Below are positions 1 through 64,000 of a DNA stretch of 64,000 bases, piece after piece. This DNA comes from Erythrobacter sp. (GTDB lineage: Bacteria > Pseudomonadota > Alphaproteobacteria > Sphingomonadales > Sphingomonadaceae). A program made the position numbers and the translations under genes. The DNA is taken from contig JAHEAV010000017.1 of assembly GCA_024642565.1 (NCBI GenBank), positions 1-64,000 on the forward strand, written 5' to 3'. Under the pieces are notes generated by a model. It saw only the letters and a list, made by a program, of their open reading frames with translations, ran no database searches and was not told where the DNA came from. How positions within the stretch are numbered: the stretch's first letter is position 1; every line of letters begins with the position of its first letter.

Positions 1-8
1 AGACTAGG

Positions 9-99
9 TGGCGGAGCGGGTGGGATTCGAACCCACGATAGGCTTTTGACCTATACACACTTTCCAGGCGTGCGCCTTCGACCACTCGGCCACCGCTCC
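9..99 (-). tRNA. tRNA-Ser (anticodon GGA)
   Basis: On the minus strand the acceptor arms GGAGCGG (93-99) and CCGCTCC (13-19) pair perfectly, followed by discriminator G and an encoded CCA (9-11). The anticodon stem CACGC/GTGTG encloses the loop CTGGAAA, giving anticodon GGA. A long variable arm (ATAGG...CCTAT) marks a class II tRNA, as expected for serine. It reads UCC and UCU codons. Confidence 0.97.
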
Positions 100-214
100 G
101 CAAGCCAGACTGGCCAAGGCCACGGCAAGACGCGCGCCCTAGCTTTTGCCTGCTGGCTTGGCAAGCGCTGCTGACACCATTGTTTGGTTCACTGCCGCTT
201 CCTAGATATGCACC

Positions 215-619
215 ATGTTCCAATTGCAACACACGGGCGCGAGCGCCGAGGATATTGAAGTCATCGCCCGCACTACGCTGGATGGCCTGCCAGACCGATT
301 TTCGCGGCATTTAGGCGCGATTGTCTTGCAAGTGGAAGACTATGCCGACGCGGAAACATTGGCTGCGGTTGGCCTCAGCCACCGTTCGCAACTATCGGGG
401 ATTTACCAGGGCATTCCCATGCATCTGAAGAGCATCGAGCAATCGGGCGCGCTGCCGGATCGAATTCGCCTTTTTCGAATGCCGATCCTGATGGAATGGC
501 AGGAACGCGGTAATGTCACACTCGATCATCTGGTGGCGCATGTGACAATACACGAAGTTGGCCATCACTTTGGTTTGTCCGATGCGGATATGCATGCACT
601 TGAGGATGCAGCAGAATAA
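215..619 (+). CDS. Small zincin-type metallopeptidase family protein
   Basis: This 134-residue protein carries HEVGHHFGLSD near its C-terminus (about residues 113-123). This is the HExxHxxG-like zinc signature of the small zincin family (PF06262/DUF1025), which is common in alphaproteobacteria and actinobacteria. Its length fits the family, whose members are single-domain and cytosolic with no signal peptide. The first and third His would bind zinc, the Glu would be the catalytic base and the Asp after HFG a further ligand. Substrates of the family are not established. The next gene follows after 37 bases on the same strand, so co-transcription is possible but not shown. Confidence 0.85.
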   Translation: MFQLQHTGASAEDIEVIARTTLDGLPDRFSRHLGAIVLQVEDYADAETLAAVGLSHRSQLSGIYQGIPMHLKSIEQSGALPDRIRLFRMPILMEWQERGNVTLDHLVAHVTIHEVGHHFGLSDADMHALEDAAE

Positions 620-656
620 GCTTTCGCTGGCGTGAAGGTGCTGGCAAGGTGGCAGC

Positions 657-1721
657 ATGAAAAAACGCCTCCTGACCGCCGCAATAACCCTTACCATCGC
701 CGCACCGCTAATCGCGCAGGAACCGCCCAAAGGTGCACCTTCGCCAAACGAGATCGTAGCGGGGTCTGCCCATGATGAATGGACCGGAATTGCGCCGGAA
801 GACCTTATGGTGATGACCCTTGCTCCCGATGCTTCGGGCAACCCCCGCCAAGTGGTGATCCAACTGATGCCAGCTCCCTTCAGCGAAGGATGGGTAGACA
901 ATATTCGCAATTTCGCCCGTGCCGGCTGGTACGACAATATCAGCGTCAATCGGGTGCAGGACAATTACGTCGTCCAGTGGGGCGATCCAAATTACGACAA
1001 TCCCGAAGCAACGGGTGCGACCAAGCCGTTGCCCCAACAACTGAAAGTGATGGGGGAAGAAAGCTACACCATTGCAGCTACGCCAGAATTATTCGCCAAA
1101 GTGCTGACGGACCACGGTCAGGAAAGTTTTTCCAGGGTTTACGCACCTATGAAGTCGGTGCGTGCAGATCGCAGACCTGCAAAAATCTCTGACCCCTACG
1201 CAAATGCATATGCGTTTTACCAGGGCTTTCCAGTCGGCATGGGTCTGGTTCCAGGCAAGGGCCGCAGGAGCACACCTTTGGGTCCCGATATTGCCTGGCC
1301 TGTCCACTGCTACGGCATGGTAGGCGTGGGCCGCAATTATTCCCCTGACACCGGCAGCGGTGCGGAACTTTACACCGTGATCGGCCAGGCGCCGCGCCAG
1401 CTTGATCGGAATATCGCACTGGTCGGGCGGGTGATCGAAGGGATGGCAAACCTCTCCAGCCTGCCGCGCGGCAAGGGTGAATTGGGCTTTTATGCCGACT
1501 TCGAAACGGACAAGCGAACCCCCATCCTGTCGGTGCGCATCGCCAGCGACTTGCCTGCGAAACAGCAACCGCGCTTTGAGTATCTCTCCAGCGGCAGTGC
1601 AAGCTTCACCAAATATGCCGATGCCCGCGCGAACCGCCGCGATCCCTTCTATGTCGCGCCTGCTGGCGGCGCGGATATCTGCAACATCCCAGTCCCGATC
1701 CGGCGGGTTGCCGCGGATTGA
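657..1721 (+). CDS. Exported divergent cyclophilin-type peptidylprolyl isomerase
   Basis: The 354-residue protein opens with a Sec signal peptide (MKKRLL..., hydrophobic to about residue 20, cleavage after Ala-Gln), so it should be periplasmic. Cyclophilin landmarks are visible: RVQDNYVVQWGDP (about 99-111) matches the family's RVxxxFMIQGGDP, and YTVIGQ...VGRVIEGM (about 240-265) matches YTVFGRVVEGM. A longer than usual insert separates the two halves, and several active-site residues of classical cyclophilins are changed, so catalytic activity is uncertain. It probably helps fold exported proteins. It converges on tilS with 60 bases between the stops. Confidence 0.75.
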   Translation: MKKRLLTAAITLTIAAPLIAQEPPKGAPSPNEIVAGSAHDEWTGIAPEDLMVMTLAPDASGNPRQVVIQLMPAPFSEGWVDNIRNFARAGWYDNISVNRVQDNYVVQWGDPNYDNPEATGATKPLPQQLKVMGEESYTIAATPELFAKVLTDHGQESFSRVYAPMKSVRADRRPAKISDPYANAYAFYQGFPVGMGLVPGKGRRSTPLGPDIAWPVHCYGMVGVGRNYSPDTGSGAELYTVIGQAPRQLDRNIALVGRVIEGMANLSSLPRGKGELGFYADFETDKRTPILSVRIASDLPAKQQPRFEYLSSGSASFTKYADARANRRDPFYVAPAGGADICNIPVPIRRVAAD

Positions 1722-1781
1722 TTCCGCGAATGATTACCTGCCGCAGAAGGATCAGGTGAAGCCGACAGGGCAGCGATCAGC

Positions 1782-2681
1782 CTAGCTGTCGCGGCGCGGC
1801 GGTTCGGCCACAAACTGCCAAATCGGCCCCTCGGCCCGCGCAGCAACTCCGCCGAGCGTGCCGCCTTGCCCTTGCGACAAGGCATCAATCAGCCGGGCCA
1901 CTGCCCCTCCACGCGGGTCACCACCCAATTCCGCGATTGCCCGCGCAACCACCCGCAACCGGATCGCCCGGGGCGCAACCGGGCGATAGTGCAATGCGCC
2001 CGGCAAGCGCTGGACACATTCGTCCCATTCGCGCGCTGCAGCCCATTGTAATGCGGCATCGGCCTGGGCCAAATGCCGCGCACTGGCGGCAAACGCTTGT
2101 GGGTCGATCCAATCGGCCTGAGCAAGTGCCTTGCGCATCCTTACCCGGTCAAATTGCTCATCGTTGTTCGAGGGATCCTGCACCGGTGCGAGGCCCACGC
2201 TTTGCACTATGCTTGCAAGTTCGATCCGCCGCCAACCCAGCAGTGGCCGCAGCAAAGGCCGATTGCTGCCGGGAACGACGCCGCGGGTTCGGACACCGGC
2301 AAGCCCTGACACCCCGCTCCCCCGGTTCAGCCGCATCAGCAGCGTCTCTGCCTGGTCGTCGGCATGATGCGCCGTGGCAAGGGCTGCCAGACTGTGCTGC
2401 TCCATCCAGTTCCCCAGAGCTGCATAGCGGGCGTGGCGTGCCTGGTCCTGCAGATTACCAGGCGCCACGATCACGCGGATCGTTTGATGCGGAACGGCGA
2501 GGTCGGCGCAGATTCTGGCGACCAATTGCGCTTCGTCTGCCGCTTCTGGCCGCAGGCCATGATCGATGGTCGCGGCTTCTATCCGGCCGGGCAAGGCGGC
2601 ATGGGCCAGCAGCAGTAAAGCAAGGCTATCTGCCCCTCCGGAGACGGCCAACCCTAACCGCCCATCTCCCGGCCACAGCAT
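1782..2681 (-). CDS. tilS: tRNA(Ile)-lysidine synthase
   Basis: TilS uses ATP to join lysine to C34 of the tRNA-Ile with CAU anticodon, so that it reads AUA. The PP-loop ATP signature SGGADS lies at residues 14-19, followed by the family motifs ATIDHGLRPEA and TAHHADDQAETLLMRL. At 299 residues it is a short form with only a partial C-terminal region. The annotated ATG leaves almost nothing before the PP-loop. The frame stays open upstream for about 20 codons (through IDRFRADLS) with no ATG, GTG or TTG, so translation may start at a rare codon overlapping the cpoB stop. The cpoB-tilS order is usual in this group. Confidence 0.9.
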   Translation of the reverse strand: MLWPGDGRLGLAVSGGADSLALLLLAHAALPGRIEAATIDHGLRPEAADEAQLVARICADLAVPHQTIRVIVAPGNLQDQARHARYAALGNWMEQHSLAALATAHHADDQAETLLMRLNRGSGVSGLAGVRTRGVVPGSNRPLLRPLLGWRRIELASIVQSVGLAPVQDPSNNDEQFDRVRMRKALAQADWIDPQAFAASARHLAQADAALQWAAAREWDECVQRLPGALHYRPVAPRAIRLRVVARAIAELGGDPRGGAVARLIDALSQGQGGTLGGVAARAEGPIWQFVAEPPRRDS

Positions 2682-2730
2682 GGAGAGATCGGCACGGAAG
2701 CGGTCGATCAGCGCAGAATCGATTGACCTA

Positions 2731-3687
2731 TCAATTGCATTTTACCTTGCGCAAATCGCCTTGATACTGGTCCGAAAGGCGGCCAGCGGCCAGCGCCGGA
2801 TACGTCTGGCCGAATTCCGCCAGTGCAATGCAGGCGCGTTTGGTGTCTTTTACTGCGATCATCGACTCTGCAAGGAACAGCAGACTGTCGCCAGCACGCG
2901 CGCCTTGCTTATCCGTCTGGTAATTCTTGAGGAACCATGGCGCAGCTTCCTTGGCCTTGCCATCATCGAGATAAGCGCGCCCAAGCAGATTTCGCCCATA
3001 GCTTATGCGCGGATGGCTGGGATATTTCTCTGCAAACAAAGTCAGTTGCTGCTGTGCCTCGGGATAAAATTTGGCGTCCCACAGGCGGAAGCCATAGGAA
3101 TATTCATCATCGCCAGGATCATCGGTCTGTGGCTTGGCAATCTGCTGTACTGCCGCCAGCCGTTCTGCGCTCGGTCCGCTTGCGGCAGGCTTTGCTGGTG
3201 CAGTTGGCTTGGTTGTTATGACCGTGGCCGGACGCGCCGCGGCTGAACCGCCCGTCATGACTGCAATATTCGATGCCGGGGCGCTGACTGATGGTTCCGG
3301 CGCGGCAGCCGCAACTGCCGCACTGCCATTCTCGAGTGCGGCCATACGGGTGCCGAGCTGGCCAAGCGTATTGGTGTTCTGTTCGGTTTGCGCGGTCAGC
3401 GATTGCAACTGGGCTTCAAGGGCATCGAGCCGCGCCAGCATATCCGTGACAGCGGTGCTGGACGGAATCGAAGGTGTCGCGCTGGCGGTCGGAGCAGCAG
3501 AAATTTCCGGTTCGAAGAACCGTCCGGTGCCCCCTGGAAACACGGACCGTTGCAAGGCGCGTACTTCCGCCTCGATCTTGCGAATACGGGCTTCATCCGC
3601 GCTTTGTGCCGTGGCCGGGACCGAGGTCGCACCGACGGCGACAAGCGCCAATCCGCCAAGGATGGCATGGCTGAAACGGGTGGTCAT
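2731..3687 (-). CDS. cpoB: Tol-Pal accessory protein CpoB (YbgF)
   Basis: This 318-residue periplasmic protein coordinates the Tol-Pal system with peptidoglycan synthesis during division. It has a signal peptide ending near ATAQS (about residue 26). A coiled coil with heptad Leu/Ile follows (ARIRKIEAEVRALQR and a second one around 75-115), then an Ala/Pro-rich linker. The C-terminal TPR domain begins at the DDEYSYGFRLWDAKFY motif typical of YbgF. The ATG at 3687 was chosen over a longer frame because AGGAG precedes it and it begins the signal peptide directly. tilS lies downstream in the same direction. Confidence 0.9.
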   Translation of the reverse strand: MTTRFSHAILGGLALVAVGATSVPATAQSADEARIRKIEAEVRALQRSVFPGGTGRFFEPEISAAPTASATPSIPSSTAVTDMLARLDALEAQLQSLTAQTEQNTNTLGQLGTRMAALENGSAAVAAAAPEPSVSAPASNIAVMTGGSAAARPATVITTKPTAPAKPAASGPSAERLAAVQQIAKPQTDDPGDDEYSYGFRLWDAKFYPEAQQQLTLFAEKYPSHPRISYGRNLLGRAYLDDGKAKEAAPWFLKNYQTDKQGARAGDSLLFLAESMIAVKDTKRACIALAEFGQTYPALAAGRLSDQYQGDLRKVKCN

Positions 3688-3845
3688 CTTGCGAAGCTCT
3701 CCTGTAATTCCAATTGCACCGGGCAATGCGCACCGGATCGTCCAGATCGACCTAACCGGTGCTGAACACACTCACCGAATCCTGCCGCAGAGGCGTGGTA
3801 TTGTCGAGCCTCCAGCCCCGAAATGCGGGGAAATACCGATTTGGT

Positions 3846-4703
3846 TCAGTTAGCCGGACGTGCCGCCGCCGGGCTCTGAATTCCCGGCGCTTGCGGAGAC
3901 GGCCCTTGTGCCGCGCCGGCTTCGGGATTTTCTGCCCGAGCCTGCAAGGCCGCAGCGCTCACTGATACGTCACGCAAAATCTGCTCTTTTTCGGCCAGCT
4001 TGGGTACAGCCTTTCCGCCGATGGTGATCGAAAAAGCATCGGGCCGGCCTGTCCATATTTTTGGATCAGTGGCATCGGCAGGGATAGTGAAGCTTTCGCC
4101 CTTGGCCATTTGCTTTTCGGCGAAGCGGGTGCCGTTCGTATCGTAGAACCGAACCCAGACACCGTCCTCCAGCGCGGTGAATACAACCGCACCGCTATTG
4201 GTTAAATCAGCCGCAGGCGTGACAGGCGTATTGGCGACAGCCGGTTGGCTATCGGCCACTTGCGGGCCCGGGCCAGCGCCAGTGAAGAAAAAGTCGCGGA
4301 AATACGCGAAACCACCTGCAATTAACAGTAAGGCAGCCAGGGCACTGAACCAGGCCAGACCGCGCGAAGATATTCGCGCCGGATCGCCCGGTTCAAAGCC
4401 AATCGCTCTTCCGCCTTCGTCTGCGCTACTGTTCGCCAGTTCATCGCGCACCTGATCGGCAATGACCCGGTCATCGAGCCCGAGCGCCTTGGCATAGCTG
4501 CGCGAAAATCCGATGGCGTAGGTGCGAGCCGGCAGGGCTGAAAACTTGCCCGCTTCGATCAATACCAGATGCCGCTGCGGAATTCGCGTCTCCGCCGCAA
4601 TCTGTGCGATCGATTTTTGCGCGTCCTCACGTGCCCGGCGAAGCCTTTGGCCGACACCTTCCAGCGGCAACTGGTCCTCAAGGACTTCCTCGAATTCAGA
4701 CAT
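3846..4703 (-). CDS. RodZ-like helix-turn-helix membrane protein (HTH_25, DUF4115)
   Basis: The 285-residue protein has an N-terminal Cro/C1-type helix-turn-helix (about 17-80, with VGQRLRRARE and IPQRHLVLIE). A single membrane segment follows (about 117-137), then a linker and a periplasmic C-terminal DUF4115 domain (FTALEDGVWVRFYD...) of the RodZ family. RodZ anchors MreB and supports rod shape; whether this copy does so cannot be told from sequence. The start at 4703 is preferred to the longer frame because the preceding 23 codons have no family resemblance. The Pro/Ala/Gln-rich tail is low complexity. It lies between cpoB and ptsP, all leftward. Confidence 0.8.
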   Translation of the reverse strand: MSEFEEVLEDQLPLEGVGQRLRRAREDAQKSIAQIAAETRIPQRHLVLIEAGKFSALPARTYAIGFSRSYAKALGLDDRVIADQVRDELANSSADEGGRAIGFEPGDPARISSRGLAWFSALAALLLIAGGFAYFRDFFFTGAGPGPQVADSQPAVANTPVTPAADLTNSGAVVFTALEDGVWVRFYDTNGTRFAEKQMAKGESFTIPADATDPKIWTGRPDAFSITIGGKAVPKLAEKEQILRDVSVSAAALQARAENPEAGAAQGPSPQAPGIQSPAAARPAN

Positions 4704-4843
4704 CTGTCTATTCCTTGCAACCCGGTACTTGTGTTTTGACGCACAAGAAGATCGCGCGGCTCCGCCTGTCAAGTCGCCGCAACCTTCTCATAGCATCATT
4801 TCGACGAGACGTCCGCCCCACACGATGAAGCAAGCGCCCGACA

Positions 4844-7114
4844 CTATTCGACGTCGATTCCATGCGCTTCGGCCCAATCCTTGAGCGTCGAGCGCATGTC
4901 TTCAGGCGGTTGAGACAACCAGCCAGTCATGGCCTCACCAATTTCCTTCAGGTCGACTTTGCGAACCAGTTCCTTGATCGGGCCGACGGAAACCGGCGTG
5001 ATCGAAAGTCGGCGGAAACCAAGGCCGAGCAAAGCAAGCGCTTCCAGCCGGCGGCCGCCCATTTCTCCGCAAATACCAAGCTCCACGTCCTGCCCTTCAG
5101 TAGCCAGGGCGATCCTGCGCATGAACCGCAAAATTGCCGGACTCAGCCAGTCATAGCGCTCCGCCAACTTTGGATTTGCCCGGTCGGCAGCAAACAGGAA
5201 CTGGGTGAGATCATTCGTCCCGACAGACAGGAACGACAATTTGGGAATTAGCAGATCGAGCACTTCGGCCAAGGCCGGGACTTCCAGCATGGCGCCATAT
5301 TTGATCGTTTCCGGCAGGGTTTTTTTCTGGGCCTTCAGATATTTGAGCTGAGCTTCGAATACCGCTTTGGCCGCGTCAAACTCCCACGGCGCCGATACCA
5401 TCGGGAACATGACATGGAGCACTTTACCGGCTGCGGCTTCGATCAGAGCCCGTGCCTGAACTTTGAGCAGGCCTTCCCGTTCCAGCGCGAGCCGCAAGGC
5501 CCGCCAGCCCATCGCCGGATTTTCGTCATTTTCCGCTTCGCCCGAACGCAGGTAGGGCACTGCCTTGTCTCCGCCGATATCGACCGTGCGGAAAATCACC
5601 GGCTTGTCCCCAGCGCCATCCAGCACATCACGATAAAGTCGGAATTGCTTCTCACGCTGTGGCAGGGTTGCGGAAACCAGAAACTGGAACTCGGTGCGAA
5701 ACAGGCCGATGCCATCGGCGCCAACCAGATTGAGGTTGGAGATATCATCGCGCAGACCGGCATTCATCATGACCTTGATGCGCGTGCCGCAGCGCGTGAA
5801 GGGTTCCACATCACGCAATTCGGCATAAAGCGCCTGCCGCTCCCGCGATTTGGCGAAGCGCGCTTCGAACGCATCCAGAACCTGCTGCCCCGGTCGGATC
5901 ATCGCCGTCGCGGCGTCAGCGTCGACCAGGATCTGGTCGCCATCGCGCACAATTGCGCGCAGGCCGCGCGCGCGGCCCAGCACCGGCACGCCCATGGCCC
6001 GCGCTACGATCACAACATGCGAAGTGAGGGAACCTTCCTCCAGCACCACGCCCTTCAGTTTTCGCCGGTCATATTCGAGCAGTTCGGCAGGGCCGAGATT
6101 CTTGGCGATAAGGATCGTATCGCGCCGCAAACCCTGAGTAGCTGCCGTGCCCAATTGCCCGGAAACAATCCGTAGCAGCCTATTCGATAGATCCTCCAGA
6201 TCGTGCATCCGGTCGGCGAGGAGCGGATCGTCGATCTCGCGCATCCGCATACGGGTTCGTTGCTGCACCCGCTCTATCGCGGCTTCTGCTGTCAGTCCGG
6301 AATCGATTGCCTCGTTGATCCGCCGCGACCAGCCTTCGTCATAGGCAAACATTTTATAGGTTTCGAGCACCTCTTCATGTTCACCGCCGACGCGAAATTC
6401 GGCCTGGCTGGTCATGGTATCAATGCCTTCACGCATCTTGTCGAAGGCGCGGTAAACCCGCTGTCGCTCGGCCTCGGTGTCGTCTGCCACGACTTGATTG
6501 ATGGTTACGCGGGGCTGGTGGAAAACGGCAAATCCGCTGGCGAGACCTTTGGCCAGGCTGAGACCGTTGATCGTCAACGGGCCGCTTTGCGCGGGGTTGA
6601 GCCCTGCAGCATCCTCTTCATCGACCATGTCGTTATTGGTGATTAGTTCGGACAGGACCATGGCTGTGGTCTGAAGCGCTTCGATCTCGACTTCTTCATA
6701 ACGGCGCGGTTCCACGTGCTGGACACATAAAACCCCCACTGCACGTTCGCGATAGATAATCGGGACGCCGGCAAAGGAATGGTATTTCTCTTCGCCAGTT
6801 TCTGGCCGGTACTGGAAATCCGGGTGGGCCTTGGCTTCGGCCAGATTGAGCGTTTCGCTTTTCTCGGCAATAGTGCCGGTCAGCCCTTCGCCCAAAGCCA
6901 TGCGGGTGACATGGACGGCCGCCTGGTTAAGGCCGCGCGTAGCGAAAAGTTCCAGCATCCCTTCGCGCAGCAGATAGATCGAGCAAACCTCGCTATCCAG
7001 ATTTTCGCCGACAATTTCGACCACGCGGTCAAGCTTGCCCTGCGCATACATACGCGAAGCCATAACCTCATGCAGTTGGGTCAATATCTGGCGGGCGGAG
7101 GCGGCGGCACTCAT
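4844..7114 (-). CDS. ptsP: PEP-protein phosphotransferase EI-Ntr
   Basis: The 756-residue cytosolic enzyme takes phosphate from phosphoenolpyruvate and passes it to NPr and then EIIA-Ntr in the regulatory nitrogen PTS. An N-terminal GAF domain (about 20-155) marks the Ntr form. The PEP-utilizer N-domain (180-300) is followed by the swivel domain with the phosphorylated His366 in GSLTSH, and the TIM barrel carries GADGIGLFRTEF, FRTVDIGGDK and the GICGEMGGR motif. All key motifs are intact. No other PTS gene is nearby. The gene stands alone, with about 100 bases to the next gene upstream. Confidence 0.95.
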   Translation of the reverse strand: MSAAASARQILTQLHEVMASRMYAQGKLDRVVEIVGENLDSEVCSIYLLREGMLELFATRGLNQAAVHVTRMALGEGLTGTIAEKSETLNLAEAKAHPDFQYRPETGEEKYHSFAGVPIIYRERAVGVLCVQHVEPRRYEEVEIEALQTTAMVLSELITNNDMVDEEDAAGLNPAQSGPLTINGLSLAKGLASGFAVFHQPRVTINQVVADDTEAERQRVYRAFDKMREGIDTMTSQAEFRVGGEHEEVLETYKMFAYDEGWSRRINEAIDSGLTAEAAIERVQQRTRMRMREIDDPLLADRMHDLEDLSNRLLRIVSGQLGTAATQGLRRDTILIAKNLGPAELLEYDRRKLKGVVLEEGSLTSHVVIVARAMGVPVLGRARGLRAIVRDGDQILVDADAATAMIRPGQQVLDAFEARFAKSRERQALYAELRDVEPFTRCGTRIKVMMNAGLRDDISNLNLVGADGIGLFRTEFQFLVSATLPQREKQFRLYRDVLDGAGDKPVIFRTVDIGGDKAVPYLRSGEAENDENPAMGWRALRLALEREGLLKVQARALIEAAAGKVLHVMFPMVSAPWEFDAAKAVFEAQLKYLKAQKKTLPETIKYGAMLEVPALAEVLDLLIPKLSFLSVGTNDLTQFLFAADRANPKLAERYDWLSPAILRFMRRIALATEGQDVELGICGEMGGRRLEALALLGLGFRRLSITPVSVGPIKELVRKVDLKEIGEAMTGWLSQPPEDMRSTLKDWAEAHGIDVE

Positions 7115-7214
7115 ATTGGCTGTCTATATCAGGACAGCCGTTAAGGGAACCGCCCACCGCTCGGTTAATATGCGCCTTTACCCTTAGGCAGCGATTGAAA
7201 TTCTTTAATCCGCG

Positions 7215-7370
7215 TCAGGCCTGCGCAAGTTCTTCCTTGATTCGCAATTTCTGTTTCTTGAGGCTCTGGATTGTCACATCGTTTGGCGCGGGACGGTTCA
7301 ATTCTTCGCGAATCTTCGCATCAAGTCCGGCGTGCTTCATTTGCAAGGCGTTGACGTGTGACGGTACCAT
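7215..7370 (-). CDS. Small DUF465 (YdcH-like) protein
   Basis: This short minus-strand frame encodes 51 residues: MVPSHVNALQMKHAGLDAKI at the start and KKQKLRIKEELAQA at the end. The pattern of an HxxLxxxI helix, a short turn, then a basic LKKQKLxLKEEL helix is the DUF465/YdcH two-helix hairpin, common in alphaproteobacteria and of unknown function. A strong AGGAG precedes the ATG at 7370. It is divergent from a second DUF465 gene at 7545, with 174 bases between the two starts. Confidence 0.85.
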   Translation of the reverse strand: MVPSHVNALQMKHAGLDAKIREELNRPAPNDVTIQSLKKQKLRIKEELAQA

Positions 7371-7544
7371 ACGGCTCTCCTTTGACTAAACGACCATGTC
7401 TCGCGACTCAGGAGTGTTTCGAATCGCAAATCCCATAAAAACATATCAAAGGCTGTTTGCGAAGTGCCCTCATTCCCCTAAGCGACCAGTAACCGCCTCT
7501 GTGCGACGAACAGGTAGCGCTTTTGCAGCAAGGGATACGCTGGA

Positions 7545-7742
7545 GTGAACGAGCAGGAATTGCGCAAACGACTGGCAGGATTGAAAATCGAACACCGTGA
7601 TCTCGATGCCGCAATTGACGCGTTGCGCGATTCCGGTTCCACGGACCAATTGCAGATTGCGCGGCTCAAGAAGCGCAAGCTGCTACTGAAGGATCAGATC
7701 GCGATGGTCGAAGACGCGCTGATCCCGGACATAATCGCCTGA
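7545..7742 (+). CDS. Small DUF465 (YdcH-like) protein
   Basis: This 65-residue protein begins at GTG with AAGGG about ten bases upstream. It has the DUF465 layout: a first helix with HRDLDAAIDAL, a turn, and the basic signature LKKRKLLLKDQI. The sequence predicts a helical hairpin with no membrane segment. The function of the family is unknown. It pairs head to head with another DUF465 gene on the other strand, and an RcdA-like gene follows on the same strand after 95 bases. Confidence 0.88.
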   Translation: MNEQELRKRLAGLKIEHRDLDAAIDALRDSGSTDQLQIARLKKRKLLLKDQIAMVEDALIPDIIA

Positions 7743-7837
7743 CGTGCCGTTCCATCACGGGACAGTTCATAATTGCCGGAGCGATACCCCTTCGGTGCGC
7801 TGGCGCTTCCCGCAAAGCTGGGATAGCAAACTAGGCA

Positions 7838-8299
7838 ATGCAAAATTCAATCGATCTCAACCGGACTATTGTAGAGGACCTTTACTGCGACGCTCTGATG
7901 CTCGCAGATGAAGTCCGCTCGATTTTTGACCTAACTCCCGTCCAGGCCGCCAGCGAGGAAGGCGACCGCAGGCGGCTATCGCTCTCAATAGAAGGGCTGC
8001 GGACGACTACGCGCGTGATGCATGTGCTTGCATGGCTGCTTAATCACCGCGCGTATTTTTCCGGGGAACTCAGCGAATTTCAGCTGACCCGGCACAGCAA
8101 ATTGCCTGCCGACCGGCCGTCCGATCCTGAAAATCTGGCGTTTCTGGAACCGGCTACGCGCGAATTGGTGCTCGAATCCCAGAAATTGCATGAACGCATT
8201 GCCCGGCTAGATGCCGCCTGGCGCGCCCGAAGCAACAGCCAACCTTCTGAAATTCAGAACCTGCACCAGAGGCTGGACGAAGCCGTTTCGCAGATCTGA
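7838..8299 (+). CDS. DUF1465 / RcdA-family protein
   Basis: The 153-residue all-helical protein matches the alphaproteobacterial DUF1465 family in length and in its conserved blocks: LYCDALMLADEVR, RLSLSIEGLRTTTRVMHVLAWLLNHRAYF and LVLESQKLHERIARLD. Caulobacter RcdA, which helps deliver CtrA to the ClpXP protease, belongs to this family as I recall it. A role in cell-cycle proteolysis is therefore likely but inferred. It converges on glpK with only 11 bases between the stop codons. Confidence 0.85.
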   Translation: MQNSIDLNRTIVEDLYCDALMLADEVRSIFDLTPVQAASEEGDRRRLSLSIEGLRTTTRVMHVLAWLLNHRAYFSGELSEFQLTRHSKLPADRPSDPENLAFLEPATRELVLESQKLHERIARLDAAWRARSNSQPSEIQNLHQRLDEAVSQI

Positions 8300-8310
8300 T
8301 CGGATAAGGG

Positions 8311-9780
8311 TTACGTCGCGCCAAGCGCGCTTTGCCACCCTTCGATCCGCAGACCCCGTTCAGTTGCCGTCATCTGCGGCGTAAAATGGTCCAATCCGCC
8401 GCGCATCGCCTTCGCGGCTGTTTCCAGCGATTCATAAAGGCCGGCACCCACTCCGGCGAGCATCGCTGTGCCCAATGCCGTGGTTTCGACAAATTTCGGC
8501 CGTTCCACTGGAAGATTGAGCAGATTGGCGATGTCCTGCGCCATCCAGTCATTGGCGCTCATCCCGCCATCAATCCTGAGCGAAGTCCAAACCGCGCCGT
8601 CTGCCGCAAAGGCACTTGCGAGATCTTTTGTCTGGTGGGCCATCGCCTCCAGCGCAGCCCGCGCAATCTGGGCGCGTCCAGTCGCAAAGCTAAGTCCGGC
8701 AATTACGCCGCGCGCTTCGGGTCGCCAATGCGGTGCGCCAAGGCCGGAAAGGGCAGGCACGATCACCACCCCGCCACTGTCTGGGATCGACCTAGCCAGC
8801 ACTTCGGTTTCCCCAGCCGTCCCGAGCAGCCCCAGCGAATCGCGCAGCCATTGCACCAGGCTGCCCGCTACAAAGACCGAACCTTCCAGGGCGTAAGTCC
8901 GCTGGCCGCCGATCTGGTAAAGCACCGTGCCAAGAAGACGGTTGGCAGAATGCGGAATAACCGATCCCTTGTTGGCCAGGATGAAGGCACCGGTGCCATA
9001 GGTTGCCTTGGTTTCCCCGGGCGACAAACATCCTTGTCCGATTGTCGCGCTCTGCTGATCGCCGGCAAGGCCAGTGATGGGAATCGCGGCACCGAACAAT
9101 TCCGGCAAGGTCGTGCCAAAAACGCCAGCGTTGTCGACCACCTCGGCCAAGGCGGCGCTCGGCACCTCCAGCAAATCGCATAACCCTTGATCAAATCCAT
9201 CCCCGTCAAGGGCCAGCAGCATGGTCCGGCTGGCGTTACTGGCATCGGAAACGAAAGTCCCGCCGGTCAATTTGTAAACCAGCCAGCTCTCGATAGTGCC
9301 CAGCGCAAGCGTTCCCGCTCGTGCTGCGGCAGCGACAGCGGGCTCGTTCTCTACCAGCCAGCGCATTTTGGTGCCGGAAAAATAGGGGTCCAGAAGCAAG
9401 CCCGTGCGCGCCTGCACTTCCGGCTCATTCCCCGCCGCTTTCAACGCCGCGCAGAAATCGGCTGTCCGGCGATCCTGCCAGACCAGCGCGTTGGCCAGCG
9501 GCTCGCCTGTGGATTTGTCCCATGCAACCACCGTTTCGCGCTGGTTTGTGATGCCGATCCCGGCGATCTGTTCGGCGCCGCCTGCCTGTTGGACCATTTC
9601 ACGCGCGCAAGCCAATGTCGCAAACCAGATCTCTCGCGGGTCATGTTCGACCCGGCCGGGCGCTGGGTAATGCTGCGTCAACTGTTGCTGCGCGCTGCCC
9701 AGCAAGCTGCCATCAATCGCAAACAGCATCGCGCGGGTGGAGGTAGTTCCTTCATCAAGGACAAGAATCTTCTGGTTCAT
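8311..9780 (-). CDS. glpK: Glycerol kinase
   Basis: This 489-residue FGGY-family kinase phosphorylates glycerol to sn-glycerol 3-phosphate with ATP. The N-terminal phosphate loop LDEGTTSTRA, ITNQRETVVAWDKSTG, the substrate loop WLVYKLTGG, GLAGDQQSATIGQGC and LRIDGGMSANDWMAQ are all present. The start is the ATG at 9780 (MNQKILVLDEG); a longer open frame to 10320 only overlaps the divergent neighbour and is not conserved. No glycerol facilitator is next to it. Its partner glpD is 45 kb away at 54937, inside the sulfoquinovose regulon, where glycerol would be released. Confidence 0.96.
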   Translation of the reverse strand: MNQKILVLDEGTTSTRAMLFAIDGSLLGSAQQQLTQHYPAPGRVEHDPREIWFATLACAREMVQQAGGAEQIAGIGITNQRETVVAWDKSTGEPLANALVWQDRRTADFCAALKAAGNEPEVQARTGLLLDPYFSGTKMRWLVENEPAVAAAARAGTLALGTIESWLVYKLTGGTFVSDASNASRTMLLALDGDGFDQGLCDLLEVPSAALAEVVDNAGVFGTTLPELFGAAIPITGLAGDQQSATIGQGCLSPGETKATYGTGAFILANKGSVIPHSANRLLGTVLYQIGGQRTYALEGSVFVAGSLVQWLRDSLGLLGTAGETEVLARSIPDSGGVVIVPALSGLGAPHWRPEARGVIAGLSFATGRAQIARAALEAMAHQTKDLASAFAADGAVWTSLRIDGGMSANDWMAQDIANLLNLPVERPKFVETTALGTAMLAGVGAGLYESLETAAKAMRGGLDHFTPQMTATERGLRIEGWQSALGAT

Positions 9781-9873
9781 CCCGCCTAGATGCCGTTCAT
9801 GCCTTACGAAGTCGAGCCTCATTGCACCAAGTCTCTCTCGACTTCCCATCAGCCGACCGGCATTAACGGCAGG

Positions 9874-10743
9874 ATGGAAATTCCACCCGAACCCTGGCCG
9901 ACCGGCCTGATCGAGCGCCCCGAACCGCTGGTCCGGCGGATCCTCGCGCCAAACCCGTCCCCCTATACCTATACTGGCACACAAACTTACCTGGTGGGCG
10001 AAGGTGATCGCATCGCAGTGATCGATCCTGGGCCGGATGATCCGGATCATATCGCCGCCCTTATTGCAGCAATCGGTACCGCCAAAGTGGCCGCGATCAT
10101 GTGTACGCACACCCACCGCGATCATTCGCCTGCGGCCAAACCGCTGGCTGGAATCACCGGTGGGCCCATTGTCGGCTGCGCTCCTTTGGCGCTCGACGAT
10201 GCCGGCCCCCGCGCCGATGCGCCGTTCGACCGTACCTATGCACCCGACAGGGTACTGGAGGATGGGGAAAAAATGACCGGCCCTGGCTGGACACTGACCG
10301 CTGTCAGCACCCCCGGGCACACATCAAACCATCTCTGCTTCGCGCTGGAAGAAAGCGGTGCATTGTTCACCGGCGATCATGTGATGGGCTGGTCAACCAG
10401 TGTGATCGTTCCGCCCGACGGCAATATGGGTGATTACATGGCCAGCCTCGCCAAAATCTATGAACGGGATGATCGGGTCTATTATTCCGCGCACGGTGCA
10501 CCGATCACGAAACCGCGCCAGTTGGTGCGCGGGATGATTGGCCATCGCCGCCAGCGGGAAAACCAGATTCTGAGACTGCTGGGCAAACAGCCGCAAAGCA
10601 TAGAGGACATGGTTTCGCAAATGTACAAAGGGCTCGATCCGCGCCTGACCGGTGCAGCGGGTATGTCAGTCAAAGCCCATTTGATTGATCTGGAACACAG
10701 GGGCATGGTCAGCCGTTCAGGTGACATATGGAAGACAAACTGA
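9874..10743 (+). CDS. MBL-fold metallo-hydrolase (LACTB2-like)
   Basis: The 289-residue cytosolic protein has a metallo-beta-lactamase fold with the zinc motif THTHRDH (about 83-89), then TPGHTSNH, GDHVMGW and SAHGAPI. A C-terminal winged-helix segment (LGKQPQSIEDMVSQMY... and VKAHLIDLEHRG) follows, as in LACTB2-like RNA/hydrolase proteins. The ATG at 9874 preceded by AGG is chosen; an upstream in-frame ATG at 9790 would add 28 residues unlike the family. The substrate is not known. It is divergent from glpK and overlaps the next gene by 16 bases, so these two are coupled. Confidence 0.85.
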   Translation: MEIPPEPWPTGLIERPEPLVRRILAPNPSPYTYTGTQTYLVGEGDRIAVIDPGPDDPDHIAALIAAIGTAKVAAIMCTHTHRDHSPAAKPLAGITGGPIVGCAPLALDDAGPRADAPFDRTYAPDRVLEDGEKMTGPGWTLTAVSTPGHTSNHLCFALEESGALFTGDHVMGWSTSVIVPPDGNMGDYMASLAKIYERDDRVYYSAHGAPITKPRQLVRGMIGHRRQRENQILRLLGKQPQSIEDMVSQMYKGLDPRLTGAAGMSVKAHLIDLEHRGMVSRSGDIWKTN

Positions 10744-11405
10744 CGACATCCGAAATGCCCCGACCGGATCAGCCAGCCTGGCGCACGCACTCTCTTGCCA
10801 GAATCCAGGCCGTGCCCTGGCTGATGTTTATCGGCATGTTGGCTGTGGCGGCGTGGCTTGGCTGGAAGGCATTCGGACCGAGTGAGTTCGGCGATCCGCT
10901 GGCGACCAGCCTTGTCGCCTTCGAGAAACAGAACACATTGACGGTGTTTAGCGCAGAACTGGCACCTGTGGTGGCCAGCGATGACAGCCGCATGTTCGGC
11001 ATGATCCAGAGCCGACAGGTGGCCGTGATCCCGGCGCGGGTCGATTACAGGCTGGACCTGTCCAAAGTCGGGCCGGAACGCCTGCAATGGGACCAGGCAA
11101 CCCGAACACTCGAGGTGCAATTGCCCGCGCTCGTGATCGGCCGGCCCAACCTTGATGAGGCGCGGGCGCAATATCTGCGTGAAGGCATCTGGATCACCCG
11201 CGACGCACAGGGTGATCTGACCCGCAAGAATACGCAATTGGCGGAACAGCAGGCAGCCACCCAAGCCGCCAACCCGGCCCTGATGGCGATTGCCCGTGGC
11301 GCGGCGAAAGACGCGATCCGGCAAAATCTTGCGATACCCCTGAAAGTGGCCGGTTTCGGCGATGTAACGGTGAACGTCCACTTTGACGGGGAACCAGTGA
11401 AGTGA
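10728..11405 (+). CDS. DUF4230 membrane-anchored protein
   Basis: The 225-residue protein has one N-terminal membrane helix (about 29-47, VPWLMFIGMLAVAAWLGWKAF) and a soluble DUF4230 domain with the family's FSAELAPVV, IPARVDYRLDLS and REGIWITRDAQG segments. It should face the periplasm. The function of the family is unknown. It starts inside the 3' end of the metallo-hydrolase gene; a second possible start is the ATG at 10755, which would remove nine residues and the overlap. Confidence 0.8.
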   Translation: MEDKLTTSEMPRPDQPAWRTHSLARIQAVPWLMFIGMLAVAAWLGWKAFGPSEFGDPLATSLVAFEKQNTLTVFSAELAPVVASDDSRMFGMIQSRQVAVIPARVDYRLDLSKVGPERLQWDQATRTLEVQLPALVIGRPNLDEARAQYLREGIWITRDAQGDLTRKNTQLAEQQAATQAANPALMAIARGAAKDAIRQNLAIPLKVAGFGDVTVNVHFDGEPVK

Positions 11406-11492
11406 TCGGCGAAACGCATTGACCTTGCGCTTTGGAGGCGCGTAGATATTCCAATAATCGGGTCGTTCGGTAAACCAGGCGGGGAAATCTCC

Positions 11493-12266
11493 ATGGCTAC
11501 GACTGCGACACTGCGTCCTTCGTCCGTCGAAGGCACGCGCTTCTTCATGATCATGGCATTTATCATGTCGGCAATCATTGTTGCCGGTTTCGTGCTTAAT
11601 CTGGCGATGGGCCGATCAAGTTTTGCGGTGCCACTGCCCTATCATATCCATGGGATCATCTTCATGGGATGGATTGCGCTTTATCTCTCCCAGCATCTTA
11701 CAATTTCAATGGGTAACCGGGCCTTGCACATACGGTTGGGCCAATTGGCCTATCTCTGGATTCCGTTAATGGTCGCAGCAGGAACCATGATTATCGTGGT
11801 GTCAGCTCGCCGGACCGGCGGGCCATTCTTTTTCGCGCAGAACGAATTTTTCGTGAGCAACATGGCGGTTCTGCTGTGTTTCGGCGGCCTGGGCCTTTGG
11901 GCGCTGCGCCAACGCCGCTACACGGGGTGGCACCGCCGGCTTATGCTGGTCGCGATGAGCCTGTTGACCGGTCCGGGTCTTGGCCGCTTGCTTCCGCTGC
12001 CGCTCTTGATCCCCTATGCCTGGACCTTCACCGTCTGTCTGACTTTCCTGTTTCCGATAATCGGAATGGTGGCGGACAAACGCCGCGATGGCCGTGTACA
12101 CCCTGCCTATTGGTGGGGTCTGGGGATCGATGTGGGCGTGTTTGTGGTGTCCATGCTGCTGGCTTATTCGCCGATTGGTTATGCCGCCACCGACTGGATC
12201 ATCGCCGGGACCCCTGGGGCCGACCGGCCGATGGAGGCGTTCCTTCCGCCCGGGTTTGCCATGTAA
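11493..12266 (+). CDS. Polytopic membrane protein of unknown function
   Basis: The 257-residue protein has about seven hydrophobic segments. Conserved-looking His residues sit at membrane edges: PYHIHG, ALHIRLGQ and GWHRRLM. Such a pattern resembles heme- or metal-binding membrane families (DUF2306/cytochrome b561-like), but I do not recognise the family firmly and assign no function. The ATG at 11493 follows GGGGAAA. A short palindrome lies just past its stop (12272-12289). It sits between a DUF4230 gene and nadA on the same strand, without overlap. Confidence 0.7.
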   Translation: MATTATLRPSSVEGTRFFMIMAFIMSAIIVAGFVLNLAMGRSSFAVPLPYHIHGIIFMGWIALYLSQHLTISMGNRALHIRLGQLAYLWIPLMVAAGTMIIVVSARRTGGPFFFAQNEFFVSNMAVLLCFGGLGLWALRQRRYTGWHRRLMLVAMSLLTGPGLGRLLPLPLLIPYAWTFTVCLTFLFPIIGMVADKRRDGRVHPAYWWGLGIDVGVFVVSMLLAYSPIGYAATDWIIAGTPGADRPMEAFLPPGFAM

Positions 12267-12271
12267 AACGG

Positions 12272-12289
12272 GTTCCCGATCTCGGGAAC
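12272..12289 (+). terminator. Short palindrome, possible terminator
   Basis: GTTCCCG-ATCT-CGGGAAC forms a 7-bp stem with a four-base loop six bases past the stop of the membrane protein gene. There is no clear T run after it, so it may instead be a regulator site for nadA, which starts 74 bases downstream. Confidence 0.35.
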
Positions 12290-12362
12290 GCTCTCGCCTT
12301 GTGACTCGTTGTGTTTATAGTAAGGGGCAGGCCAACGTGCCCTATCAACTACGGACAGAACC

Positions 12363-13352
12363 ATGACTGCTCACGACACGATGATCCCAACCGGCACGGA
12401 ACTTCGCGCCGAAATTGACCGCCTGCGTAAAGAACGCAACGCGGTGATTCTGGCCCATTATTACCAGAAGCCGGAAATCCAGGACATCGCCGATTATGTC
12501 GGTGACAGTCTGCAATTGAGCCAATTGGCGGCGGAGACCGATGCCGATGTGATCGCCTTTTGCGGCGTCAAGTTCATGGCCGATACGGCCAAGATCCTCA
12601 GCCCCGAAAAGATTGTCGTGCTGCCCGACATGGATGCGGGCTGCAGCCTTGAGGACAGCTGCCCGCCGGACAAGTTCAAGGCTTTCCGCGAAGCGCATCC
12701 GGACCATATCGCGCTGACCTATATCAATTGCTCGACCGAGGTGAAGGCACTGTCCGATGTGATCGTAACCAGTTCCAGCGCCGAAACCATCCTGCAGCAG
12801 ATCCCCGCCGACCAGAAAATCATCTTCGGACCCGATCGGCATTTGGGCGGCTATCTCAATCGCAAGTTCAATCGCGATATGCTTCTGTGGCCCGGTGTGT
12901 GCATCGTTCACGAAGCGTTTAGCGAAAGCGAACTGCTCAAGTTGATGGCACAGCATCCCGGCGCACCTGTCGCTGCCCATCCCGAATGTCCGCCGCATGT
13001 GGTGGAACACGCCGATTACGTTGGCTCGACCAGCGGCATCCTGCAGTTCGCCAAAACGTTTCCCGGCAATACGCTGATCGTTGCGACAGAACCGCACATC
13101 ATCCACCAGATGGAGAAAGCGCTGCCGGAGAAAACCTTCATCGGCGCACCGGGCGCGGATGGAAACTGCAACTGCAATATTTGCCCGTATATGGCGCTCA
13201 ATACGATGGAAAAACTCTACACCGCACTGCGCGACCTTGAACCCCGCATCGAGATTGAGGAAGGCTTGCGGATTGCCGCCAAGAAAAGCCTCGACGCGAT
13301 GCTGGAAATGGCCAGTGGCACTGTGGGTATGGGCGATTTGGGCCGGGCGTGA
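12363..13352 (+). CDS. nadA: Quinolinate synthase A
   Basis: NadA condenses iminoaspartate with dihydroxyacetone phosphate to quinolinate, the first aromatic step in NAD synthesis, using a labile [4Fe-4S] cluster. The 329-residue sequence has the family blocks ILAHYYQKPEIQDIADYVGDSLQLS and TYINCSTEVKA. The likely cluster ligands are Cys94 (DAGC), Cys180 (WPGVC) and Cys274 in the CNCNIC motif. A second ATG lies six codons in. Unusually for many bacteria, nadB and nadC are not beside it. Confidence 0.96.
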   Translation: MTAHDTMIPTGTELRAEIDRLRKERNAVILAHYYQKPEIQDIADYVGDSLQLSQLAAETDADVIAFCGVKFMADTAKILSPEKIVVLPDMDAGCSLEDSCPPDKFKAFREAHPDHIALTYINCSTEVKALSDVIVTSSSAETILQQIPADQKIIFGPDRHLGGYLNRKFNRDMLLWPGVCIVHEAFSESELLKLMAQHPGAPVAAHPECPPHVVEHADYVGSTSGILQFAKTFPGNTLIVATEPHIIHQMEKALPEKTFIGAPGADGNCNCNICPYMALNTMEKLYTALRDLEPRIEIEEGLRIAAKKSLDAMLEMASGTVGMGDLGRA

Positions 13353-13361
13353 CGCCGCCGA

Positions 13362-15176
13362 TCATTCCACCGGCAATTCGAAAATCAGCGCCCGCGCATA
13401 TTTTACCGGCGGGGAACCGTGGCTCAACACCGCATCGTGATATCTGCGCAAAGTGAAATCCGCACCCCAGCGCTGCTGCGCTTCGGCACGAAGGGCCGTA
13501 TGCTCTTCGTATCCACTGAAATAGCTGAGTAGCTGTACCGAGGTAAGATTGGCGCGAATCCACTTGCCTGCTGCTTCGCGTTCCTGCTGGAAGGCACCGT
13601 CCATCATCAGGCGCATTGCATCGTCGCGGGTCATCCCTTCTGTGTGGATGCCGATGTCGAGGAGGGTATTGGTGATCGAACGCAGCCGCATCTTGAGCAT
13701 GGTCAGTCGGAACAATTTGCCGTCCGTAGTCGCCATTCCGCCGAGATAGCCTTCGTCGGACATCAACCCTTCGCCGTAAACCGCCCATCCTTCAACAAAT
13801 GGCCCGCTGCCCAGTACCGCGCGAAGCAGCGACGGGTTCTCATTGGCGTGGTCGAGTTGGAGGTAATGACCCGGCATCGCTTCGTGGATCGAAAGATCGT
13901 GCAACATATACATGTTGTATTCGCTCAGAAAGCTATCCGCCTGCTGGCTTGTCCAGTCCGCTGGCACCGGTGATACAGCGTAGTAATTGGGCAAATCCCG
14001 CTCCAGCGGCCCCGGCGCATCGTCATAAGCAACCGCATTACCTTGCCAGAATTTGGGCATGGTGATGATTTGCACGGCACCCTTGGGCATCCGGACGAAA
14101 TCGCGTTCCCGGACAAAATCGGTGGCCTGCGCCAGAGTTTCGCGCGCGCGCTGTTCCAGCTGGTCGCGGGGCGCGCGGTTTGCGTAGCTATAGGCCAGGC
14201 CTTGTTCGATAATCCGCTGCTGGGTTGCCCCATCCGGCACTTCCGGCATTGCGGGCGCCTTGGCCCCCAATTTCTCGGCAAGGATTGCACGGGACATACC
14301 GTACATCTCGCTGCGGACGTCCTGCTTCGCCTTCAGCGCAGCGGCCTTAAGGTCGGACTGTGTCATATCGGACAGCAGAGCGAACTTCATCTTGGCAGCG
14401 TATTTCTGGGTACCAAGCCGGAAATCGCCCTGTGCGCCTGGTACCAATACGGTATCAAGCCAGGTCTGGTGTTCGGCCACTGCCGCCTTCAGATTGGCCA
14501 ACGCCGCATCGAAACGGGTACGCGGCACACCGCTCTGTTCCACTTCGGGCAACAGTGCGGCATCAACAATTTCCATGATGCCGGCATTCTGCTTTGCCAC
14601 AGTCTCGGCATGAATCTTCGGGACACGGGCAATATCAATTTGCGCGCGCGATTCGGCTAAAAAAGCCGGCAGCTTTTCCATCCGTTCGACAATATGGGCG
14701 AAACGCTGGGGCCAGGGCGCGAAATCCCGTGCCACCAGGCTGTAAAGGGAATTGGAGACGATATCGTTGTAATATTGCGGGTTCCACGCCCATTGCTGCT
14801 CGGTTTCGTCCTGCCACAGGCTATATTCGAGCGCATTCTTGAGCAGGGCGTAATCCACCTGATTGTCGGATGTCAGTTGCGCGGTGTCGATTGTCTTGAG
14901 CGCGGCCAGGAAGCCCTGGTTAGTGCGGCGTTGCACGGCACGCGCGGAAGCGGAAATTTCGGGCAAATTACCATCATAGGCATGATTGCCCAGCCGCGTC
15001 GCTTCGACCGGATTGAGTTCAGCCAACGCGTCAAGATAGCGCGCGGAAAGATTGGCGAAGGCGATATCGGCGGACACATCTTCGGGCGCTTCGGAGGTGA
15101 TCTGCGGGCCCGCCATCGGAACAGCAGCGCAGCCACCCAATGCGCATAGTGCCAATACGCCTGCAAAAATTCTCAT
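13362..15176 (-). CDS. DUF885 lipoprotein, putative zinc peptidase
   Basis: The 604-residue protein starts with a lipoprotein signal (lipobox LGGC, Cys15), so it should be anchored in the cell envelope. The DUF885 family signature HEAMPGHYLQ (about 440-449) supplies an HExxxGH zinc site, and the downstream EGWAVYGEGL supplies the third ligand, as in gluzincin peptidases. Members are mostly uncharacterised; peptidase activity is inferred from the motif. It lies 3 bases after an EamA transporter gene on the same strand, so the pair is probably co-transcribed. It converges on nadA. Confidence 0.85.
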   Translation of the reverse strand: MRIFAGVLALCALGGCAAVPMAGPQITSEAPEDVSADIAFANLSARYLDALAELNPVEATRLGNHAYDGNLPEISASARAVQRRTNQGFLAALKTIDTAQLTSDNQVDYALLKNALEYSLWQDETEQQWAWNPQYYNDIVSNSLYSLVARDFAPWPQRFAHIVERMEKLPAFLAESRAQIDIARVPKIHAETVAKQNAGIMEIVDAALLPEVEQSGVPRTRFDAALANLKAAVAEHQTWLDTVLVPGAQGDFRLGTQKYAAKMKFALLSDMTQSDLKAAALKAKQDVRSEMYGMSRAILAEKLGAKAPAMPEVPDGATQQRIIEQGLAYSYANRAPRDQLEQRARETLAQATDFVRERDFVRMPKGAVQIITMPKFWQGNAVAYDDAPGPLERDLPNYYAVSPVPADWTSQQADSFLSEYNMYMLHDLSIHEAMPGHYLQLDHANENPSLLRAVLGSGPFVEGWAVYGEGLMSDEGYLGGMATTDGKLFRLTMLKMRLRSITNTLLDIGIHTEGMTRDDAMRLMMDGAFQQEREAAGKWIRANLTSVQLLSYFSGYEEHTALRAEAQQRWGADFTLRRYHDAVLSHGSPPVKYARALIFELPVE

Positions 15177-15179
15177 CCC

Positions 15180-16121
15180 CTAAACTCCCTGTTTGATCTC
15201 GGCTCCACTATCATCCGGCAGCGGATCAGACGAAGCCACACTGGCAGGACTGCTCCCGCGTGCCAAGACCAGCGCCAATCCCAACATCACCATGCCCAGC
15301 AGATCAATCGGTCCGACACTCTCGCCAAAGGCAAACCAGCCGGACAGCGCCGCAACCGCTGGCTGTGTCAGCAGTGCCAGCCCGATGACCAGCGGCGGGA
15401 AATGGCGCAATGAGAAGACCAGCAGCCCCTGCCCAACCAGCTGACTAAGCACGAACAGCGCAATCAAGGGCGTCCAATTATGCGGCCAGACCGGCTCCCC
15501 GCGTAGCAGGGCGATAGCCAGCAATACGGGCGCACCGGCCATACTTGCCCAGGTCAGCAAGCTCCAACTGCCAAGCCGCGCGCGCGCATTCTGCAGGATC
15601 AGCAGGTAGCCAGCATAGAACAATCCTGCGAGCAGGCAGAACAGATCCCCAACCAGCGTCGCCGTTGAAATCTCCAGGGATTCGCCCATCAGGATTGCCG
15701 CGCCTCCCACCGCAAACAGGATCGCCAGCCATTCCGTTCCGCGCGGCAATCGGCGCCAGACAATGAAGCCCCATACCATCAGTACCAGGCTGCCCGCATT
15801 GCCGAACAATGTCGCATTGCCCAGCCTGGTCGCCGCGATCCCGACATGCCAGCTCGCCAGATCAAGCGCGAAGACGACACCGGCCAGAAGAACCATCAAC
15901 AGCACTGGCCGGCCGAACCCGCCCAGTTTCTGACCATTGGCCCGGGCCAAAAGCGCGAGGAAAGGCAGCGCAAGAAACAGGCGCCAGAAGCCCGCCGAAA
16001 CCGGCCCGCTATCCGCCAGCCGCACAGCCCAAGGCCCCAGCGCCAGCGCGACATTGCCCGCGAGCAGTGCAACAAGCAGTAGCCAACGGGGTTTATCAGG
16101 GCTGGTGGTTGAAACTGTCAT
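15180..16121 (-). CDS. EamA/DMT-family transporter
   Basis: The 313-residue protein has ten hydrophobic segments arranged as two EamA repeats, the drug/metabolite transporter layout, with typical pieces such as LYAGYLLILQNAR at the start of the second half and ALLTQPAVAALSGWFAFGE near its end. The substrate cannot be told. The Ser/Asp-rich tail is hydrophilic and probably cytosolic. It is the first gene of a two-gene leftward unit with the DUF885 lipoprotein. Confidence 0.85.
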   Translation of the reverse strand: MTVSTTSPDKPRWLLLVALLAGNVALALGPWAVRLADSGPVSAGFWRLFLALPFLALLARANGQKLGGFGRPVLLMVLLAGVVFALDLASWHVGIAATRLGNATLFGNAGSLVLMVWGFIVWRRLPRGTEWLAILFAVGGAAILMGESLEISTATLVGDLFCLLAGLFYAGYLLILQNARARLGSWSLLTWASMAGAPVLLAIALLRGEPVWPHNWTPLIALFVLSQLVGQGLLVFSLRHFPPLVIGLALLTQPAVAALSGWFAFGESVGPIDLLGMVMLGLALVLARGSSPASVASSDPLPDDSGAEIKQGV

Positions 16122-16177
16122 CTTTGCGCCTTAGCTGCCAGTCAGGAATTACATAACTCAAAAAAAGGGGCACGACT

Positions 16178-17284
16178 TTGCACGAAGCACTCTTCCAACC
16201 GATCACTCTGGGCGCAATTGAGGCCAGCAACCGTATCTTGATGGCGCCGTTAACACGCGGCCGTGCCGATGTTCCCGGCTTTGTGCCGAATGCGATGATG
16301 GGAACCTATTACCGCCAGCGGGCCAGCGCGGGCCTGATTATCAGCGAAGCGACCGGGATCAGCGTGGAGGGTCTGGGATGGCCATCTGCCCCAGGTATCT
16401 GGAGCGAAGAGCAGGTCGAGGGCTGGAAACCCATAACGCGCGGCGTGCATGAAGAAGGCGGCAAGATCGTGCTGCAATTGTGGCACATGGGCCGCATTGT
16501 GCATCCGGTGTTTCTTGGCGGTCAGCCCCCCGTTTCCGCGTCGGCTACCACAGCCCCGGGGCAGGCCCATACGCCCACAGGAAAGCAGGACTATGCCGAA
16601 GCGCATGCCCTGAGCGTGGCAGAGATCGCCCGCGTGGTGGGGGATTATCGCCATGCCGCTGAAAATGCCAAAAAGGCCGGATTCGACGGGGTGCAACTGC
16701 ATGGAGCCAATGGCTATCTGGTCGACCAGTTCCTGCGCGACGGGACCAATTTGCGTACCGACGAATATGGCGGTCCGCCGGAAAACCGGGTGCGGTTCCT
16801 GCGTGAAGTTCTGGAAGCCTTGATTTCTGTCTGGGGCGCGGACCGCGTTGGGCTGCGGCTATCCCCGAACGGCGAAACGCAAGGCTGCGATGACAGCGAT
16901 CCAGCCGCAACATTCGGCGCTGCTGCAAAGGTGGCTGAAGATCTTGGAATCGCTTTCCTTGAATTGCGCGAGCCCGGGCCAAACGGCACATTCGGTGCCA
17001 CCGAAGTGCCCAAGCAGAGCCCACTGATCCGCAGCATCTATACAGGCCCGTTGGTGCTAAACAGCGATTACGATGCTGCCTCTGGCGCATCCGATGTCGA
17101 ATCGGGTCTATGCGACGCAATCGCCTACGGCCGGCCGTTCATCTCTAATCCCGATCTGCCGGAACGCATCCGCATTGGTGCCGCCTTCGCCCCAAATGTG
17201 AATGTCCCGCAGAGCTGGTATTTCCCTGGACCGGCGGGCTATATCGATTATCCGGCCCTGGAACAGGAAGCCGTCGCTGACTGA
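16178..17284 (+). CDS. Old Yellow Enzyme family alkene reductase
   Basis: The 368-residue FMN enzyme belongs to the NemA/XenB class of ene-reductases, which reduce activated C=C bonds or nitro esters with NAD(P)H. Seen are LFQPITLGAIEASNRILMAPLTR at the N-terminus (read in pieces), the flavin segment QLWHMGR, the substrate pair HxxN in LHGANGYLVDQFL and the C-terminal phosphate-binding YGRPFISNPDLPER. The start is TTG at 16178, preceded by AAGGGG at an apt distance; no ATG gives the conserved N-terminus. A terminator follows. It stands alone. Confidence 0.92.
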   Translation: MHEALFQPITLGAIEASNRILMAPLTRGRADVPGFVPNAMMGTYYRQRASAGLIISEATGISVEGLGWPSAPGIWSEEQVEGWKPITRGVHEEGGKIVLQLWHMGRIVHPVFLGGQPPVSASATTAPGQAHTPTGKQDYAEAHALSVAEIARVVGDYRHAAENAKKAGFDGVQLHGANGYLVDQFLRDGTNLRTDEYGGPPENRVRFLREVLEALISVWGADRVGLRLSPNGETQGCDDSDPAATFGAAAKVAEDLGIAFLELREPGPNGTFGATEVPKQSPLIRSIYTGPLVLNSDYDAASGASDVESGLCDAIAYGRPFISNPDLPERIRIGAAFAPNVNVPQSWYFPGPAGYIDYPALEQEAVAD

Positions 17285-17291
17285 GAACGAT

Positions 17292-17317
17292 CGCGCCCGG
17301 GTTAAAAACCGGGCGCG
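17292..17317. terminator. Intrinsic terminator, bidirectional
   Basis: CGCGCCCGG and CCGGGCGCG form a perfect 9-bp stem around the loop GTTAAAAA. It lies 8 bases after the ene-reductase stop and directly against the stop of the leftward lipoprotein gene; on the plus strand TTTTC follows within a few bases. Confidence 0.75.
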
Positions 17318-17629
17318 TCAGTTTTCTACGGCAGACCGCTCAGTCACCGCCGCGGCAGACGTCGATGTGGCGGCAGCGGCGCCGTCATCAGCTGCCGGTT
17401 CCGCGTCTGCGGCATCATTGGCGGCCCCTTGCCCAGCGGCTTCGGGCGCAGCCAGCTTGAGCGGCGGCGATTGCGACGTCGCCGTATCGAGGGGCAACAT
17501 CGCATCACTAACCGATCCTTCGAGCACCTCACCCGGTGCCGTTCCATCGCCAGCCCCGCTGCCATCGGAAGATGCACCGCCGCATGCGGCAAGCAGCAGG
17601 CAGGAAAATAGGACGGCTGGACGCTTCAC
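17318..17629 (-). CDS. Small low-complexity lipoprotein
   Basis: The 103-residue protein has a lipoprotein signal ending in LLAAC (Cys16). The rest is a mature chain of Gly, Ala, Asp, Ser and Thr with no recognisable domain. It overlaps the lipB stop by 4 bases, so it is probably translated with lipB. I assign no function. The lipobox and coupling argue that it is a real gene despite the low complexity. Confidence 0.65.
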
Positions 17630-18309
17630 AATTTATCTCCGCAATTGGCTTCAAGCGCAGCGAGAAAATCTCCCGCGCGGGCCAGCAATGCCTCATCCCA
17701 TGCCTCTGGCGCAAGCGTGATGCCCAACCGCTCGAGGCTGGTAACGCCATATTCCGCAATGCCGCAGGGAACTATGCCGCTGAAATGGGATAAGTCCGGG
17801 GCCAGATTGACCGAAAAGCCATGCATGGTCACCCAGCGCCGTACCCGCACGCCGATTGCCCCGATCTTAGCCTCTGAGCCATCGATATCCCGGGTCCAGA
17901 TGCCGATCCGCCCTTCGGCGCGCCAGCTTTCGACGCCGACATCACCCAGAGTATCGATCACCCACCCTTCCAGCGCATGGACAAAGCGGCGGATATCGCG
18001 CCCGCGCGTCTTCAGGTCGAACAGCACATAGCCAATCCGCTGCCCCGGCCCGTGATAGGTGTAGCGCCCGCCCCGACCGGCTTCCACGACTTCAAAGCGC
18101 GGATCGAGCATCTCTGCCGCCGCAGCACTGGTTCCGGCCGTGTACACCGGAGGGTGATCCAGTAGCCAAACCAATTCCTGCGCAGTGCCCTGGCCGATGG
18201 CTCGGTTCCTTTCATCCATTGCGGCAAGCGCATCGCGATAAGGCACCTGATCGCTTTCGCAGCGATATTCGATACAGCCGGCATCGCCGCAGGATGATAT
18301 TTTGACCAT
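17626..18309 (-). CDS. lipB: Octanoyltransferase LipB
   Basis: LipB moves octanoyl from acyl carrier protein to lipoyl domains of 2-oxoacid dehydrogenases and GcvH. The 227-residue sequence shows [36 protein letters not shown], the catalytic Lys in [13 protein letters not shown] and the catalytic Cys in IVPCGI. The length is typical. A small lipoprotein gene overlaps its 3' end. lipA is not in the window. Confidence 0.96.
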
Positions 18310-18376
18310 TTGATTTGCGTGGCAAGCCCTGTGCAGCTTATCAAGGGTCTAAGTGCAAAACAGGGAGCCTGCTGCG

Positions 18377-19198
18377 ATGAAACTGGATATGGAAAAAGCC
18401 TGGGGTGAAGCGGTTCGGCTGCTTGGCGCGAACAAGGATGTCGTGCTGGTGGTGGCCGGTGTGTTCTTTTTCCTGCCCTATATCGCTGTCATGCTGTTGC
18501 TGCCGACCGGCTTCGCGACAGGAAGCGGCGGGGAAAGCGATCCGAAGGTCGTGCTTGCCGCGCTTGAGGCATTTTTTGCAAAATACTGGTGGGTGTTTCT
18601 GATATCGGCGCTGATCCAGGCGATTGGCGTGCTGGGGATGATGAACCTGCTAACCGACCGATCCCGACCAACATTGGCCGAAGCCCTGGCGGCGGCAACA
18701 CGGCTCTTGCCAACCTATATCGCAGCGCAAGTGCTGCAAGGTCTTGCCGTCGGCCTGGGTATCCTCATTCCAATTGCGCTTGCAGCGACCAGCGGAGTTG
18801 TAGCCGTTACGATATTGGTCGGACTCATTGCCGCAGCCGTGGGAGCCTATTTGTTCGTAAAGTTTTCGCTTTCATCCCCGGTTATCGCCATTGAAAAGAC
18901 GACGAACCCCGTTGCCGCCCTGCGCCGATCCTGGTCTTTGACCAAGGGCAACAGCCTGCGCATTTTCATGTTCACATTGTTGCTGTTCATCGCATTTTCG
19001 ATTGTCAGCGCAGTCGCTTCGATGATCCTGGGTCTGGGCTTTGCCCTGCTTGGAAGTGAAGCTGCGAAATTTGGAGAAGCACTGGTCAGCTCCCTTTTCA
19101 ACGCGGCCTATGTCGCAATCTTCACGGCGGTCCTGGTAGCGATCCACCGCCAATTGGCCGGCACCCCCGCAATGGAGAGCGCCGTGGCCTTCGAATAG
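18377..19198 (+). CDS. Membrane protein with GPDase-type membrane domain
   Basis: The 273-residue protein has about six membrane segments and the conserved soluble stretch SSPVIAIEKTTNPVAALRRSWSLTKGN. That stretch is the signature of the glycerophosphoryl diester phosphodiesterase membrane domain family (YciC-like); no catalytic phosphodiesterase domain is attached. The function is unknown. ATG 18377, preceded by GGGAG, is chosen over a GTG 24 bases upstream that lacks a ribosome site. It is divergent from lipB and converges on the methyltransferase gene. Confidence 0.8.
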   Translation: MKLDMEKAWGEAVRLLGANKDVVLVVAGVFFFLPYIAVMLLLPTGFATGSGGESDPKVVLAALEAFFAKYWWVFLISALIQAIGVLGMMNLLTDRSRPTLAEALAAATRLLPTYIAAQVLQGLAVGLGILIPIALAATSGVVAVTILVGLIAAAVGAYLFVKFSLSSPVIAIEKTTNPVAALRRSWSLTKGNSLRIFMFTLLLFIAFSIVSAVASMILGLGFALLGSEAAKFGEALVSSLFNAAYVAIFTAVLVAIHRQLAGTPAMESAVAFE

Positions 19199-19214
19199 AC
19201 CCGTTCCCGGCTGG

Positions 19215-19823
19215 TCAGTCTTTCCAGCCCCAGAACAGCTTGCAGGGCAGGATATTCCAGAATTCATACCCTTGATCGATACGGTCGAAATGTTTCGCCA
19301 TGAAATCGCGGGCAGCGGCGGAAAATTGATAGACCAGAAAGGCGCCGCCGGGCCGCAGCACCGCGTGGGTCGCGGCGGCAATTGCCGGACCGACACCGGC
19401 AGGCAGGGTAGAAAATGGTAGCCCCGAAAGGACATAATCAGCGTGATCATGCCCGTGGTCGCGCACGATCTGTTCCACATCTTCAGCCGAACCCAGCACA
19501 GCCGTGAAACGGCTGTCGGCGATCGTCCGGTTGAGGTAATCGATAAACAGCGGATTGGTATCGATCACAATCAAGGCGCCATCGCCGCGAAGGCGTTCCA
19601 GCACCGGTCCGCAAAAAGTACCGACACCAGGCCCATATTCAACGAAGAGTTTACACTCGTTCCACTTCACCGGTTCAAGCATCTGTTCGATGGTGAAGCG
19701 CGATGATGGGATGATCGACCCGACCATGCGTGGATGTTCAAGAAAGCCGCGAAAAAACACGCCCCATTGACCAAGAAGCTTGGCAATCCGGTCGCGCAAG
19801 CGTGGCGCGCGGGTGAGAATCAT
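19215..19823 (-). CDS. Phospholipid N-methyltransferase-like SAM methyltransferase
   Basis: The 202-residue class I methyltransferase has HPRMVGSIIPSSRF near the N-terminus and the SAM-binding FVEYGPGVGTF (about 63-73), then SGLPFS in the motif IV position. These are features of the Sinorhizobium-type phosphatidylethanolamine N-methyltransferase (PmtA) and of the related KsgA-like fold. It may methylate phosphatidylethanolamine towards phosphatidylcholine, but the substrate is inferred. The ATG at 19823 begins the conserved part; a longer open frame upstream runs into the divergent MFS gene and is rejected. Confidence 0.78.
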   Translation of the reverse strand: MILTRAPRLRDRIAKLLGQWGVFFRGFLEHPRMVGSIIPSSRFTIEQMLEPVKWNECKLFVEYGPGVGTFCGPVLERLRGDGALIVIDTNPLFIDYLNRTIADSRFTAVLGSAEDVEQIVRDHGHDHADYVLSGLPFSTLPAGVGPAIAAATHAVLRPGGAFLVYQFSAAARDFMAKHFDRIDQGYEFWNILPCKLFWGWKD

Positions 19824-19959
19824 TTGGTTCGATTGAGACAAGAGAGCGACCTCGTAATACGCCGTACCGGAATAGGGCGAAGGAATATTTGTTTCGGCGG
19901 CTTGGCAAATTCGGGTTGCCATTGCAAGGCAGCACTGAGGCGCGTAGCGCAATCCCGCC

Positions 19960-21342
19960 ATGGCCGACGCTGAAAATCCTGTCCCCCTTACAGCCCCCGT
20001 GCTGCCGCAGAAGTCAACGATTTCACGCGCCCGGATGGCCTTACTTTTTGCCGTGATGTTAACGACCGCGGCAGGCAATACAGCGATGCAATCGGTTATG
20101 CCCGCAATCGGCACCGATCTGGGCGTGGCGGATGTGTGGATCAGCGCGGCCTATACCTGGTCGGCGTTGCTCTGGGTCATCTGCGCTCCGATCTGGGCCC
20201 GCCGGTCCGATCGCCGCGGGCGCAAGGCAATGATGGCCCTGGGCCTTTCCGGTTTTATCGCTTCCTTTGGTCTGTGCGGCATAGTTCTGTGGTTCGGGCT
20301 TGCCGGTGCAATATCGGCAACCCTGACCCTGATTCTATTTGCCACCGCGCGCAGCTTTTATGGCGGCTTTGGTTCGGCAGCGCCGCCAGCAGTGCAAGCC
20401 TATGTCGCCAGCCGGACACCGCGCGCAGAACGCACGCAGGCCATGTCGCTTATCGCATCAAGCTTCGGACTCGGCACCGTGATCGGGCCGGCTCTGGCAC
20501 CGCTGCTCGTATTCGAAGGGCCAGGCCTGACCGGGCCTTTTATTGCCTTCTTTGCAATCGGTATTGCAGTGCTCGCAGCCTTGCGTCTGTGGCTGCCTAA
20601 CGATGATCCGACGTTCGCCGCACGAGGCGAAGTGCTTTCCGCACCCTTCAGCGCCAGCGCCGGTAGTACCGTTGCCCGCAACAATGACGAGCCTGACCGC
20701 GCGGCAACCGATATTCCGGCCGTGGAGGACATACCGCGGTTGGCCTGGGGCGATCGGCGGTTGAGGCCGTGGATCATGGCGGGTCTGGTGGGCGGGCATG
20801 CACAGGCCGCCCTGTTCGGTATTGTCGGCTTTCTGGTGCTGGACCGGCTTGGGCTGAGGGCGACCCCGCATGAGGCGACCGGCCCCATCGGTACGGTACT
20901 GATGGCCGGCGCTGTGGCGACGTTGCTGGCCCAATGGGGCCTGATTCCGATGCTCAAGCTCGGCCCGCGTTCGGCCACATTGTGGGGCATTGCCATCGCC
21001 TGCGCGGGCACTCTGATCGTGGGCGCGGCGACAAATCTGCACTCGATTGCTTTGGGCTTGTCGATCGCGGCCATGGGATTTGGCCTGTTCAGGCCCGGAT
21101 TTACGTCCGGTTCATCGTTGGCGGTATCCCGGCGGGAACAAGGACAGATCGGCGGGATTGTCGCCTCGGTTAATGGTGCGGCCTATATTGTGGCGCCCAG
21201 CCTGGGCGTGCTCATCTATGGCTGGCATCCGTGGTTGGGCTTTGGCCTTATCGGGCTGCTGTGTGTCGGCGTATTCGTGCAAGGCTGGCGCAACCTCGAC
21301 AGTGATGAAGTGCTGGAGAGCCGGGCGGGCGTTCACAGCTGA
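19960..21342 (+). CDS. MFS transporter
   Basis: The 460-residue protein has twelve predicted membrane segments. The MFS loop 2-3 signature appears as WARRSDRRGRKAMMALG (about 84-100), and the long central loop (about 220-260) is charged. The N-terminal half resembles drug/H+ antiporters (TetA-like), but the substrate is not determinable. It converges with arsC, 4 bases between stops, and is divergent from the methyltransferase gene with 136 bases between starts. Confidence 0.85.
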   Translation: MADAENPVPLTAPVLPQKSTISRARMALLFAVMLTTAAGNTAMQSVMPAIGTDLGVADVWISAAYTWSALLWVICAPIWARRSDRRGRKAMMALGLSGFIASFGLCGIVLWFGLAGAISATLTLILFATARSFYGGFGSAAPPAVQAYVASRTPRAERTQAMSLIASSFGLGTVIGPALAPLLVFEGPGLTGPFIAFFAIGIAVLAALRLWLPNDDPTFAARGEVLSAPFSASAGSTVARNNDEPDRAATDIPAVEDIPRLAWGDRRLRPWIMAGLVGGHAQAALFGIVGFLVLDRLGLRATPHEATGPIGTVLMAGAVATLLAQWGLIPMLKLGPRSATLWGIAIACAGTLIVGAATNLHSIALGLSIAAMGFGLFRPGFTSGSSLAVSRREQGQIGGIVASVNGAAYIVAPSLGVLIYGWHPWLGFGLIGLLCVGVFVQGWRNLDSDEVLESRAGVHS

Positions 21343-21346
21343 CGGC

Positions 21347-21691
21347 CTAGAGGATTTCCTCCAGCCGTTCCTTGGGCCGGCATAGACGAACGCCCTTATC
21401 TGTTTCGACCAGCGGCCGATTGATCAGGATCGGTTCGGCCATCATCGCATCCAGCACAATGGCGTCCTCGGCGCTCGTCAGTCCGCGTTCCTCGGCATCG
21501 GTACCCATCAGGCGCAGGGCTTCCCGCGGGGCCAAGCCTGCGTCGCGAAACAATTGAGCCAACTTTTCGCGGATCGGCGGGTCTTGCAAATAGTGAACGA
21601 TCTCGACCTCAACCCCGTCCCGTTCTTCCAGCATCGCCAGAACATTGCGCGATGTGCCGCATTTCGGGTTGTGCCAGATTGTCGCCTTCAT
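21347..21691 (-). CDS. arsC: Arsenate reductase, glutaredoxin type
   Basis: The 114-residue thioredoxin-fold protein has the ArsC/Spx active-site NPKCGTSR with Cys11, followed by the partner motifs EIVHYLQDPP, LMGTDAEER and LINRPLVET. It reduces arsenate to arsenite using glutathione and glutaredoxin, or is a related YffB-type reductase; the two are hard to separate by eye. No arsB, acr3 or arsR gene is near, so a true arsenic operon is not supported. Confidence 0.85.
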   Translation of the reverse strand: MKATIWHNPKCGTSRNVLAMLEERDGVEVEIVHYLQDPPIREKLAQLFRDAGLAPREALRLMGTDAEERGLTSAEDAIVLDAMMAEPILINRPLVETDKGVRLCRPKERLEEIL

Positions 21692-21761
21692 TCCTGCCTC
21701 CGTTGGATTGGACTTGCGCCTTCTAGCGGCCAGATTCTTTCAGCCAAGGTCGATAATACAG

Positions 21762-21784
21762 TTGCAAATGCAAACCATTCGCAA
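21762..21784. promoter_or_regulatory. Probable Fur box 1
   Basis: TTGC-AATG...CATT-GCAA forms a 23-base imperfect palindrome (one mismatch in the nine outer pairs), of the type bound by alphaproteobacterial iron regulators. It lies 46 bases before the siderophore receptor start. Confidence 0.55.
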
Positions 21785-21802
21785 TAGCAGCGCATCTATA
21801 TC

Positions 21803-21815
21803 GAGAATCATTCTC
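21803..21815. promoter_or_regulatory. Probable Fur box 2
   Basis: GAGAATCATTCTC is a perfect 13-base palindrome, close to the classical Fur half-site pattern (GATAAT-x-ATTATC). It lies 14 bases before the receptor start and directly upstream of its ribosome-binding AAGGA. Confidence 0.65.
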
Positions 21816-21829
21816 AACAAGGAATAACA

Positions 21830-23932
21830 ATGCGCCGCGCCACTTTACGTTCCGGACTCTTCATTTGCACGGCCCTCTGTGCTTTTGGCAGTCCCGCCTG
21901 GGCAGAAGCCGATCAGCCGGATCGCAATTACCTGCCGCAGGAAATTGTGGTTGTCGGTGTGAACGGTGGTTACGCTTCGGATGACGGGTCCAGCGCGACC
22001 AAGACCGCAACCCCGCTGATCGATGTGCCGCAGAGCATCGCTGTGATTACCGACGACCAATTGCAGGATCAGGCGGTCCGGCAGTTGGGCGATGCGCTGC
22101 GCTATGTTCCAGGCGTGTCGATTGAAAGCGGCGAAGGCAACCGGGATGCGGTCTTCATCCGCGGGCAGGAATCGACAGCGGATTTCTATCTCGACGGGCT
22201 GCGCGATGACGCACAATATTACCGTTCGCTCTACAATATCGAACGGGTCGAAGTGCTGAAGGGCGCCAATGCGCTGATCTTCGGCCGCGGCGGCGGCGGC
22301 GGGGTAGTGAACCGGGTCAGCAAGGTTGCCAAGGCGAACAAGGCTCTGGTGGAAGCCGAAGGATCGGTCGACACCTTCGGCGCTTTCGCACTGGCCGGCG
22401 ATGTCAATCAGCCGCTGGGCGAGAATCTCGCCGCACGCGTCAATGCAACCTATGAGGAATTTGGCAACGATCGCGATTTCTTCACGGGCCGGTTTATCGG
22501 CGTTTCGCCAACGATTACGGCCGACCTTGGGGCAAGTACCCGGCTGACCGCAGGATATAGCTACGACGACGATGCCCGAGTGACGGATCGCGGTGTGCCA
22601 TCGCTTAACGGCCTGCCGCTTGCCGGTTTCGACAGTACCTTTTTCGGTGATCCTGACTTCAACTACGCAGCCACAGTTGCCCATATTGCCCACACGCGCA
22701 TTGACCACCGTTTCAGCAGCAGCCTGTCCGCAAATCTGTCGCTGCAATATGCCAATTATGACAAGAGCTATGCCAATGTGTTGCCACGCAGCACGGACGG
22801 AACCAATGCCGTCCTGTCCGGCTACCGCGATCTGACAGCGCGGGAGAATTTCATCGGACAGACCAACCTGGTGTGGGAAGGCAGCACTGGCCCGCTCGAA
22901 CACACATTGTTGCTGGGCGCAGAATTCGGATCGCAGGACACACAGAACAGCCGCCGCGATGTGCGGTTTGACACAGGTGCCGGACTGGCAAGCACCGTAA
23001 CCGTGCCGCTGGCGCAGAAGATATTCGTGCCGCCGGTCTCGCTGACGAATGTCACGCGCAGTCGGGACAGCCAGCTGAAGACTGTATCCCTCTACATTCA
23101 GGACCAGGTGAAAATCGGCGAACATCTGGAACTGGTGGCCGGTCTGCGCTGGGACCGGTTTGACCTGACCACCAAGGAAATCCTGACCAATATCGACGGC
23201 TCGCGGGTCGATGAAGATTTCAGCCCGCGTTTCGGCGTGATCGCAAAGCCGAACGACGCGCTATCGTTCTACGCCAGTTACACCCGCAGCTTCCTGCCCC
23301 AGGCCGGCGACCAGTTCACCATTCTGGACCCCGACGCAGCGACTTTCAAACCGGAAAAATTCACCAATTACGAAGTCGGGGCAAAATGGCTGGTCAGGCC
23401 AGACCTGTTCCTGACCGCAGCGCTATTCCGGCTTGACCGGACCAACAGCCGGGCGCCGGATCCGAACAACACCGGCCTTACGGTTCTGACCGGGGCAACC
23501 CGCGTGGAAGGGGCGGAGATAAGCCTTACCGGCAACATACTGCCGGGCTGGGAGGCCAGCCTTGGTTACACCTATCTCGACGGTGAAGTGCGCACCACCA
23601 CCAGCGCAGCGGCTGCAGGTTCGCGGCTGAAACAACTGCCGAAACATCAGGTGGCTGCGTGGAACCGGGTCCAGATCACGGACATCTTCGGGCTTGGCGC
23701 CGGGGTGATCCACCAAAGTGCACAATTCGCCTCGCTTTCCGGTGCTGTCACCCTGCCCGCCTATTGGCGCGTTGACGCGGCTGCTTATGTCGACCTGAAT
23801 GACCGGCTGTCGATCCAGCTTAACGTCCAGAACCTGTTCGACACGGACTATTTTGCCAGCGCGCACGGGGATAATAACATACAGCCCGGCGATCCTATCA
23901 GCGCCCGACTGGGGATCAGGGTCAAGTTCTGA
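21830..23932 (+). CDS. TonB-dependent siderophore receptor
   Basis: The 700-residue outer-membrane receptor has a signal peptide (cleavage after AWA), a TonB-box-like EIVVVG, a plug domain (DVPQSIAVITDDQL, RGQESTADFYLDGLRDDAQYYR, VEVLKGANALIFGRGGGGGVVNRV) and a 22-strand barrel ending in the aromatic-final strand RLGIRVKF. The plug is of the Fiu/FhuE siderophore class, and RDDAQYYRSLYNIERVEVLKG is typical of catecholate receptors. Two Fur-box-like palindromes precede it, so it should rise under iron shortage. No siderophore synthesis genes are present, so it probably imports foreign siderophores. Confidence 0.93.
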   Translation: MRRATLRSGLFICTALCAFGSPAWAEADQPDRNYLPQEIVVVGVNGGYASDDGSSATKTATPLIDVPQSIAVITDDQLQDQAVRQLGDALRYVPGVSIESGEGNRDAVFIRGQESTADFYLDGLRDDAQYYRSLYNIERVEVLKGANALIFGRGGGGGVVNRVSKVAKANKALVEAEGSVDTFGAFALAGDVNQPLGENLAARVNATYEEFGNDRDFFTGRFIGVSPTITADLGASTRLTAGYSYDDDARVTDRGVPSLNGLPLAGFDSTFFGDPDFNYAATVAHIAHTRIDHRFSSSLSANLSLQYANYDKSYANVLPRSTDGTNAVLSGYRDLTARENFIGQTNLVWEGSTGPLEHTLLLGAEFGSQDTQNSRRDVRFDTGAGLASTVTVPLAQKIFVPPVSLTNVTRSRDSQLKTVSLYIQDQVKIGEHLELVAGLRWDRFDLTTKEILTNIDGSRVDEDFSPRFGVIAKPNDALSFYASYTRSFLPQAGDQFTILDPDAATFKPEKFTNYEVGAKWLVRPDLFLTAALFRLDRTNSRAPDPNNTGLTVLTGATRVEGAEISLTGNILPGWEASLGYTYLDGEVRTTTSAAAAGSRLKQLPKHQVAAWNRVQITDIFGLGAGVIHQSAQFASLSGAVTLPAYWRVDAAAYVDLNDRLSIQLNVQNLFDTDYFASAHGDNNIQPGDPISARLGIRVKF

Positions 23933-24056
23933 AGCAGATGCGCGGAGGCAACGTCCGCTAGCGACACAATTGCGACATACAAGCGCTTGCCAATATGAGG
24001 GAAAGGCGCGCACTTTCCATGATGTGTGCTGAAAACCAAACGTGTAGTGTCCGATC

Positions 24057-25355
24057 GTGAAACCCAAGATACTCACTACCATGCGCGATTATTCGTTGCG
24101 GCAATTCGGGGCTGACGCGCTAGCGGGCATCACTGTCGCATTGGTCGCCTTGCCACTCAGCATCGCCATCGCCATCGCTTCGGGCGCGCCGCCTGCCGCT
24201 GGCATGATCACAGCAATCATTGCCGGATTTCTCATATCGGCTCTCGGTGGTAGCCGGGTACAGATCGGTGGGCCGACGGGTGCCTTTATCGTCGTAGTTT
24301 ATGGTGTAATCCATGATCATGGCTACGATGGCTTGTTAACCGCAACGTTGCTGGCGGGTGTCATTCTACTTGTTGCGGGACTGCTTAGGGCAGGTCAGTT
24401 GATCCGGCACGTGCCGGAACCGGTGATCGAAGGCTTCACGATTGGCATTGCCGTCGTCATCGCAGTCAGCCAGCTCAAGGATTTGGCGGGGATGGAGGGC
24501 GCTGCACTTCCCGCCGACTTCCTGCCGAAGATTGCAGGCCTTTGGGCCATGCGCAGCGCGATTGATCCAGTGGCCCTGGCTATGGGTCTTGCAACTGTTG
24601 CCGCCATCCTCCTCTTGCGGAAGTCGGCACCCCGCATTCCATGGCTGGTTGTCGTAGTCGCGCTGGCAAGCCTCGCTGCCTCATTGGGTCTGGCACCGGT
24701 CGAAACCGTTTCGGCACGCTATGGCGATCTCTCACAGGGCTTGCCCATTCCTGCCTTCCCATCGGTCCAATCCGAAGGACTTATCGAACTCCTGCCTGCG
24801 GCTTTCACGATTGCGTTTCTGGCAGGCATCGAATCCCTGCTGTCTGCGATTGTTGCTGATCGCATGATCGGATCGTCGCACCGGTCTAACGCCGAACTGA
24901 TCGCACAAGGCGCGGCAAATATAGTCTCGCCACTTTTCGGCGGCTTGCCTGCAACTGGCGCAATCGCTCGAACTGCCACCAATGTTAATGCCGGCGGCCG
25001 CACTCCGGTTGCGGGCATTGTTCATGCCTTTGCTGTGCTGGCTGTGCTGCTATTTGCCGCTCCGCTTGCCGGGGCGCTTGCATTGCCAGCCCTAGCCGCA
25101 CTTTTGATCGTGACCGCATGGACGATGAGCGAGCCACATCGATGGCCTGATCGCCTGCGAATGCGCCGGGCCGATCTTGCACTTCTCGTGGTGACCGCAC
25201 TGCTTACGGTTTTTGCAAACCTGACAATCGCGATTGCGGTGGGGACGATGATTGGCATTGCGCTCAGGTTATTGCGCGGAGAAATTGGGGTCCCGCGCTG
25301 GCATACGCCATTTCGTTGGGGCGGCGACGGCAGAGATCAGAGTGACATCAACTGA
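24057..25355 (+). CDS. SulP-family anion transporter lacking STAS domain
   Basis: The 432-residue membrane protein matches SulP/SLC26 transporters: DALAGITVALVALPLSIAIAIASGAPPAAG, GGSRVQIGGPTGAFIVVV and IEGFTIGIAV, with about 12 membrane segments. Most SulP proteins end in a cytosolic STAS domain; this one stops after the last helix, as some bicarbonate/sulfate members do. The start shown is GTG 24057; an ATG at 24081 (MRDYSLRQFG) is an alternative. Sulfate or bicarbonate uptake is likely, but the substrate is unproved. It is not beside the sulfonate genes further on. Confidence 0.88.
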   Translation: MKPKILTTMRDYSLRQFGADALAGITVALVALPLSIAIAIASGAPPAAGMITAIIAGFLISALGGSRVQIGGPTGAFIVVVYGVIHDHGYDGLLTATLLAGVILLVAGLLRAGQLIRHVPEPVIEGFTIGIAVVIAVSQLKDLAGMEGAALPADFLPKIAGLWAMRSAIDPVALAMGLATVAAILLLRKSAPRIPWLVVVVALASLAASLGLAPVETVSARYGDLSQGLPIPAFPSVQSEGLIELLPAAFTIAFLAGIESLLSAIVADRMIGSSHRSNAELIAQGAANIVSPLFGGLPATGAIARTATNVNAGGRTPVAGIVHAFAVLAVLLFAAPLAGALALPALAALLIVTAWTMSEPHRWPDRLRMRRADLALLVVTALLTVFANLTIAIAVGTMIGIALRLLRGEIGVPRWHTPFRWGGDGRDQSDIN

Positions 25356-25406
25356 GGTGGTCATTCTGCTGACCTCTGACAGCAGCCGTTACCATCCCCT
25401 GCGGCG

Positions 25407-25952
25407 TCAGGGCGTCTTCGGCGCAGCCATTGCTGGCACTGATCGTGCCGCGTCCTTTGCGCTGATGCCCGGCGCGGGTGCGGCGCTGATCCGTTCTTTG
25501 CGCTGGGCAACACGGCCAGCTTGCTGAATGGCCGCTACCAATCGCGGATAGACACCGCAACGGCACAGATTGGGTACCGCCGCCTCAATTTCATCCTTGC
25601 TTGGCGCGGCGTTGCGCTGGATCAGTGCGGCGGCGGCCATGACGATACCCGGCGTGCAGAAACCGCATTGGATCGCTTGCTGCGCGACCATGGCCTGCTG
25701 CACCGGATGTGACCGGTCCCGCGACAGACCCTCGATAGTGGTTACATAGCGCCCTTCGGCTTCGGCAATGGTGATCAGGCAACTGCGCAAGGCCTCCCCG
25801 TCCACAATGACCGTGCAGGCCCCGCAATCGCCAACGCCGCAACCATATTTGGTGCCGGTCAGGTTTGCCGCATCACGAAGGGCCCACAGCAGGGGCGTAT
25901 CGGGCGGCAAATCGAATTTCACCGGCCGTTCGTTTACGGTCATTGACGACAT
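25407..25952 (-). CDS. Orphan [2Fe-2S] subunit of a xanthine-oxidase-family dehydrogenase
   Basis: The 181-residue protein has a plant-type ferredoxin domain (GCGVGDCGACTVIVDG, four Cys) and the helical second cluster domain (QCGFCTPGIVMAA and LCRCGVY). This is the layout of the small subunit of molybdenum hydroxylases such as isoquinoline 1-oxidoreductase alpha (IorA) or aldehyde dehydrogenase. Such subunits work with a molybdopterin large subunit, normally encoded next door. None is here: a convergent SulP gene lies on one side and an aldolase on the other. The C-terminal 35 residues are an Ala/Pro tail. Confidence 0.9.
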   Translation of the reverse strand: MSSMTVNERPVKFDLPPDTPLLWALRDAANLTGTKYGCGVGDCGACTVIVDGEALRSCLITIAEAEGRYVTTIEGLSRDRSHPVQQAMVAQQAIQCGFCTPGIVMAAAALIQRNAAPSKDEIEAAVPNLCRCGVYPRLVAAIQQAGRVAQRKERISAAPAPGISAKDAARSVPAMAAPKTP

Positions 25953-25980
25953 TAGTCGGGGCCTTTGCTGTCAACCGCGC

Positions 25981-26742
25981 TCAGTTGCGCCAGCTGGAAT
26001 CGATGCGGTCGACCTTGCGTTTCCAGGCTTCGAAATCGGCAAAGCCGGGGCCGCCGGGTGCCTGCGCCTGACTGATATCGCGCTGATGCACGGCGATCAC
26101 ATCATCTGTCACGTGGATTGGCCTGCCCATGGACAGGATCGCCAGCTGAATCTCGCAAGCGCGTTGCAGGGCCCAGGTCTGGACGAACATTTCCGGAATA
26201 GTGCGCCCCATCACCACCGGACCATGATTGCGGAGCATCAGGATGCGTTTGTCACCCAGATTCTTGACCAGCCGTTCGCCTTCTTCGGCGCGGACCGTGA
26301 CCCCTTCGAAATCATGATAGCCAAGTTGCCCGATGAAATTGCAGGCGTAGAAATTGACCGGCAGCAAGCCACCTTCGCTGCTGCACACGGCCATGGTGGC
26401 GGTGGTGTGCATGTGGCAAATCGCATGGGCATGTTCGACATGTTCGTGGAAATAGGCATGCTGGGTGAAGCCTGCCTTGTTGACCGGATAGGTGCTGCCA
26501 TCCAGCGTGTTGCCGCGAATGTCGATCTTGACCAGGTTGGATGCGGTAACTTCGGAATAAAGCAGACCGAAGGGATTGATCAGGAATGCATCGTCTTCGC
26601 CCGGCACCTTGACCGAAATGTGGTTATAGATCGATTCCGACCAGCCCATGTGATCAAAGATGCGGTAACATGCGGCAAGATCCAGCCGCGCCTGCCATTC
26701 CGCTTCGCTGCATTCCATTTTCGGTTTGAGCTGCGTTGCCAT
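25981..26742 (-). CDS. Class II aldolase/adducin family protein
   Basis: The 253-residue protein shows the class II aldolase fold: YRIFDHMGWSESIYNHISVKVPG, NPFGLLYSEVTASNLVKID, zinc ligands in ICHMHTTATMAV and a later LRNHGPVVMG. This is the adducin-like branch seen in many proteobacteria; members without a full sugar-phosphate site are of unknown substrate. The ATG at 26742 with AGGAGAG upstream is chosen. An orphan [2Fe-2S] subunit gene follows after 28 bases, so the two may be co-transcribed. Confidence 0.88.
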   Translation of the reverse strand: MATQLKPKMECSEAEWQARLDLAACYRIFDHMGWSESIYNHISVKVPGEDDAFLINPFGLLYSEVTASNLVKIDIRGNTLDGSTYPVNKAGFTQHAYFHEHVEHAHAICHMHTTATMAVCSSEGGLLPVNFYACNFIGQLGYHDFEGVTVRAEEGERLVKNLGDKRILMLRNHGPVVMGRTIPEMFVQTWALQRACEIQLAILSMGRPIHVTDDVIAVHQRDISQAQAPGGPGFADFEAWKRKVDRIDSSWRN

Positions 26743-26898
26743 CGTTCTCTCCTGCAATTCTGATTTCGCGCTTTATCGCACGGCTTCGCCGCCCGGCACA
26801 AGGTGTGGCTGCTTTTGGCGCAGCCTCGTTCCGATGATTATACTTCGTTAACCAACGTAATGCATAGAAGAAATCAAGAAATTCGGGGGCGCTTATAA

Positions 26899-29250
26899 AT
26901 GGACGATCTGCTGGGAGAATTCGTGGCGGAAACGCGCGAAATGCTCGAGGCTATCGAGGGCGAAATCGTGGCTTGGGAAAGCGATCCGGCTGACCGGGCG
27001 CGACTCGATGCAATTTTCCGTTTCGTTCATACGGTTAAGGGCAATTGCGGCTTCTTCGACTTCCCCCGCCTCGAAAAATTGAGCCATGCGGCGGAAAGTG
27101 TGTTGGCGGAAGTGCGCGCCGGACGGCGCAGTGCCGATTCCAACCTTGTCGACGCGGTACTGGCGATTATCGACCGGATTGCCGAGATGGCCGACGCGAT
27201 CGAATCCGGTGAAGAACTGCCGGGCAACAACGACGATTTGCTGATTGCTGCCATCAACGCCACCGCCGATGACGTGAGCATAAGCGCGACGATGCAAGCC
27301 GCCGAAACTGCCGCTCTGAAATCGCATGGCCCTGGCGCCACCCCCAGAAGCATCCGCCTGCCGGTCGATTTGCTCGACCGCGTAATGAGCGGCATCAGCG
27401 ATATGGTGCTCGCCCGCAACGATTTGGCGCGGCGGCTGCGCGCTTCGGGTGCCGAACCGACCATCGATGGTCCGTTCGAGCGACTGTCGGGCATTCTGAC
27501 CGATGTCCGCGATGCCGTGACACGGATGCGGATGCAGCGCATTGACCAGCTCTATAATGCTCTGCCCCGCCTTGTGCGTGACCTTTCGGCAGAGTTGGGC
27601 AAGCAGGTAATGCTCGATCTCGAGGGCGGCGATGTCGAACTGGACCGCGAGATGATTGAAATGATTCGCGATCCAATCACCCATATTATCCGCAACGCCA
27701 TCGATCACGGCATTGAAACGCCGTCTGAACGGATCGCCGCCGGAAAACGGGAGATCGGCCTGCTCAGCGCTGTATCGCGGCAGTCCGGCAACAAGATTGC
27801 CCTAACCATCAGCGATGATGGCCGCGGCGTGAACATCGCCAAACTGGGGCGCAAGGCCGTTGCCGCCGGGCTGTTCAGCCAGGATGAAATCGACGCAATG
27901 TCCCGCGACGATTTGCATGAATTAATGTTCGAACCGGGTCTGAGTACGGCCGAACAGGTCAGTGCCATTTCTGGCCGAGGCGTGGGGATGGATGTCGTCC
28001 GGTCAAATCTCGAAAAAATTGGCGGGACCATCAAGGTTCGGAGCAAGGACGGCGAAGGTTCGCTGTTCATCCTGGAAATTCCGCTGACATTGACGATTGT
28101 TTCCGGGCTGACCATCGGCACTTGCGGACAGCGCTTTGCCATTCCCCAATCCTACGTCGAAGAAATCGTCCATGGCGGTTCAAATGCGGTCGAGTTTTCC
28201 CAAGTTGGCGAAGCCGAATTGGTGAATTTCCGGGGCCAGAGGATACCGTGCCTGTCGCTGGCAAAGGTGCTGGGCCTTGATGATGATGCCAGTGTGTGCG
28301 GCAAAACACTCGCGCTTGTGCGGCTTGGCAATGGCGAATTGTTCGCCGTGGCGGTTGACCAGATTTTCGATCATGAAGACCTAGTGGTCAAACCCTTGGC
28401 CCCGGCAATCATGGCAACCGGCTTCTACGCCGGGACAACTTTGCTTGATGATGGCAATCCGATCCTCATGCTGGACATTCCCTCGATCGCCCAGGCCCAA
28501 GGACTGGCCAACGAGACCCGCGTACGCACGCCGAAGAATGTCGCAATCGTTGCTGAAGTTGCTGCCCAGGCCCGCCCGATAATGCTGTTTGTCGGCCTTG
28601 ACGGGCGCCGGCGCGCTATCGGCATGGATATCATCCGAAGGATCGATGTCGCACCGCGCAGTGCGGTCAATATCGAAGGGCGCCGCGCGCAAGTGGTGAT
28701 CGACGACCTGATCTTGCCCTTGCTCGGCCTGGACGGCGGCACATTGCCCGAAGACAAGATCAAATTGTTGCGCCTGTCCGACGGCCAGTGCGAACTCGCC
28801 TATGCGGTGCGCGACGTGGCTGATGCCGCTGATCTCGAAAATGCCATCGTTCCCGCCGATGACGATAGCCTGATCGAAGGGGTGACCCTGATCGACGGTG
28901 AGCCGGTTACGATTGTCGATGGCCACGCGTTGTTTGCCCGTTTCGGACGCGCCGCGCCGCGCGGAGAGCCGCTGACATGCCGGTTGCCGATGGACGACGA
29001 ATGGTCGCAATCTATGCTTGCACCCCTGGTCCTTGCAGCCGGCTATCGCATTGTAACCTCCGATGATGAAGCTGCCGATGTGACCATTGTCATGGACGAA
29101 GCCGGGGATCCGGACATTTCGGCAGAAGCCGCGGTAATTCGCCTACACTCCGATGCCCATGGGCCATCGGCGGGGTCGGAGGGTATCTATCGGTATGACC
29201 GCGATGCTCTGATCGGTGCACTCAAATCCGCCGGCATGGGAGGCAAATAA
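26899..29250 (+). CDS. cheA: Chemotaxis histidine kinase CheA (no P2, tandem CheW domains)
   Basis: The 783-residue kinase passes phosphate to CheY and CheB. Domains in order: HPt with phospho-His44 (HTVKGNCGF); a short linker with no recognisable P2; dimerisation helices (about 150-225); the ATPase with N-box HIIRNAIDHGIE, DDGRGV and GRGVGMDVV; a first CheW-like domain (about 395-535) and a second, weaker one (about 550-690). A C-terminal stretch (about 695-783) follows, whose strand-helix pattern recalls a receiver domain but lacks a clear phospho-acceptor. The stop overlaps the cheW start by one base (TAATG), so this is the first gene of a coupled operon. Confidence 0.93.
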   Translation: MDDLLGEFVAETREMLEAIEGEIVAWESDPADRARLDAIFRFVHTVKGNCGFFDFPRLEKLSHAAESVLAEVRAGRRSADSNLVDAVLAIIDRIAEMADAIESGEELPGNNDDLLIAAINATADDVSISATMQAAETAALKSHGPGATPRSIRLPVDLLDRVMSGISDMVLARNDLARRLRASGAEPTIDGPFERLSGILTDVRDAVTRMRMQRIDQLYNALPRLVRDLSAELGKQVMLDLEGGDVELDREMIEMIRDPITHIIRNAIDHGIETPSERIAAGKREIGLLSAVSRQSGNKIALTISDDGRGVNIAKLGRKAVAAGLFSQDEIDAMSRDDLHELMFEPGLSTAEQVSAISGRGVGMDVVRSNLEKIGGTIKVRSKDGEGSLFILEIPLTLTIVSGLTIGTCGQRFAIPQSYVEEIVHGGSNAVEFSQVGEAELVNFRGQRIPCLSLAKVLGLDDDASVCGKTLALVRLGNGELFAVAVDQIFDHEDLVVKPLAPAIMATGFYAGTTLLDDGNPILMLDIPSIAQAQGLANETRVRTPKNVAIVAEVAAQARPIMLFVGLDGRRRAIGMDIIRRIDVAPRSAVNIEGRRAQVVIDDLILPLLGLDGGTLPEDKIKLLRLSDGQCELAYAVRDVADAADLENAIVPADDDSLIEGVTLIDGEPVTIVDGHALFARFGRAAPRGEPLTCRLPMDDEWSQSMLAPLVLAAGYRIVTSDDEAADVTIVMDEAGDPDISAEAAVIRLHSDAHGPSAGSEGIYRYDRDALIGALKSAGMGGK

Positions 29251-29693
29251 TGGGCGAGTTGCTGGTCATGACCATAATCGCCGGGCGCCGCGCGGCGCTT
29301 CGCGCAGCCGATGTGCAATCGGTTATCGAGATCGAACGCATCCACCCGGTCCCGCGCGCTCCGAATTTCATTGCCGGGTTGGCGGCACTGCGAAGTCAGT
29401 CGCTTACGGTGATTGATTGCCGCAAATCCATAGGCCTCGCCCGCGGAGCCGCGGCCGATTGCCGTGCCGCGGTGGTCGAACTGGGCGGACACCCTTACGC
29501 ACTTCTGGTCGATTCGGTTGTGGATGTGGTGGAATCCCGTTCGGAACCCATGCCTTTGCCCGGGGGTTTCGGCGAGGGATGGTCCCGCGTCGCGATCGGC
29601 ATGGTCGAAACCGAAGATGAACCGGCCTTGCTGATCGATATCGCCCGAATGGTCGCAGGTCCGGGCGCAAACCGGGCCGCAATCGCGGCTTAA
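29250..29693 (+). CDS. cheW: Chemotaxis coupling protein CheW
   Basis: CheW bridges receptors and CheA in signalling arrays. The 147-residue single-domain protein has the family's strands with VQSVIEIERIHPVPRAPNFIAGLAALRSQSLTVIDCR (read in pieces) and the later YALLVDSVVDVVE. It overlaps cheA by one base and cheY follows after 54 bases. The Ala-rich tail after about residue 135 is probably disordered. Confidence 0.92.
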   Translation: MGELLVMTIIAGRRAALRAADVQSVIEIERIHPVPRAPNFIAGLAALRSQSLTVIDCRKSIGLARGAAADCRAAVVELGGHPYALLVDSVVDVVESRSEPMPLPGGFGEGWSRVAIGMVETEDEPALLIDIARMVAGPGANRAAIAA

Positions 29694-29747
29694 GTGGTTG
29701 GTTACCCAAACCGCCTAATAGAGAAAAAACGCAACGGGATCGCATCC

Positions 29748-30113
29748 ATGAAAACTTGCCTGATAGTCGATGACTCACGCGTGATCCGCAAGGTATCACG
29801 CCACATTCTGGAATCGCTCCAGTTCTCGGTCGAAGAAGCCGAAAATGGCCAACAAGCGCTGGAAAAATGCGAGTGCGCCATGCCGGATGTGGTCTTGCTC
29901 GACTGGAATATGCCCATCATGAGCGGTATCGAATTCATTACCCAGCTCCGTAAACGGCCCAGCGGCGACCAGCCCAAAGTGGTATTTTGCACAACGGAAA
30001 ACGACATTGCCCACATCCGCGAGGCCATCAGCGCCGGTGCGGACGAATATGTCATGAAGCCGTTCGACCACGAAACGCTGCAAATCAAATTGCAGCTGGT
30101 CGGTATGGCCTGA
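29748..30113 (+). CDS. cheY: CheY-like response regulator
   Basis: The 121-residue single receiver domain has the acidic pair Asp8-Asp9 (IVDDS), the phospho-acceptor Asp52 in LLDWNMP, a Thr after FCT and the conserved Lys in VMKPFD. It has no output domain, as for CheY. The ATG at 29748 starts exactly at the first beta strand; an in-frame start 54 bases upstream would add an unrelated leader. It sits between cheW and cheB in the chemotaxis operon and is the likely diffusible output to the motor. Confidence 0.93.
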   Translation: MKTCLIVDDSRVIRKVSRHILESLQFSVEEAENGQQALEKCECAMPDVVLLDWNMPIMSGIEFITQLRKRPSGDQPKVVFCTTENDIAHIREAISAGADEYVMKPFDHETLQIKLQLVGMA

Positions 30114-30123
30114 AGGCCAGGTC

Positions 30124-31239
30124 GTGGATTCCCGTTTCGGCACCATAGAACGCTCTGTCGGGCCGAACGGTTCGCAATTGCGGCCAATACGGGTCATGAT
30201 CATCGATGACTCGTTGATCGCCAGAACCGTGCTTGCCCGCATTCTTGACGAAGCCGAAGGCTTCGAGATTGTAGCAAAAGCCAGCAGCGCCGAACTTGCC
30301 CTGGCGGAACTCGGATCTCTGTCGGTCGATGTCATTTTGCTCGATCTGGAAATGCCCGGCATGGGCGGGATGCAAGCCTTGCCCAAAATTCTGGCCATGG
30401 CGAAATCCGCACGCGTGCTGGTCGTTTCGACACTGACAGAGGTGGGGGCCAAACACACGATCGCGGCCCTGCAGATGGGCGCGGCCGATACAATGCTGAA
30501 ACCGCGTTCGGGAGGGTTCGACCAAGCCTATCGCGCTACACTATTGGCAAAAATCCAAGCCCTTTGCCCCAATCTTTCCGCTGCCGACTCTCGGGTAGGG
30601 GCGCCCCAAGCAGCCCGCCCCGCCCTTGCGCCCAAGCAACTTTCGGCATCGAAATCGCCGCGCCTTTTGGCAATTGGTGCGTCCACTGGCGGGATCCACG
30701 CCTTGTGTATTCTACTGCGGACTCTGCCCCGAGAATTTGACCTGCCAATCCTGGTTACCCAACATCTTCCTGAAAGTTTCATCCCGGTTTTTGCCCGGCA
30801 ATTGGAGGCCGCAAGCGGACGCACTGCGCTAGTAGGAGGGGACCGGACGCCCATTGAAAAGGGCCAGATTATCGTTGCGCCGGGCGATGGGCATTTGCTG
30901 GTCCATGAACGCAACGGAAAACTGGTTACCGGCATTGGTCACTTTCCAGTACCCAATGGTTGCCGCCCGTCTGTCGACCCGATGTTCGAAACGATGGCAG
31001 AAACGACAGATGGGCGTGCGCTTGGCGTAGTCTTGTCCGGAATGGGCCGCGATGGCGTGGAAGGTGCCGCCAAGTTGGTTGCTGCGGGCGGCTCTATCCT
31101 GGTTCAGGATGAAGCCAGTTCTGCAGTTTGGGGTATGCCCCGTGCAATCGCCGAGGCAGGCCTTGCATCCGCAATCTTGCCGCCAGCCGAACTCGCTACA
31201 CGGATTGCAAACCATGCAAAGGCCGCAGCATGGAAGTGA
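30124..31239 (+). CDS. cheB: Chemotaxis protein-glutamate methylesterase CheB
   Basis: CheB removes methyl groups from receptor glutamates during adaptation. The 371-residue protein has a receiver domain (acidic pair in IIDDS, phospho-Asp74 in LLDLEMPG), an Ala/Pro linker and a C-terminal esterase with the Ser-His-Asp triad: Ser187 in GASTGG, His214 in TQHLPESF and Asp310 in GMGRDG. It starts at GTG 30124, 10 bases after the cheY stop. Its end overlaps cheR by 10 bases. The first 22 residues precede the receiver fold and are variable. Confidence 0.94.
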   Translation: MDSRFGTIERSVGPNGSQLRPIRVMIIDDSLIARTVLARILDEAEGFEIVAKASSAELALAELGSLSVDVILLDLEMPGMGGMQALPKILAMAKSARVLVVSTLTEVGAKHTIAALQMGAADTMLKPRSGGFDQAYRATLLAKIQALCPNLSAADSRVGAPQAARPALAPKQLSASKSPRLLAIGASTGGIHALCILLRTLPREFDLPILVTQHLPESFIPVFARQLEAASGRTALVGGDRTPIEKGQIIVAPGDGHLLVHERNGKLVTGIGHFPVPNGCRPSVDPMFETMAETTDGRALGVVLSGMGRDGVEGAAKLVAAGGSILVQDEASSAVWGMPRAIAEAGLASAILPPAELATRIANHAKAAAWK

Positions 31240-32141
31240 GTGAAATCTCCTATCGGATCATCGCCGATCTTCTCAAATCACGTTCAGGCCAACAATTAAC
31301 CGAAAGTCGCCGCTGGCGAATCGGAACGGCCTTGGCCGGTATCTTTCGGGAACTTGGTCTCGACCATGTCGATCAACTTGTTTGCCTACTGGCCGAAAAA
31401 CCGGATGAGCAATTGTCACAGCGGGTAGTCGAAGCCTTGCTTAACAATGAAACCTATTTCTTCCGTGACCGACAAATTTTCGAAGTAATCGAACAACAGG
31501 TTTTACCTGAACTTGCAGAGAAGCACGCAGATACCAAGCGGCTGTCGATCTGGTCGGCTGGCTGTTCCACCGGGCAGGAGGCGTTTTCATTGGCGATGAT
31601 GTTCGCTGAACAGGCCAAGCGCTGGAGCGGATGGCATATCGAGATTCTCGGAACCGATTTGTCCAGTCAGGCCATCGCGACCGCGCAGCGCGCCACCTAT
31701 ACGCAATTCGAAATCCAGCGCGGCCTTAGTATCGCCCAGACGCTGTCTCATTTTGGGGAAACCCCTGCCGGCTGGCAGGCCGGCCGGTCATTGCAACGGA
31801 TGGTCCGGTTCAAGGTCGGCAATATCTTATCTCCGGAGGAGGGTTTTGGGCGTCACAATCTTGTCCTGTGCCGCAATGTCCTGCTCTATTTTGACGGAAG
31901 AACCCGCGAACGCGCGTTTGATTGCCTGGCCCGAAGCATGGCTCAGGATGGGTATCTGATGCTTGGCGGCGGTGAAACGACAGTTGGCCGCACAAACGCG
32001 TTTGCGCCTGTGCCCGGAATGCAAGGGCTTTCCCGGAAAACAGCTGCAAACCTGGGTACGCCACACACGCCGTCTGCAGCGGGACCAGACTTATCCGCCC
32101 AGCCAAGCCATTCGGCGCAAAGGCAGGCAATGGGACGGTAA
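31230..32141 (+). CDS. cheR: Chemotaxis receptor methyltransferase CheR
   Basis: CheR methylates receptor glutamates with SAM, opposing CheB. The 303-residue protein has the N-terminal helical domain, then NNETYFFRD, the SAM motif WSAGCSTGQEAFSLAM, EILGTDLSSQAIATAQRATY and the late LVLCRNVLLYF. The ATG at 31230 lies inside the cheB end. The C-terminal 40 residues are a polar tail. The receptor at 33756 lacks a C-terminal NWETF-like docking peptide, so CheR would reach it without a tether. Confidence 0.93.
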   Translation: MEVSEISYRIIADLLKSRSGQQLTESRRWRIGTALAGIFRELGLDHVDQLVCLLAEKPDEQLSQRVVEALLNNETYFFRDRQIFEVIEQQVLPELAEKHADTKRLSIWSAGCSTGQEAFSLAMMFAEQAKRWSGWHIEILGTDLSSQAIATAQRATYTQFEIQRGLSIAQTLSHFGETPAGWQAGRSLQRMVRFKVGNILSPEEGFGRHNLVLCRNVLLYFDGRTRERAFDCLARSMAQDGYLMLGGGETTVGRTNAFAPVPGMQGLSRKTAANLGTPHTPSAAGPDLSAQPSHSAQRQAMGR

Positions 32142-32223
32142 ATGAAGGTTTAACAGTTCCTTAGGTAGAACAAGGTAAGTGTCTGGAATAGAGGGGCAAG
32201 AGCCCCTGTCTCGAGGGGTTCGC

Positions 32224-33759
32224 ATGCGCAAAATCATGAATGGACTGGGCCTGCAGCCCAAGATCCTGGTGTTTGCACCGATCGTGGTCCTGTCGCTGAT
32301 ATTTACCCTGATCGTCGCGCTGCTGATTTTCAGCAATGACGCGCCATCGACCACAGCATCGACGTTGATCATTGGCAGCATTGCAATCTACGCACTGGCT
32401 GCTGCAATGCTGAGCCGCCTGGGGCTGAGCAATATCGATCGTTTGGAAAGCCTGGGGCTGACTGACGCGTTGAGCCATTTGCCCAATCGCCGTGCACTGC
32501 ACCGCAACGTGCAGGGCGATCTGCAAACCCAGACCGAAGTAGCCGTCGCCCTGATCGATCTGGACGGCTTCAAGATGGTCAATGATCTCTATGGCCATCA
32601 AGTCGGTGATCAGGTGATCAAGGAAGTGGCGGAACTTCTGCACGCTGTGTGCGGCAAGGATGCCAAGGGATACAGGTTGGGGGGCGACGAATTCGCCATA
32701 GCAATCGCATGCCCGCTGGCCGGTACCATTCTTGAAGGGATGTGCCGCGGGCTGATTGAACGGCTATCCCAAACCATCGCCGTGGAAGACCGGCGCATCT
32801 CTATTGGTGCAAGCGTGGGTCTGACAAAGACCGGCGGAGGCATAATGCTGAGCTCTTCGGAGCTGCTGCGCCGTGCAGACGTTGCCATGTATGTGTCAAA
32901 ACGTGCAGGAAAAATGCGTTGCACATGGTTCCGCGATGACTTCGACCGAAATCTCGAAGCAGTAAGGGATATGGACAACGAACTGCGCGAGGCATTGCTG
33001 CATGACCAGTTCCAGGTCCATTACCAGCCGCTCGTGGATGCACAGACCCACGAAGTTGTCGCAGTTGAATCGCTTGTCCGTTGGGAACGGCCCGACGGGA
33101 AAATAGTTGGGCCCAACATCTTCATTCCGATTGCCGAGGAATCCGGTCTGATCAATGCCATCGGCTTGCTGGTGCTGCGCCGCGCTTGCAACGATGCCCT
33201 GAAGTGGGGCCAGATCAAACTGTCGGTCAACATCTCTGCCGCGCAATTGCGAAATCCCGAATTCCCGATCCAGCTGGGTAATATTCTTGAGGAAGCCGAT
33301 TTCCCGCCCGAAAGACTCGAACTGGAAATCACCGAAACCTGCCTGGTACTCGACCCCGTTGTGGCCGCACGCAGCCTTGATCTGATCCGGGCGCTGGGCG
33401 TTGATGTCGTGCTTGATGATTTCGGCACCGGTTACGCCTCCATTGGCTTTCTGCGCCAGTTCCGCTTCGAGAAACTTAAAATTGACCGATCACTTGTGGT
33501 TGATTCTGCCGGTGACGAAAGCTCGCGGGCCATGATGCTGTCGAGCATTTCGATGGCCCGCGCCCTGAAAATGGATGTGACCGCAGAGGGCGTAGAGACG
33601 CAGGCTCAGGCCGATCTGGTTCGTTCGGCAGGGTGCGATCAAATTCAGGGCTGGCTCTATTTCCGGTCCATGCCGGCAAGCGAGATCGAGCAACATTTGC
33701 TGGGGCCAGCAAAAGGCCGGGACGTAGAACAGATTAATAAAGGGACTAAAGTAGCATGA
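32224..33759 (+). CDS. Membrane GGDEF-EAL protein (c-di-GMP turnover)
   Basis: The 511-residue protein has two membrane helices (about 14-35 and 45-65), a GGDEF domain with intact GGDEF motif ([11 protein letters not shown]) and an EAL domain. The EAL signature reads ESL (VAVESLVRW), but the other catalytic blocks are intact: [29 protein letters not shown] and TAEGVET. Both synthesis and breakdown of c-di-GMP therefore look possible. The ATG at 32224 has GAGG upstream and is chosen over GTG 32179. Its stop overlaps the receptor gene start (ATGA), placing it firmly in the chemotaxis operon. Confidence 0.9.
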
Positions 33760-35600
33760 GTGCGATCGCAGACCTTACGGAAGAACTGGCAAAGCAAAGC
33801 CAAGCTGAGCACACCGAGGCAATGTCCGGCCCTGCTCGCAAACCACGTTCCTTCGAGTTGAGCAACGCTTTTGCGCGCCTGTCGATTGGTGGCAAATTGC
33901 GGGTCCTGTCCTTCTCCAATTTGGCGATAATGGGCTTTACTGCCCTTGTTCTGGTGGTGGGCATGACGCAGCTCTATGACCGTTACGAACAATACCGTTC
34001 GCTCAGTGTGGCCACGGCCCAGTCAACTCAGCTGTCAGCCAGCATAGGTGAAGGCCGTTATGCTGCAGCCCGCTATGCCTTTACCGGGCAGACAACCGAT
34101 TTCAAAGCCGCAGAAAAATCCATGAGCGAGGCTGATCACCTGGTCGAAGAATTGCAATCCTCCAGCATCATGGCGCTGCAAGGGGTCTCCGGATCGGTTG
34201 ACCGGCTGCAGAATGACCTGACGGATTACCGGCAGGAGCTCAGCAAGACAGAAGGCGTGACATCAAGGAATGGTTCGCAAACCCGAGTAGCCGGAATTGC
34301 CGATTCCATGGCCAGTTCTGGCGACGAATTGAGCCACCAGGTGCACGCCCTCAAACAGAAGCTCGGCGAAGCTACAGCCGCCAGCGAGGCATCGGGGTTC
34401 GCATTCTTTTACGCCTTGCTTTCCGTACTGGCGGTTATCGGCGTGATTGCCTTGCTAGTCGGGATTGCCGGCTGGCGCTTCCTTTCCCGCGATCTGTCCA
34501 CTTCCATCACTGCGCTGACCGGTGCGATGACCGAGCTCTCGAAAGGGCGGAAGGATATCAAGGTTCCCGGAGAGGGCCGCTTGGATGAGATCGGCGATAT
34601 GGCAAGAGCCCTCGACATCTTCCGGCGCGTTGCCTTTCGCTATGAAAAGTTAAGTCAGGAAAACGCCGAAGCGGCCAAGGTGGAACTCGAACTGCAGGCC
34701 GAAACGGCACGTCAACGCGAACAACACCGACTTGATCAGGCAAAGATTCTGGCGCGCATGGCCAGCAAGTTCGAAGATACAGTGGGTGAAGTTGTGAACA
34801 ATGTCGCCGCTGCTTCAAGTCAGCTCAAATCGACGGCTGATGCGATGGAAAAGACTGCCGAATCCTCCGCCACTCAGGCCAGCCGCGTGGCGCAATCCAT
34901 GCAGGAAGCTTCATCCGGCGTAACGGCAGCCGCCGCCGCCAGTGATGAATTTGCACTGTCGATCAACGAAATCAGCCGCCAGGCGGCAAGCTCCGCCGAA
35001 TTGGCGCGCAAGGCTTCGGAATCGGCCGATCTGGCCGATGTTAAAATGTCGACGCTCGCAGAATCCGCGACGCAGGTTGGCAAGATAGTCGAATTGATCC
35101 AATCGATTGCCCGGCGGACGAACTTGCTGGCGCTCAACGCATCAATCGAAGCCGCCCGCGGCGGTGAAGCCGGGCGCGGCTTTGCCGTGGTTGCATCGGA
35201 GGTCAAGGAACTGGCCGCGCAGACCAGCCGCGCGACGGAGGAAGTCGCCGAGCAAATTCGCGCGATGCAGGATTCGACCATGGATAGTGTACAGGCCCTT
35301 CACTCTATCGGCACACAGGTCGAACAGCTTGAAACGACCGCACTCTCGATCGCTTCGGCAGTGGATCAGCAATCGCTTGCCGGTCAGGATCTTGCTCGCA
35401 GCATTGATCTTGCTGCACGCAGCAGCGGCGCTGTGTCTTCCAGCATTTCGGAAGTACGCGAGAGTTCGCTGGCAACGGGCGCTGCGGCATCGCAGGTTCT
35501 TGGTTCGGCAACCGACCTGGAAGCTCAAGCAGCAACCCTGCGTGACCAACTGACAAGCCTGATGCAACGCATTCGCGAAGACCACGCAGCTGAGGCTTAA
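33756..35600 (+). CDS. Methyl-accepting chemotaxis protein
   Basis: The 614-residue receptor has a 50-residue cytosolic lead, a first membrane helix (about 52-72), a helical periplasmic sensor (about 75-210), a second helix (about 217-240) and a HAMP domain (about 242-295). A long signalling coiled coil follows, with the hairpin tip [35 protein letters not shown] (read in pieces). No C-terminal CheR/CheB docking pentapeptide is present. The helical sensor suggests a four-helix bundle of unknown ligand. It is the last gene of the chemotaxis operon; its stop TAA overlaps the stop of the convergent GST gene. Confidence 0.93.
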
Positions 35601-36232
35601 CGGTTTCCGAGAACTTCCGGGTCAGCGCCTTCCCTCCAGGGAAGGCGCTTTGCCATTGCCTGCTCGAACAGCGGTGAAGCAAGGTGATGGTCCAGCCAGA
35701 TCTGTAAATGCGGCAAATCCTGCGCGGCAAACCAAATTGGATCGGTTGCCGCAAATTGACGAACAAAGGGCATGATCGCCGCATCGCTCAGCCCGCGGGT
35801 TTGTCCGCTTAACTGGGCCTGATCTGTCAGACGGTTTTCGAGAAGCTGAAGAAATTCCAGTCCGCCGGCGCGATGTTCCATGGGATCGCAGCCCTCATAC
35901 CGGTGGTGATATTTGTACCGGTCAAGATTGTGTTTGAACCCGCCATCGCAGGTTTCAACCAGCTTTGTATCATGACGCGCAAGCCAGCCTTCGGGATCGT
36001 TCTGACCTAGTGTCCAAAGCATGATATCGAGACTCTCGTCCAATATTTGCCCATCCGGCAAGACCAGCACCGGCACTGTCGCTTTGGGCGATGCCTCGAT
36101 CATGGCAGCGGGCTTGGCCGACAATTTTACTTCCCGGATTTCACATGATGCCTGGCTTACCTGCAAGGCCATTCGTGCCCGGATGGCGAAGGGGCAACGC
36201 CGGAAGCTGTAAAGAATTGGCAATGAGGTCAC
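35597..36232 (-). CDS. Glutathione S-transferase family protein
   Basis: The 211-residue protein has a thioredoxin-like N-terminal domain with the active-site stretch [16 protein letters not shown], then VPVLVLPDG and the glutathione-binding ESLDIM, followed by a helical C-terminal domain. The Cys-Pro-Phe motif points to an omega/beta-like or glutaredoxin-like thiol transferase. It starts at GTG, overlapping the trhO stop by 4 bases (GTGA), so it is coupled to trhO. A hairpin that looks like the terminator of the opposite chemotaxis operon lies inside its last codons (35624-35649). Confidence 0.87.
35624..35649 (+). terminator. Intrinsic terminator of the chemotaxis operon, inside the GST gene
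   Basis: AGCGCCTTCCC and GGGAAGGCGCT form a perfect 11-bp stem with a TCCA loop, followed by TTT on the plus strand. It lies 24 bases past the receptor stop, within the coding 3' end of the convergent GST gene. Confidence 0.7.
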
Positions 36233-37179
36233 TGGTGCTGGCGTGCACCGATATGCGACCGGCCCTGTTCCGAAGCCCTGATTTCCTGACGGTGCCGTTC
36301 ACGATAACCGGCACGTTGGGCATCTGTCCTTTCGTCATGGCAGGCAGGGCAGCTGACCCCTTCTTCGAACCGGTCAGAGGCGGCATCTTCTGCCGTGATC
36401 GGCCGGCGGCAGGCGTGGCACAATTGGTAGGAACCGGGTACCAAGCCATGCCCTACGGTAACGCGCTGGTCGAAGACAAAACATTCCCCTTCCCACAGGC
36501 TTTCATCCTGCGGCACATCCTCCAGATATTTGAGGATGCCGCCCTTCAGGTGGAACACGTCCTCCACCCCTTCGGCCTTCAGGAATGCCGTCGATTTCTC
36601 GCACCGGATCCCTCCGGTACAGAACATCGCGACTTTCGGCGGTGTGCCCTGCCCCAACAGGCGGTCCCGCTCCGAACGGAACCATTCGGGGAAGTCGCGG
36701 AAGGTCTTCAGATCGGGGTCAATCGCGCCCTTGAAAGTGCCTACAGCGGTTTCATAATCGTTGCGCGTATCGATCACGATGGTCGCAGGATCGCGGATCA
36801 AATCGTTCCAGTCTTCGGGCGCCACATATTGCCCGACATCGGCAAGTGGATCGATATCAGGCTGACCCATAGTAACGATCTCGGGTTTTATCCGTACCTT
36901 CATCCGGTGGAAAGGCATGGCGACAGCGCGAGAGTACTTAACTTCCAGATCCTCAAAGCCTGCAATCGTGCGAATAACGGCAAGGACCTGTGCGATTTCT
37001 TCATCGCTGCCCGCAATGGTGCCGTTGATGCCTTCCCTTGCGATTAGAAGCGTGCCCTTAATCCCCTGTGCCTCGCATGATTCTGCGATTGCAGAGCGAT
37101 GCCGCTCCAACGCAGTAACCGGCGCAAATTTATAAAGGGCCGCTACGCAGATCGGCAGGGATTCACCAAGATTCATCAT
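36229..37179 (-). CDS. trhO: tRNA uridine(34) hydroxylase TrhO (YceA rhodanese)
   Basis: TrhO uses O2 to make 5-hydroxyuridine at tRNA position 34. The 316-residue protein has the N-terminal acylphosphatase-like domain ([16 protein letters not shown]), the rhodanese domain with active Cys187 in [11 protein letters not shown] and the second Cys193, and a C-terminal zinc-ribbon-like part (CHACRRPI and CPACH). These are the marks of the long UPF0176 form. Met2 is an equally possible start. The GST gene overlaps its end. Confidence 0.93.
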
Positions 37180-37249
37180 GGGGCGTATTTAAGCGCTCCA
37201 GGTCAATTTGCCAGTAATGGTTCTGTCCATTTCTGCAGTTGAGCCACGC

Positions 37250-38593
37250 TCACACCGCCTCCCCTTGCAAAACAATCGGACTGCGCAGCACGGTTCCGTG
37301 CCGGATCCTTGCCCGCAACAAGACCGTTACCCAAAGCACCACCAGCACCGTTGCCGATGAACCATAAAGGCCAAGTTCAAACCCGCCGGTTGCATCCTTG
37401 GCCATCCCCCACAGGATCGGGGCAACGAACGCACCGATCTGGCTGACCGTATTGATCGCCGCGGCGCAGATGGCGAGCATCCGAAACGGCAGGACATCGG
37501 CCCAGATCATGACTTGCGAGACCGTTACCACTGTCCAGCTGGTGGAAAACAGTAGATAGCCTGCAACCACCATCGGGGCGCTCGTTGAAAGTGCTATTAG
37601 CGCCAGACCGGCTGCCATCAACGCCAGCGCAACAAGCAAGGCGATAAACCGATCCCCACGCCGATCCGAAAACCAGCCTGCCGACAACATGGAAATAGCC
37701 CCCAGGATACCGCCAAAGCTGATCGCGTAACCGGCCTGCTCCACATCGAGGCCTGTCCCATCCATCAACACTTCTGGCGCGGAGAGAGTCAGGCCGTAAA
37801 ACGCGCCAATTGTCATGCAACCAATCACGCCAAGCCAGCGGACCAGCGGATTGCCGAGCGCACGCAAGATATTGTGATCATCGTCCGGTCCGCGCAGCTT
37901 CGCATCGGCGGCCAGTTCCGACATCAGCCATTCGCGCTCGGGGTCTGTCAGAAATGTGGATTTTTCTGGCGTATCGGGCAGGCGCCACAGGACGATCAAG
38001 CCGACAATCACCGCAGGCAGACCCTCGAGCAGAAACAGCCATTGCCAGCCATGAAGACCCGCCATACCGTGCATGGAAAGAAGCCAGCTCGACACGATGC
38101 CCATCACCACGGCGGCCAACGGTCCGGCAACGTAGAACCGGCTGATCGCCCGCCCACGAACGGCGGTGGGAAACCAATGTGCGAGGTAGAACACGACTGC
38201 GGGAAAGAAACCGGCCTCGGCAAATCCAATCAAGAAGCGCAGTACATAGAAATGCAGCGGCGTCTGGATAAACATCATGGCGGCCGAAAACAGCCCCCAG
38301 GTGATCATGATCCGCGCAATCCAGCGGCGCGGACCGAAGCGCAGCATGATCATATTGGATGGCACTTCGAACAAGGCATAGGCGAGGAAAAACATTCCGC
38401 CCCCAAATCCATATACCGTGGCGCTAAAGCCCAGTTCATCGTTCATTTGGGTCGCTGCGAAACTAATGTTCACGCGGTCCATGTAAGCGATCAAATAGGC
38501 AAGCCCGAGCAGTGGCAAGATCCGCCAGCTGGCCTTGGCGACGGCGGAGCTCTCTATTTCATGCGCACTCGATTCATCAGCCACCGTGTACAT
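37250..38593 (-). CDS. MFS transporter, anion:cation symporter type
   Basis: The 447-residue protein has twelve membrane segments and the ACS-family marks LAYLIAYMDRVNISFAA in helix 1 and LRFLIGFAEAGFFPAVVFYLAHWFP around helix 4. Relatives carry organic acids, phthalates or hexuronates. The ATG at 38593 is chosen; a TTG four codons upstream has AGGAG right next to it and is less likely. It lies 145 bases downstream of a Tat-exported intradiol dioxygenase in the same direction and may import an aromatic-derived acid, which is inference. Confidence 0.88.
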   Translation of the reverse strand: MYTVADESSAHEIESSAVAKASWRILPLLGLAYLIAYMDRVNISFAATQMNDELGFSATVYGFGGGMFFLAYALFEVPSNMIMLRFGPRRWIARIMITWGLFSAAMMFIQTPLHFYVLRFLIGFAEAGFFPAVVFYLAHWFPTAVRGRAISRFYVAGPLAAVVMGIVSSWLLSMHGMAGLHGWQWLFLLEGLPAVIVGLIVLWRLPDTPEKSTFLTDPEREWLMSELAADAKLRGPDDDHNILRALGNPLVRWLGVIGCMTIGAFYGLTLSAPEVLMDGTGLDVEQAGYAISFGGILGAISMLSAGWFSDRRGDRFIALLVALALMAAGLALIALSTSAPMVVAGYLLFSTSWTVVTVSQVMIWADVLPFRMLAICAAAINTVSQIGAFVAPILWGMAKDATGGFELGLYGSSATVLVVLWVTVLLRARIRHGTVLRSPIVLQGEAV

Positions 38594-38738
38594 CTCCTGA
38601 TGCAACTCCTGCGCAATTGGTCATGAATATGGAATGCCGGTCAATGGGCATTGGGAGGTAGAAGCGCTCACCGCCGCCCTGCTATGAGAACGGCCTTGGC
38701 GGACACGGTGTTCGTGCGCGTTATCTGCAGTGAATCCA

Positions 38739-39374
38739 CTAGGCGGCATCCATCAGCACGATATCCCAGCGATAGGCGGAAGGTGCCATCATCTGGGCAA
38801 CAGACGTGGGTGCCCCCTCGCCAAGATCCTTATAAAGGAAGTCCTTGGCATTTGCTTCAGCCTCTTCCGGGAAATACATCTGCGCCATCAGACGATGGGC
38901 ATGGCCTTGCACATCAAAGTGGATATGCGGCGTGCGCAAACCAAGCGGCGTATCGTAGAATTTCGGCTTGATCGTCTTGATCCGCCATTCCCCGCTCTTT
39001 CCCGTAACCAGATTGGCGACGCCTTGGAAATTGGGATCTAACGGCGCGGTGTTCTGCTCGTTTTCATGGGCATAGCGCCCCGCCGCATTGGCCTGCCACA
39101 ATTTGATATTGGCTCCCTTCAACGGCTTGCCATAACGGTCAAGCACCCGCCCGCTAATCTCGATCACATCACCAAGAGCACGCGTCTTGTGGCCTTTCAG
39201 CATGGTCAGATCGAAATCATCTTCCCCGTGATAACTGGTGGGAAAAAATGGCCCCATTGGCGATTCTGCCGTCAGTGGCGGCGCAGCCATCGTCCGGGTC
39301 GCTGCAATTGCACCAAACAAGGTTGCACCGACTGTGAAAGCCCTACGAGAGATATGTCTATCCAACCTATCCAT
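38739..39374 (-). CDS. Tat-exported intradiol ring-cleavage dioxygenase
   Basis: The 211-residue protein begins with a twin-arginine-like signal (SRRAFTVGATLFG, then TMAAPP). The catechol intradiol dioxygenase fold follows: PMGPFFPTSYHG and GRVLDRYGKPLKGANIKLWQANAAGRYAHENEQ. Iron(III) ligands are expected at the Tyr of GRYAH, the Tyr of KFYD and the two His of TPHIHFDV. Classical protocatechuate and catechol enzymes are cytosolic, so an exported form is unusual though known in this superfamily. It overlaps the upstream SnoaL-like gene by 8 bases. The substrate is unknown. Confidence 0.87.
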   Translation of the reverse strand: MDRLDRHISRRAFTVGATLFGAIAATRTMAAPPLTAESPMGPFFPTSYHGEDDFDLTMLKGHKTRALGDVIEISGRVLDRYGKPLKGANIKLWQANAAGRYAHENEQNTAPLDPNFQGVANLVTGKSGEWRIKTIKPKFYDTPLGLRTPHIHFDVQGHAHRLMAQMYFPEEAEANAKDFLYKDLGEGAPTSVAQMMAPSAYRWDIVLMDAA

Positions 39375-39750
39375 TCGGTTGCTCCTGTTCGTAAAAATAC
39401 CGTTCCTCGATGATCTTGCCGCCTTCGACCGTGTAGATGGCTATCTCGCTGAAAGGTCGGCGTTCGCCCGTCGCACGGCTGGTTATGATCATGTCGAGAA
39501 AAAGAGCGAAATGGTTGCCGGTCACGAACGGCCCATCAATCATGAGGTCATCCATCGCGCATGCGCTTAGCCGGTCATCGAGTTTCTCATGCGCGCGGGC
39601 AAATCCTTCGACCCTGGCAGGTGTTCCATCGGGCAATTCGGCAGGTTCGATACTGACGATATTGCTGGCCCAGTAGGTATCCGCTGCCATGCACGCCTCG
39701 CCAGCAGCAAGAAGATTGGTAAAATGCTGGGCCAGAGGTGCAATCGACAT
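39367..39750 (-). CDS. SnoaL-like / NTF2-fold protein
   Basis: The 127-residue protein has the NTF2-like pattern: an N-terminal helix (LAQHFTNLLAAGE), then strands ending in SEIAIYTVEGGKIIEERYFYEQ, the terminal signature of SnoaL-like polyketide-cyclase-type domains. These are small-molecule-binding or isomerase-like folds, and no catalytic residue can be assigned. ATG 39750 is chosen because the 18 codons before it do not resemble the fold. It overlaps the dioxygenase gene by 8 bases, suggesting that they act together. Confidence 0.75.
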   Translation of the reverse strand: MSIAPLAQHFTNLLAAGEACMAADTYWASNIVSIEPAELPDGTPARVEGFARAHEKLDDRLSACAMDDLMIDGPFVTGNHFALFLDMIITSRATGERRPFSEIAIYTVEGGKIIEERYFYEQEQPNG

Positions 39751-39854
39751 GCCGAAACCCCATCGTCTTGGCGGGATATTGCCCGACTGGCGACTGGGTC
39801 GCATCGCCGCCAGCCGGGCAACCTTGTCTGACCCCCTTCAAGGGGCCAATCGAA

Positions 39855-40382
39855 TTAAGCTCCGCCCTCCTTTTCAGGGGCAGCGACGGGGGCCGGAGTA
39901 TCAGACACAATGCCTTTGACGACCTTCATCGAACCATCTGCCTGACGTTTGAAGATCAGAATCCAGTTGCCTGTTTCAGTAGCAACCTTGGCCGTATCTG
40001 GATTGGTGAAATCGTAAGCATAGGTCGCACTATATACCGCCAGATCGCCCGAATTCGCAACGTCGATTGATTGATTATCGACCGTCAGATTCAAGGCCGG
40101 GTCCGCCACTTGCTGGGTCGTAATCGCCACTTCCGCGGCCTTGCCGACTCCATTGGGCTGACCGTGGAAGATGCCCACGTAATCGTCTGCCAGATTGTCG
40201 GTTGAGCCAGCAACATCACGTGCGACAAATGCGGCCACAGTTCTGTCGACACTCAGCTGAACCTCATCAGCGACTGCTGCAGTATCGACCGCGTCTCCTG
40301 ATGTTTGAGCAGTCCCGCAAGCCGCCAATGGCGTAAGAAAGCACGCAGCTGCAACCATTGGCATCAGAGTAGATTTCTTCAT
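39855..40382 (-). CDS. Lipoprotein with SnoaL/DUF4440-like domain
   Basis: The 175-residue protein has a lipoprotein signal with LAAC (Cys22). The mature NTF2-like domain (about 45-160) has VAAFVARDVAGSTDNLADDYVGIFHG, then AVYSATYAYDF and NWILIFKRQADGSMKVVKGI, the usual DUF4440 endings. It is probably envelope-anchored and binds a small ligand. It lies upstream of the SnoaL-like and dioxygenase genes on the same strand, and downstream of the TPR regulator gene. The function is inferred from fold only. Confidence 0.78.
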   Translation of the reverse strand: MKKSTLMPMVAAACFLTPLAACGTAQTSGDAVDTAAVADEVQLSVDRTVAAFVARDVAGSTDNLADDYVGIFHGQPNGVGKAAEVAITTQQVADPALNLTVDNQSIDVANSGDLAVYSATYAYDFTNPDTAKVATETGNWILIFKRQADGSMKVVKGIVSDTPAPVAAPEKEGGA

Positions 40383-40575
40383 CACGTCTTCTCCCCCTTG
40401 TGACGATGATTGCCCGTCGGCAACTTTCGCCGGCCACACCCGGTTCCCCGCCGCTCCATCTTCAGGTGAACCCGCACCCTGCGTTCGCCCTAACGATCAC
40501 AATCTATCTATTTCGCTATCAGGAAGGTGCGCCCCGGAGCTGGCGCAGGTCAACTGGCCCAGCGTGAATAAAACG

Positions 40576-42723
40576 TCAAACTTTGACCGGTTTCAGCTGG
40601 AAATAAGCAGAATCAAATTCGCTCGACCGCGGCATCAGATCTGGCCACCCATATTTCTCCCACGCCGCAACCATGCCAATCTTCTTGGCAAACGTCATGA
40701 AGCCGGGATGCTCCAGAATACGGCGGTTTGTTTCCTGGTCTGACCAAAGTGACATCAGCCCGAAGAAATTGGCGGGCGTGATCTGTTCGCCCAAGGTCTT
40801 GAAAAGCAATTCCGGATAACCCAGCCAGATCGCCGGCAATACAATGGTCGAATCGCACGGATCCGGCAGTGTCGCATGGAGCATGTCGAGCATCCGGCAA
40901 TAATTTACGCGGTCTTCCTCTTGGCCTCCGTGCAGACCTTTTGCGGCCATCAGCCAATATGCCTCCATCGCGGCTGGCTCCAGCGGTTCGGTTCCTGCTG
41001 GAGGGAAGATTACTGTGTTCATCAACATGCGAGTTTGCTGATATTGTTCGATTGCCAGGTCTTTATTGCCAGTGGCCGCAGTGGCTGCCGCAAGCCACAT
41101 CGATGGGTAGCCCAGGTCAACCATGCGTTGCCCGGCATCTATCGCCGCGTCGACCCACCCCAGATTAAGATAGGCAGTGCTGAGCATGGAATAATTGCGG
41201 CCATGGACCGGGTCCTGCGTAATCGCAGCTTCGATATAAGGTAACGCTTGCCGCGTCCGCCCGATGTAGAGAAGGAACGAACCGAGGCGAATGCAGACAT
41301 CGGGATTGTCGGGTTCCAGCCGATAGGCTTCCATCGCCAGATCAAGTGCGCCGACAATATCCTTTTTGGTCCATTGATGGATCGCCAACAAGGATCTGGC
41401 GTGGCCAAGATGCGGCGCAAGCTCAATCGCGCGGTTCGCACATTCAGCCATACGCTCCGATTCCGCCAACCGGTCCAGGCAGGGCGTGTACACTGCGGTA
41501 TAGACATGCGCTTCGGCCAGCGCGGTCCAGCATTCGGCAAATTCGGGATCGAGTGCGAGAGCTTCCTCAAGCAATTCGATCGCCTTGGCCAATACACCGT
41601 CGCCCATCGCCCGCATGGTCAGCGCCCGGCCTTGCAGATAAAGGCTGTAGGCTTTCCGGTTGATGGTCATGTTGCGAAATGGTGGATGATTGGGTTCAAG
41701 TTGCAATGCGCTGCACAATCCCGCTGTTACCGCTCGCGACATCTCTCCGCGCGAATTGAAAACATCCTCAAGACTGCCATCATAACGATAACCCCAGATT
41801 TCAAAGCCGGTCAGCCCATCGATCAGGCGAAGATTGATGCGAACTGCTTCGTCATGCCGTTGCACCGATCCTTCAACAACATGACTGACATGCAACATCG
41901 TGGCGATTTCGGGCAAACTTAGATCGGTATCGCGAAAGTGGCAGGACGATGTTCGGCCAGTGACCAATAATTTTGGCACTTTGCCAAGCGTCGTTATTAG
42001 CTCGTCCACAACCCCGTCAGCGACGTGGAATTGCCCGCCGACACTATCGAATTGGGAAAAGGGCAGCACGGCCAGCCGAACGTTTCCATCATATTTACGA
42101 AAGGCCGCCTTCTGGCCTGCATCGGGATCACGCAGCGACCACGCACCGAGCAAGGCTGACTGTTCATCAAGCCTGCCAGACCGTTCCAGCCGATCGAGTA
42201 ACCGCTGCACTGCCGCTGCAAGCCGCCCCTCGATCTGATCCCGCCGCATCGACAGCCATTCTTCGAAAGCGTCACCAAACCGGTGCTGATCCAGCAAGGG
42301 CTGCGCCCCAATCCCGATCAGCATTTTGCATGCTTCCCGGGTCTGCCCCGATGCAAGCGCGGCTTCCAGCACGTCCAGATCCGTCAGAATATGGCCGCGA
42401 CGCAGACTAATCCGGTTGCGGCTAATCGTCAGGGCTTCTTCGCCCAATGGCTCGAAAAGCTTGCCAAGCGCCAGCAAACACTGCCGCAAGCTGGCCCGTG
42501 CCTGTGCTTCGAATCGGCCAGGCCACAGCAATTTGCTCACATGATCGCGTTCGATCGGTTCCCCAGGTGCCAGGCACAACATCGCCAGAATGGCCCGTGC
42601 GCGGCGATTTGTAATGGAGATTTCGTTTTTATTCCGGTCTTTTAGGCGGAAATTTCCGAAAACGGTGGATTCAAGAGAAGGCACTGCCGTTGTTCGAAAT
42701 TCGCCTGGCTGCGCCCCCTTCAT
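40576..42723 (-). CDS. Winged-helix transcription regulator with TolB-like and TPR regions
   Basis: The 715-residue protein has an N-terminal OmpR/SARP-type winged helix (about 25-110, ending in ALTISRNRISLRRG) and a bacterial-transcriptional-activator-like helical part. A TolB-like domain with VRLAVLPFSQFDSV and HVVEGSVQRHDEAVRINLRLID (about 215-340) follows, then several TPRs. This is the architecture of CadC/HilA-like and adenylate-cyclase-like TPR regulators. There is no membrane helix. ATG 42723 is chosen since the extra 20 upstream residues are not fold-like. It may control the SnoaL-dioxygenase genes downstream of it, which is inference from position. Confidence 0.82.
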   Translation of the reverse strand: MKGAQPGEFRTTAVPSLESTVFGNFRLKDRNKNEISITNRRARAILAMLCLAPGEPIERDHVSKLLWPGRFEAQARASLRQCLLALGKLFEPLGEEALTISRNRISLRRGHILTDLDVLEAALASGQTREACKMLIGIGAQPLLDQHRFGDAFEEWLSMRRDQIEGRLAAAVQRLLDRLERSGRLDEQSALLGAWSLRDPDAGQKAAFRKYDGNVRLAVLPFSQFDSVGGQFHVADGVVDELITTLGKVPKLLVTGRTSSCHFRDTDLSLPEIATMLHVSHVVEGSVQRHDEAVRINLRLIDGLTGFEIWGYRYDGSLEDVFNSRGEMSRAVTAGLCSALQLEPNHPPFRNMTINRKAYSLYLQGRALTMRAMGDGVLAKAIELLEEALALDPEFAECWTALAEAHVYTAVYTPCLDRLAESERMAECANRAIELAPHLGHARSLLAIHQWTKKDIVGALDLAMEAYRLEPDNPDVCIRLGSFLLYIGRTRQALPYIEAAITQDPVHGRNYSMLSTAYLNLGWVDAAIDAGQRMVDLGYPSMWLAAATAATGNKDLAIEQYQQTRMLMNTVIFPPAGTEPLEPAAMEAYWLMAAKGLHGGQEEDRVNYCRMLDMLHATLPDPCDSTIVLPAIWLGYPELLFKTLGEQITPANFFGLMSLWSDQETNRRILEHPGFMTFAKKIGMVAAWEKYGWPDLMPRSSEFDSAYFQLKPVKV

Positions 42724-42882
42724 CGTCCCCACCGCTCTAAAGTACCCCCATGGGCACAATAGAGTTACTGCAGCGAAGTACAATTAGGTTAAGTATCGGC
42801 CGTGCAAGCGCTAGCTCTACAGCGAAAGTGGCGACTGCGAATGCCCTTCTACCTGGCCATAGCATTTCACAACATGGTGTTT

Positions 42883-42899
42883 ATGTCTTTCGGTGTCAT
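42883..42899 (+). promoter_or_regulatory. Putative LacI-family operator, copy 1 (MFS gene)
   Basis: ATGTCTTTCGGTGTCAT. It is identical to copies at 49496 and 54848 except for positions 6-8. The outer bases ATG-x-C / G-x-CAT are symmetric, and the right half GGTGTCAT has the CGGTG core common in LacI-family sites. It lies 82 bases before the MFS start. Confidence 0.8.
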
Positions 42900-42981
42900 A
42901 TCCTGCTTTCCTTATCCTGCGGAAACGCTAGGGTGAGAGAAAGAATTACACCTGGTTAGGGTGTAGACGGGAGAAGTTGCC

Positions 42982-44241
42982 ATGAACAACACGAGCAGTG
43001 CCACGATTGTGGCGGAAGACGGAGCCGCGCGCGCAAGGCGCTTGCTGGTCGCGCTGCTGTTTTTCGGTACGATTATCAATTACATTGATCGTCAGGTGCT
43101 CTCGTTGCTCAAACCGACAATATCGGCGGAGTATGGCTGGGGCGATGCTGAGTTCGCCCATTTCGCTTCCGCTAGCCAGCTCGCCGCGGCCGCAGCCCTT
43201 CTATTTGTCGGCTGGATCATCGACCGGTTCGGGGTCAAGCTCGCTTATGGCGCGGCGGTTGCGCTCTGGTCGGTTGCGGGTATGGCGCACGCGGTGGCTG
43301 CGACGGTAACTCAATTCGTTACCGCACGGGTCGCGCTGGTCGCGTTCGAATCCGTCAATACCCCGGCGGCTGTCAAGGCGGCGGCTGAGTTCCTGCCGAT
43401 CAGGCAACGGGCAATGGCGCTCGGCATCGTCAATACCGCACCAAACCTCGGCAACATCCTCGCCCCGCTCACAGTTGTCCCGTTCGCCGTCGCGTTCGGA
43501 TGGAAGACCGCGTTCGTCGTGACCGGTTTGCTGGGCTTTATATGGCTTGGCTTTTGGATTGTCGGTGTGCGCCGCCTTCAGCCACTGCCGCGCGCTGCGG
43601 CAGTTGAAGGTGCGCCAGTACGCTCGTCGTACAGCGAGGCTCTAAGCGATCGGAAGACCTGGGCAATCGCAGGAGCGAAAGCAATCACCGACATGTTCTG
43701 GTGGTTCTTCACCTTCTGGCTACCAGACCTGTTTCACAAGATTTTTCACCTTTCGCAGTCCGAGCTAGTTGGCCCAACTGCGCTTGCCTTTGCGATGGCG
43801 GCTCTTGGAGCGCTTACCGCAGGCAAGCTCTTTGGTGTGCTGCTTGGAAAGGGGCGCTCGGTCAATGCTGCCCGCAAGACCGGGATGCTGCTCTACGCAG
43901 TCGTGATCCTACCGATCCCGTTCGCGCTGACGGTTGACAGCGCCTGGACTGCGGCGGCGATCATCGGCCTAGGCCTTTTCGCGCACCAAGGATTCGGAAC
44001 GAACATCTTCGGCTTTGCTGCCGACGCGGTGCCAGCGCGCCGTGTGGCGACGGTCATGGCGATCGGCGCAATTGCCGGCAACATCGCAGGTTTTGGCATT
44101 CAGGAGGCCACCGGAGCGCTGCTGACCGCAGGTTTGGGCTATGCCCCGCTATTCTGGTTTGCGTCAGTAGCCTACCTTATCGCGCTCGCTTGGGTTCACC
44201 TGCTGGTACCCCGCATCGTAGCTGAGGACGATGCAGTCTGA
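42982..44241 (+). CDS. MFS permease of the sulfoquinovose regulon
   Basis: The 419-residue protein has twelve membrane segments and the hexuronate/ACS-transporter marks FFGTIINYIDRQVLSLLKP in helix 1 and FVTARVALVAFESVNTPAAVKAAAEFLP around helix 4-5. It probably takes an acidic sugar across the inner membrane. A GGGAG site precedes the ATG. A copy of the operator shared with the sulfoquinovosidase operon lies upstream, so sulfoquinovose or sulfoquinovosyl glycerol is the likely cargo. Cargo and regulation are inferences; the family is clear. It is divergent from the TPR regulator and faces the desaturase fusion gene. Confidence 0.85.
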   Translation: MNNTSSATIVAEDGAARARRLLVALLFFGTIINYIDRQVLSLLKPTISAEYGWGDAEFAHFASASQLAAAAALLFVGWIIDRFGVKLAYGAAVALWSVAGMAHAVAATVTQFVTARVALVAFESVNTPAAVKAAAEFLPIRQRAMALGIVNTAPNLGNILAPLTVVPFAVAFGWKTAFVVTGLLGFIWLGFWIVGVRRLQPLPRAAAVEGAPVRSSYSEALSDRKTWAIAGAKAITDMFWWFFTFWLPDLFHKIFHLSQSELVGPTALAFAMAALGALTAGKLFGVLLGKGRSVNAARKTGMLLYAVVILPIPFALTVDSAWTAAAIIGLGLFAHQGFGTNIFGFAADAVPARRVATVMAIGAIAGNIAGFGIQEATGALLTAGLGYAPLFWFASVAYLIALAWVHLLVPRIVAEDDAV

Positions 44242-44366
44242 TCCATCGAGAAGCGGCCCGGGGGTATGCCCTTCCAGGCCTGACAGGGTAACACCGGCTT
44301 CACCAAATTCTGGCTTGTTGCGTGGCGATGGGGGCAAGCGTGTTTGCAACACTAACTTATGTTGGA

Positions 44367-44434
44367 CCAACCCTATCTGGGTGGCTGGCTCATGATCCTT
44401 TATTGGCTTGGCGGTAGTACAAGATAGGGTTTGG
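44367..44434. repeat. Inverted repeat CCAACCCTATCT / AGATAGGGTTTGG
   Basis: Arms at 44367-44378 and 44422-44434 match over 12 bases apart from one extra T, separated by 43 bases. It lies between two convergent stops, so it could fold as a large bidirectional terminator or be a scar of a mobile element. No transposase remnant is visible between the arms. Confidence 0.55.
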
Positions 44435-44460
44435 ACGTCTATATCCAGACATCGGAAGGC

Positions 44461-46728
44461 CTAAAACTGATCGAAAGACACCTGATCGTCTTCGACGTTC
44501 AATTCTGCCAGCATTTGCCTGCAAGCAGCAATCATCGCAGGCGGACCGCAAAGATAGAATTCGATCGACTGCGGGTTCGGATGACCAGCAAGATAGCGTG
44601 ACCGAACAAGGTCATGGATCATCCCGGTTTGTCCAGTCCAATGATCTCCCGCAGATGGTTCCGACAGTGCGAGGTCAAAGCTGAAATTTGCATGCTCTTC
44701 AGCGATCGCTTTGAACGTATCGACATAAAACAGCTCGCTTACAGAACGGGCCCCGTACCAGAAACTCACTTTGCGCTGCGTCTTTTCATTTTGGAATAAG
44801 TGCAGGATATGCGCCCGCAATGGCGCCATGCCGGCACCGCCGCCGATATAGACCATTTCCCTCTTGGTGGGCCTTATATGAAAGTCGCCGAAAGGTCCGG
44901 TTGCGGATACTTCGTCGCCCGGTTTGAGGTTGAACATATAGCTTGAGCCGATACCGGGCGGATGATCGCCGGTCTTTGGAGGCACCGCGATACGAATGTT
45001 AAACAACAGGTGGGGGTCGTTTAGCGTATTGCTTGCAACAGAATAATTATTTTTCTGTCCCTCGACCTCATTGTCAACGCTAAGGTCTAGCAAACCTGCT
45101 GTCTCCCAGGCACTCTTAAACGGCTCAGCTATATCAAATTGCGAGAACCTGAGGCCGGTGTAAGTTGGGATGTGAAACTTCAGATAATCTCCCGGCCGTA
45201 GGTCAGCCATGGCGGCGCCATCAATCAGTTCGAGAGCCAATTCCTTGATATAGGTTGCGACGTTGCGGTTGCTGACTACCCGCAATCGCATTACCGATTC
45301 CTGCACTACCGCGCCGCCAAGGGGCTGGGTCAGGTTAATCCAAACAGTGTCATCTACTTTCTTGATCGGATAGGTCCGCAATCCCTGGCAAATTGGCGAT
45401 CGTGCGGGTGATCCATCCTTTAGATTGAAACGACCGTTATGCTTGGGACATTCGATTTCATCCCCGCGGATAAATCCCTGACTTAAATGCGTGTTGCCAT
45501 GCGTGCACACGCCATCGGTAGCATAAAGCTGTCCCTTTGCCGTGAGATAGACTGCGTAGGTCCGGCGATCATGGTCAAATCGCAACACACCTTCGCAAGC
45601 AAGTTCAGCGCTCTGGCAGACATCTATCCAGCCGTCTGGGTCAGGCGGTGTATTGCTCCGGAAAATTCGCTCTTCCTGATGCGGACTCGATTTCGGGAGT
45701 TCGCGCCGAATGAAATAGTCAGGCTCATGGCGCTGACGCAATACCGCCGGCAGCAGTTCGCGCCACGCCGAATAAATAGAGGGATAGGGAGTTGGGCAAT
45801 AAGGTCGCAACACTTCATGAAGCTTGGGCAGCGCGTGATAGGGCACCAGCGGGAACATATGGTGTTCCAGATGATAGTTCATGTTCCAATAGATGAAGCG
45901 GCTTATCGGATTCATGTAAACCGTACGGCTGTTCAATCGGTGGTCCAGGACATTTTCTGCCAAGCCTGCATGTTGCGGCGTATTATGTATGACCATCAGC
46001 CAATTGCCGAATACGTGCGGCACGATGACAAGTAATATAGGTAGCCAGCTGCTGGTAAGGTATGCCGCAACCACGACAGAGAAATTGATAGCCAGAATGA
46101 TCCGGGCGTTTCTGATAATCTTGGGAAAGTCCATCTCGGGAACGAACGAGCGTTCATCATCTCCGATCCGGCCCATCGCATGATTGACCAGCTTAGGATA
46201 ATAAATCCGGTACACCCCAATGGCCCAAATCGAGAGGATCAGCTTGCGAAGTCGTGGCGGGCGCGGGATCTGGATTTCGGGATCCCTGCCCACTATGATC
46301 GTGTCGCTGTGATGACGGTTGTGACTCCATCGCCAGACGACTGACTCTCGCATGACCATGAATGATGAAATTTCATAGAGGGCCACGTTCATCCAGTCGC
46401 TCGCGAACGGGGTGCCGTGGCTGCATTCGTGCCAACGCGAGTCGGATGCCGTGGCATAGAACACGCAATATACGAGGTAAGGCAAGGCAGCATACCAATT
46501 GCCCCAAAATAGAATCGTGGCCAAGCCGGTGCCTGCAAGTATCGCAAACCACAAGGCTGTATCACGAATGGCAGGTCCGTTGCTGCGCTGCATAAGGGCG
46601 CGTCGGATATCTGATCCAATCGGTGGCTCGAACCAGTCTGCTTCCGCCAGACCAAGTTCGATTGCCTTACCGGCATTGGGTCCCGTCAAGGTATAATCGC
46701 GGGGCATGGCATTGCCGCCGTCAGTCAT
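44461..46728 (-). CDS. Fatty acid desaturase-Rieske-NqrF-type reductase fusion oxygenase
   Basis: The 755-residue protein joins three domains. First is a membrane di-iron desaturase/hydroxylase (about 50-340) with His boxes HECSH (100-104), HNRHH (136-140) and HLEHH (286-290), plus HNTPQH (248-253). Next is a Rieske [2Fe-2S] domain with CTH (Cys408, His410) and CPKH (Cys427, His430). Last is a FAD/NADH reductase (about 475-755) very like the C-terminal part of NqrF, with NYSVAS, GGGAGMAP, FWYGARS and CGPP. It should therefore be a self-contained NADH-driven membrane oxygenase. Its substrate is unknown. The start is uncertain (ATG 46728, ATG 46707 or TTG 46785). It lies downstream of the TonB receptor gene of the sulfoquinovose regulon. 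Confidence 0.88.
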   Translation of the reverse strand: MTDGGNAMPRDYTLTGPNAGKAIELGLAEADWFEPPIGSDIRRALMQRSNGPAIRDTALWFAILAGTGLATILFWGNWYAALPYLVYCVFYATASDSRWHECSHGTPFASDWMNVALYEISSFMVMRESVVWRWSHNRHHSDTIIVGRDPEIQIPRPPRLRKLILSIWAIGVYRIYYPKLVNHAMGRIGDDERSFVPEMDFPKIIRNARIILAINFSVVVAAYLTSSWLPILLVIVPHVFGNWLMVIHNTPQHAGLAENVLDHRLNSRTVYMNPISRFIYWNMNYHLEHHMFPLVPYHALPKLHEVLRPYCPTPYPSIYSAWRELLPAVLRQRHEPDYFIRRELPKSSPHQEERIFRSNTPPDPDGWIDVCQSAELACEGVLRFDHDRRTYAVYLTAKGQLYATDGVCTHGNTHLSQGFIRGDEIECPKHNGRFNLKDGSPARSPICQGLRTYPIKKVDDTVWINLTQPLGGAVVQESVMRLRVVSNRNVATYIKELALELIDGAAMADLRPGDYLKFHIPTYTGLRFSQFDIAEPFKSAWETAGLLDLSVDNEVEGQKNNYSVASNTLNDPHLLFNIRIAVPPKTGDHPPGIGSSYMFNLKPGDEVSATGPFGDFHIRPTKREMVYIGGGAGMAPLRAHILHLFQNEKTQRKVSFWYGARSVSELFYVDTFKAIAEEHANFSFDLALSEPSAGDHWTGQTGMIHDLVRSRYLAGHPNPQSIEFYLCGPPAMIAACRQMLAELNVEDDQVSFDQF

Positions 46729-47037
46729 TTGGGGTGGCCAATTTAGAAAATTCCGCACCGGGTAAATGAGGGCCCCATCCGGCAACGGACATTACCGATG
46801 AAATCCAAAGCGCATAGATCGTCATATTGCCCTCTTACGAATGCAGGTCGACAAAGCCATTACTGGCCGCATTTTGATCTGGCTGGCCAAAGGTGGTCGT
46901 TTGGGCTGGTATTGGGTGGCTCTCCATCTGCGCCTGGTCCATTCGGGCCAGGCGCAGATGGAAGCGCTAGAGAGACTGATCAACCTCGCTGCCAGAACGC
47001 AGAGTCCAAAGCTCCCCTACCATCCATAGCACGACCT
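46729..47037. other. Non-coding stretch between receptor and fusion oxygenase genes
   Basis: These 309 bases hold a strong hairpin (46924-46961) and possible alternative starts of the fusion gene (TTG 46785). I see no copy of the shared 17-bp operator and no credible small gene. Transcription of the fusion gene may come by read-through from the receptor gene. Confidence 0.5.
46924..46961 (-). terminator. 14-bp stem-loop after the TonB receptor gene
   Basis: CCATCTGCGCCTGG and CCAGGCGCAGATGG form a perfect 14-bp stem with a 10-base loop, 77 bases past the receptor stop. No T tract follows on either strand, so it may be an attenuating or mRNA-protecting hairpin rather than a full terminator. 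Confidence 0.6.
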
Positions 47038-49395
47038 CTATTGGATCTTGGCTCGCAAGGTCACGCCGAAGTAACGATCCGCATCACGAGGAATGTGCAG
47101 CCGCTGTCCGTTGCTGGTGTTAAGCAGGACATAGCTCGTATCACCGATATTCCGCACCAAGAAGGTTAGGCGATAGTTATCGTCAAGATCCGAAAACCCG
47201 ATGCTTGCGTTCCAGATACCATAACTGTCGATTGGCCCGCCTTTGCCCAGATCCGAAAATTGTTTGTCGGTCCAGTTGTAGCTTGTGTTTAGATAGATTT
47301 TCGCCTTGGCGCCGATGCTCTCAAGCGAGCTGTCGTAGCCAGTACCAAGCGCAATGTTCCATTTGGGCGCCAACGGTAGCGGCGTCCCATTCCGTGCGTC
47401 AGGAGCATTCGTCAGCGGGTTAGGATTGAACTTACGAACCTTGGCATCTGCATATGCAACATTAGCATTTATGTTCCATCCCTCGATCGGATTGAACAGT
47501 GCGTCGACTTCAAATCCCTTGGTCCGAACCGTTCCGGCATTTCTAAGGTTGGTAACAAGCGCGCCATTGAGAACGACGAAGTTGTTCGCCTGGTAACCCT
47601 TATAGTCAGCGAGGAAGCCGGCTATGTTGAGCTGGATGCGACGATCGGCAAACATCGACTTGATACCGTATTCGTAAGCATCCGAGGTTTCTTCATCGAT
47701 TGGTGAAGAATTGTCCGGCCGCGTATGGTTGAAGAAAATATTGAACGCCGGCCCTTTGTAACCTCGGGTGTAGCTCGCATAGGTCATCACATCGTTGGCA
47801 ATGTCATACTGCAAAACAGCTTTGCCCGAGAAGTTGGAGTTGGATAGCGATCCAGTAGAGGTATTCGTACCGTTCCCGCCGGCGCTGACCAGGCCACCCG
47901 CTGGCTTGGCACTGATACCTGGCCCGCTTGCTGGCAGGCCGGTGGTGGCATTTACCCCAGGCGCACGGAAGTGGGTGTAGGATACACTGTCATGTGTCCA
48001 GCGTATGCCACCGGTCAACCGCAGTGCATCGGTGAAACGATATGTGGCCTGTCCGAACAGTGCATAATTTTCGACATCGACGTTGCTGATCGAAGTCGCC
48101 GTCGGGAAAATCGTATTAACCAGGTCAGTCAGATTGCACGGACGTCCGCCGGTCAAAGGATCGACCGGCAAGGTCGAGGTAGCGCACGAGATGTCATCGC
48201 GGGTCTGCGTTTGGAAGTTTTTCGATTTCCAGTAAAATCCGCCGATTTGATATGTCAGCGCCTTGGTCTGGTCGGATGCGAGGCGCAGCTCCATCGAATA
48301 TTGCTTGGTCCGGTCCTCGGTGCCTGGATCATGCAATTCCACCGTTCCGACCAGAGCCCTCGGCAGATAGTCACCTTCACGAACCTCGGTGTTTTTGTAA
48401 TTGCGGTACCCGGTGATCGCGGTGAGTGTATGATCGCCTAAGACGTCGAAATCGCCTTGCGCGGTCAGGCCCCACTGCCGCCCGAACGAGCGGGAGATCA
48501 AGTTGTGGTTCACATAGCGTTGGTCCTCACCAAGCGCCACGCCGCCGGGCAGATTGAGTTCGGCATCAAGAACAGCGCCCCGCGAAACACCGGTTACTTC
48601 AGCACAACAATCGTTATCTGCTTTAAAGTAGTCGGCAATAATGCGGAAACGAGCCGAGTCGCTCGCATCCCAGTCTACAAGCGCACGGATGCCGTAATTC
48701 TTGTAACCGTTTACGTCTGTTTTGTAATAAACGTTGTGAATATTCCCGTCGTACGAACCGCGGGACATCGTCAATCGACCCGTCAGCCCTTCGCCAAGAG
48801 GACCAGAGAGTGAGAGTTTGGCACGGTATTCGCTGCCTTCGTAGGCACCCAGGTTGAGCTCGGCCTGAAACTCGTCTGTCCCGCCTTTGGAAACGATATT
48901 GAGGAGGCCCGCCGACGCATTTTTGCCGAACAATGTGCCTTGCGGGCCACGCAGGACTTCAATCCGTTCAACATCGAGGAAATCGGTGAATGCCTGGCCC
49001 GATCGGCTCAGCACGATGCCGTCGACCACGGTCGAGACGCTAGGCTCCGCGGCGATCGAGAAGCTGATCGTGCCGACGCCGCGCAGGAACATTGCGTTGT
49101 TCGACATCGACGTGCCTTTGCGGAACGTGAGCGAAGGAACAATATCACCCAGATTTTCCAAGCTGGTGGTGCCTGACGCAGCAAGTGCAGCGCCGGTAAC
49201 AGCCGTCACGGCAAGCGGCACGTCCTGGATGTTCTGCTCGACCTTCTGAGCTGTTACGATGATCTCCTGGATCCCGCCACGGCCTGAGTCGGCTGCCTCC
49301 TCCTGCGCCAAGGCTGGCGAAGTTGCCAGTAGGGCAAATGCACTCACCGAAAAAGCGAGCATATTCCGATTTTTATGCCGAGAAACTTCCATCAA
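47038..49395 (-). CDS. TonB-dependent receptor of the sulfoquinovose regulon
   Basis: The 785-residue outer-membrane receptor has a signal peptide (cleavage after ALA), a TonB-box region QEIIVTAQK and a plug with VPLAVTAVTG, VDGIVLSRSG and VEVLRGPQGTLFGKNASAG. A large barrel ends in FGVTLRAKIQ. It is of the broad sphingomonad type used for sugars and aromatic compounds rather than the siderophore plug type seen at 21830. AGGGAGAAG precedes the ATG. It is divergent from the sulfoquinovosidase operon, with the operator between the two starts, so import of sulfoquinovosyl glycerol through the outer membrane is a fair inference. Confidence 0.9.
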   Translation of the reverse strand: MMEVSRHKNRNMLAFSVSAFALLATSPALAQEEAADSGRGGIQEIIVTAQKVEQNIQDVPLAVTAVTGAALAASGTTSLENLGDIVPSLTFRKGTSMSNNAMFLRGVGTISFSIAAEPSVSTVVDGIVLSRSGQAFTDFLDVERIEVLRGPQGTLFGKNASAGLLNIVSKGGTDEFQAELNLGAYEGSEYRAKLSLSGPLGEGLTGRLTMSRGSYDGNIHNVYYKTDVNGYKNYGIRALVDWDASDSARFRIIADYFKADNDCCAEVTGVSRGAVLDAELNLPGGVALGEDQRYVNHNLISRSFGRQWGLTAQGDFDVLGDHTLTAITGYRNYKNTEVREGDYLPRALVGTVELHDPGTEDRTKQYSMELRLASDQTKALTYQIGGFYWKSKNFQTQTRDDISCATSTLPVDPLTGGRPCNLTDLVNTIFPTATSISNVDVENYALFGQATYRFTDALRLTGGIRWTHDSVSYTHFRAPGVNATTGLPASGPGISAKPAGGLVSAGGNGTNTSTGSLSNSNFSGKAVLQYDIANDVMTYASYTRGYKGPAFNIFFNHTRPDNSSPIDEETSDAYEYGIKSMFADRRIQLNIAGFLADYKGYQANNFVVLNGALVTNLRNAGTVRTKGFEVDALFNPIEGWNINANVAYADAKVRKFNPNPLTNAPDARNGTPLPLAPKWNIALGTGYDSSLESIGAKAKIYLNTSYNWTDKQFSDLGKGGPIDSYGIWNASIGFSDLDDNYRLTFLVRNIGDTSYVLLNTSNGQRLHIPRDADRYFGVTLRAKIQ

Positions 49396-49495
49396 TCTTC
49401 TCCCTTCAACTCTTTTGTTTCTATGCCTCGTGGCGGAAACCTATTTCGCTTCCACGCTTCTTGAACGGGGATCAAAGTGCACCTGTGAAAAAAAT

Positions 49496-49512
49496 ATGTC
49501 AAGCGGTGTCAT
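49496..49512 (+). promoter_or_regulatory. Putative LacI-family operator, copy 2, overlapping a -10 box
   Basis: ATGTCAAGCGGTGTCAT runs straight into TATAAT (49512-49517), a good -10 element for the rightward operon. A repressor bound here would block it. The site is also about 100 bases before the divergent receptor gene, so one site could control both. It is the most symmetric of the three copies. Confidence 0.82.
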
Positions 49513-49575
49513 ATAATAGTTGACCTAAGTGTGGTTTCTAGCTCATCACATCGCATCAAGAGAGGAGTTCACCGC

Positions 49576-51582
49576 GTGGAATTGCGGATTGTGGCTAATC
49601 CAGATGGCTTTGAGCTTGAATTTGGCGAGACAACTGTTTTGCGCCATACCCAGTTATGTCCTGCGGTAGCCATGGCGGTCGGCAACCCTTGTGTCGAGAT
49701 GTACCGTGGCAATTTTCAGATCGAAGACGAGCCATCTTGCCCAATAGCTCCGACCGCGTGGCGCAAATGCGACGGCGGCCTTGAGCTGCTCGGCGCTGGA
49801 AAGCCTGTTGCCCGCATCGTAGTCTCCGGCAATGCCTTCACCGTACAGGCGCTCGATTCCTCGTTCGACCGGCTATGGGTGCGCTTGTATGCTGAAGCTG
49901 GCGAGACCGTGTGGGGCGGCGGCGAGCAAATGAGCTATCTTACGCTCAATGGCCGAGCATTCCCAATGTGGACCAGCGAGCCAGGTGTTGGGCGCGACAA
50001 GGCTAGCGAATTGACCCAGTTGATGGACGAAACCGCGAAAGCTGGCGGCGATTACTGGAACACCAATTACCCGCAACCGACTTTTCTCACTTCAAGATGG
50101 CTGGCAGTACATCTGGACGAAACTTGTTACAGCGTTCTCGATTTCCGGGATAGCGCCCATCACGAAGTAGAGGTGTGGGCCAACTCGGCACGGTTCGAGT
50201 TGTTTGTCGATTCGCATCCGCGCGGTCTCGTTTCACAGCTTTCCTCGCGCTTTGGCCGCCAGCCCGAGTTGCCTGAATGGGCAACAGGCGGCGCAATCAT
50301 CGGCATCAAGTCAGGGGCCAGCAGCTTCGACCGAATAGAGGATTTCATCAATGCGGGTGCCGCGGTGTCGGGCCTCTGGTGTGAAGACTGGGCCGGCGTT
50401 CGCGAAACCAGCTTTGGCCGCAGGTTATTTTGGGATTGGCAGCATGGTGAACGCAGCAAGGCCCGTTACCCTGATCTGCCACGACGGATTGCCGATCTAA
50501 ACGCACGCGGGATCCGCTTTCTAGCGTATGCAAACCCCTATCTTGCAGTTGACGGCGACTTGTTTGAAGAAGTTCGCACAGCCGGTCATTTTTGCCTCAG
50601 GCAAAACAGCGACGAAGTGTACTTAGTAGATTTTGGCGAGTTCGATTGCGGGGTATTAGACTTCACTCGTGAGGAGACCAGAGCCTGGTTTGCTGAGCGC
50701 ATTCTAGGCCAAGAAATGCTTGACATCGGAATCGCTGGCTGGATGGCCGATTTCGGCGAATATCTGCCTACCGACCTGCAACTTTCAGATGGATCTGATC
50801 CAATGGAAGCTCATAATCAGTGGCCTGTACTATGGGCCGAAGTCAATGCTCAAGCGCTAGCCAGCCGTGACCGAACCGGTGATGCATTATTCTTCATGCG
50901 CGCTGGATTCTCGGGCGTTCAGAAGCACTGCCCACTGCTTTGGGCAGGCGACCAATGCGTCGATTTCACCCGCCATGACGGTATCGGCACAGTGATCACT
51001 GCAGCTCTCTCCGCAGGACTTGTTGGCAATGCCTTCAGCCATTCCGATTGCGGCGGCTATACGTCTATGCACGGTCATGTTCGAACCGCCGAACTCCTGC
51101 AACGCTGGTGCGAGATGGCCGCCTTTGCGCCAGTCATGCGCACTCACGAAGGTAATCGGCCGGATGACAATCTGCAATACGACTCCACTCCTGAACTGCT
51201 GACCTGCTTCGCGCGCTGGAGCCGGGTCCATGCCCGGCTGGCCCCCTATGTTCGCACGCTCTGCAGTGAGGCGGTTGCGATCGGTCTACCCGCGCAACGT
51301 CCGCTATTTCTCCATTACCCTGACGACCCCGCTTTGTTTGCAGTGCAAGACCAATTTATGTACGGGTCCGATCTATTGGTCGCTCCGGTGATTGAGGAGG
51401 GAGCGCAACACCGACAGGTCGTCCTACCTGGAAACGTATCGTGGAACCATGTGTGGACTGGGGAGCAATATGCCCCCGGGCGTTACGAAATTTCCGCTCC
51501 ATTGGGCTACCCACCAGTTTTTTACCGGCTGGACAGTCCGTATGCGGATTTGTTCGCGGACCTTAGGCGGGAATTTGAATGA
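49576..51582 (+). CDS. smoI: GH31 sulfoquinovosidase (SmoI/YihQ type)
   Basis: This 668-residue cytosolic enzyme hydrolyses alpha-sulfoquinovosides, such as sulfoquinovosyl glycerol, to sulfoquinovose. It aligns along its length with E. coli YihQ (WGGGEQMSYLTLNGRAFPMWTSE, GRQPELPEW). The catalytic nucleophile is Asp392 in WMADFGEY and the acid/base Asp459 in WAGDQ. Residues at the YihQ sulfonate and sugar-binding positions are Lys245, Glu270, Arg283, Trp286 and Tyr495, the K-E-R-W-Y set of Agrobacterium-type enzymes rather than the Q-Q-R-W-Y set of YihQ. GTG 49576 is the start because AGAGGAG lies eight bases before it. Its stop overlaps the LacI gene. Confidence 0.92.
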   Translation: MELRIVANPDGFELEFGETTVLRHTQLCPAVAMAVGNPCVEMYRGNFQIEDEPSCPIAPTAWRKCDGGLELLGAGKPVARIVVSGNAFTVQALDSSFDRLWVRLYAEAGETVWGGGEQMSYLTLNGRAFPMWTSEPGVGRDKASELTQLMDETAKAGGDYWNTNYPQPTFLTSRWLAVHLDETCYSVLDFRDSAHHEVEVWANSARFELFVDSHPRGLVSQLSSRFGRQPELPEWATGGAIIGIKSGASSFDRIEDFINAGAAVSGLWCEDWAGVRETSFGRRLFWDWQHGERSKARYPDLPRRIADLNARGIRFLAYANPYLAVDGDLFEEVRTAGHFCLRQNSDEVYLVDFGEFDCGVLDFTREETRAWFAERILGQEMLDIGIAGWMADFGEYLPTDLQLSDGSDPMEAHNQWPVLWAEVNAQALASRDRTGDALFFMRAGFSGVQKHCPLLWAGDQCVDFTRHDGIGTVITAALSAGLVGNAFSHSDCGGYTSMHGHVRTAELLQRWCEMAAFAPVMRTHEGNRPDDNLQYDSTPELLTCFARWSRVHARLAPYVRTLCSEAVAIGLPAQRPLFLHYPDDPALFAVQDQFMYGSDLLVAPVIEEGAQHRQVVLPGNVSWNHVWTGEQYAPGRYEISAPLGYPPVFYRLDSPYADLFADLRREFE

Positions 51583-52595
51583 TGGGTGAGCGTGCCACAA
51601 TTCGTGATGTCGCCGCGCGGGCAAACGTTGCGGTCAAGACTGTGAGCCGAGTGCTCAACGGCCACCCTTACGTCAAGGAAGAGACACGCGTGCGCGTCGA
51701 AGCGGCGATGAAGTCACTCGATTTCCGTCCCAGCGTGGCGGCACGGATCCTGTCGGGGGCGAAATCAAACCAGATCGCCCTTATTTACGACAATCACAGC
51801 CCCTATTACATGTTTCAGATCCAGAAGGGCTGTTGGGACGAATGTCACGCGCGCGGCATTCGCTTGCTCGCGCAGCCGGTGGATGTCGAAGATCCGAACG
51901 TTGGGGAGCAAGTGCGTGGCCTGATCACGGAAACGCACGTCGATGGTATTATCCTGTCTTCACCGGTGACCGACTGCGAAGCAGTGCTTAAAATGCTCGA
52001 TCAACTCGATCTTCCTTTCGTGCGTATCTCACCAGGTACCAACCACGCTTTGACCAGTTCGGTCTTCATGGACGATGCGCAGGCCGCTGACGATATGACC
52101 ACGCATCTCATCAACGTCGGCCATCGGCGGATTGGGTTTATCAGAGGCCACAAGAGCCACATGGCAAGCGAGGAAAGGCTTTTCGGGTATCGCCGGGCGC
52201 TTGACAGGGCAGGCATCGCCTTTGAACCAGGGCTGGTGTGCGAAGGTGAATTCGACTTCGATAGCGGCCTGCGCGCTGCGAGGATCCTTCTTGACCTTAC
52301 TTATCCGCCCACCGCCATTTTCGCTTCTAATGACGACATGGCCGCCGGGGTGCTAGCAGTCGCGCATGATCGTGGGATCGATCTACCGAAAGAACTGTCT
52401 GTTGCCGGTTTTGACGATACCACATTGTCGCGGACCGTCTGGCCACCACTCACAACCATCCACCAGCCAATGGCCGAGCTAGCTCGAACCGCTACCGAAA
52501 TTCTTATTATCGGCGGTGAGATTAACCATTGCCGCTTGCCACACCAGTTGATTGAGCGTGCGTCTGTCGCGCCTCCAAATAGGGAATATCAATGA
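51579..52595 (+). CDS. LacI-family transcription regulator of the sulfoquinovose regulon
   Basis: The 338-residue protein has the LacI helix-turn-helix and hinge (ATIRDVAARANVAVKTVSRVLNG, residues 6-28, then ARILSGAKSNQIAL) and a periplasmic-binding-like sensor domain (SSPVTDCE, GHRRIGFIRG, IFASNDDMAAGVL, GFDDTTLSRTVWPPLTTIHQP). It probably represses until a sulfoquinovose-derived ligand binds. It overlaps the sulfoquinovosidase stop by 4 bases and the reductase start by 4 bases (ATGA), so it is co-translated with the enzymes. Three copies of a 17-bp palindrome-like site nearby are its likely operators. A second ATG lies at 51582. Confidence 0.9.
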   Translation: MMGERATIRDVAARANVAVKTVSRVLNGHPYVKEETRVRVEAAMKSLDFRPSVAARILSGAKSNQIALIYDNHSPYYMFQIQKGCWDECHARGIRLLAQPVDVEDPNVGEQVRGLITETHVDGIILSSPVTDCEAVLKMLDQLDLPFVRISPGTNHALTSSVFMDDAQAADDMTTHLINVGHRRIGFIRGHKSHMASEERLFGYRRALDRAGIAFEPGLVCEGEFDFDSGLRAARILLDLTYPPTAIFASNDDMAAGVLAVAHDRGIDLPKELSVAGFDDTTLSRTVWPPLTTIHQPMAELARTATEILIIGGEINHCRLPHQLIERASVAPPNREYQ

Positions 52596-53506
52596 ACGCA
52601 TCGCTTAAAGTTCCTCGGGGTCGCCTACTCGGCTCAAGCGGGATCGCGATTTCGCCGATTGCCTGGGGTATGTGGCGGTTCGCCGAAGATGGCCGCAGCC
52701 CTGCCGAAGCGGCGCGCCTAGTCCATGCCGCGCTTGATGCAGGAATTACGCTGCTGGATACGGCGGACATCTATGGCTTTAATGGTCACGGCGGGTTCGG
52801 CGAAGCGGAATCGCTTTTAGGTAAGGTACTTAAGCTCGAACCAGAGTTGCGCGAGCGGATGGTATTGGCATCCAAAGGCGGGATCACGCCGCCGCTGCCC
52901 TATAACCAGTCAGCGTCGTATCTTGCTTCTGCGATCGATGCCTCACTGCGCCGGCTCAACTGTGCAACGATTGATCTTTACCAGATACATCGCCCGGACA
53001 TCCTCACCCATCCTCAGGAAGTGGCCCGCACACTGGATGATGCGGTGGCGGCCGGCAAGATCCGCACAATCGGTGCGTCAAACTTCACCACTGCGCAGAT
53101 CGAAGCCCTCAACCATTTTCTGGGCCACGAGCTGGTCGCGACTCAACCCGAGATAAGCCCGCTTAGGATTACTTGTTTTGAGAACGGCGAACTCGATCAA
53201 GCAATGCGGCTTGGCTTGACTCCATTCGCATGGTCGCCGTTGGGCGGAGGCGCGTTACTTGCGCCTAAATCCGCTCGTGATCGGGCGGTAGCCAGCCAGT
53301 TGGACCAAATTGCCAAAGAGCAGGGCGTAAGTCGGTCAGTCGCTGCCTATGGCTGGCTGATGGCGCACCCGGCGGGGATCGTCCCAATTATCGGATCGCA
53401 GAATACGGCGCGCATTGCCGAGGGAGCGCAGGCCCTGACAATGCAATGGACGCGGCAAGACTGGTACGCTGTATTGGTTGCCGCCAGGGGAGAGGAGCTA
53501 CCATAA
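52592..53506 (+). CDS. smoB: Aldo/keto reductase (SmoB-like 6-oxoglucose reductase)
   Basis: The 304-residue TIM-barrel NAD(P)H reductase has the AKR tetrad Asp56 and Tyr61 (DTADIYG), Lys95 (LASKGG) and His133 (YQIHRPD), and a C-terminal coenzyme-binding stretch (IPIIGSQNTARI, in part VPIIGS). In the sulfoquinovose monooxygenase pathway of Agrobacterium an AKR (SmoB) reduces 6-oxoglucose to glucose. The place of this gene, between the regulator and the SsuD-like monooxygenase and coupled to both, supports the same role. The function is inferred from context; the family is certain. Its stop shares a base with the next start (TAATG). Confidence 0.82.
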   Translation: MNASLKVPRGRLLGSSGIAISPIAWGMWRFAEDGRSPAEAARLVHAALDAGITLLDTADIYGFNGHGGFGEAESLLGKVLKLEPELRERMVLASKGGITPPLPYNQSASYLASAIDASLRRLNCATIDLYQIHRPDILTHPQEVARTLDDAVAAGKIRTIGASNFTTAQIEALNHFLGHELVATQPEISPLRITCFENGELDQAMRLGLTPFAWSPLGGGALLAPKSARDRAVASQLDQIAKEQGVSRSVAAYGWLMAHPAGIVPIIGSQNTARIAEGAQALTMQWTRQDWYAVLVAARGEELP

Positions 53507-54597
53507 TGTCCGAAGCACAACAATGTGAGATCGCTTGGTTTTCCGCGCTTTGCGACGACGATTACGAGTTCCTCGGCGTGCCTGACCCTTATCTCAAGTC
53601 GAGTTGGGAGCATTGCCGCAACATAGTGTTGAGAGCCGAAGAGGGCGGATTTGATAACATTCTACTGCCTTCAGGCTACGAGCTCGGCCTAGACACTACC
53701 GTATTTGCCGCGGCGGTGGCGACGCAAATCCAGCGGATCAAGTTACTGTGGGCGACACGCATTGGTGAGGACTGGCCACCACAGCTTGCTCGCCGCATCG
53801 CCACGCTCGACCGCATCCTCGGCCCCGACGCTCGCGGGACCGCCGGTCGACTCAACGTCAACATCATATCATCCGACATGCCTGGACAAAAGCTCGAAAG
53901 TGCTCCGCGTTACCGTCGCGCGACCGAGGTTATGAAGATCGTCCGCACTTTGTTAAACGGCCAGCACTTGAGCCACAAAGGCGAGTTCTACGACCTTGAA
54001 CTTGACCCTGCGCGTATTACCACAATCAGCGGCAAATGCCCTCCATTCTACTTTGGCGGCCTGAGCCACGAAGCTCGCGAATGCGCCGCCGAGGCTTGCG
54101 ACGTCTACCTGATGTGGCCTGACACGATGGATAAAGTCCGAGAGAACATCGCCGATCTTACCGAACGCGCTGCCAAGTATGGTCGGAAATTGAAGTTCGG
54201 ATATCGCGCCCACGTAATCGTACGCGAGACTGAAGAGGAGGCGCGTCAGTACGCTGATCACCTCCTGTCAAAGTTGGACGAAGAGGCCGGAAAGGCAATC
54301 CGAGAAAAGTCTCTTGATGCAAAGAACTACGGCGTCCAACGACAGTCCGAGCTGCGAGGAGCATCAGGTGGCGATGGCTTCGTCGAGGACAACCTATGGA
54401 CTGGAATCGGTCGCGCGCGTTCGGGCTGTGGGGCGGCAATTGTCGGCACACCAGACCAAGTGCTCGCGAAGCTGCGGGCTTATCAGGCCGAAGGAATCGA
54501 GGCGTTCATCCTTTCCGGCTATCCGCACATCAACGAGTGCGACATGTTCGCACGCCACGTTCTGCCGCATATTCAGCATGGACCACTCAACCTCTAA
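53506..54597 (+). CDS. smoC: SsuD-like flavin-dependent sulfonate monooxygenase (SmoC-like)
   Basis: The 363-residue luciferase-like protein aligns with alkanesulfonate monooxygenase SsuD over its length: ILLPSGYE, RRIATLDRI, PPFYFGGLS, FGYRAHVIVRET with Arg234 and His236, the late Arg in GRARSGCG and the C-terminal SGYPH. SsuD-type enzymes use FMNH2 and O2 to cleave C-S bonds, releasing sulfite and an aldehyde. With a sulfoquinovosidase and an AKR in the same operon, the substrate is most likely sulfoquinovose, giving 6-oxoglucose. No flavin reductase is in this operon; one lies two genes on, at 56463. GGGGAGAGGAG precedes the start. Confidence 0.85.
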   Translation: MSEAQQCEIAWFSALCDDDYEFLGVPDPYLKSSWEHCRNIVLRAEEGGFDNILLPSGYELGLDTTVFAAAVATQIQRIKLLWATRIGEDWPPQLARRIATLDRILGPDARGTAGRLNVNIISSDMPGQKLESAPRYRRATEVMKIVRTLLNGQHLSHKGEFYDLELDPARITTISGKCPPFYFGGLSHEARECAAEACDVYLMWPDTMDKVRENIADLTERAAKYGRKLKFGYRAHVIVRETEEEARQYADHLLSKLDEEAGKAIREKSLDAKNYGVQRQSELRGASGGDGFVEDNLWTGIGRARSGCGAAIVGTPDQVLAKLRAYQAEGIEAFILSGYPHINECDMFARHVLPHIQHGPLNL

Positions 54598-54936
54598 GCC
54601 AGTGACGCAGCCGAGCGGTCTTAACCTTGCGCAATAGACCAGTTGTCGCTTTCTGACGACTATCGCAATAATCGGATCTCTCGTTTTTGGTGGGTCCTGC
54701 AATGCAAGGGCTGAAGTTGCGCTGAAGGTCATTTTGCCAGCGGTACACTGGTTGTGCCAGCTCGCCAGATTGTTCGACCTTGTCCGGTTTTTCCGGCTTC
54801 AAGAAATTACTTGCGCCGCTTGGTCGCTTTGGCTTAGTGCGGAAGGTATGACACCGCAGGACATAATGCAAGCGGTTGAGCCGCACCGCTCCGCTATTTG
54901 GCGAAGGTGCAGATTCATGCCAAACGGCGATCCGAC
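54598..54936. other. Non-coding stretch between the two sulfoquinovose operons
   Basis: These 339 bases hold operator copy 3 (54848-54864). The first 200 bases are relatively T-rich with no coding pattern I can support, no clear terminator and no recognised RNA. Part could be a remnant left by rearrangement. Confidence 0.5.
54848..54864 (-). promoter_or_regulatory. Putative LacI-family operator, copy 3 (glpD operon)
   Basis: Read on the minus strand it is ATGTCCTGCGGTGTCAT, the same 14 fixed bases as copies 1 and 2. It lies 72 bases before the glpD start. CATAAT overlaps its end on the plus strand and could serve as a weak -10 box. Confidence 0.8.
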
Positions 54937-56466
54937 ATGAACGCCAGTCCTTCCCCAAGCCACCAATCGGATACTTACGATTTGATCGTGGTGGGCGGCG
55001 GGGTGAACGGGGCCGGCGTGGCGCGCGATGCTGCCGGTCGCGGCGCCAAGGTATTGTTGCTTGAAAAAGGCGACCTGGCGCAGGGCACTTCCTCTGCATC
55101 AACCAAGCTTATCCATGGCGGCCTGCGGTACCTTGAACATTACGAGTTCGCTTTGGTGCGTGAAGCTCTGGCCGAGCGGGAGACATTGTGGCGCATTGCC
55201 CCGCATATCATCTGGCCGCTGCGTTTCATTTTGCCTTATCGCAAAGGTTTACGACCCCGTTGGATGCTGCGCCTTGGCTTGTTCCTGTATGACCATATCG
55301 GCGGACGTATCAAACTGCCGGCCACAAAATCCGTCGATTTGCGCAAGCACCCGGCCGGCAAACCGCTCAAACCATTCCTCACCAAGGGTTTCGAATATTC
55401 CGATGGCTGGGTCGATGATGCGCGTTTGGTAATATTGAACGCGCGTGATGCCGCCAATCGAGGGGCCGATATCCGGACAAGGATGGAAGTCAGGCGATTG
55501 GCCCGAGACGAAGCCGGCTGGACTGTCTCCGCATTGGATGCATTTGGAACCATGCATCACTTCAGCAGTCGCTGCGTGGTCAATGCCGCTGGTCCATCCG
55601 TACTGGATGTACTTGGCCGGTCTGAAACGGCGACCAAGCGAAAAATGCGTTTGGTGCGGGGTTCGCATATCGTTGTGAGGCGGCTGTTCGAACATCCTTT
55701 TGCCTATTTCTTCCAGTTGCCCGACGGCCGGATTTTCTTTGCCATTCCTTACGAGCGGGACTTTACCCTGATCGGCACCACGGATCAGGACCATCACGGA
55801 AGCGTGTTTGAAGCCCGCGCCAGTCAGGAAGAAATCGCCTATCTCTGCGAAGGTGCCGGCCAGTATTTCGAACACCCGATCACGCCAGCCGATGTGGTTT
55901 GGAGCTATTCGGGTGTACGGCCCTTGCTCGACGACGGGTCGGGCCGCCCCGAAGCCGCAACGCGCGGCTATGAGTTTGAGCTGGATTATGGCGAGACTGG
56001 CCATCCCATGCTGTCCATACTGGGCGGCAAGATCACCAGTTACCGCCATGTTGCCGAAGCCGTCGTGGATAAGCTTGCGCCATTATGCCCCGGGATCGCC
56101 GGTGGGCATTGGACAGGTTCGGCGCCCCTTCCTGGCGGTGATTTCCCCATGGATGGCGCCGACCAGTTACGTGCCGATTATGCTGGCCGATATTCCTTCC
56201 TATCCACGGATGAGATCGACAGAATCGTAAAAGCCTATGGTACCGATGCCCGGCTCTGGCTGGGTGCGGCGCAGTCCCGACGCGATCTGGGTGCCGATTT
56301 CGGCCACGGATTAAGTCAGTCCGAAGTCGATTATCTGGTGTCCCGCGAATGGGCGCAGACGGCAGATGACATATTATGGCGGCGCAGCAAATTGGGCCTC
56401 CATTTCAAAGCGGAGCAGGTTTCTGCGCTGCAAGATTACCTCGAGCAGAAGGTGTTTACCGCATGA
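54937..56466 (+). CDS. glpD: Glycerol-3-phosphate dehydrogenase (aerobic, FAD)
   Basis: GlpD oxidises sn-glycerol 3-phosphate to dihydroxyacetone phosphate and passes electrons to quinone at the inner membrane. The 509-residue protein has the FAD motif VVGGGVNGAGVARDAAGRG (about 18-36), the signature SSASTKLIHGGLRYLEHYEFALVREAL (read in pieces) and WVDDARLVILNARDA. The ATG at 54937 starts just before the FAD fold. An operator copy lies upstream, and the gene is the head of a four-gene coupled operon. This fits disposal of glycerol freed from sulfoquinovosyl glycerol; glpK itself is at 8311. Confidence 0.95.
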   Translation: MNASPSPSHQSDTYDLIVVGGGVNGAGVARDAAGRGAKVLLLEKGDLAQGTSSASTKLIHGGLRYLEHYEFALVREALAERETLWRIAPHIIWPLRFILPYRKGLRPRWMLRLGLFLYDHIGGRIKLPATKSVDLRKHPAGKPLKPFLTKGFEYSDGWVDDARLVILNARDAANRGADIRTRMEVRRLARDEAGWTVSALDAFGTMHHFSSRCVVNAAGPSVLDVLGRSETATKRKMRLVRGSHIVVRRLFEHPFAYFFQLPDGRIFFAIPYERDFTLIGTTDQDHHGSVFEARASQEEIAYLCEGAGQYFEHPITPADVVWSYSGVRPLLDDGSGRPEAATRGYEFELDYGETGHPMLSILGGKITSYRHVAEAVVDKLAPLCPGIAGGHWTGSAPLPGGDFPMDGADQLRADYAGRYSFLSTDEIDRIVKAYGTDARLWLGAAQSRRDLGADFGHGLSQSEVDYLVSREWAQTADDILWRRSKLGLHFKAEQVSALQDYLEQKVFTA

Positions 56467-57017
56467 CCCGTATCGTAGCCCTTGGCGGTACGCCCCGCCC
56501 CGGATCCTCGACCGAGAAAGTTCTCGCCGTTGCTGCGCGCGCCGCGGAAGCGCAGGGGGCGAGCATCACCTATTTTGACGGAGCGTATATGAGCTCTCTC
56601 CCTTTCTATGGGGGCCCCGGACATAGCAAGGAAGCGGGCCTCGAAATGGTCAATGCGTTGCGGGAAGCCGATGGAATTCTGATTGCCTCCCCCGGATATC
56701 ACGGCAGCATTTCAGGACTGGTCAAGAATGCTCTCGACTATATTGAAGATCTTTCGACCGACGATCGCCCCTATTTGCATGGCCGCCCTGTCGGTCTCAT
56801 CGCAACTTCGTTCGGGCATCAGGCCGCAATGAGCACATTGTTGACGCTGCGCAGTATCACTCATGCCTTGCGCGGATGGCCGACGCCGATTGGCGCAGCC
56901 ATTCGTACGACCCAGGAAACCTTTGACGAAAATGGCGAGATTCGCGACGCGGGCGCCCGCATCCAACTAGAGCTTGTAGGGCAACAAGTGCTAAGCATGG
57001 CCGGGAAGTTCCAATGA
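56463..57017 (+). CDS. NADPH-dependent FMN reductase family protein
   Basis: The 184-residue flavodoxin-fold protein has the phosphate loop GGTPRPGSSTEK near the N-terminus and ASPGYHGSISGLVKNALDYIE, the marks of the PF03358 family that includes SsuE, MsuE and quinone reductases. The start overlaps the glpD stop (ATGA). In a regulon with an SsuD-like monooxygenase that lacks its own reductase, supply of FMNH2 is the natural role, but a quinone reductase is also possible. Its own end overlaps the RibB-like gene by 4 bases. Confidence 0.8.
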   Translation: MTRIVALGGTPRPGSSTEKVLAVAARAAEAQGASITYFDGAYMSSLPFYGGPGHSKEAGLEMVNALREADGILIASPGYHGSISGLVKNALDYIEDLSTDDRPYLHGRPVGLIATSFGHQAAMSTLLTLRSITHALRGWPTPIGAAIRTTQETFDENGEIRDAGARIQLELVGQQVLSMAGKFQ

Positions 57018-57625
57018 GTAGCGCCGCCAACCAAGACACTTCCTATGACGGGATCAGCGCACATCTGACGCAGGGGGGGATTGTGATCCTGGCCGGCGAT
57101 GCGTTGCGCGATGGCGACCTCGATTTTGCCATGGCGGCCAGCAAGGTTACCCCGCAGGCGATTAACTTCATGGCACGATATGGCCGCGGATTGATCTGTT
57201 TAGGCCTTACTCGGGAACGCGCATGGGAGTTGGGCATCACGGCGCAGGGCAGCGACAAGACTGGTGATAGCGGCCGCCCATTTGGCGTCTCGATCGAAGC
57301 CAGACACGGCGTCGACACTGGAATTTCCGCGCATGACCGGGCGCATACCATTGCTGTTGCAATGGCCCCCGATGCGCGCCCAGCCGACCTTGTCAGCCCC
57401 GGCCATGTTTTTCCTCTGATCGCCAATCCAGGCGGTATCGCAGCTCGTAAATCAACGCTCGAGGCCGGAATTGCCCTGTGCCGCAAATTGGGCCTCGGTG
57501 ATGGCGTTGTCCTGTGCGCGATCATGCGCGACGATGGGACAATGGCACGCGTCGCAGATATGCATGAATTTGCGCGCGAGCATGCGACCCCAATCATCGA
57601 TATCAGCGCAATCACCGATGGCTGA
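57014..57625 (+). CDS. RibB-like protein (3,4-dihydroxy-2-butanone 4-phosphate synthase family)
   Basis: The 203-residue protein follows RibB along its length: FMARYGRGLICLGLT, GVDTGISAHDRAHTI, PGHVFPLIANPGGI, STLEAG (Glu150), DDGTMAR and the His131 of PGHVF. However, the N-terminal acidic loop, normally DxExRExEGD, is shortened to DALRDGD (29-35). It loses the Arg-Glu-x-Glu part that binds magnesium and substrate in known enzymes. It may be a low-activity paralogue, or work differently. Since riboflavin precursors feed FMN, its place between a flavin reductase and a sulfite exporter may be meaningful. Overlaps on both sides show coupling. Confidence 0.72.
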   Translation: MSSAANQDTSYDGISAHLTQGGIVILAGDALRDGDLDFAMAASKVTPQAINFMARYGRGLICLGLTRERAWELGITAQGSDKTGDSGRPFGVSIEARHGVDTGISAHDRAHTIAVAMAPDARPADLVSPGHVFPLIANPGGIAARKSTLEAGIALCRKLGLGDGVVLCAIMRDDGTMARVADMHEFAREHATPIIDISAITDG

Positions 57626-58691
57626 CCGCCCTGCCCCCCCGCCGATAGGCGCTGATCTCTATGGTGAACTCTATCTGGCTGACGCCATGGGCGGGACGCA
57701 GCCTCGTTTGCAAATCGCCAGCTACCTCCCGGGCGTCGCTGTTGTGGCCATTGCGGCGGCGGCGGCGACATGGCTGTCGGAACATTACGGCCTGCCAGTA
57801 ATCCTTGCCGGTCTTCTGATCGGTCTTTCGCTCAATTTTATCTCGGCCGATGTTCGAGTGACACCGGGCTTCGATCTTTGTAGCACCGGCTTCCTGCGCT
57901 GGGGTATCGTATTGCTCGGCAGCCAGATCACCGCGATGCAAATTTCCGATCTGGGTCTCACCCCCTTTCTCGCGCTGGTTACGATCATGGCGCTGGTGAT
58001 CCTGTCCGGGGTCGTGGCCGCCCGGCTGTTCGGACAGTCGAAATATATCGGCCTGCTTGCTGGCGGAGCGACAGCCATCTGCGGTGCATCGGCGGCCCTC
58101 GCGATCTATGCCCTGATCGGCAAGGACCGTTTGGAACAGCATCGCTTTACGTTCACGCTGGTCGGCATCTCTCTGGCGAGCGCGCTGGCCATGTCATCCT
58201 ATCCGGTTTTGGCGCATCAGTTTCACTTCAGCGATCGGCAGGCAGGCTTCTTGATGGGCGCTGCCATTCATGATGTTGCGCAATCGTTGGGGGGCGGGTT
58301 CAGCTTCTCGCGCGGAGCGGGCGAAGTGGCCACAATCGTAAAGCTGACCCGTGTGGCGCTTCTTGCCCCGGTCGTGGCGCTGATCGGGCTGGCAGTCGGC
58401 AATGCGCAAGGTGCACGGCAGAGCGGATGGACCAAGCTGAAACTGCCCTGGTTCATCATCGCCTTTTTCGCTGTGGTGGCGCTGAATTCACTGATCGCTG
58501 TACCTGACGCGATCAAGGAATATGGTTTGATTGCCTCAAAAGGACTGCTGCTGTTTGCCGTGGTAGCCACAGCTATGCGATCACGCCTCGATGCCTTGCT
58601 GTCGGAAGGTTGGCGCGGGCTTGTGCCGGTTTTCGCGGCAACGATTGTATCCTTCTTCGCGTCATTCCTGTTCGCCTGGCAATTTCTCTAG
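57618..58691 (+). CDS. YeiH-family putative sulfate/sulfite exporter
   Basis: The 357-residue membrane protein has about ten helices. The family (PF03601) blocks GLPVILAGLLIGLSLNF, RWGIVLLGSQIT, LAGGATAICGASAALAI and GAAIHDVAQSLGGG are visible. Relatives in sulfonate-degrading bacteria are proposed to expel sulfite or sulfate. Release of sulfite by the SsuD-like monooxygenase would require such a pump, and the gene closes the glpD operon (8-base overlap with the RibB-like gene). Direction and ion are inferred. The 40-residue N-terminal lead is cytosolic. It converges on the cytochrome bd operon with overlapping ends. Confidence 0.85.
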   Translation: MADRPAPPPIGADLYGELYLADAMGGTQPRLQIASYLPGVAVVAIAAAAATWLSEHYGLPVILAGLLIGLSLNFISADVRVTPGFDLCSTGFLRWGIVLLGSQITAMQISDLGLTPFLALVTIMALVILSGVVAARLFGQSKYIGLLAGGATAICGASAALAIYALIGKDRLEQHRFTFTLVGISLASALAMSSYPVLAHQFHFSDRQAGFLMGAAIHDVAQSLGGGFSFSRGAGEVATIVKLTRVALLAPVVALIGLAVGNAQGARQSGWTKLKLPWFIIAFFAVVALNSLIAVPDAIKEYGLIASKGLLLFAVVATAMRSRLDALLSEGWRGLVPVFAATIVSFFASFLFAWQFL

Positions 58692-58813
58692 AGACCAAGC
58701 CAGTACCGGATAGTCAGCGCCACAAGACCCAGCCCAAGCACGCTGGCTGCCCATATGCCTGCCATCCAGCCGAGCCGCTGCCAAAGTGGTCCGTGTTCAC
58801 CAGGGTCCGGCAT
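58688..58813 (-). CDS. DUF2474 small subunit of cytochrome bd/CIO oxidase
   Basis: The 41-residue protein has a polar start (MPDPGEHGPLWQRLGW) and one membrane helix (WAASVLGLGLVALTIRYWLGL). This is the DUF2474 pattern: a CydX-like small protein encoded after CioAB-type oxidase genes. It shares one base with the cydB stop, so it is translated with it. Its last bases overlap the convergent exporter gene. Confidence 0.85.
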   Translation of the reverse strand: MPDPGEHGPLWQRLGWMAGIWAASVLGLGLVALTIRYWLGL

Positions 58814-59808
58814 CAATGGTATCCCTCGTGACCGACCTTTCCGCGAAACACCCAATAGGCCCATGCAGTGTAGGCCAGGATCAGGGGCAAGGTCAGGCCA
58901 ACACCAACCAGCATGAACATCTGGCTGCGCTCTGGTGCGGCAGCATCCCAGATGGTCACGGTATCGGGCACGACATAGGGCCACATAGAAACGCCCAGGC
59001 CTGCCATCCCGATCAGGAACAGGCATAGGGAAAGCCAGAACGGCGCAGCTTCCCGTTTCTTAAGCAGTGCGCGGAACAGGAAATAGGCGATAATTGCGGT
59101 CAGCAAAGGAACCTGACTGGCAAACATTATGCTTGGCATGGTGAACCACCGGGCGAAATAGGCTTGGTCGAGGAAGGGTGTGTAAAGGCTGACGGCGGCC
59201 AACAGCACCAGCGTAGCCACCGCTGAGCGCATGGCCAGTTTGCGAGCATGGCCCTGCGCATCGCCTTCAAGCTTCCACACCAGCCATGTCGAACCGAGCA
59301 AGGCATAGCCCGCCACCGTTCCCAGTCCGGTCAGCAACGTATAGGGCGTCAACCAATCAAACCAACTGCCGGCATAAGCCCGCTCAAATACCTTTATACC
59401 CTGCAATAACGCGCCAAGGATCATGCCTTGTGCCATGGCCGCGATGAGCGATCCGGCGGTAAAGGAAAGGTCCCACACAGCGCGGTGCGCCGGATCACGC
59501 CAGCGGAATTCGAAGGCCACGCCGCGGAAAACCAGGCCCAACAGCATGGCGATGACCAGAGGATAGGTCGCCGGCAAAATAATTGCATAGGCGAGCGGAA
59601 ATGCTGCGAACAAACCGCCGCCACCCAGTACCAGCCATGTTTCGTTTCCATCCCAAACCGGCGCGATCGAATTCATCGCCTGATCGCGCTCTTGCCCGAC
59701 CGCAAAGCTGGGAAAGAGGATGCCGATACCCAAATCGAAACCGTCCATCACCACATAGGCGAAAACGGCAAAGGCGATAATGAAGGCCCAGATTATGGTG
59801 AGGTCCAT
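58813..59808 (-). CDS. cydB: Cytochrome bd ubiquinol oxidase subunit II
   Basis: The 331-residue integral membrane protein pairs with CydA to reduce O2 to water from quinol. It has about eight helices and the family blocks VMDGFDLGIGILFP, IAPVWDGNETWLVLGGGGLFAAFPLAYA and FRGVAFEFRW. Those sequences, the DUF2474 partner and the CydA type suggest the cyanide-insensitive (CioB) branch. It starts on the last base of cydA (TAATG). Confidence 0.94.
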   Translation of the reverse strand: MDLTIIWAFIIAFAVFAYVVMDGFDLGIGILFPSFAVGQERDQAMNSIAPVWDGNETWLVLGGGGLFAAFPLAYAIILPATYPLVIAMLLGLVFRGVAFEFRWRDPAHRAVWDLSFTAGSLIAAMAQGMILGALLQGIKVFERAYAGSWFDWLTPYTLLTGLGTVAGYALLGSTWLVWKLEGDAQGHARKLAMRSAVATLVLLAAVSLYTPFLDQAYFARWFTMPSIMFASQVPLLTAIIAYFLFRALLKKREAAPFWLSLCLFLIGMAGLGVSMWPYVVPDTVTIWDAAAPERSQMFMLVGVGLTLPLILAYTAWAYWVFRGKVGHEGYH

Positions 59809-61241
59809 TATTCGTTACCCCCTTCCACATTTGCCTGCCCCGTCTTCTGATGCGGCCCGGGCGTGATTCCAGCCGTCCGGACCGGACCAGTCTCTGTCCG
59901 CCGAACCCCTTTTTCGCCCATATGCGGGGCGCCATTCATCAGTTTGAGAATGTACCAGGTGCCAACAGAGAAAACCGCGAAATAGACCACGACGAAGGCC
60001 AGCAACGAAGCGCCGACGGCCGGTGCGTCAAGCGGCGATGCAGCATCGGCCGTGCGGAGAAAACCATAGATCACATACGGCTGACGACCGACTTCGGTCG
60101 TGATCCAGCCTGCGATCACGGCAACGAACCCAGCCGGGGACAGGGCCAAAGCGGCACGGTGCAACCAGGCCCAATCAAACAACCGCCCGCGCCACCGTGC
60201 GACCAGGCTCCACAGGCCCAGACCAAACATGGCGAAGCCGATCCCCACCATTATCCGGAAGCTCCAGAAAATGATCCCTACCGGCGGACGGTCCTTGACT
60301 GGCACAGTATCCAGTCCGGATAGGGGTGCATCCCAATCATGTTTCAGGATCAGCGAAGATGCCTTTGGTATCTCGATCGCATAATCGACCCGCTGTGCAG
60401 CGCTGTTGGGAATGCCGAACAGGATCAGCGGCGCACCGTCGGGATGGCTCTGAAAATGCCCTTCCATCGCCATTACCTTGGCCGGCTGATGTTCCAGCGT
60501 ATTGAGGCCGTGCATGTCCCCTGCAAGAATCTGGATCGGGGCAACCAACGCCGCCATCCACATGGCCATCGAAAACATTTTGCGGGCATGGGAATTGGCC
60601 GCATCGCGCAGCAAGTGCCAGGCGCCCACACCGCCAACGACAAAGGCGGTGGTCAGATAGGCGGCGATGACTGTGTGGACGAGGCGGTACGGAAAACTGG
60701 GATTGAAGATGATCGCTGACCAACTCGGGCCCGGCAGAAACTGTCCGTTGGCACCCATTTCGAATCCCGTCGGTGTCTGCATCCAGCTGTTGACCGACAG
60801 AATCCAGAAAGCCGAAACAAAAGTGCCGAGTGCGACCATACAGGTGGCGGCAAAATGCAGCTTCGGCCCGACCTTGTTCATCCCGAACAGCATCACCCCG
60901 AGAAAGCCGGCCTCAAGAAAAAATGCCGTCAACACCTCATAGGCCATGAGCGGCCCGATTACCGGCCCTGCCTTGTCCGAGAAAACCGACCAGTTCGTGC
61001 CGAATTGATAGGACATGACGATGCCCGAAACCACGCCCATGGCAAAGGCGATCGCGAAAATCTTGAGCCAGTATTTGAACAGATCAAGATAGATCTGCTT
61101 GCCGGTTTTCAGCCATAACCCTTCCAGAACTGCAAGATAGCTTGCCAATCCGATGGAAAAAGACGGGAAGATGAAATGAAAGCTTACCGTGAATGCAAAC
61201 TGCATTCGGGCAAGCAGCAGGGCATCAAGATTGTCAAACAT
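59808..61241 (-). CDS. cydA: Cytochrome bd ubiquinol oxidase subunit I
   Basis: The 477-residue subunit carries the hemes and the quinol site. The N-terminal ARMQFAFTVSFHFIFPSFSIGL supplies the first heme-ligand His (near residue 22), LVHTVIAAY the second, and GWITTEVGRQPYVIYG is the signature of the short-Q-loop, cyanide-insensitive type (CioA). ATG 61241 is preferred to a TTG three codons upstream. It is the first gene of a cydA-cydB-DUF2474 operon. Such oxidases work at low O2 or under sulfide/cyanide stress; a link to sulfite made by the neighbouring operon is only a thought. Confidence 0.94.
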   Translation of the reverse strand: MFDNLDALLLARMQFAFTVSFHFIFPSFSIGLASYLAVLEGLWLKTGKQIYLDLFKYWLKIFAIAFAMGVVSGIVMSYQFGTNWSVFSDKAGPVIGPLMAYEVLTAFFLEAGFLGVMLFGMNKVGPKLHFAATCMVALGTFVSAFWILSVNSWMQTPTGFEMGANGQFLPGPSWSAIIFNPSFPYRLVHTVIAAYLTTAFVVGGVGAWHLLRDAANSHARKMFSMAMWMAALVAPIQILAGDMHGLNTLEHQPAKVMAMEGHFQSHPDGAPLILFGIPNSAAQRVDYAIEIPKASSLILKHDWDAPLSGLDTVPVKDRPPVGIIFWSFRIMVGIGFAMFGLGLWSLVARWRGRLFDWAWLHRAALALSPAGFVAVIAGWITTEVGRQPYVIYGFLRTADAASPLDAPAVGASLLAFVVVYFAVFSVGTWYILKLMNGAPHMGEKGVRRTETGPVRTAGITPGPHQKTGQANVEGGNE

Positions 61242-61354
61242 TGATTGCAACTACACCCCGCAGAGCCGGCCGCAAAATGGCATTCTTGCGGCCTGCCTTG
61301 CAAAAAATTCAACTCTCTGCCGAAGGCGTTCGGGGTAAGGCAGGCCCTAACTGG

Positions 61355-63118
61355 TCAGGAATCTTCGAATTTCGCTTTCAGATCTTTCTTGAGTATCTTG
61401 CCATTGGCATTGCGTGGCAGCGTTTCAGAGACAAAGGTAATCCGCACCGGCACCTTGAATTTTGCCAGCCGGGCCGCGACCCATGCTTTCAATTCATCTT
61501 CGCTTGCCGCCATACCCGGCGCCAGGTGAACCACGGCCACAGGCTCCTCTCCCAGGGTTCGGTGGGGGATCCCCAGCACGGCTGCGTCGGTTACCGCTGG
61601 ATGGTCGTAAAGTACGTTTTCCACTTCGGACGAATAGATGTTCTCCCCGCCCCGGATCACCATGTCCTTGGCCCGGTCAACAATGTAACAAAACCCCTCT
61701 TCGTCCAACTTCGCAAGATCACCGGTGCGGACCCAGCCATCAACAAAGGTCTCTGCGGTTGCTTCGGTTCGCCCCCAATAGCCCATCACGATCTGCGGTC
61801 CGCGTGCCCACAATTCTCCAACTTCGCCAGTCGGCAGCGCTTTGCCCAGCGTATCTGTCACCTTGAGATCGCTGACTGGCACCGGTGGGCCTGCGCTTTC
61901 GGGGCGGTTGAGATAGTCCTCTGCCGAATGGACAGTAACGGTCGCCATTGTTTCGGTCATCCCCCAGCCATTGCCCGGCATCGAACCAAAGATTTGATAG
62001 ATTTTGCGGACAAGTTCCGGCGCGGCTGGCGCGCCGCCATAGGCAATGGCTTCCAGACTGGAGAGATCGTACTTTTCCCGATCGGGATGCTCGATCATCT
62101 GCCACGCAATTGTTGGCACTCCGCCTGTCAAATTGACTTTTTCCCGTTCGATGATTTCGAACGCCTTCGTCGCTTCCCAGCGATACATGTAAATAAACGT
62201 GTGTCCTGCAAACACCTGGCCCATCAACCCCGCCGAACACGCCGTGACATGGAACAGCGGAATTACCGTGAGGCCGATCTTGGCTACCGGCGGGGGCAGC
62301 GCCTCACCCCGGCGCAGCACGGTACGCGCCGCCGCGTATGCGCTCGAGAAGATATTGCTGGTGAGGTTGCGATGGCTGCCAAGCGCCCCCTTGGGCTCCC
62401 CCGTGGTGCCGCTGGTGTAGAAGATCGTCGCAGGATCGTCCGGCAGGATGGGGATATCAGGAATTTGACCATCGGGCAGATTGGGCCAATCGTGCGGAGT
62501 GCCAAGAATGGCCTCCAACGTCTCGGCTGCCGGATCACCGCCCTGCGACCGCGAAACGAATACCGTTGCAAGGTCCGGGCATTCGGCGCGATGCGGCGCA
62601 ATTCTCTCCCAACGTTCGGCATCGCAGATCAGCATTTTTGCCCCGGAATTGGCAAGTCCAAAGGCCAGTTCGGCCCCTGTCCACCATGCATTAAGCGGCA
62701 CGCAGATTGCTCCGATTGCCGTCGCGGCGAAAAAGGCGACCGGCCATTCCGGAAGGTTGCGCATGGCGAGAGCCACCCTGTCACCCTTTCCAATGCCGCG
62801 AACGCGCAGGGCATCGGCCAGCCGCGCGACCGCGCGGTACCAGGCATCATAACTGACCCGTTCGTCCTCATAAATTGTCATCAGCCGGTTGCCGTGGGTA
62901 CGGGCGTGATCCGCCAATTGCCGCAAGGAACCGGGGGCGTTTTTCCAAACACGTGTGGTCACCCCGCGGATGTCGATCGTCTCCATCTCGAAACGCTGTC
63001 CGGGCGCGCACAATTCCGCTTCAATGTCCTGTAACGACATGGCTGGCCAGCCATCCGGCTTGGTCCAATCCGGTAACACCGGGTCACCGACACTCTTGTT
63101 CAATTCGCTACTCCCCAC
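61355..63118 (-). CDS. Acyl-CoA synthetase (AMP-forming)
   Basis: The 587-residue adenylate-forming enzyme activates a carboxylic acid with ATP and joins it to CoA. Visible are the P-loop FYTSGTTGEPKGA, the A5 motif GNGWGMTET, TGDLAKLDEEGF, DRAKDMVIRGGENIYSSEVE and the C-terminal Lys of NANGKILKKDLK. This class covers medium- to long-chain and aromatic acids; the substrate is not determinable. The first 50 residues are a family-variable lead. It is divergent from the beta-lactamase-like gene (77 bases between starts). Confidence 0.9.
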   Translation of the reverse strand: MGSSELNKSVGDPVLPDWTKPDGWPAMSLQDIEAELCAPGQRFEMETIDIRGVTTRVWKNAPGSLRQLADHARTHGNRLMTIYEDERVSYDAWYRAVARLADALRVRGIGKGDRVALAMRNLPEWPVAFFAATAIGAICVPLNAWWTGAELAFGLANSGAKMLICDAERWERIAPHRAECPDLATVFVSRSQGGDPAAETLEAILGTPHDWPNLPDGQIPDIPILPDDPATIFYTSGTTGEPKGALGSHRNLTSNIFSSAYAAARTVLRRGEALPPPVAKIGLTVIPLFHVTACSAGLMGQVFAGHTFIYMYRWEATKAFEIIEREKVNLTGGVPTIAWQMIEHPDREKYDLSSLEAIAYGGAPAAPELVRKIYQIFGSMPGNGWGMTETMATVTVHSAEDYLNRPESAGPPVPVSDLKVTDTLGKALPTGEVGELWARGPQIVMGYWGRTEATAETFVDGWVRTGDLAKLDEEGFCYIVDRAKDMVIRGGENIYSSEVENVLYDHPAVTDAAVLGIPHRTLGEEPVAVVHLAPGMAASEDELKAWVAARLAKFKVPVRITFVSETLPRNANGKILKKDLKAKFEDS

Positions 63119-63195
63119 TTGACCCTATTTTTTCTTGCTGCCGGTGCTAGTTCCGCTGTCTCGAGATACAAAGCTCATCGGCATGAGGATAGCAT

Positions 63196-64000
63196 ATGAC
63201 AAACCCATTCACCTGCGTCGACCCGGCATCGTGCGGTTTCGCCGCCGACCGGCTCGACCGGATCGGATCCTTCCTGCAGGAAAGCTATCTCGACAGCGGG
63301 CGCTTGCCGATGACTCAGTTGGTCGTCGCGCGCGATGGTAAGCCCGTTTATTACGACGCTCGCGGGCGCATGGGCGAAGGTCGCCCCGATCTGCGCGACG
63401 ATGCAATCTTCCGTATCGCCTCCATGACCAAACCGATCACTTCGATTGCCTTCATGCAGCTCGTGGAAAAGTGCCAGGTCGCGTTGGACGATCCGGTGAC
63501 CAAGGTTCTGCCCGAATTCGCCAAGCTGCGGATATACGGCGGCGGCGGTGGCGGCATTCCCTTCGCGCCGGGAACTCCTGCGCCAACAATGCGCTTTGTC
63601 GATCTGCTTACCCATATGTCGGGCCTGACCTACGGTCTGCAAAACCGCAGCAATATCGATGCTGTGTATCGCGACCATAATCTGGATTTTGCGCGCAGCC
63701 GGCACACTTCCGATGAGTACATCCGGATTCTGGCCGACCTTCCGCTGGAATTTGCTTCCGGTCAGGGTTGGAATTACTCGGTCGCAACCGATGTGCTCGG
63801 TGTTTGCGTCGAGCGGCTCTCCGGAATGCGGCTGGGTGACTATCTTCAACAGAACCTGTTTGGGCCGCTTGGAATGATCGACACGTCATTCGGCGTAGCG
63901 GGTGGCCAGGCGGAACGGCTGGTCGATGCTTACCAGTACATACCCGGCAAGCCGCCAAAAATGATAGACGCCGGTGTTGCCAGTGCACTGAACCAACCTG
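63196..64000 (+). CDS. Serine hydrolase of the beta-lactamase/penicillin-binding fold (partial)
   Basis: The frame opens at ATG 63196 (MTNPFTCVDPASCGF) and runs past the window end, giving at least 268 residues. The SxxK motif appears as SMTK (about residue 76), followed by DLLTHMSGLTYG and the NYSVATDVLG region, which sits where class C enzymes have YxN. It belongs to the class C beta-lactamase / EstB esterase / DUF-type serine hydrolase group (PF00144). No signal peptide is seen, so an intracellular esterase is more likely than a beta-lactamase. The C-terminal third is missing. Confidence 0.85.
   Translation, partial: MTNPFTCVDPASCGFAADRLDRIGSFLQESYLDSGRLPMTQLVVARDGKPVYYDARGRMGEGRPDLRDDAIFRIASMTKPITSIAFMQLVEKCQVALDDPVTKVLPEFAKLRIYGGGGGGIPFAPGTPAPTMRFVDLLTHMSGLTYGLQNRSNIDAVYRDHNLDFARSRHTSDEYIRILADLPLEFASGQGWNYSVATDVLGVCVERLSGMRLGDYLQQNLFGPLGMIDTSFGVAGGQAERLVDAYQYIPGKPPKMIDAGVASALNQP

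Follow-up and report, generated by a model that had tools for sequence, protein, structure and literature searches.

Is the GH31 glycoside hydrolase encoded at this locus a sulfoquinovosidase (SQase) and, if so, which pathway would it serve? We addressed this question in a window of 64,000 nucleotides (the whole stretch of DNA that was analysed), which belongs to a 2.49-Mb draft genome of Erythrobacter sp. composed of 49 contigs. Sulfoquinovose (SQ) is presented in published summaries as a very large organosulfur pool, of which about 10 billion tons are made yearly. A preliminary description of this DNA had proposed that one frame encodes an SQase of the type found in Agrobacterium, on the basis of five residues (K-E-R-W-Y) and a catalytic pair of Asp:

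49576-51582, + strand: GH31 sulfoquinovosidase of the SmoI/YihQ type, with K245, E270, R283, W286 and Y495, and with D392 and D459

The frame is open over 668 residues and begins with GTG; another in-frame GTG further upstream, at 49531, is a possible alternative start. The GH31 catalytic domains PF01055 and PF21365 were both found above cut-off, and the NCBIfam equivalog for this protein, PRK10426, is labelled alpha-glucosidase. Among PDB sequences, the closest matches were the SQases of A. tumefaciens 5OHY and 5OHS (respectively, 823 and 821 bits), to which the protein is approximately 52% identical along almost its entire sequence, followed by 6PNR from E. rectale (681.5 bits), BmSQase 8R56 (677 bits) and YihQ of E. 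coli 5AED (594 bits).

All seven residues are present where the preliminary description had placed them, and the protein presents both the catalytic Asp pair and the sulfonate-site set (K-E plus R-W-Y). When aligned to 5OHY, the five residues K-E-R-W-Y are identical, with K, E, R and W at the same chain positions, which bears out their description as an Agrobacterium-type set. The A. tumefaciens enzyme (5OHS, 5OHY and 7OFX) shares with the protein of the window its GH31 family, these five residues and the catalytic Asp pair. The equivalences to YihQ were also recovered as described: in the alignment to 5AED, K245 lies opposite the Gln of GIQGG and E270 opposite the Gln of IWAQDW, and R, W and Y are identical. 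YihQ (5AED and 5OHT) belongs to the same GH31 subfamily and presents the same fold, but it has Q-Q where the window has K-E. These two positions are occupied by Gln in YihQ, 6PNR and 8R56 and by Lys and Glu in 5OHY (alignment to PDB sequences), and we therefore regard the K-E form as the Agrobacterium form. An earlier paper reportedly defined the K-E and Q-Q residue sets of SQases, which were matched here to PDB sequences only. In the open-licence literature, no paper among the matches listed mentioned KERWY together with sulfoquinovosidase. Chain position 455, which is mutated in the 5OHS D455N complex with nitrophenyl sulfoquinovoside, lies opposite D459, the proposed acid/base.

We further compared a predicted model of the protein (mean pLDDT of 82, built with 24 sequences) to known structures. 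The best match was 5OHY (Z of 43.2 over 643 residues, rmsd of 2.1), along with 5OHS (Z of 43.0); 7OFX was also among the top matches, the YihQ entries yielded Z values of 40.6-41.5 and the best non-SQase GH31 a Z of 31.4. The active-site loops 277-283, 457-468 and 496-501 present pLDDT values below 50, and the mapping of residues therefore relies on sequence alignment: the predicted model confirms the fold, not the placement of side chains.

The full K-E-R-W-D-D-Y set was found in the window and in all 80 related SQase loci. As a control, we collected GH31 loci from 118 genomes of the order; 30 loci were kept, 20 of which had an alignable frame (the other 10 were left unscored, being without a frame of more than 450 aa matching at E ≤ 1e-3). 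Eight of these 20 loci are SQase-like (at least 890 bits, the window counted among them) and all eight carry the full set. The other 12 are non-SQase GH31 proteins (63-118 bits), distant sequences that were placed by sequence alignment (mafft) rather than by structure, and K, E, R and Y are absent from all of them, the R column being a gap in 12/12. The tryptophan is kept in 11 of these 12 controls, as is the first Asp, and the second Asp is kept in all. Sequence matches, predicted fold and residue controls all agree and support the proposed sulfoquinovosidase, which is a well-understood type of enzyme; the protein would thus add a member to a characterised group.

Several genes around the SQase are relevant to its probable pathway:

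42982-44241, + strand: MFS carrier (family matches), probable inner-membrane importer, some 5 kb before the SQase gene
47038-49395, - strand: TonB-dependent receptor (family match), divergent from the SQase gene
51579-52595, + strand: LacI-family regulator (family matches), overlapping the end of the SQase gene by 4 bp
52592-53506, + strand: putative aldo-keto reductase of the SmoB/SquF type (6-dehydroglucose reductase), best PDB match 7BBY
53506-54597, + strand: putative FMNH2-dependent sulfoquinovose monooxygenase of the SmoC/SquD type, best PDB match 7OLF
54937-56466, + strand: GlpD-type glycerol-3-phosphate dehydrogenase (family matches)
56463-57017, + strand: NAD(P)H-dependent FMN reductase (PF03358)
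57014-57625, + strand: RibB-like paralog (DHBP-synthase fold) with an altered active-site loop, from fold and alignments
57618-58691, + strand: YeiH-like membrane protein (PF03601, 167 bits), possible sulfite exporter

The genes of the SQase, the LacI-type regulator, the aldo-keto reductase and the monooxygenase are consecutive, with overlaps of 1-4 bp, and so are those of GlpD, the FMN reductase, the RibB-like protein and the YeiH-like protein, with overlaps of 4-8 bp. The two groups are separated by a gap of 339 bp that holds a probable operator, which rules out a single overlapping operon of all eight genes. Family and position suggest roles in uptake for the TonB receptor and the MFS carrier and in export for the YeiH-like protein, which misses the NCBIfam YeiH cut-off (107 vs 232.6). 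The GlpD of the cluster was the sole match in its own genome when used as query. A single FGGY-family kinase was found in the genome and is interpreted, from its sequence, as GlpK; its gene also maps to the window, within 8311-10320 (- strand), about 45 kb from this GlpD.

Other nearby genes were considered and not retained as parts of the system. Between the MFS and TonB receptor genes, a single unusual protein (44461-46785, - strand) combines fatty-acid-desaturase, Rieske [2Fe-2S] and reductase NAD-binding domains; this fusion was rejected since it had a match in none of the 80 SQase loci, and at E ≤ 1e-150 it was found in only one of 298 family genomes, the source genome itself. A TPR-type gene (40576-42783, - strand) was left out because its matches were weak and limited to 3/80 loci (L014, L024 and L078), as were the cytochrome bd genes, for which CydB, the one subunit queried, matched 0/80 loci.

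In the PDB search, the luciferase-family monooxygenase matched 7OLF (368 bits), which we take to be SmoC, and 7OH2 (360 bits), far ahead of the next entry, 7JV3 (199.5 bits). The aldo-keto reductase matched 7BBY, presumably SmoB, and 7BBZ (184.5 bits), the next other protein being 7TWZ (144 bits). The molecule names of these PDB entries are generic. The neighborhood thus independently encodes SmoC-like and SmoB-like enzymes, evidence that the preliminary description had not used, and this strengthens the SQase reading. An alternative identity as an alpha-glucosidase or alpha-xylosidase of GH31 that only resembles SQases is very improbable: GH31 is a broad family and the NCBIfam label would fit such an enzyme, but YicI, a non-SQase GH31, scores only 154 bits relative to 823 for 5OHY, the four residues K, E, R and Y are missing from every non-SQase control, and SmoC-like and SmoB-like partners adjoin the gene.

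Recognition of a sulfo-ASMO cluster is described as requiring SmoC-type and SmoB-type genes within ten ORFs (PMC13372026); here the two genes are adjacent (52592-53506 and 53506-54597), and a flavin reductase (PF03358) that may serve the monooxygenase is present in the cluster. The pathway has been published for A. tumefaciens and Novosphingobium aromaticivorans, according to the account in PMC9594981, and is also covered in PMC12890257. The report in PMC13372026 further describes Novosphingobium as enriched in 13C-SQ heavy fractions and dominating a mangrove sample. The cluster of the window is a further sulfo-ASMO (sulfo-SMO) cluster of this published type. Alternatively, the SQase may be correctly identified while the cluster serves a different sulfosugar or a different SQ route, the monooxygenase having some other sulfonate as its substrate. 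In favor of this view, this enzyme shares only about half of its residues with the Agrobacterium-type protein, and its function is predicted; against it, 7OLF outscores SsuD-type enzymes by about 170 bits, the 7BBY-like reductase is adjacent and the pathway described for a sphingomonad is sulfo-ASMO (PMC9594981). We consider this alternative improbable, with only a small chance of being correct.

We therefore favor, with a probability of about 94%, an SQase that cleaves sulfoquinovosyl glycerol (SQGro) within a LacI-controlled sulfo-ASMO cluster including uptake, desulfonation and glycerol entry, a reading built on the observed homology, residues, synteny and conserved site. The predicted substrates, transport roles, pairing of regulator and site and direction of flow would be as follows. 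SQGro would be imported via the TonB receptor and then the MFS carrier, and split into SQ and glycerol by the SQase, a retaining alpha-sulfoquinovosidase that is probably cytosolic (no signal-like start was seen by eye). Asp392 would act as the nucleophile and Asp459 as the acid/base, with K245, E270, R283, W286 and Y495 lining the sulfonate end of the pocket. The flavin monooxygenase would convert SQ into 6-dehydroglucose and sulfite, the aldo-keto reductase would reduce 6-dehydroglucose to glucose, and glycerol would enter via glycerol kinase and GlpD. The LacI-type regulator, acting on the site TGTCWAGCGGTGTCA, would govern the gene set.

Known systems differ from this cluster in several respects. 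YihQ belongs to the sulfo-EMP pathway, not to a monooxygenase pathway. The A. tumefaciens locus (L079) carries ABC transporter genes, as read from the translations, and a PF01613 reductase, whereas the cluster of the window possesses a TonB receptor, an MFS carrier and a PF03358 reductase, which is of a different family from PF01613. The N. aromaticivorans cluster (SquD, SquF) is also from a sphingomonad and follows the route of a monooxygenase and an aldo-keto reductase; the description in PMC9594981 states that it lacks an SsuE-type reductase. In contrast to that published description, the cluster of the window includes an FMN reductase together with RibB-like and YeiH-like proteins.

We then analyzed the distribution of the cluster genes across the 80 SQase loci, counting any tblastn match at 1e-8 within a locus. 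The monooxygenase was matched in 62 loci, the TonB receptor in 61, the LacI regulator in 61 (a few of these being distant paralogs) and the MFS carrier in 45. In 55 of the 62 loci, the monooxygenase is at least 60% identical to that of the window; the seven others are rhizobial and their monooxygenase is about 50% (50-51%) identical. For the FMN reductase, the rhizobial loci L056, L058, L065, L067, L069, L075 and L079 gave no match at 1e-8. Among the 55 loci with a close monooxygenase, we found the TonB receptor in 55, the regulator in 54, the aldo-keto reductase in 54, the MFS carrier in 42, the YeiH-like protein in 32, GlpD in 27 and the FMN reductase in 21, some of these tallies being depressed by contig ends. 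Most of these loci present the order receptor, SQase, LacI, reductase and monooxygenase, with deviations in L051-L055 and L070. A monooxygenase match is absent from 18/80 loci. Five of them cover little sequence (L011, L022, L032, L037 and L049), but most others are long, as in Microvirga, where seven loci span about 22 kb each. The presence of such an SQase is therefore not sufficient to imply a sulfo-ASMO pathway.

Two side observations were made in these loci. In L059, L063, L066 and L076 the SQase is 57-59% identical to that of the window, yet the monooxygenase is 87-89% identical, which suggests that SQase genes were swapped within otherwise conserved clusters. Separately, the TonB receptors that hold similar places in the clusters are of two kinds, whose identity to that of the window is about 59-66% for one and about 36-43% for the other.

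The conserved loci allowed us to define a candidate regulatory site in the window:

49497-49511, + strand: conserved probable operator TGTCAAGCGGTGTCA, in the gap between the TonB receptor and the SQase, conserved in relatives
54849-54863, - strand: second probable operator, with 2 mismatches, located 73 bp upstream of GlpD
42884-42898, + strand: possible third operator, weak, with 3 mismatches, located 83 bp upstream of the MFS gene; by itself it does not reach significance

With up to two mismatches, the 15-bp site TGTCWAGCGGTGTCA precedes the SQase gene in the window and in 55/80 loci, and is absent from the other 25. Twelve of its 15 positions are invariant across the 55 loci and position 5 is A or T in relatives, these counts being drawn from sites preselected at ≤2 mismatches. 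The site was derived from a k-mer count: the 10-mer AGCGGTGTCA is present in 47 of 55 receptor-SQase gaps (the window and 54 loci), whereas the highest count in one shuffle was 3. A search of these 55 gaps for 16-bp palindromes (≤1 mismatch) yielded none in the window and few elsewhere, which were not shared. The 15 bases of the second operator recur before the MFS/YeiH genes in L002, L012 and L047, and additional copies of the operator were found in some loci before MFS/YeiH, MFS/FMN reductase or MFS/GlpD. The window alone contains three matches at ≤3 mismatches for 1.53 expected, which is not unusual, and the operator claim therefore rests on conservation in relatives. Binding of TGTCWAGCGGTGTCA by the LacI-type protein is suggested by their co-occurrence. 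Around the RibB-like gene, the operator was found in 1/23 short stretches from family loci (L176); these stop short of the SQase promoter and are thus hardly informative.

The RibB-like protein raises a separate question. It presents a DHBP-synthase fold (Foldseek E of 2.4e-21 to 6MNZ) and is 36-43% identical to the DHBP synthases RibB 6MNZ, 4P8E and 1G57; however, two elements of DHBP synthase, the RENEGD loop and the GHT within RxGHTE, are replaced throughout the RibB-like subfamily. We compared 39 RibB-like sequences (including the window; 33 are left at <97% mutual identity) to 30 canonical RibB sequences, i.e., the best 29 class matches kept, of 181 genomes with a match, and the separate canonical copy found in the same genome. 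In the Zymoseptoria DHBP synthase, E35 is described as binding both magnesium ions (PMC12268802); we located its counterpart by the R34-E35-D39 spacing, not by alignment. This position is Glu in 30/30 canonical RibB but in only one of 38 readable RibB-like members (L180), the others having Gly (25), Arg (9), Asp (the window), His and Gln (one each); L181, with Ser there, was not counted as its loop is out of register. In the window the RENEGD Glu is absent and Asp stands at position 33, where it might still bind metal.

Other changes are shared across the subfamily. Canonical D28, N34 and E35 are replaced by G, G and D in all 38 readable sequences, T88 (Thr in 30/30 canonical) by Arg and A89 by Pro in 39/39, and Arg is found at position 172 in 39/39 relative to 1/30 canonical. 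The RxGHTE segment reads RKSTLE in the window; its His (29/30 canonical) is Ala or Thr in 39/39 RibB-like sequences, and its Arg and Glu are kept in all of them. R32, C62, H131 (the metal-ligand His of PGH) and E150 are also kept in 39/39.

The occurrence of the RibB-like gene follows that of the monooxygenase. Among 298 family genomes, it was found in 24 and the monooxygenase in 77; 23 of the 24 carry both (Fisher value of 3.6e-14, kinship ignored), and the last one, 69% complete, has part of a monooxygenase at the end of a contig, slightly above the threshold. The FMN reductase adjoins the RibB-like gene in all 24 loci, window included. The RibB-like gene is missing from 54 of the 77 monooxygenase genomes at the threshold used, and it is therefore not essential to the pathway. 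The 80 SQase loci yielded 17 RibB matches, one of which (L052) is an ordinary RibBA, leaving 16 RibB-like genes; L066 was omitted from alignment A1 since its frame mismatches the family at the start, and 15/16 loci were used with the window. The gene is missing from 5 of the 21 loci with an FMN reductase. In 289 genomes of the class (few from the family), no other match exceeded the level of ordinary RibB (239 bits vs 321). On plasmids, four records were examined among the 25 listed of 299. In three, RibB is canonical and stands apart from any other gene of the cluster; in the fourth, from Novosphingobium humi (L208), the protein is of the altered type and its neighbors include the SQase, the receptor, GlpD, the FMN reductase, the MFS carrier and the YeiH-like protein, in a stretch that excludes the place of the monooxygenase. 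This last record is 1.06 Mb long and almost without annotation.

RibB tops up FMN in some lux operons, and the RibB-like protein may likewise be a working extra DHBP synthase supplying FMN for the monooxygenase. The kept fold, the constant adjacency of the FMN reductase, the conservation of R32, C62, H131 and E150, the Asp of the window, still a carboxylate at the metal-ligand position, and the Glu of L180 would all fit this role; the loss of that Glu in 37/38 readable members, the changes at D28/N34/E35 (38/38) and at the RxGHTE His (39/39) and the canonical copy already present in the genome argue against it, and we consider it unlikely. The view that we tentatively prefer is that the DHBP-synthase fold has been repurposed to serve SQ desulfonation instead of riboflavin synthesis; the protein could partner the FMN reductase and monooxygenase in flavin handling or act on a sugar intermediate. 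Because L180 keeps Glu and the window has Asp, we lowered our estimate for this repurposing from even odds to slightly below. In the open-licence literature, we found no paper mentioning sulfoquinovose together with dihydroxy-2-butanone.

The enzyme group and the pathway are already known, and the operator and the RibB-like protein go further; these two may interest specialists more than the SQase itself. Family matches would name the RibB-like protein a DHBP synthase despite its rebuilt active-site loop. The predicted operator would join receptor, carrier, enzymes and exporter into one regulon, and with this cluster an aerobic sphingomonad should be able to exploit the entire carbon of sulfoquinovose while releasing its sulfur.
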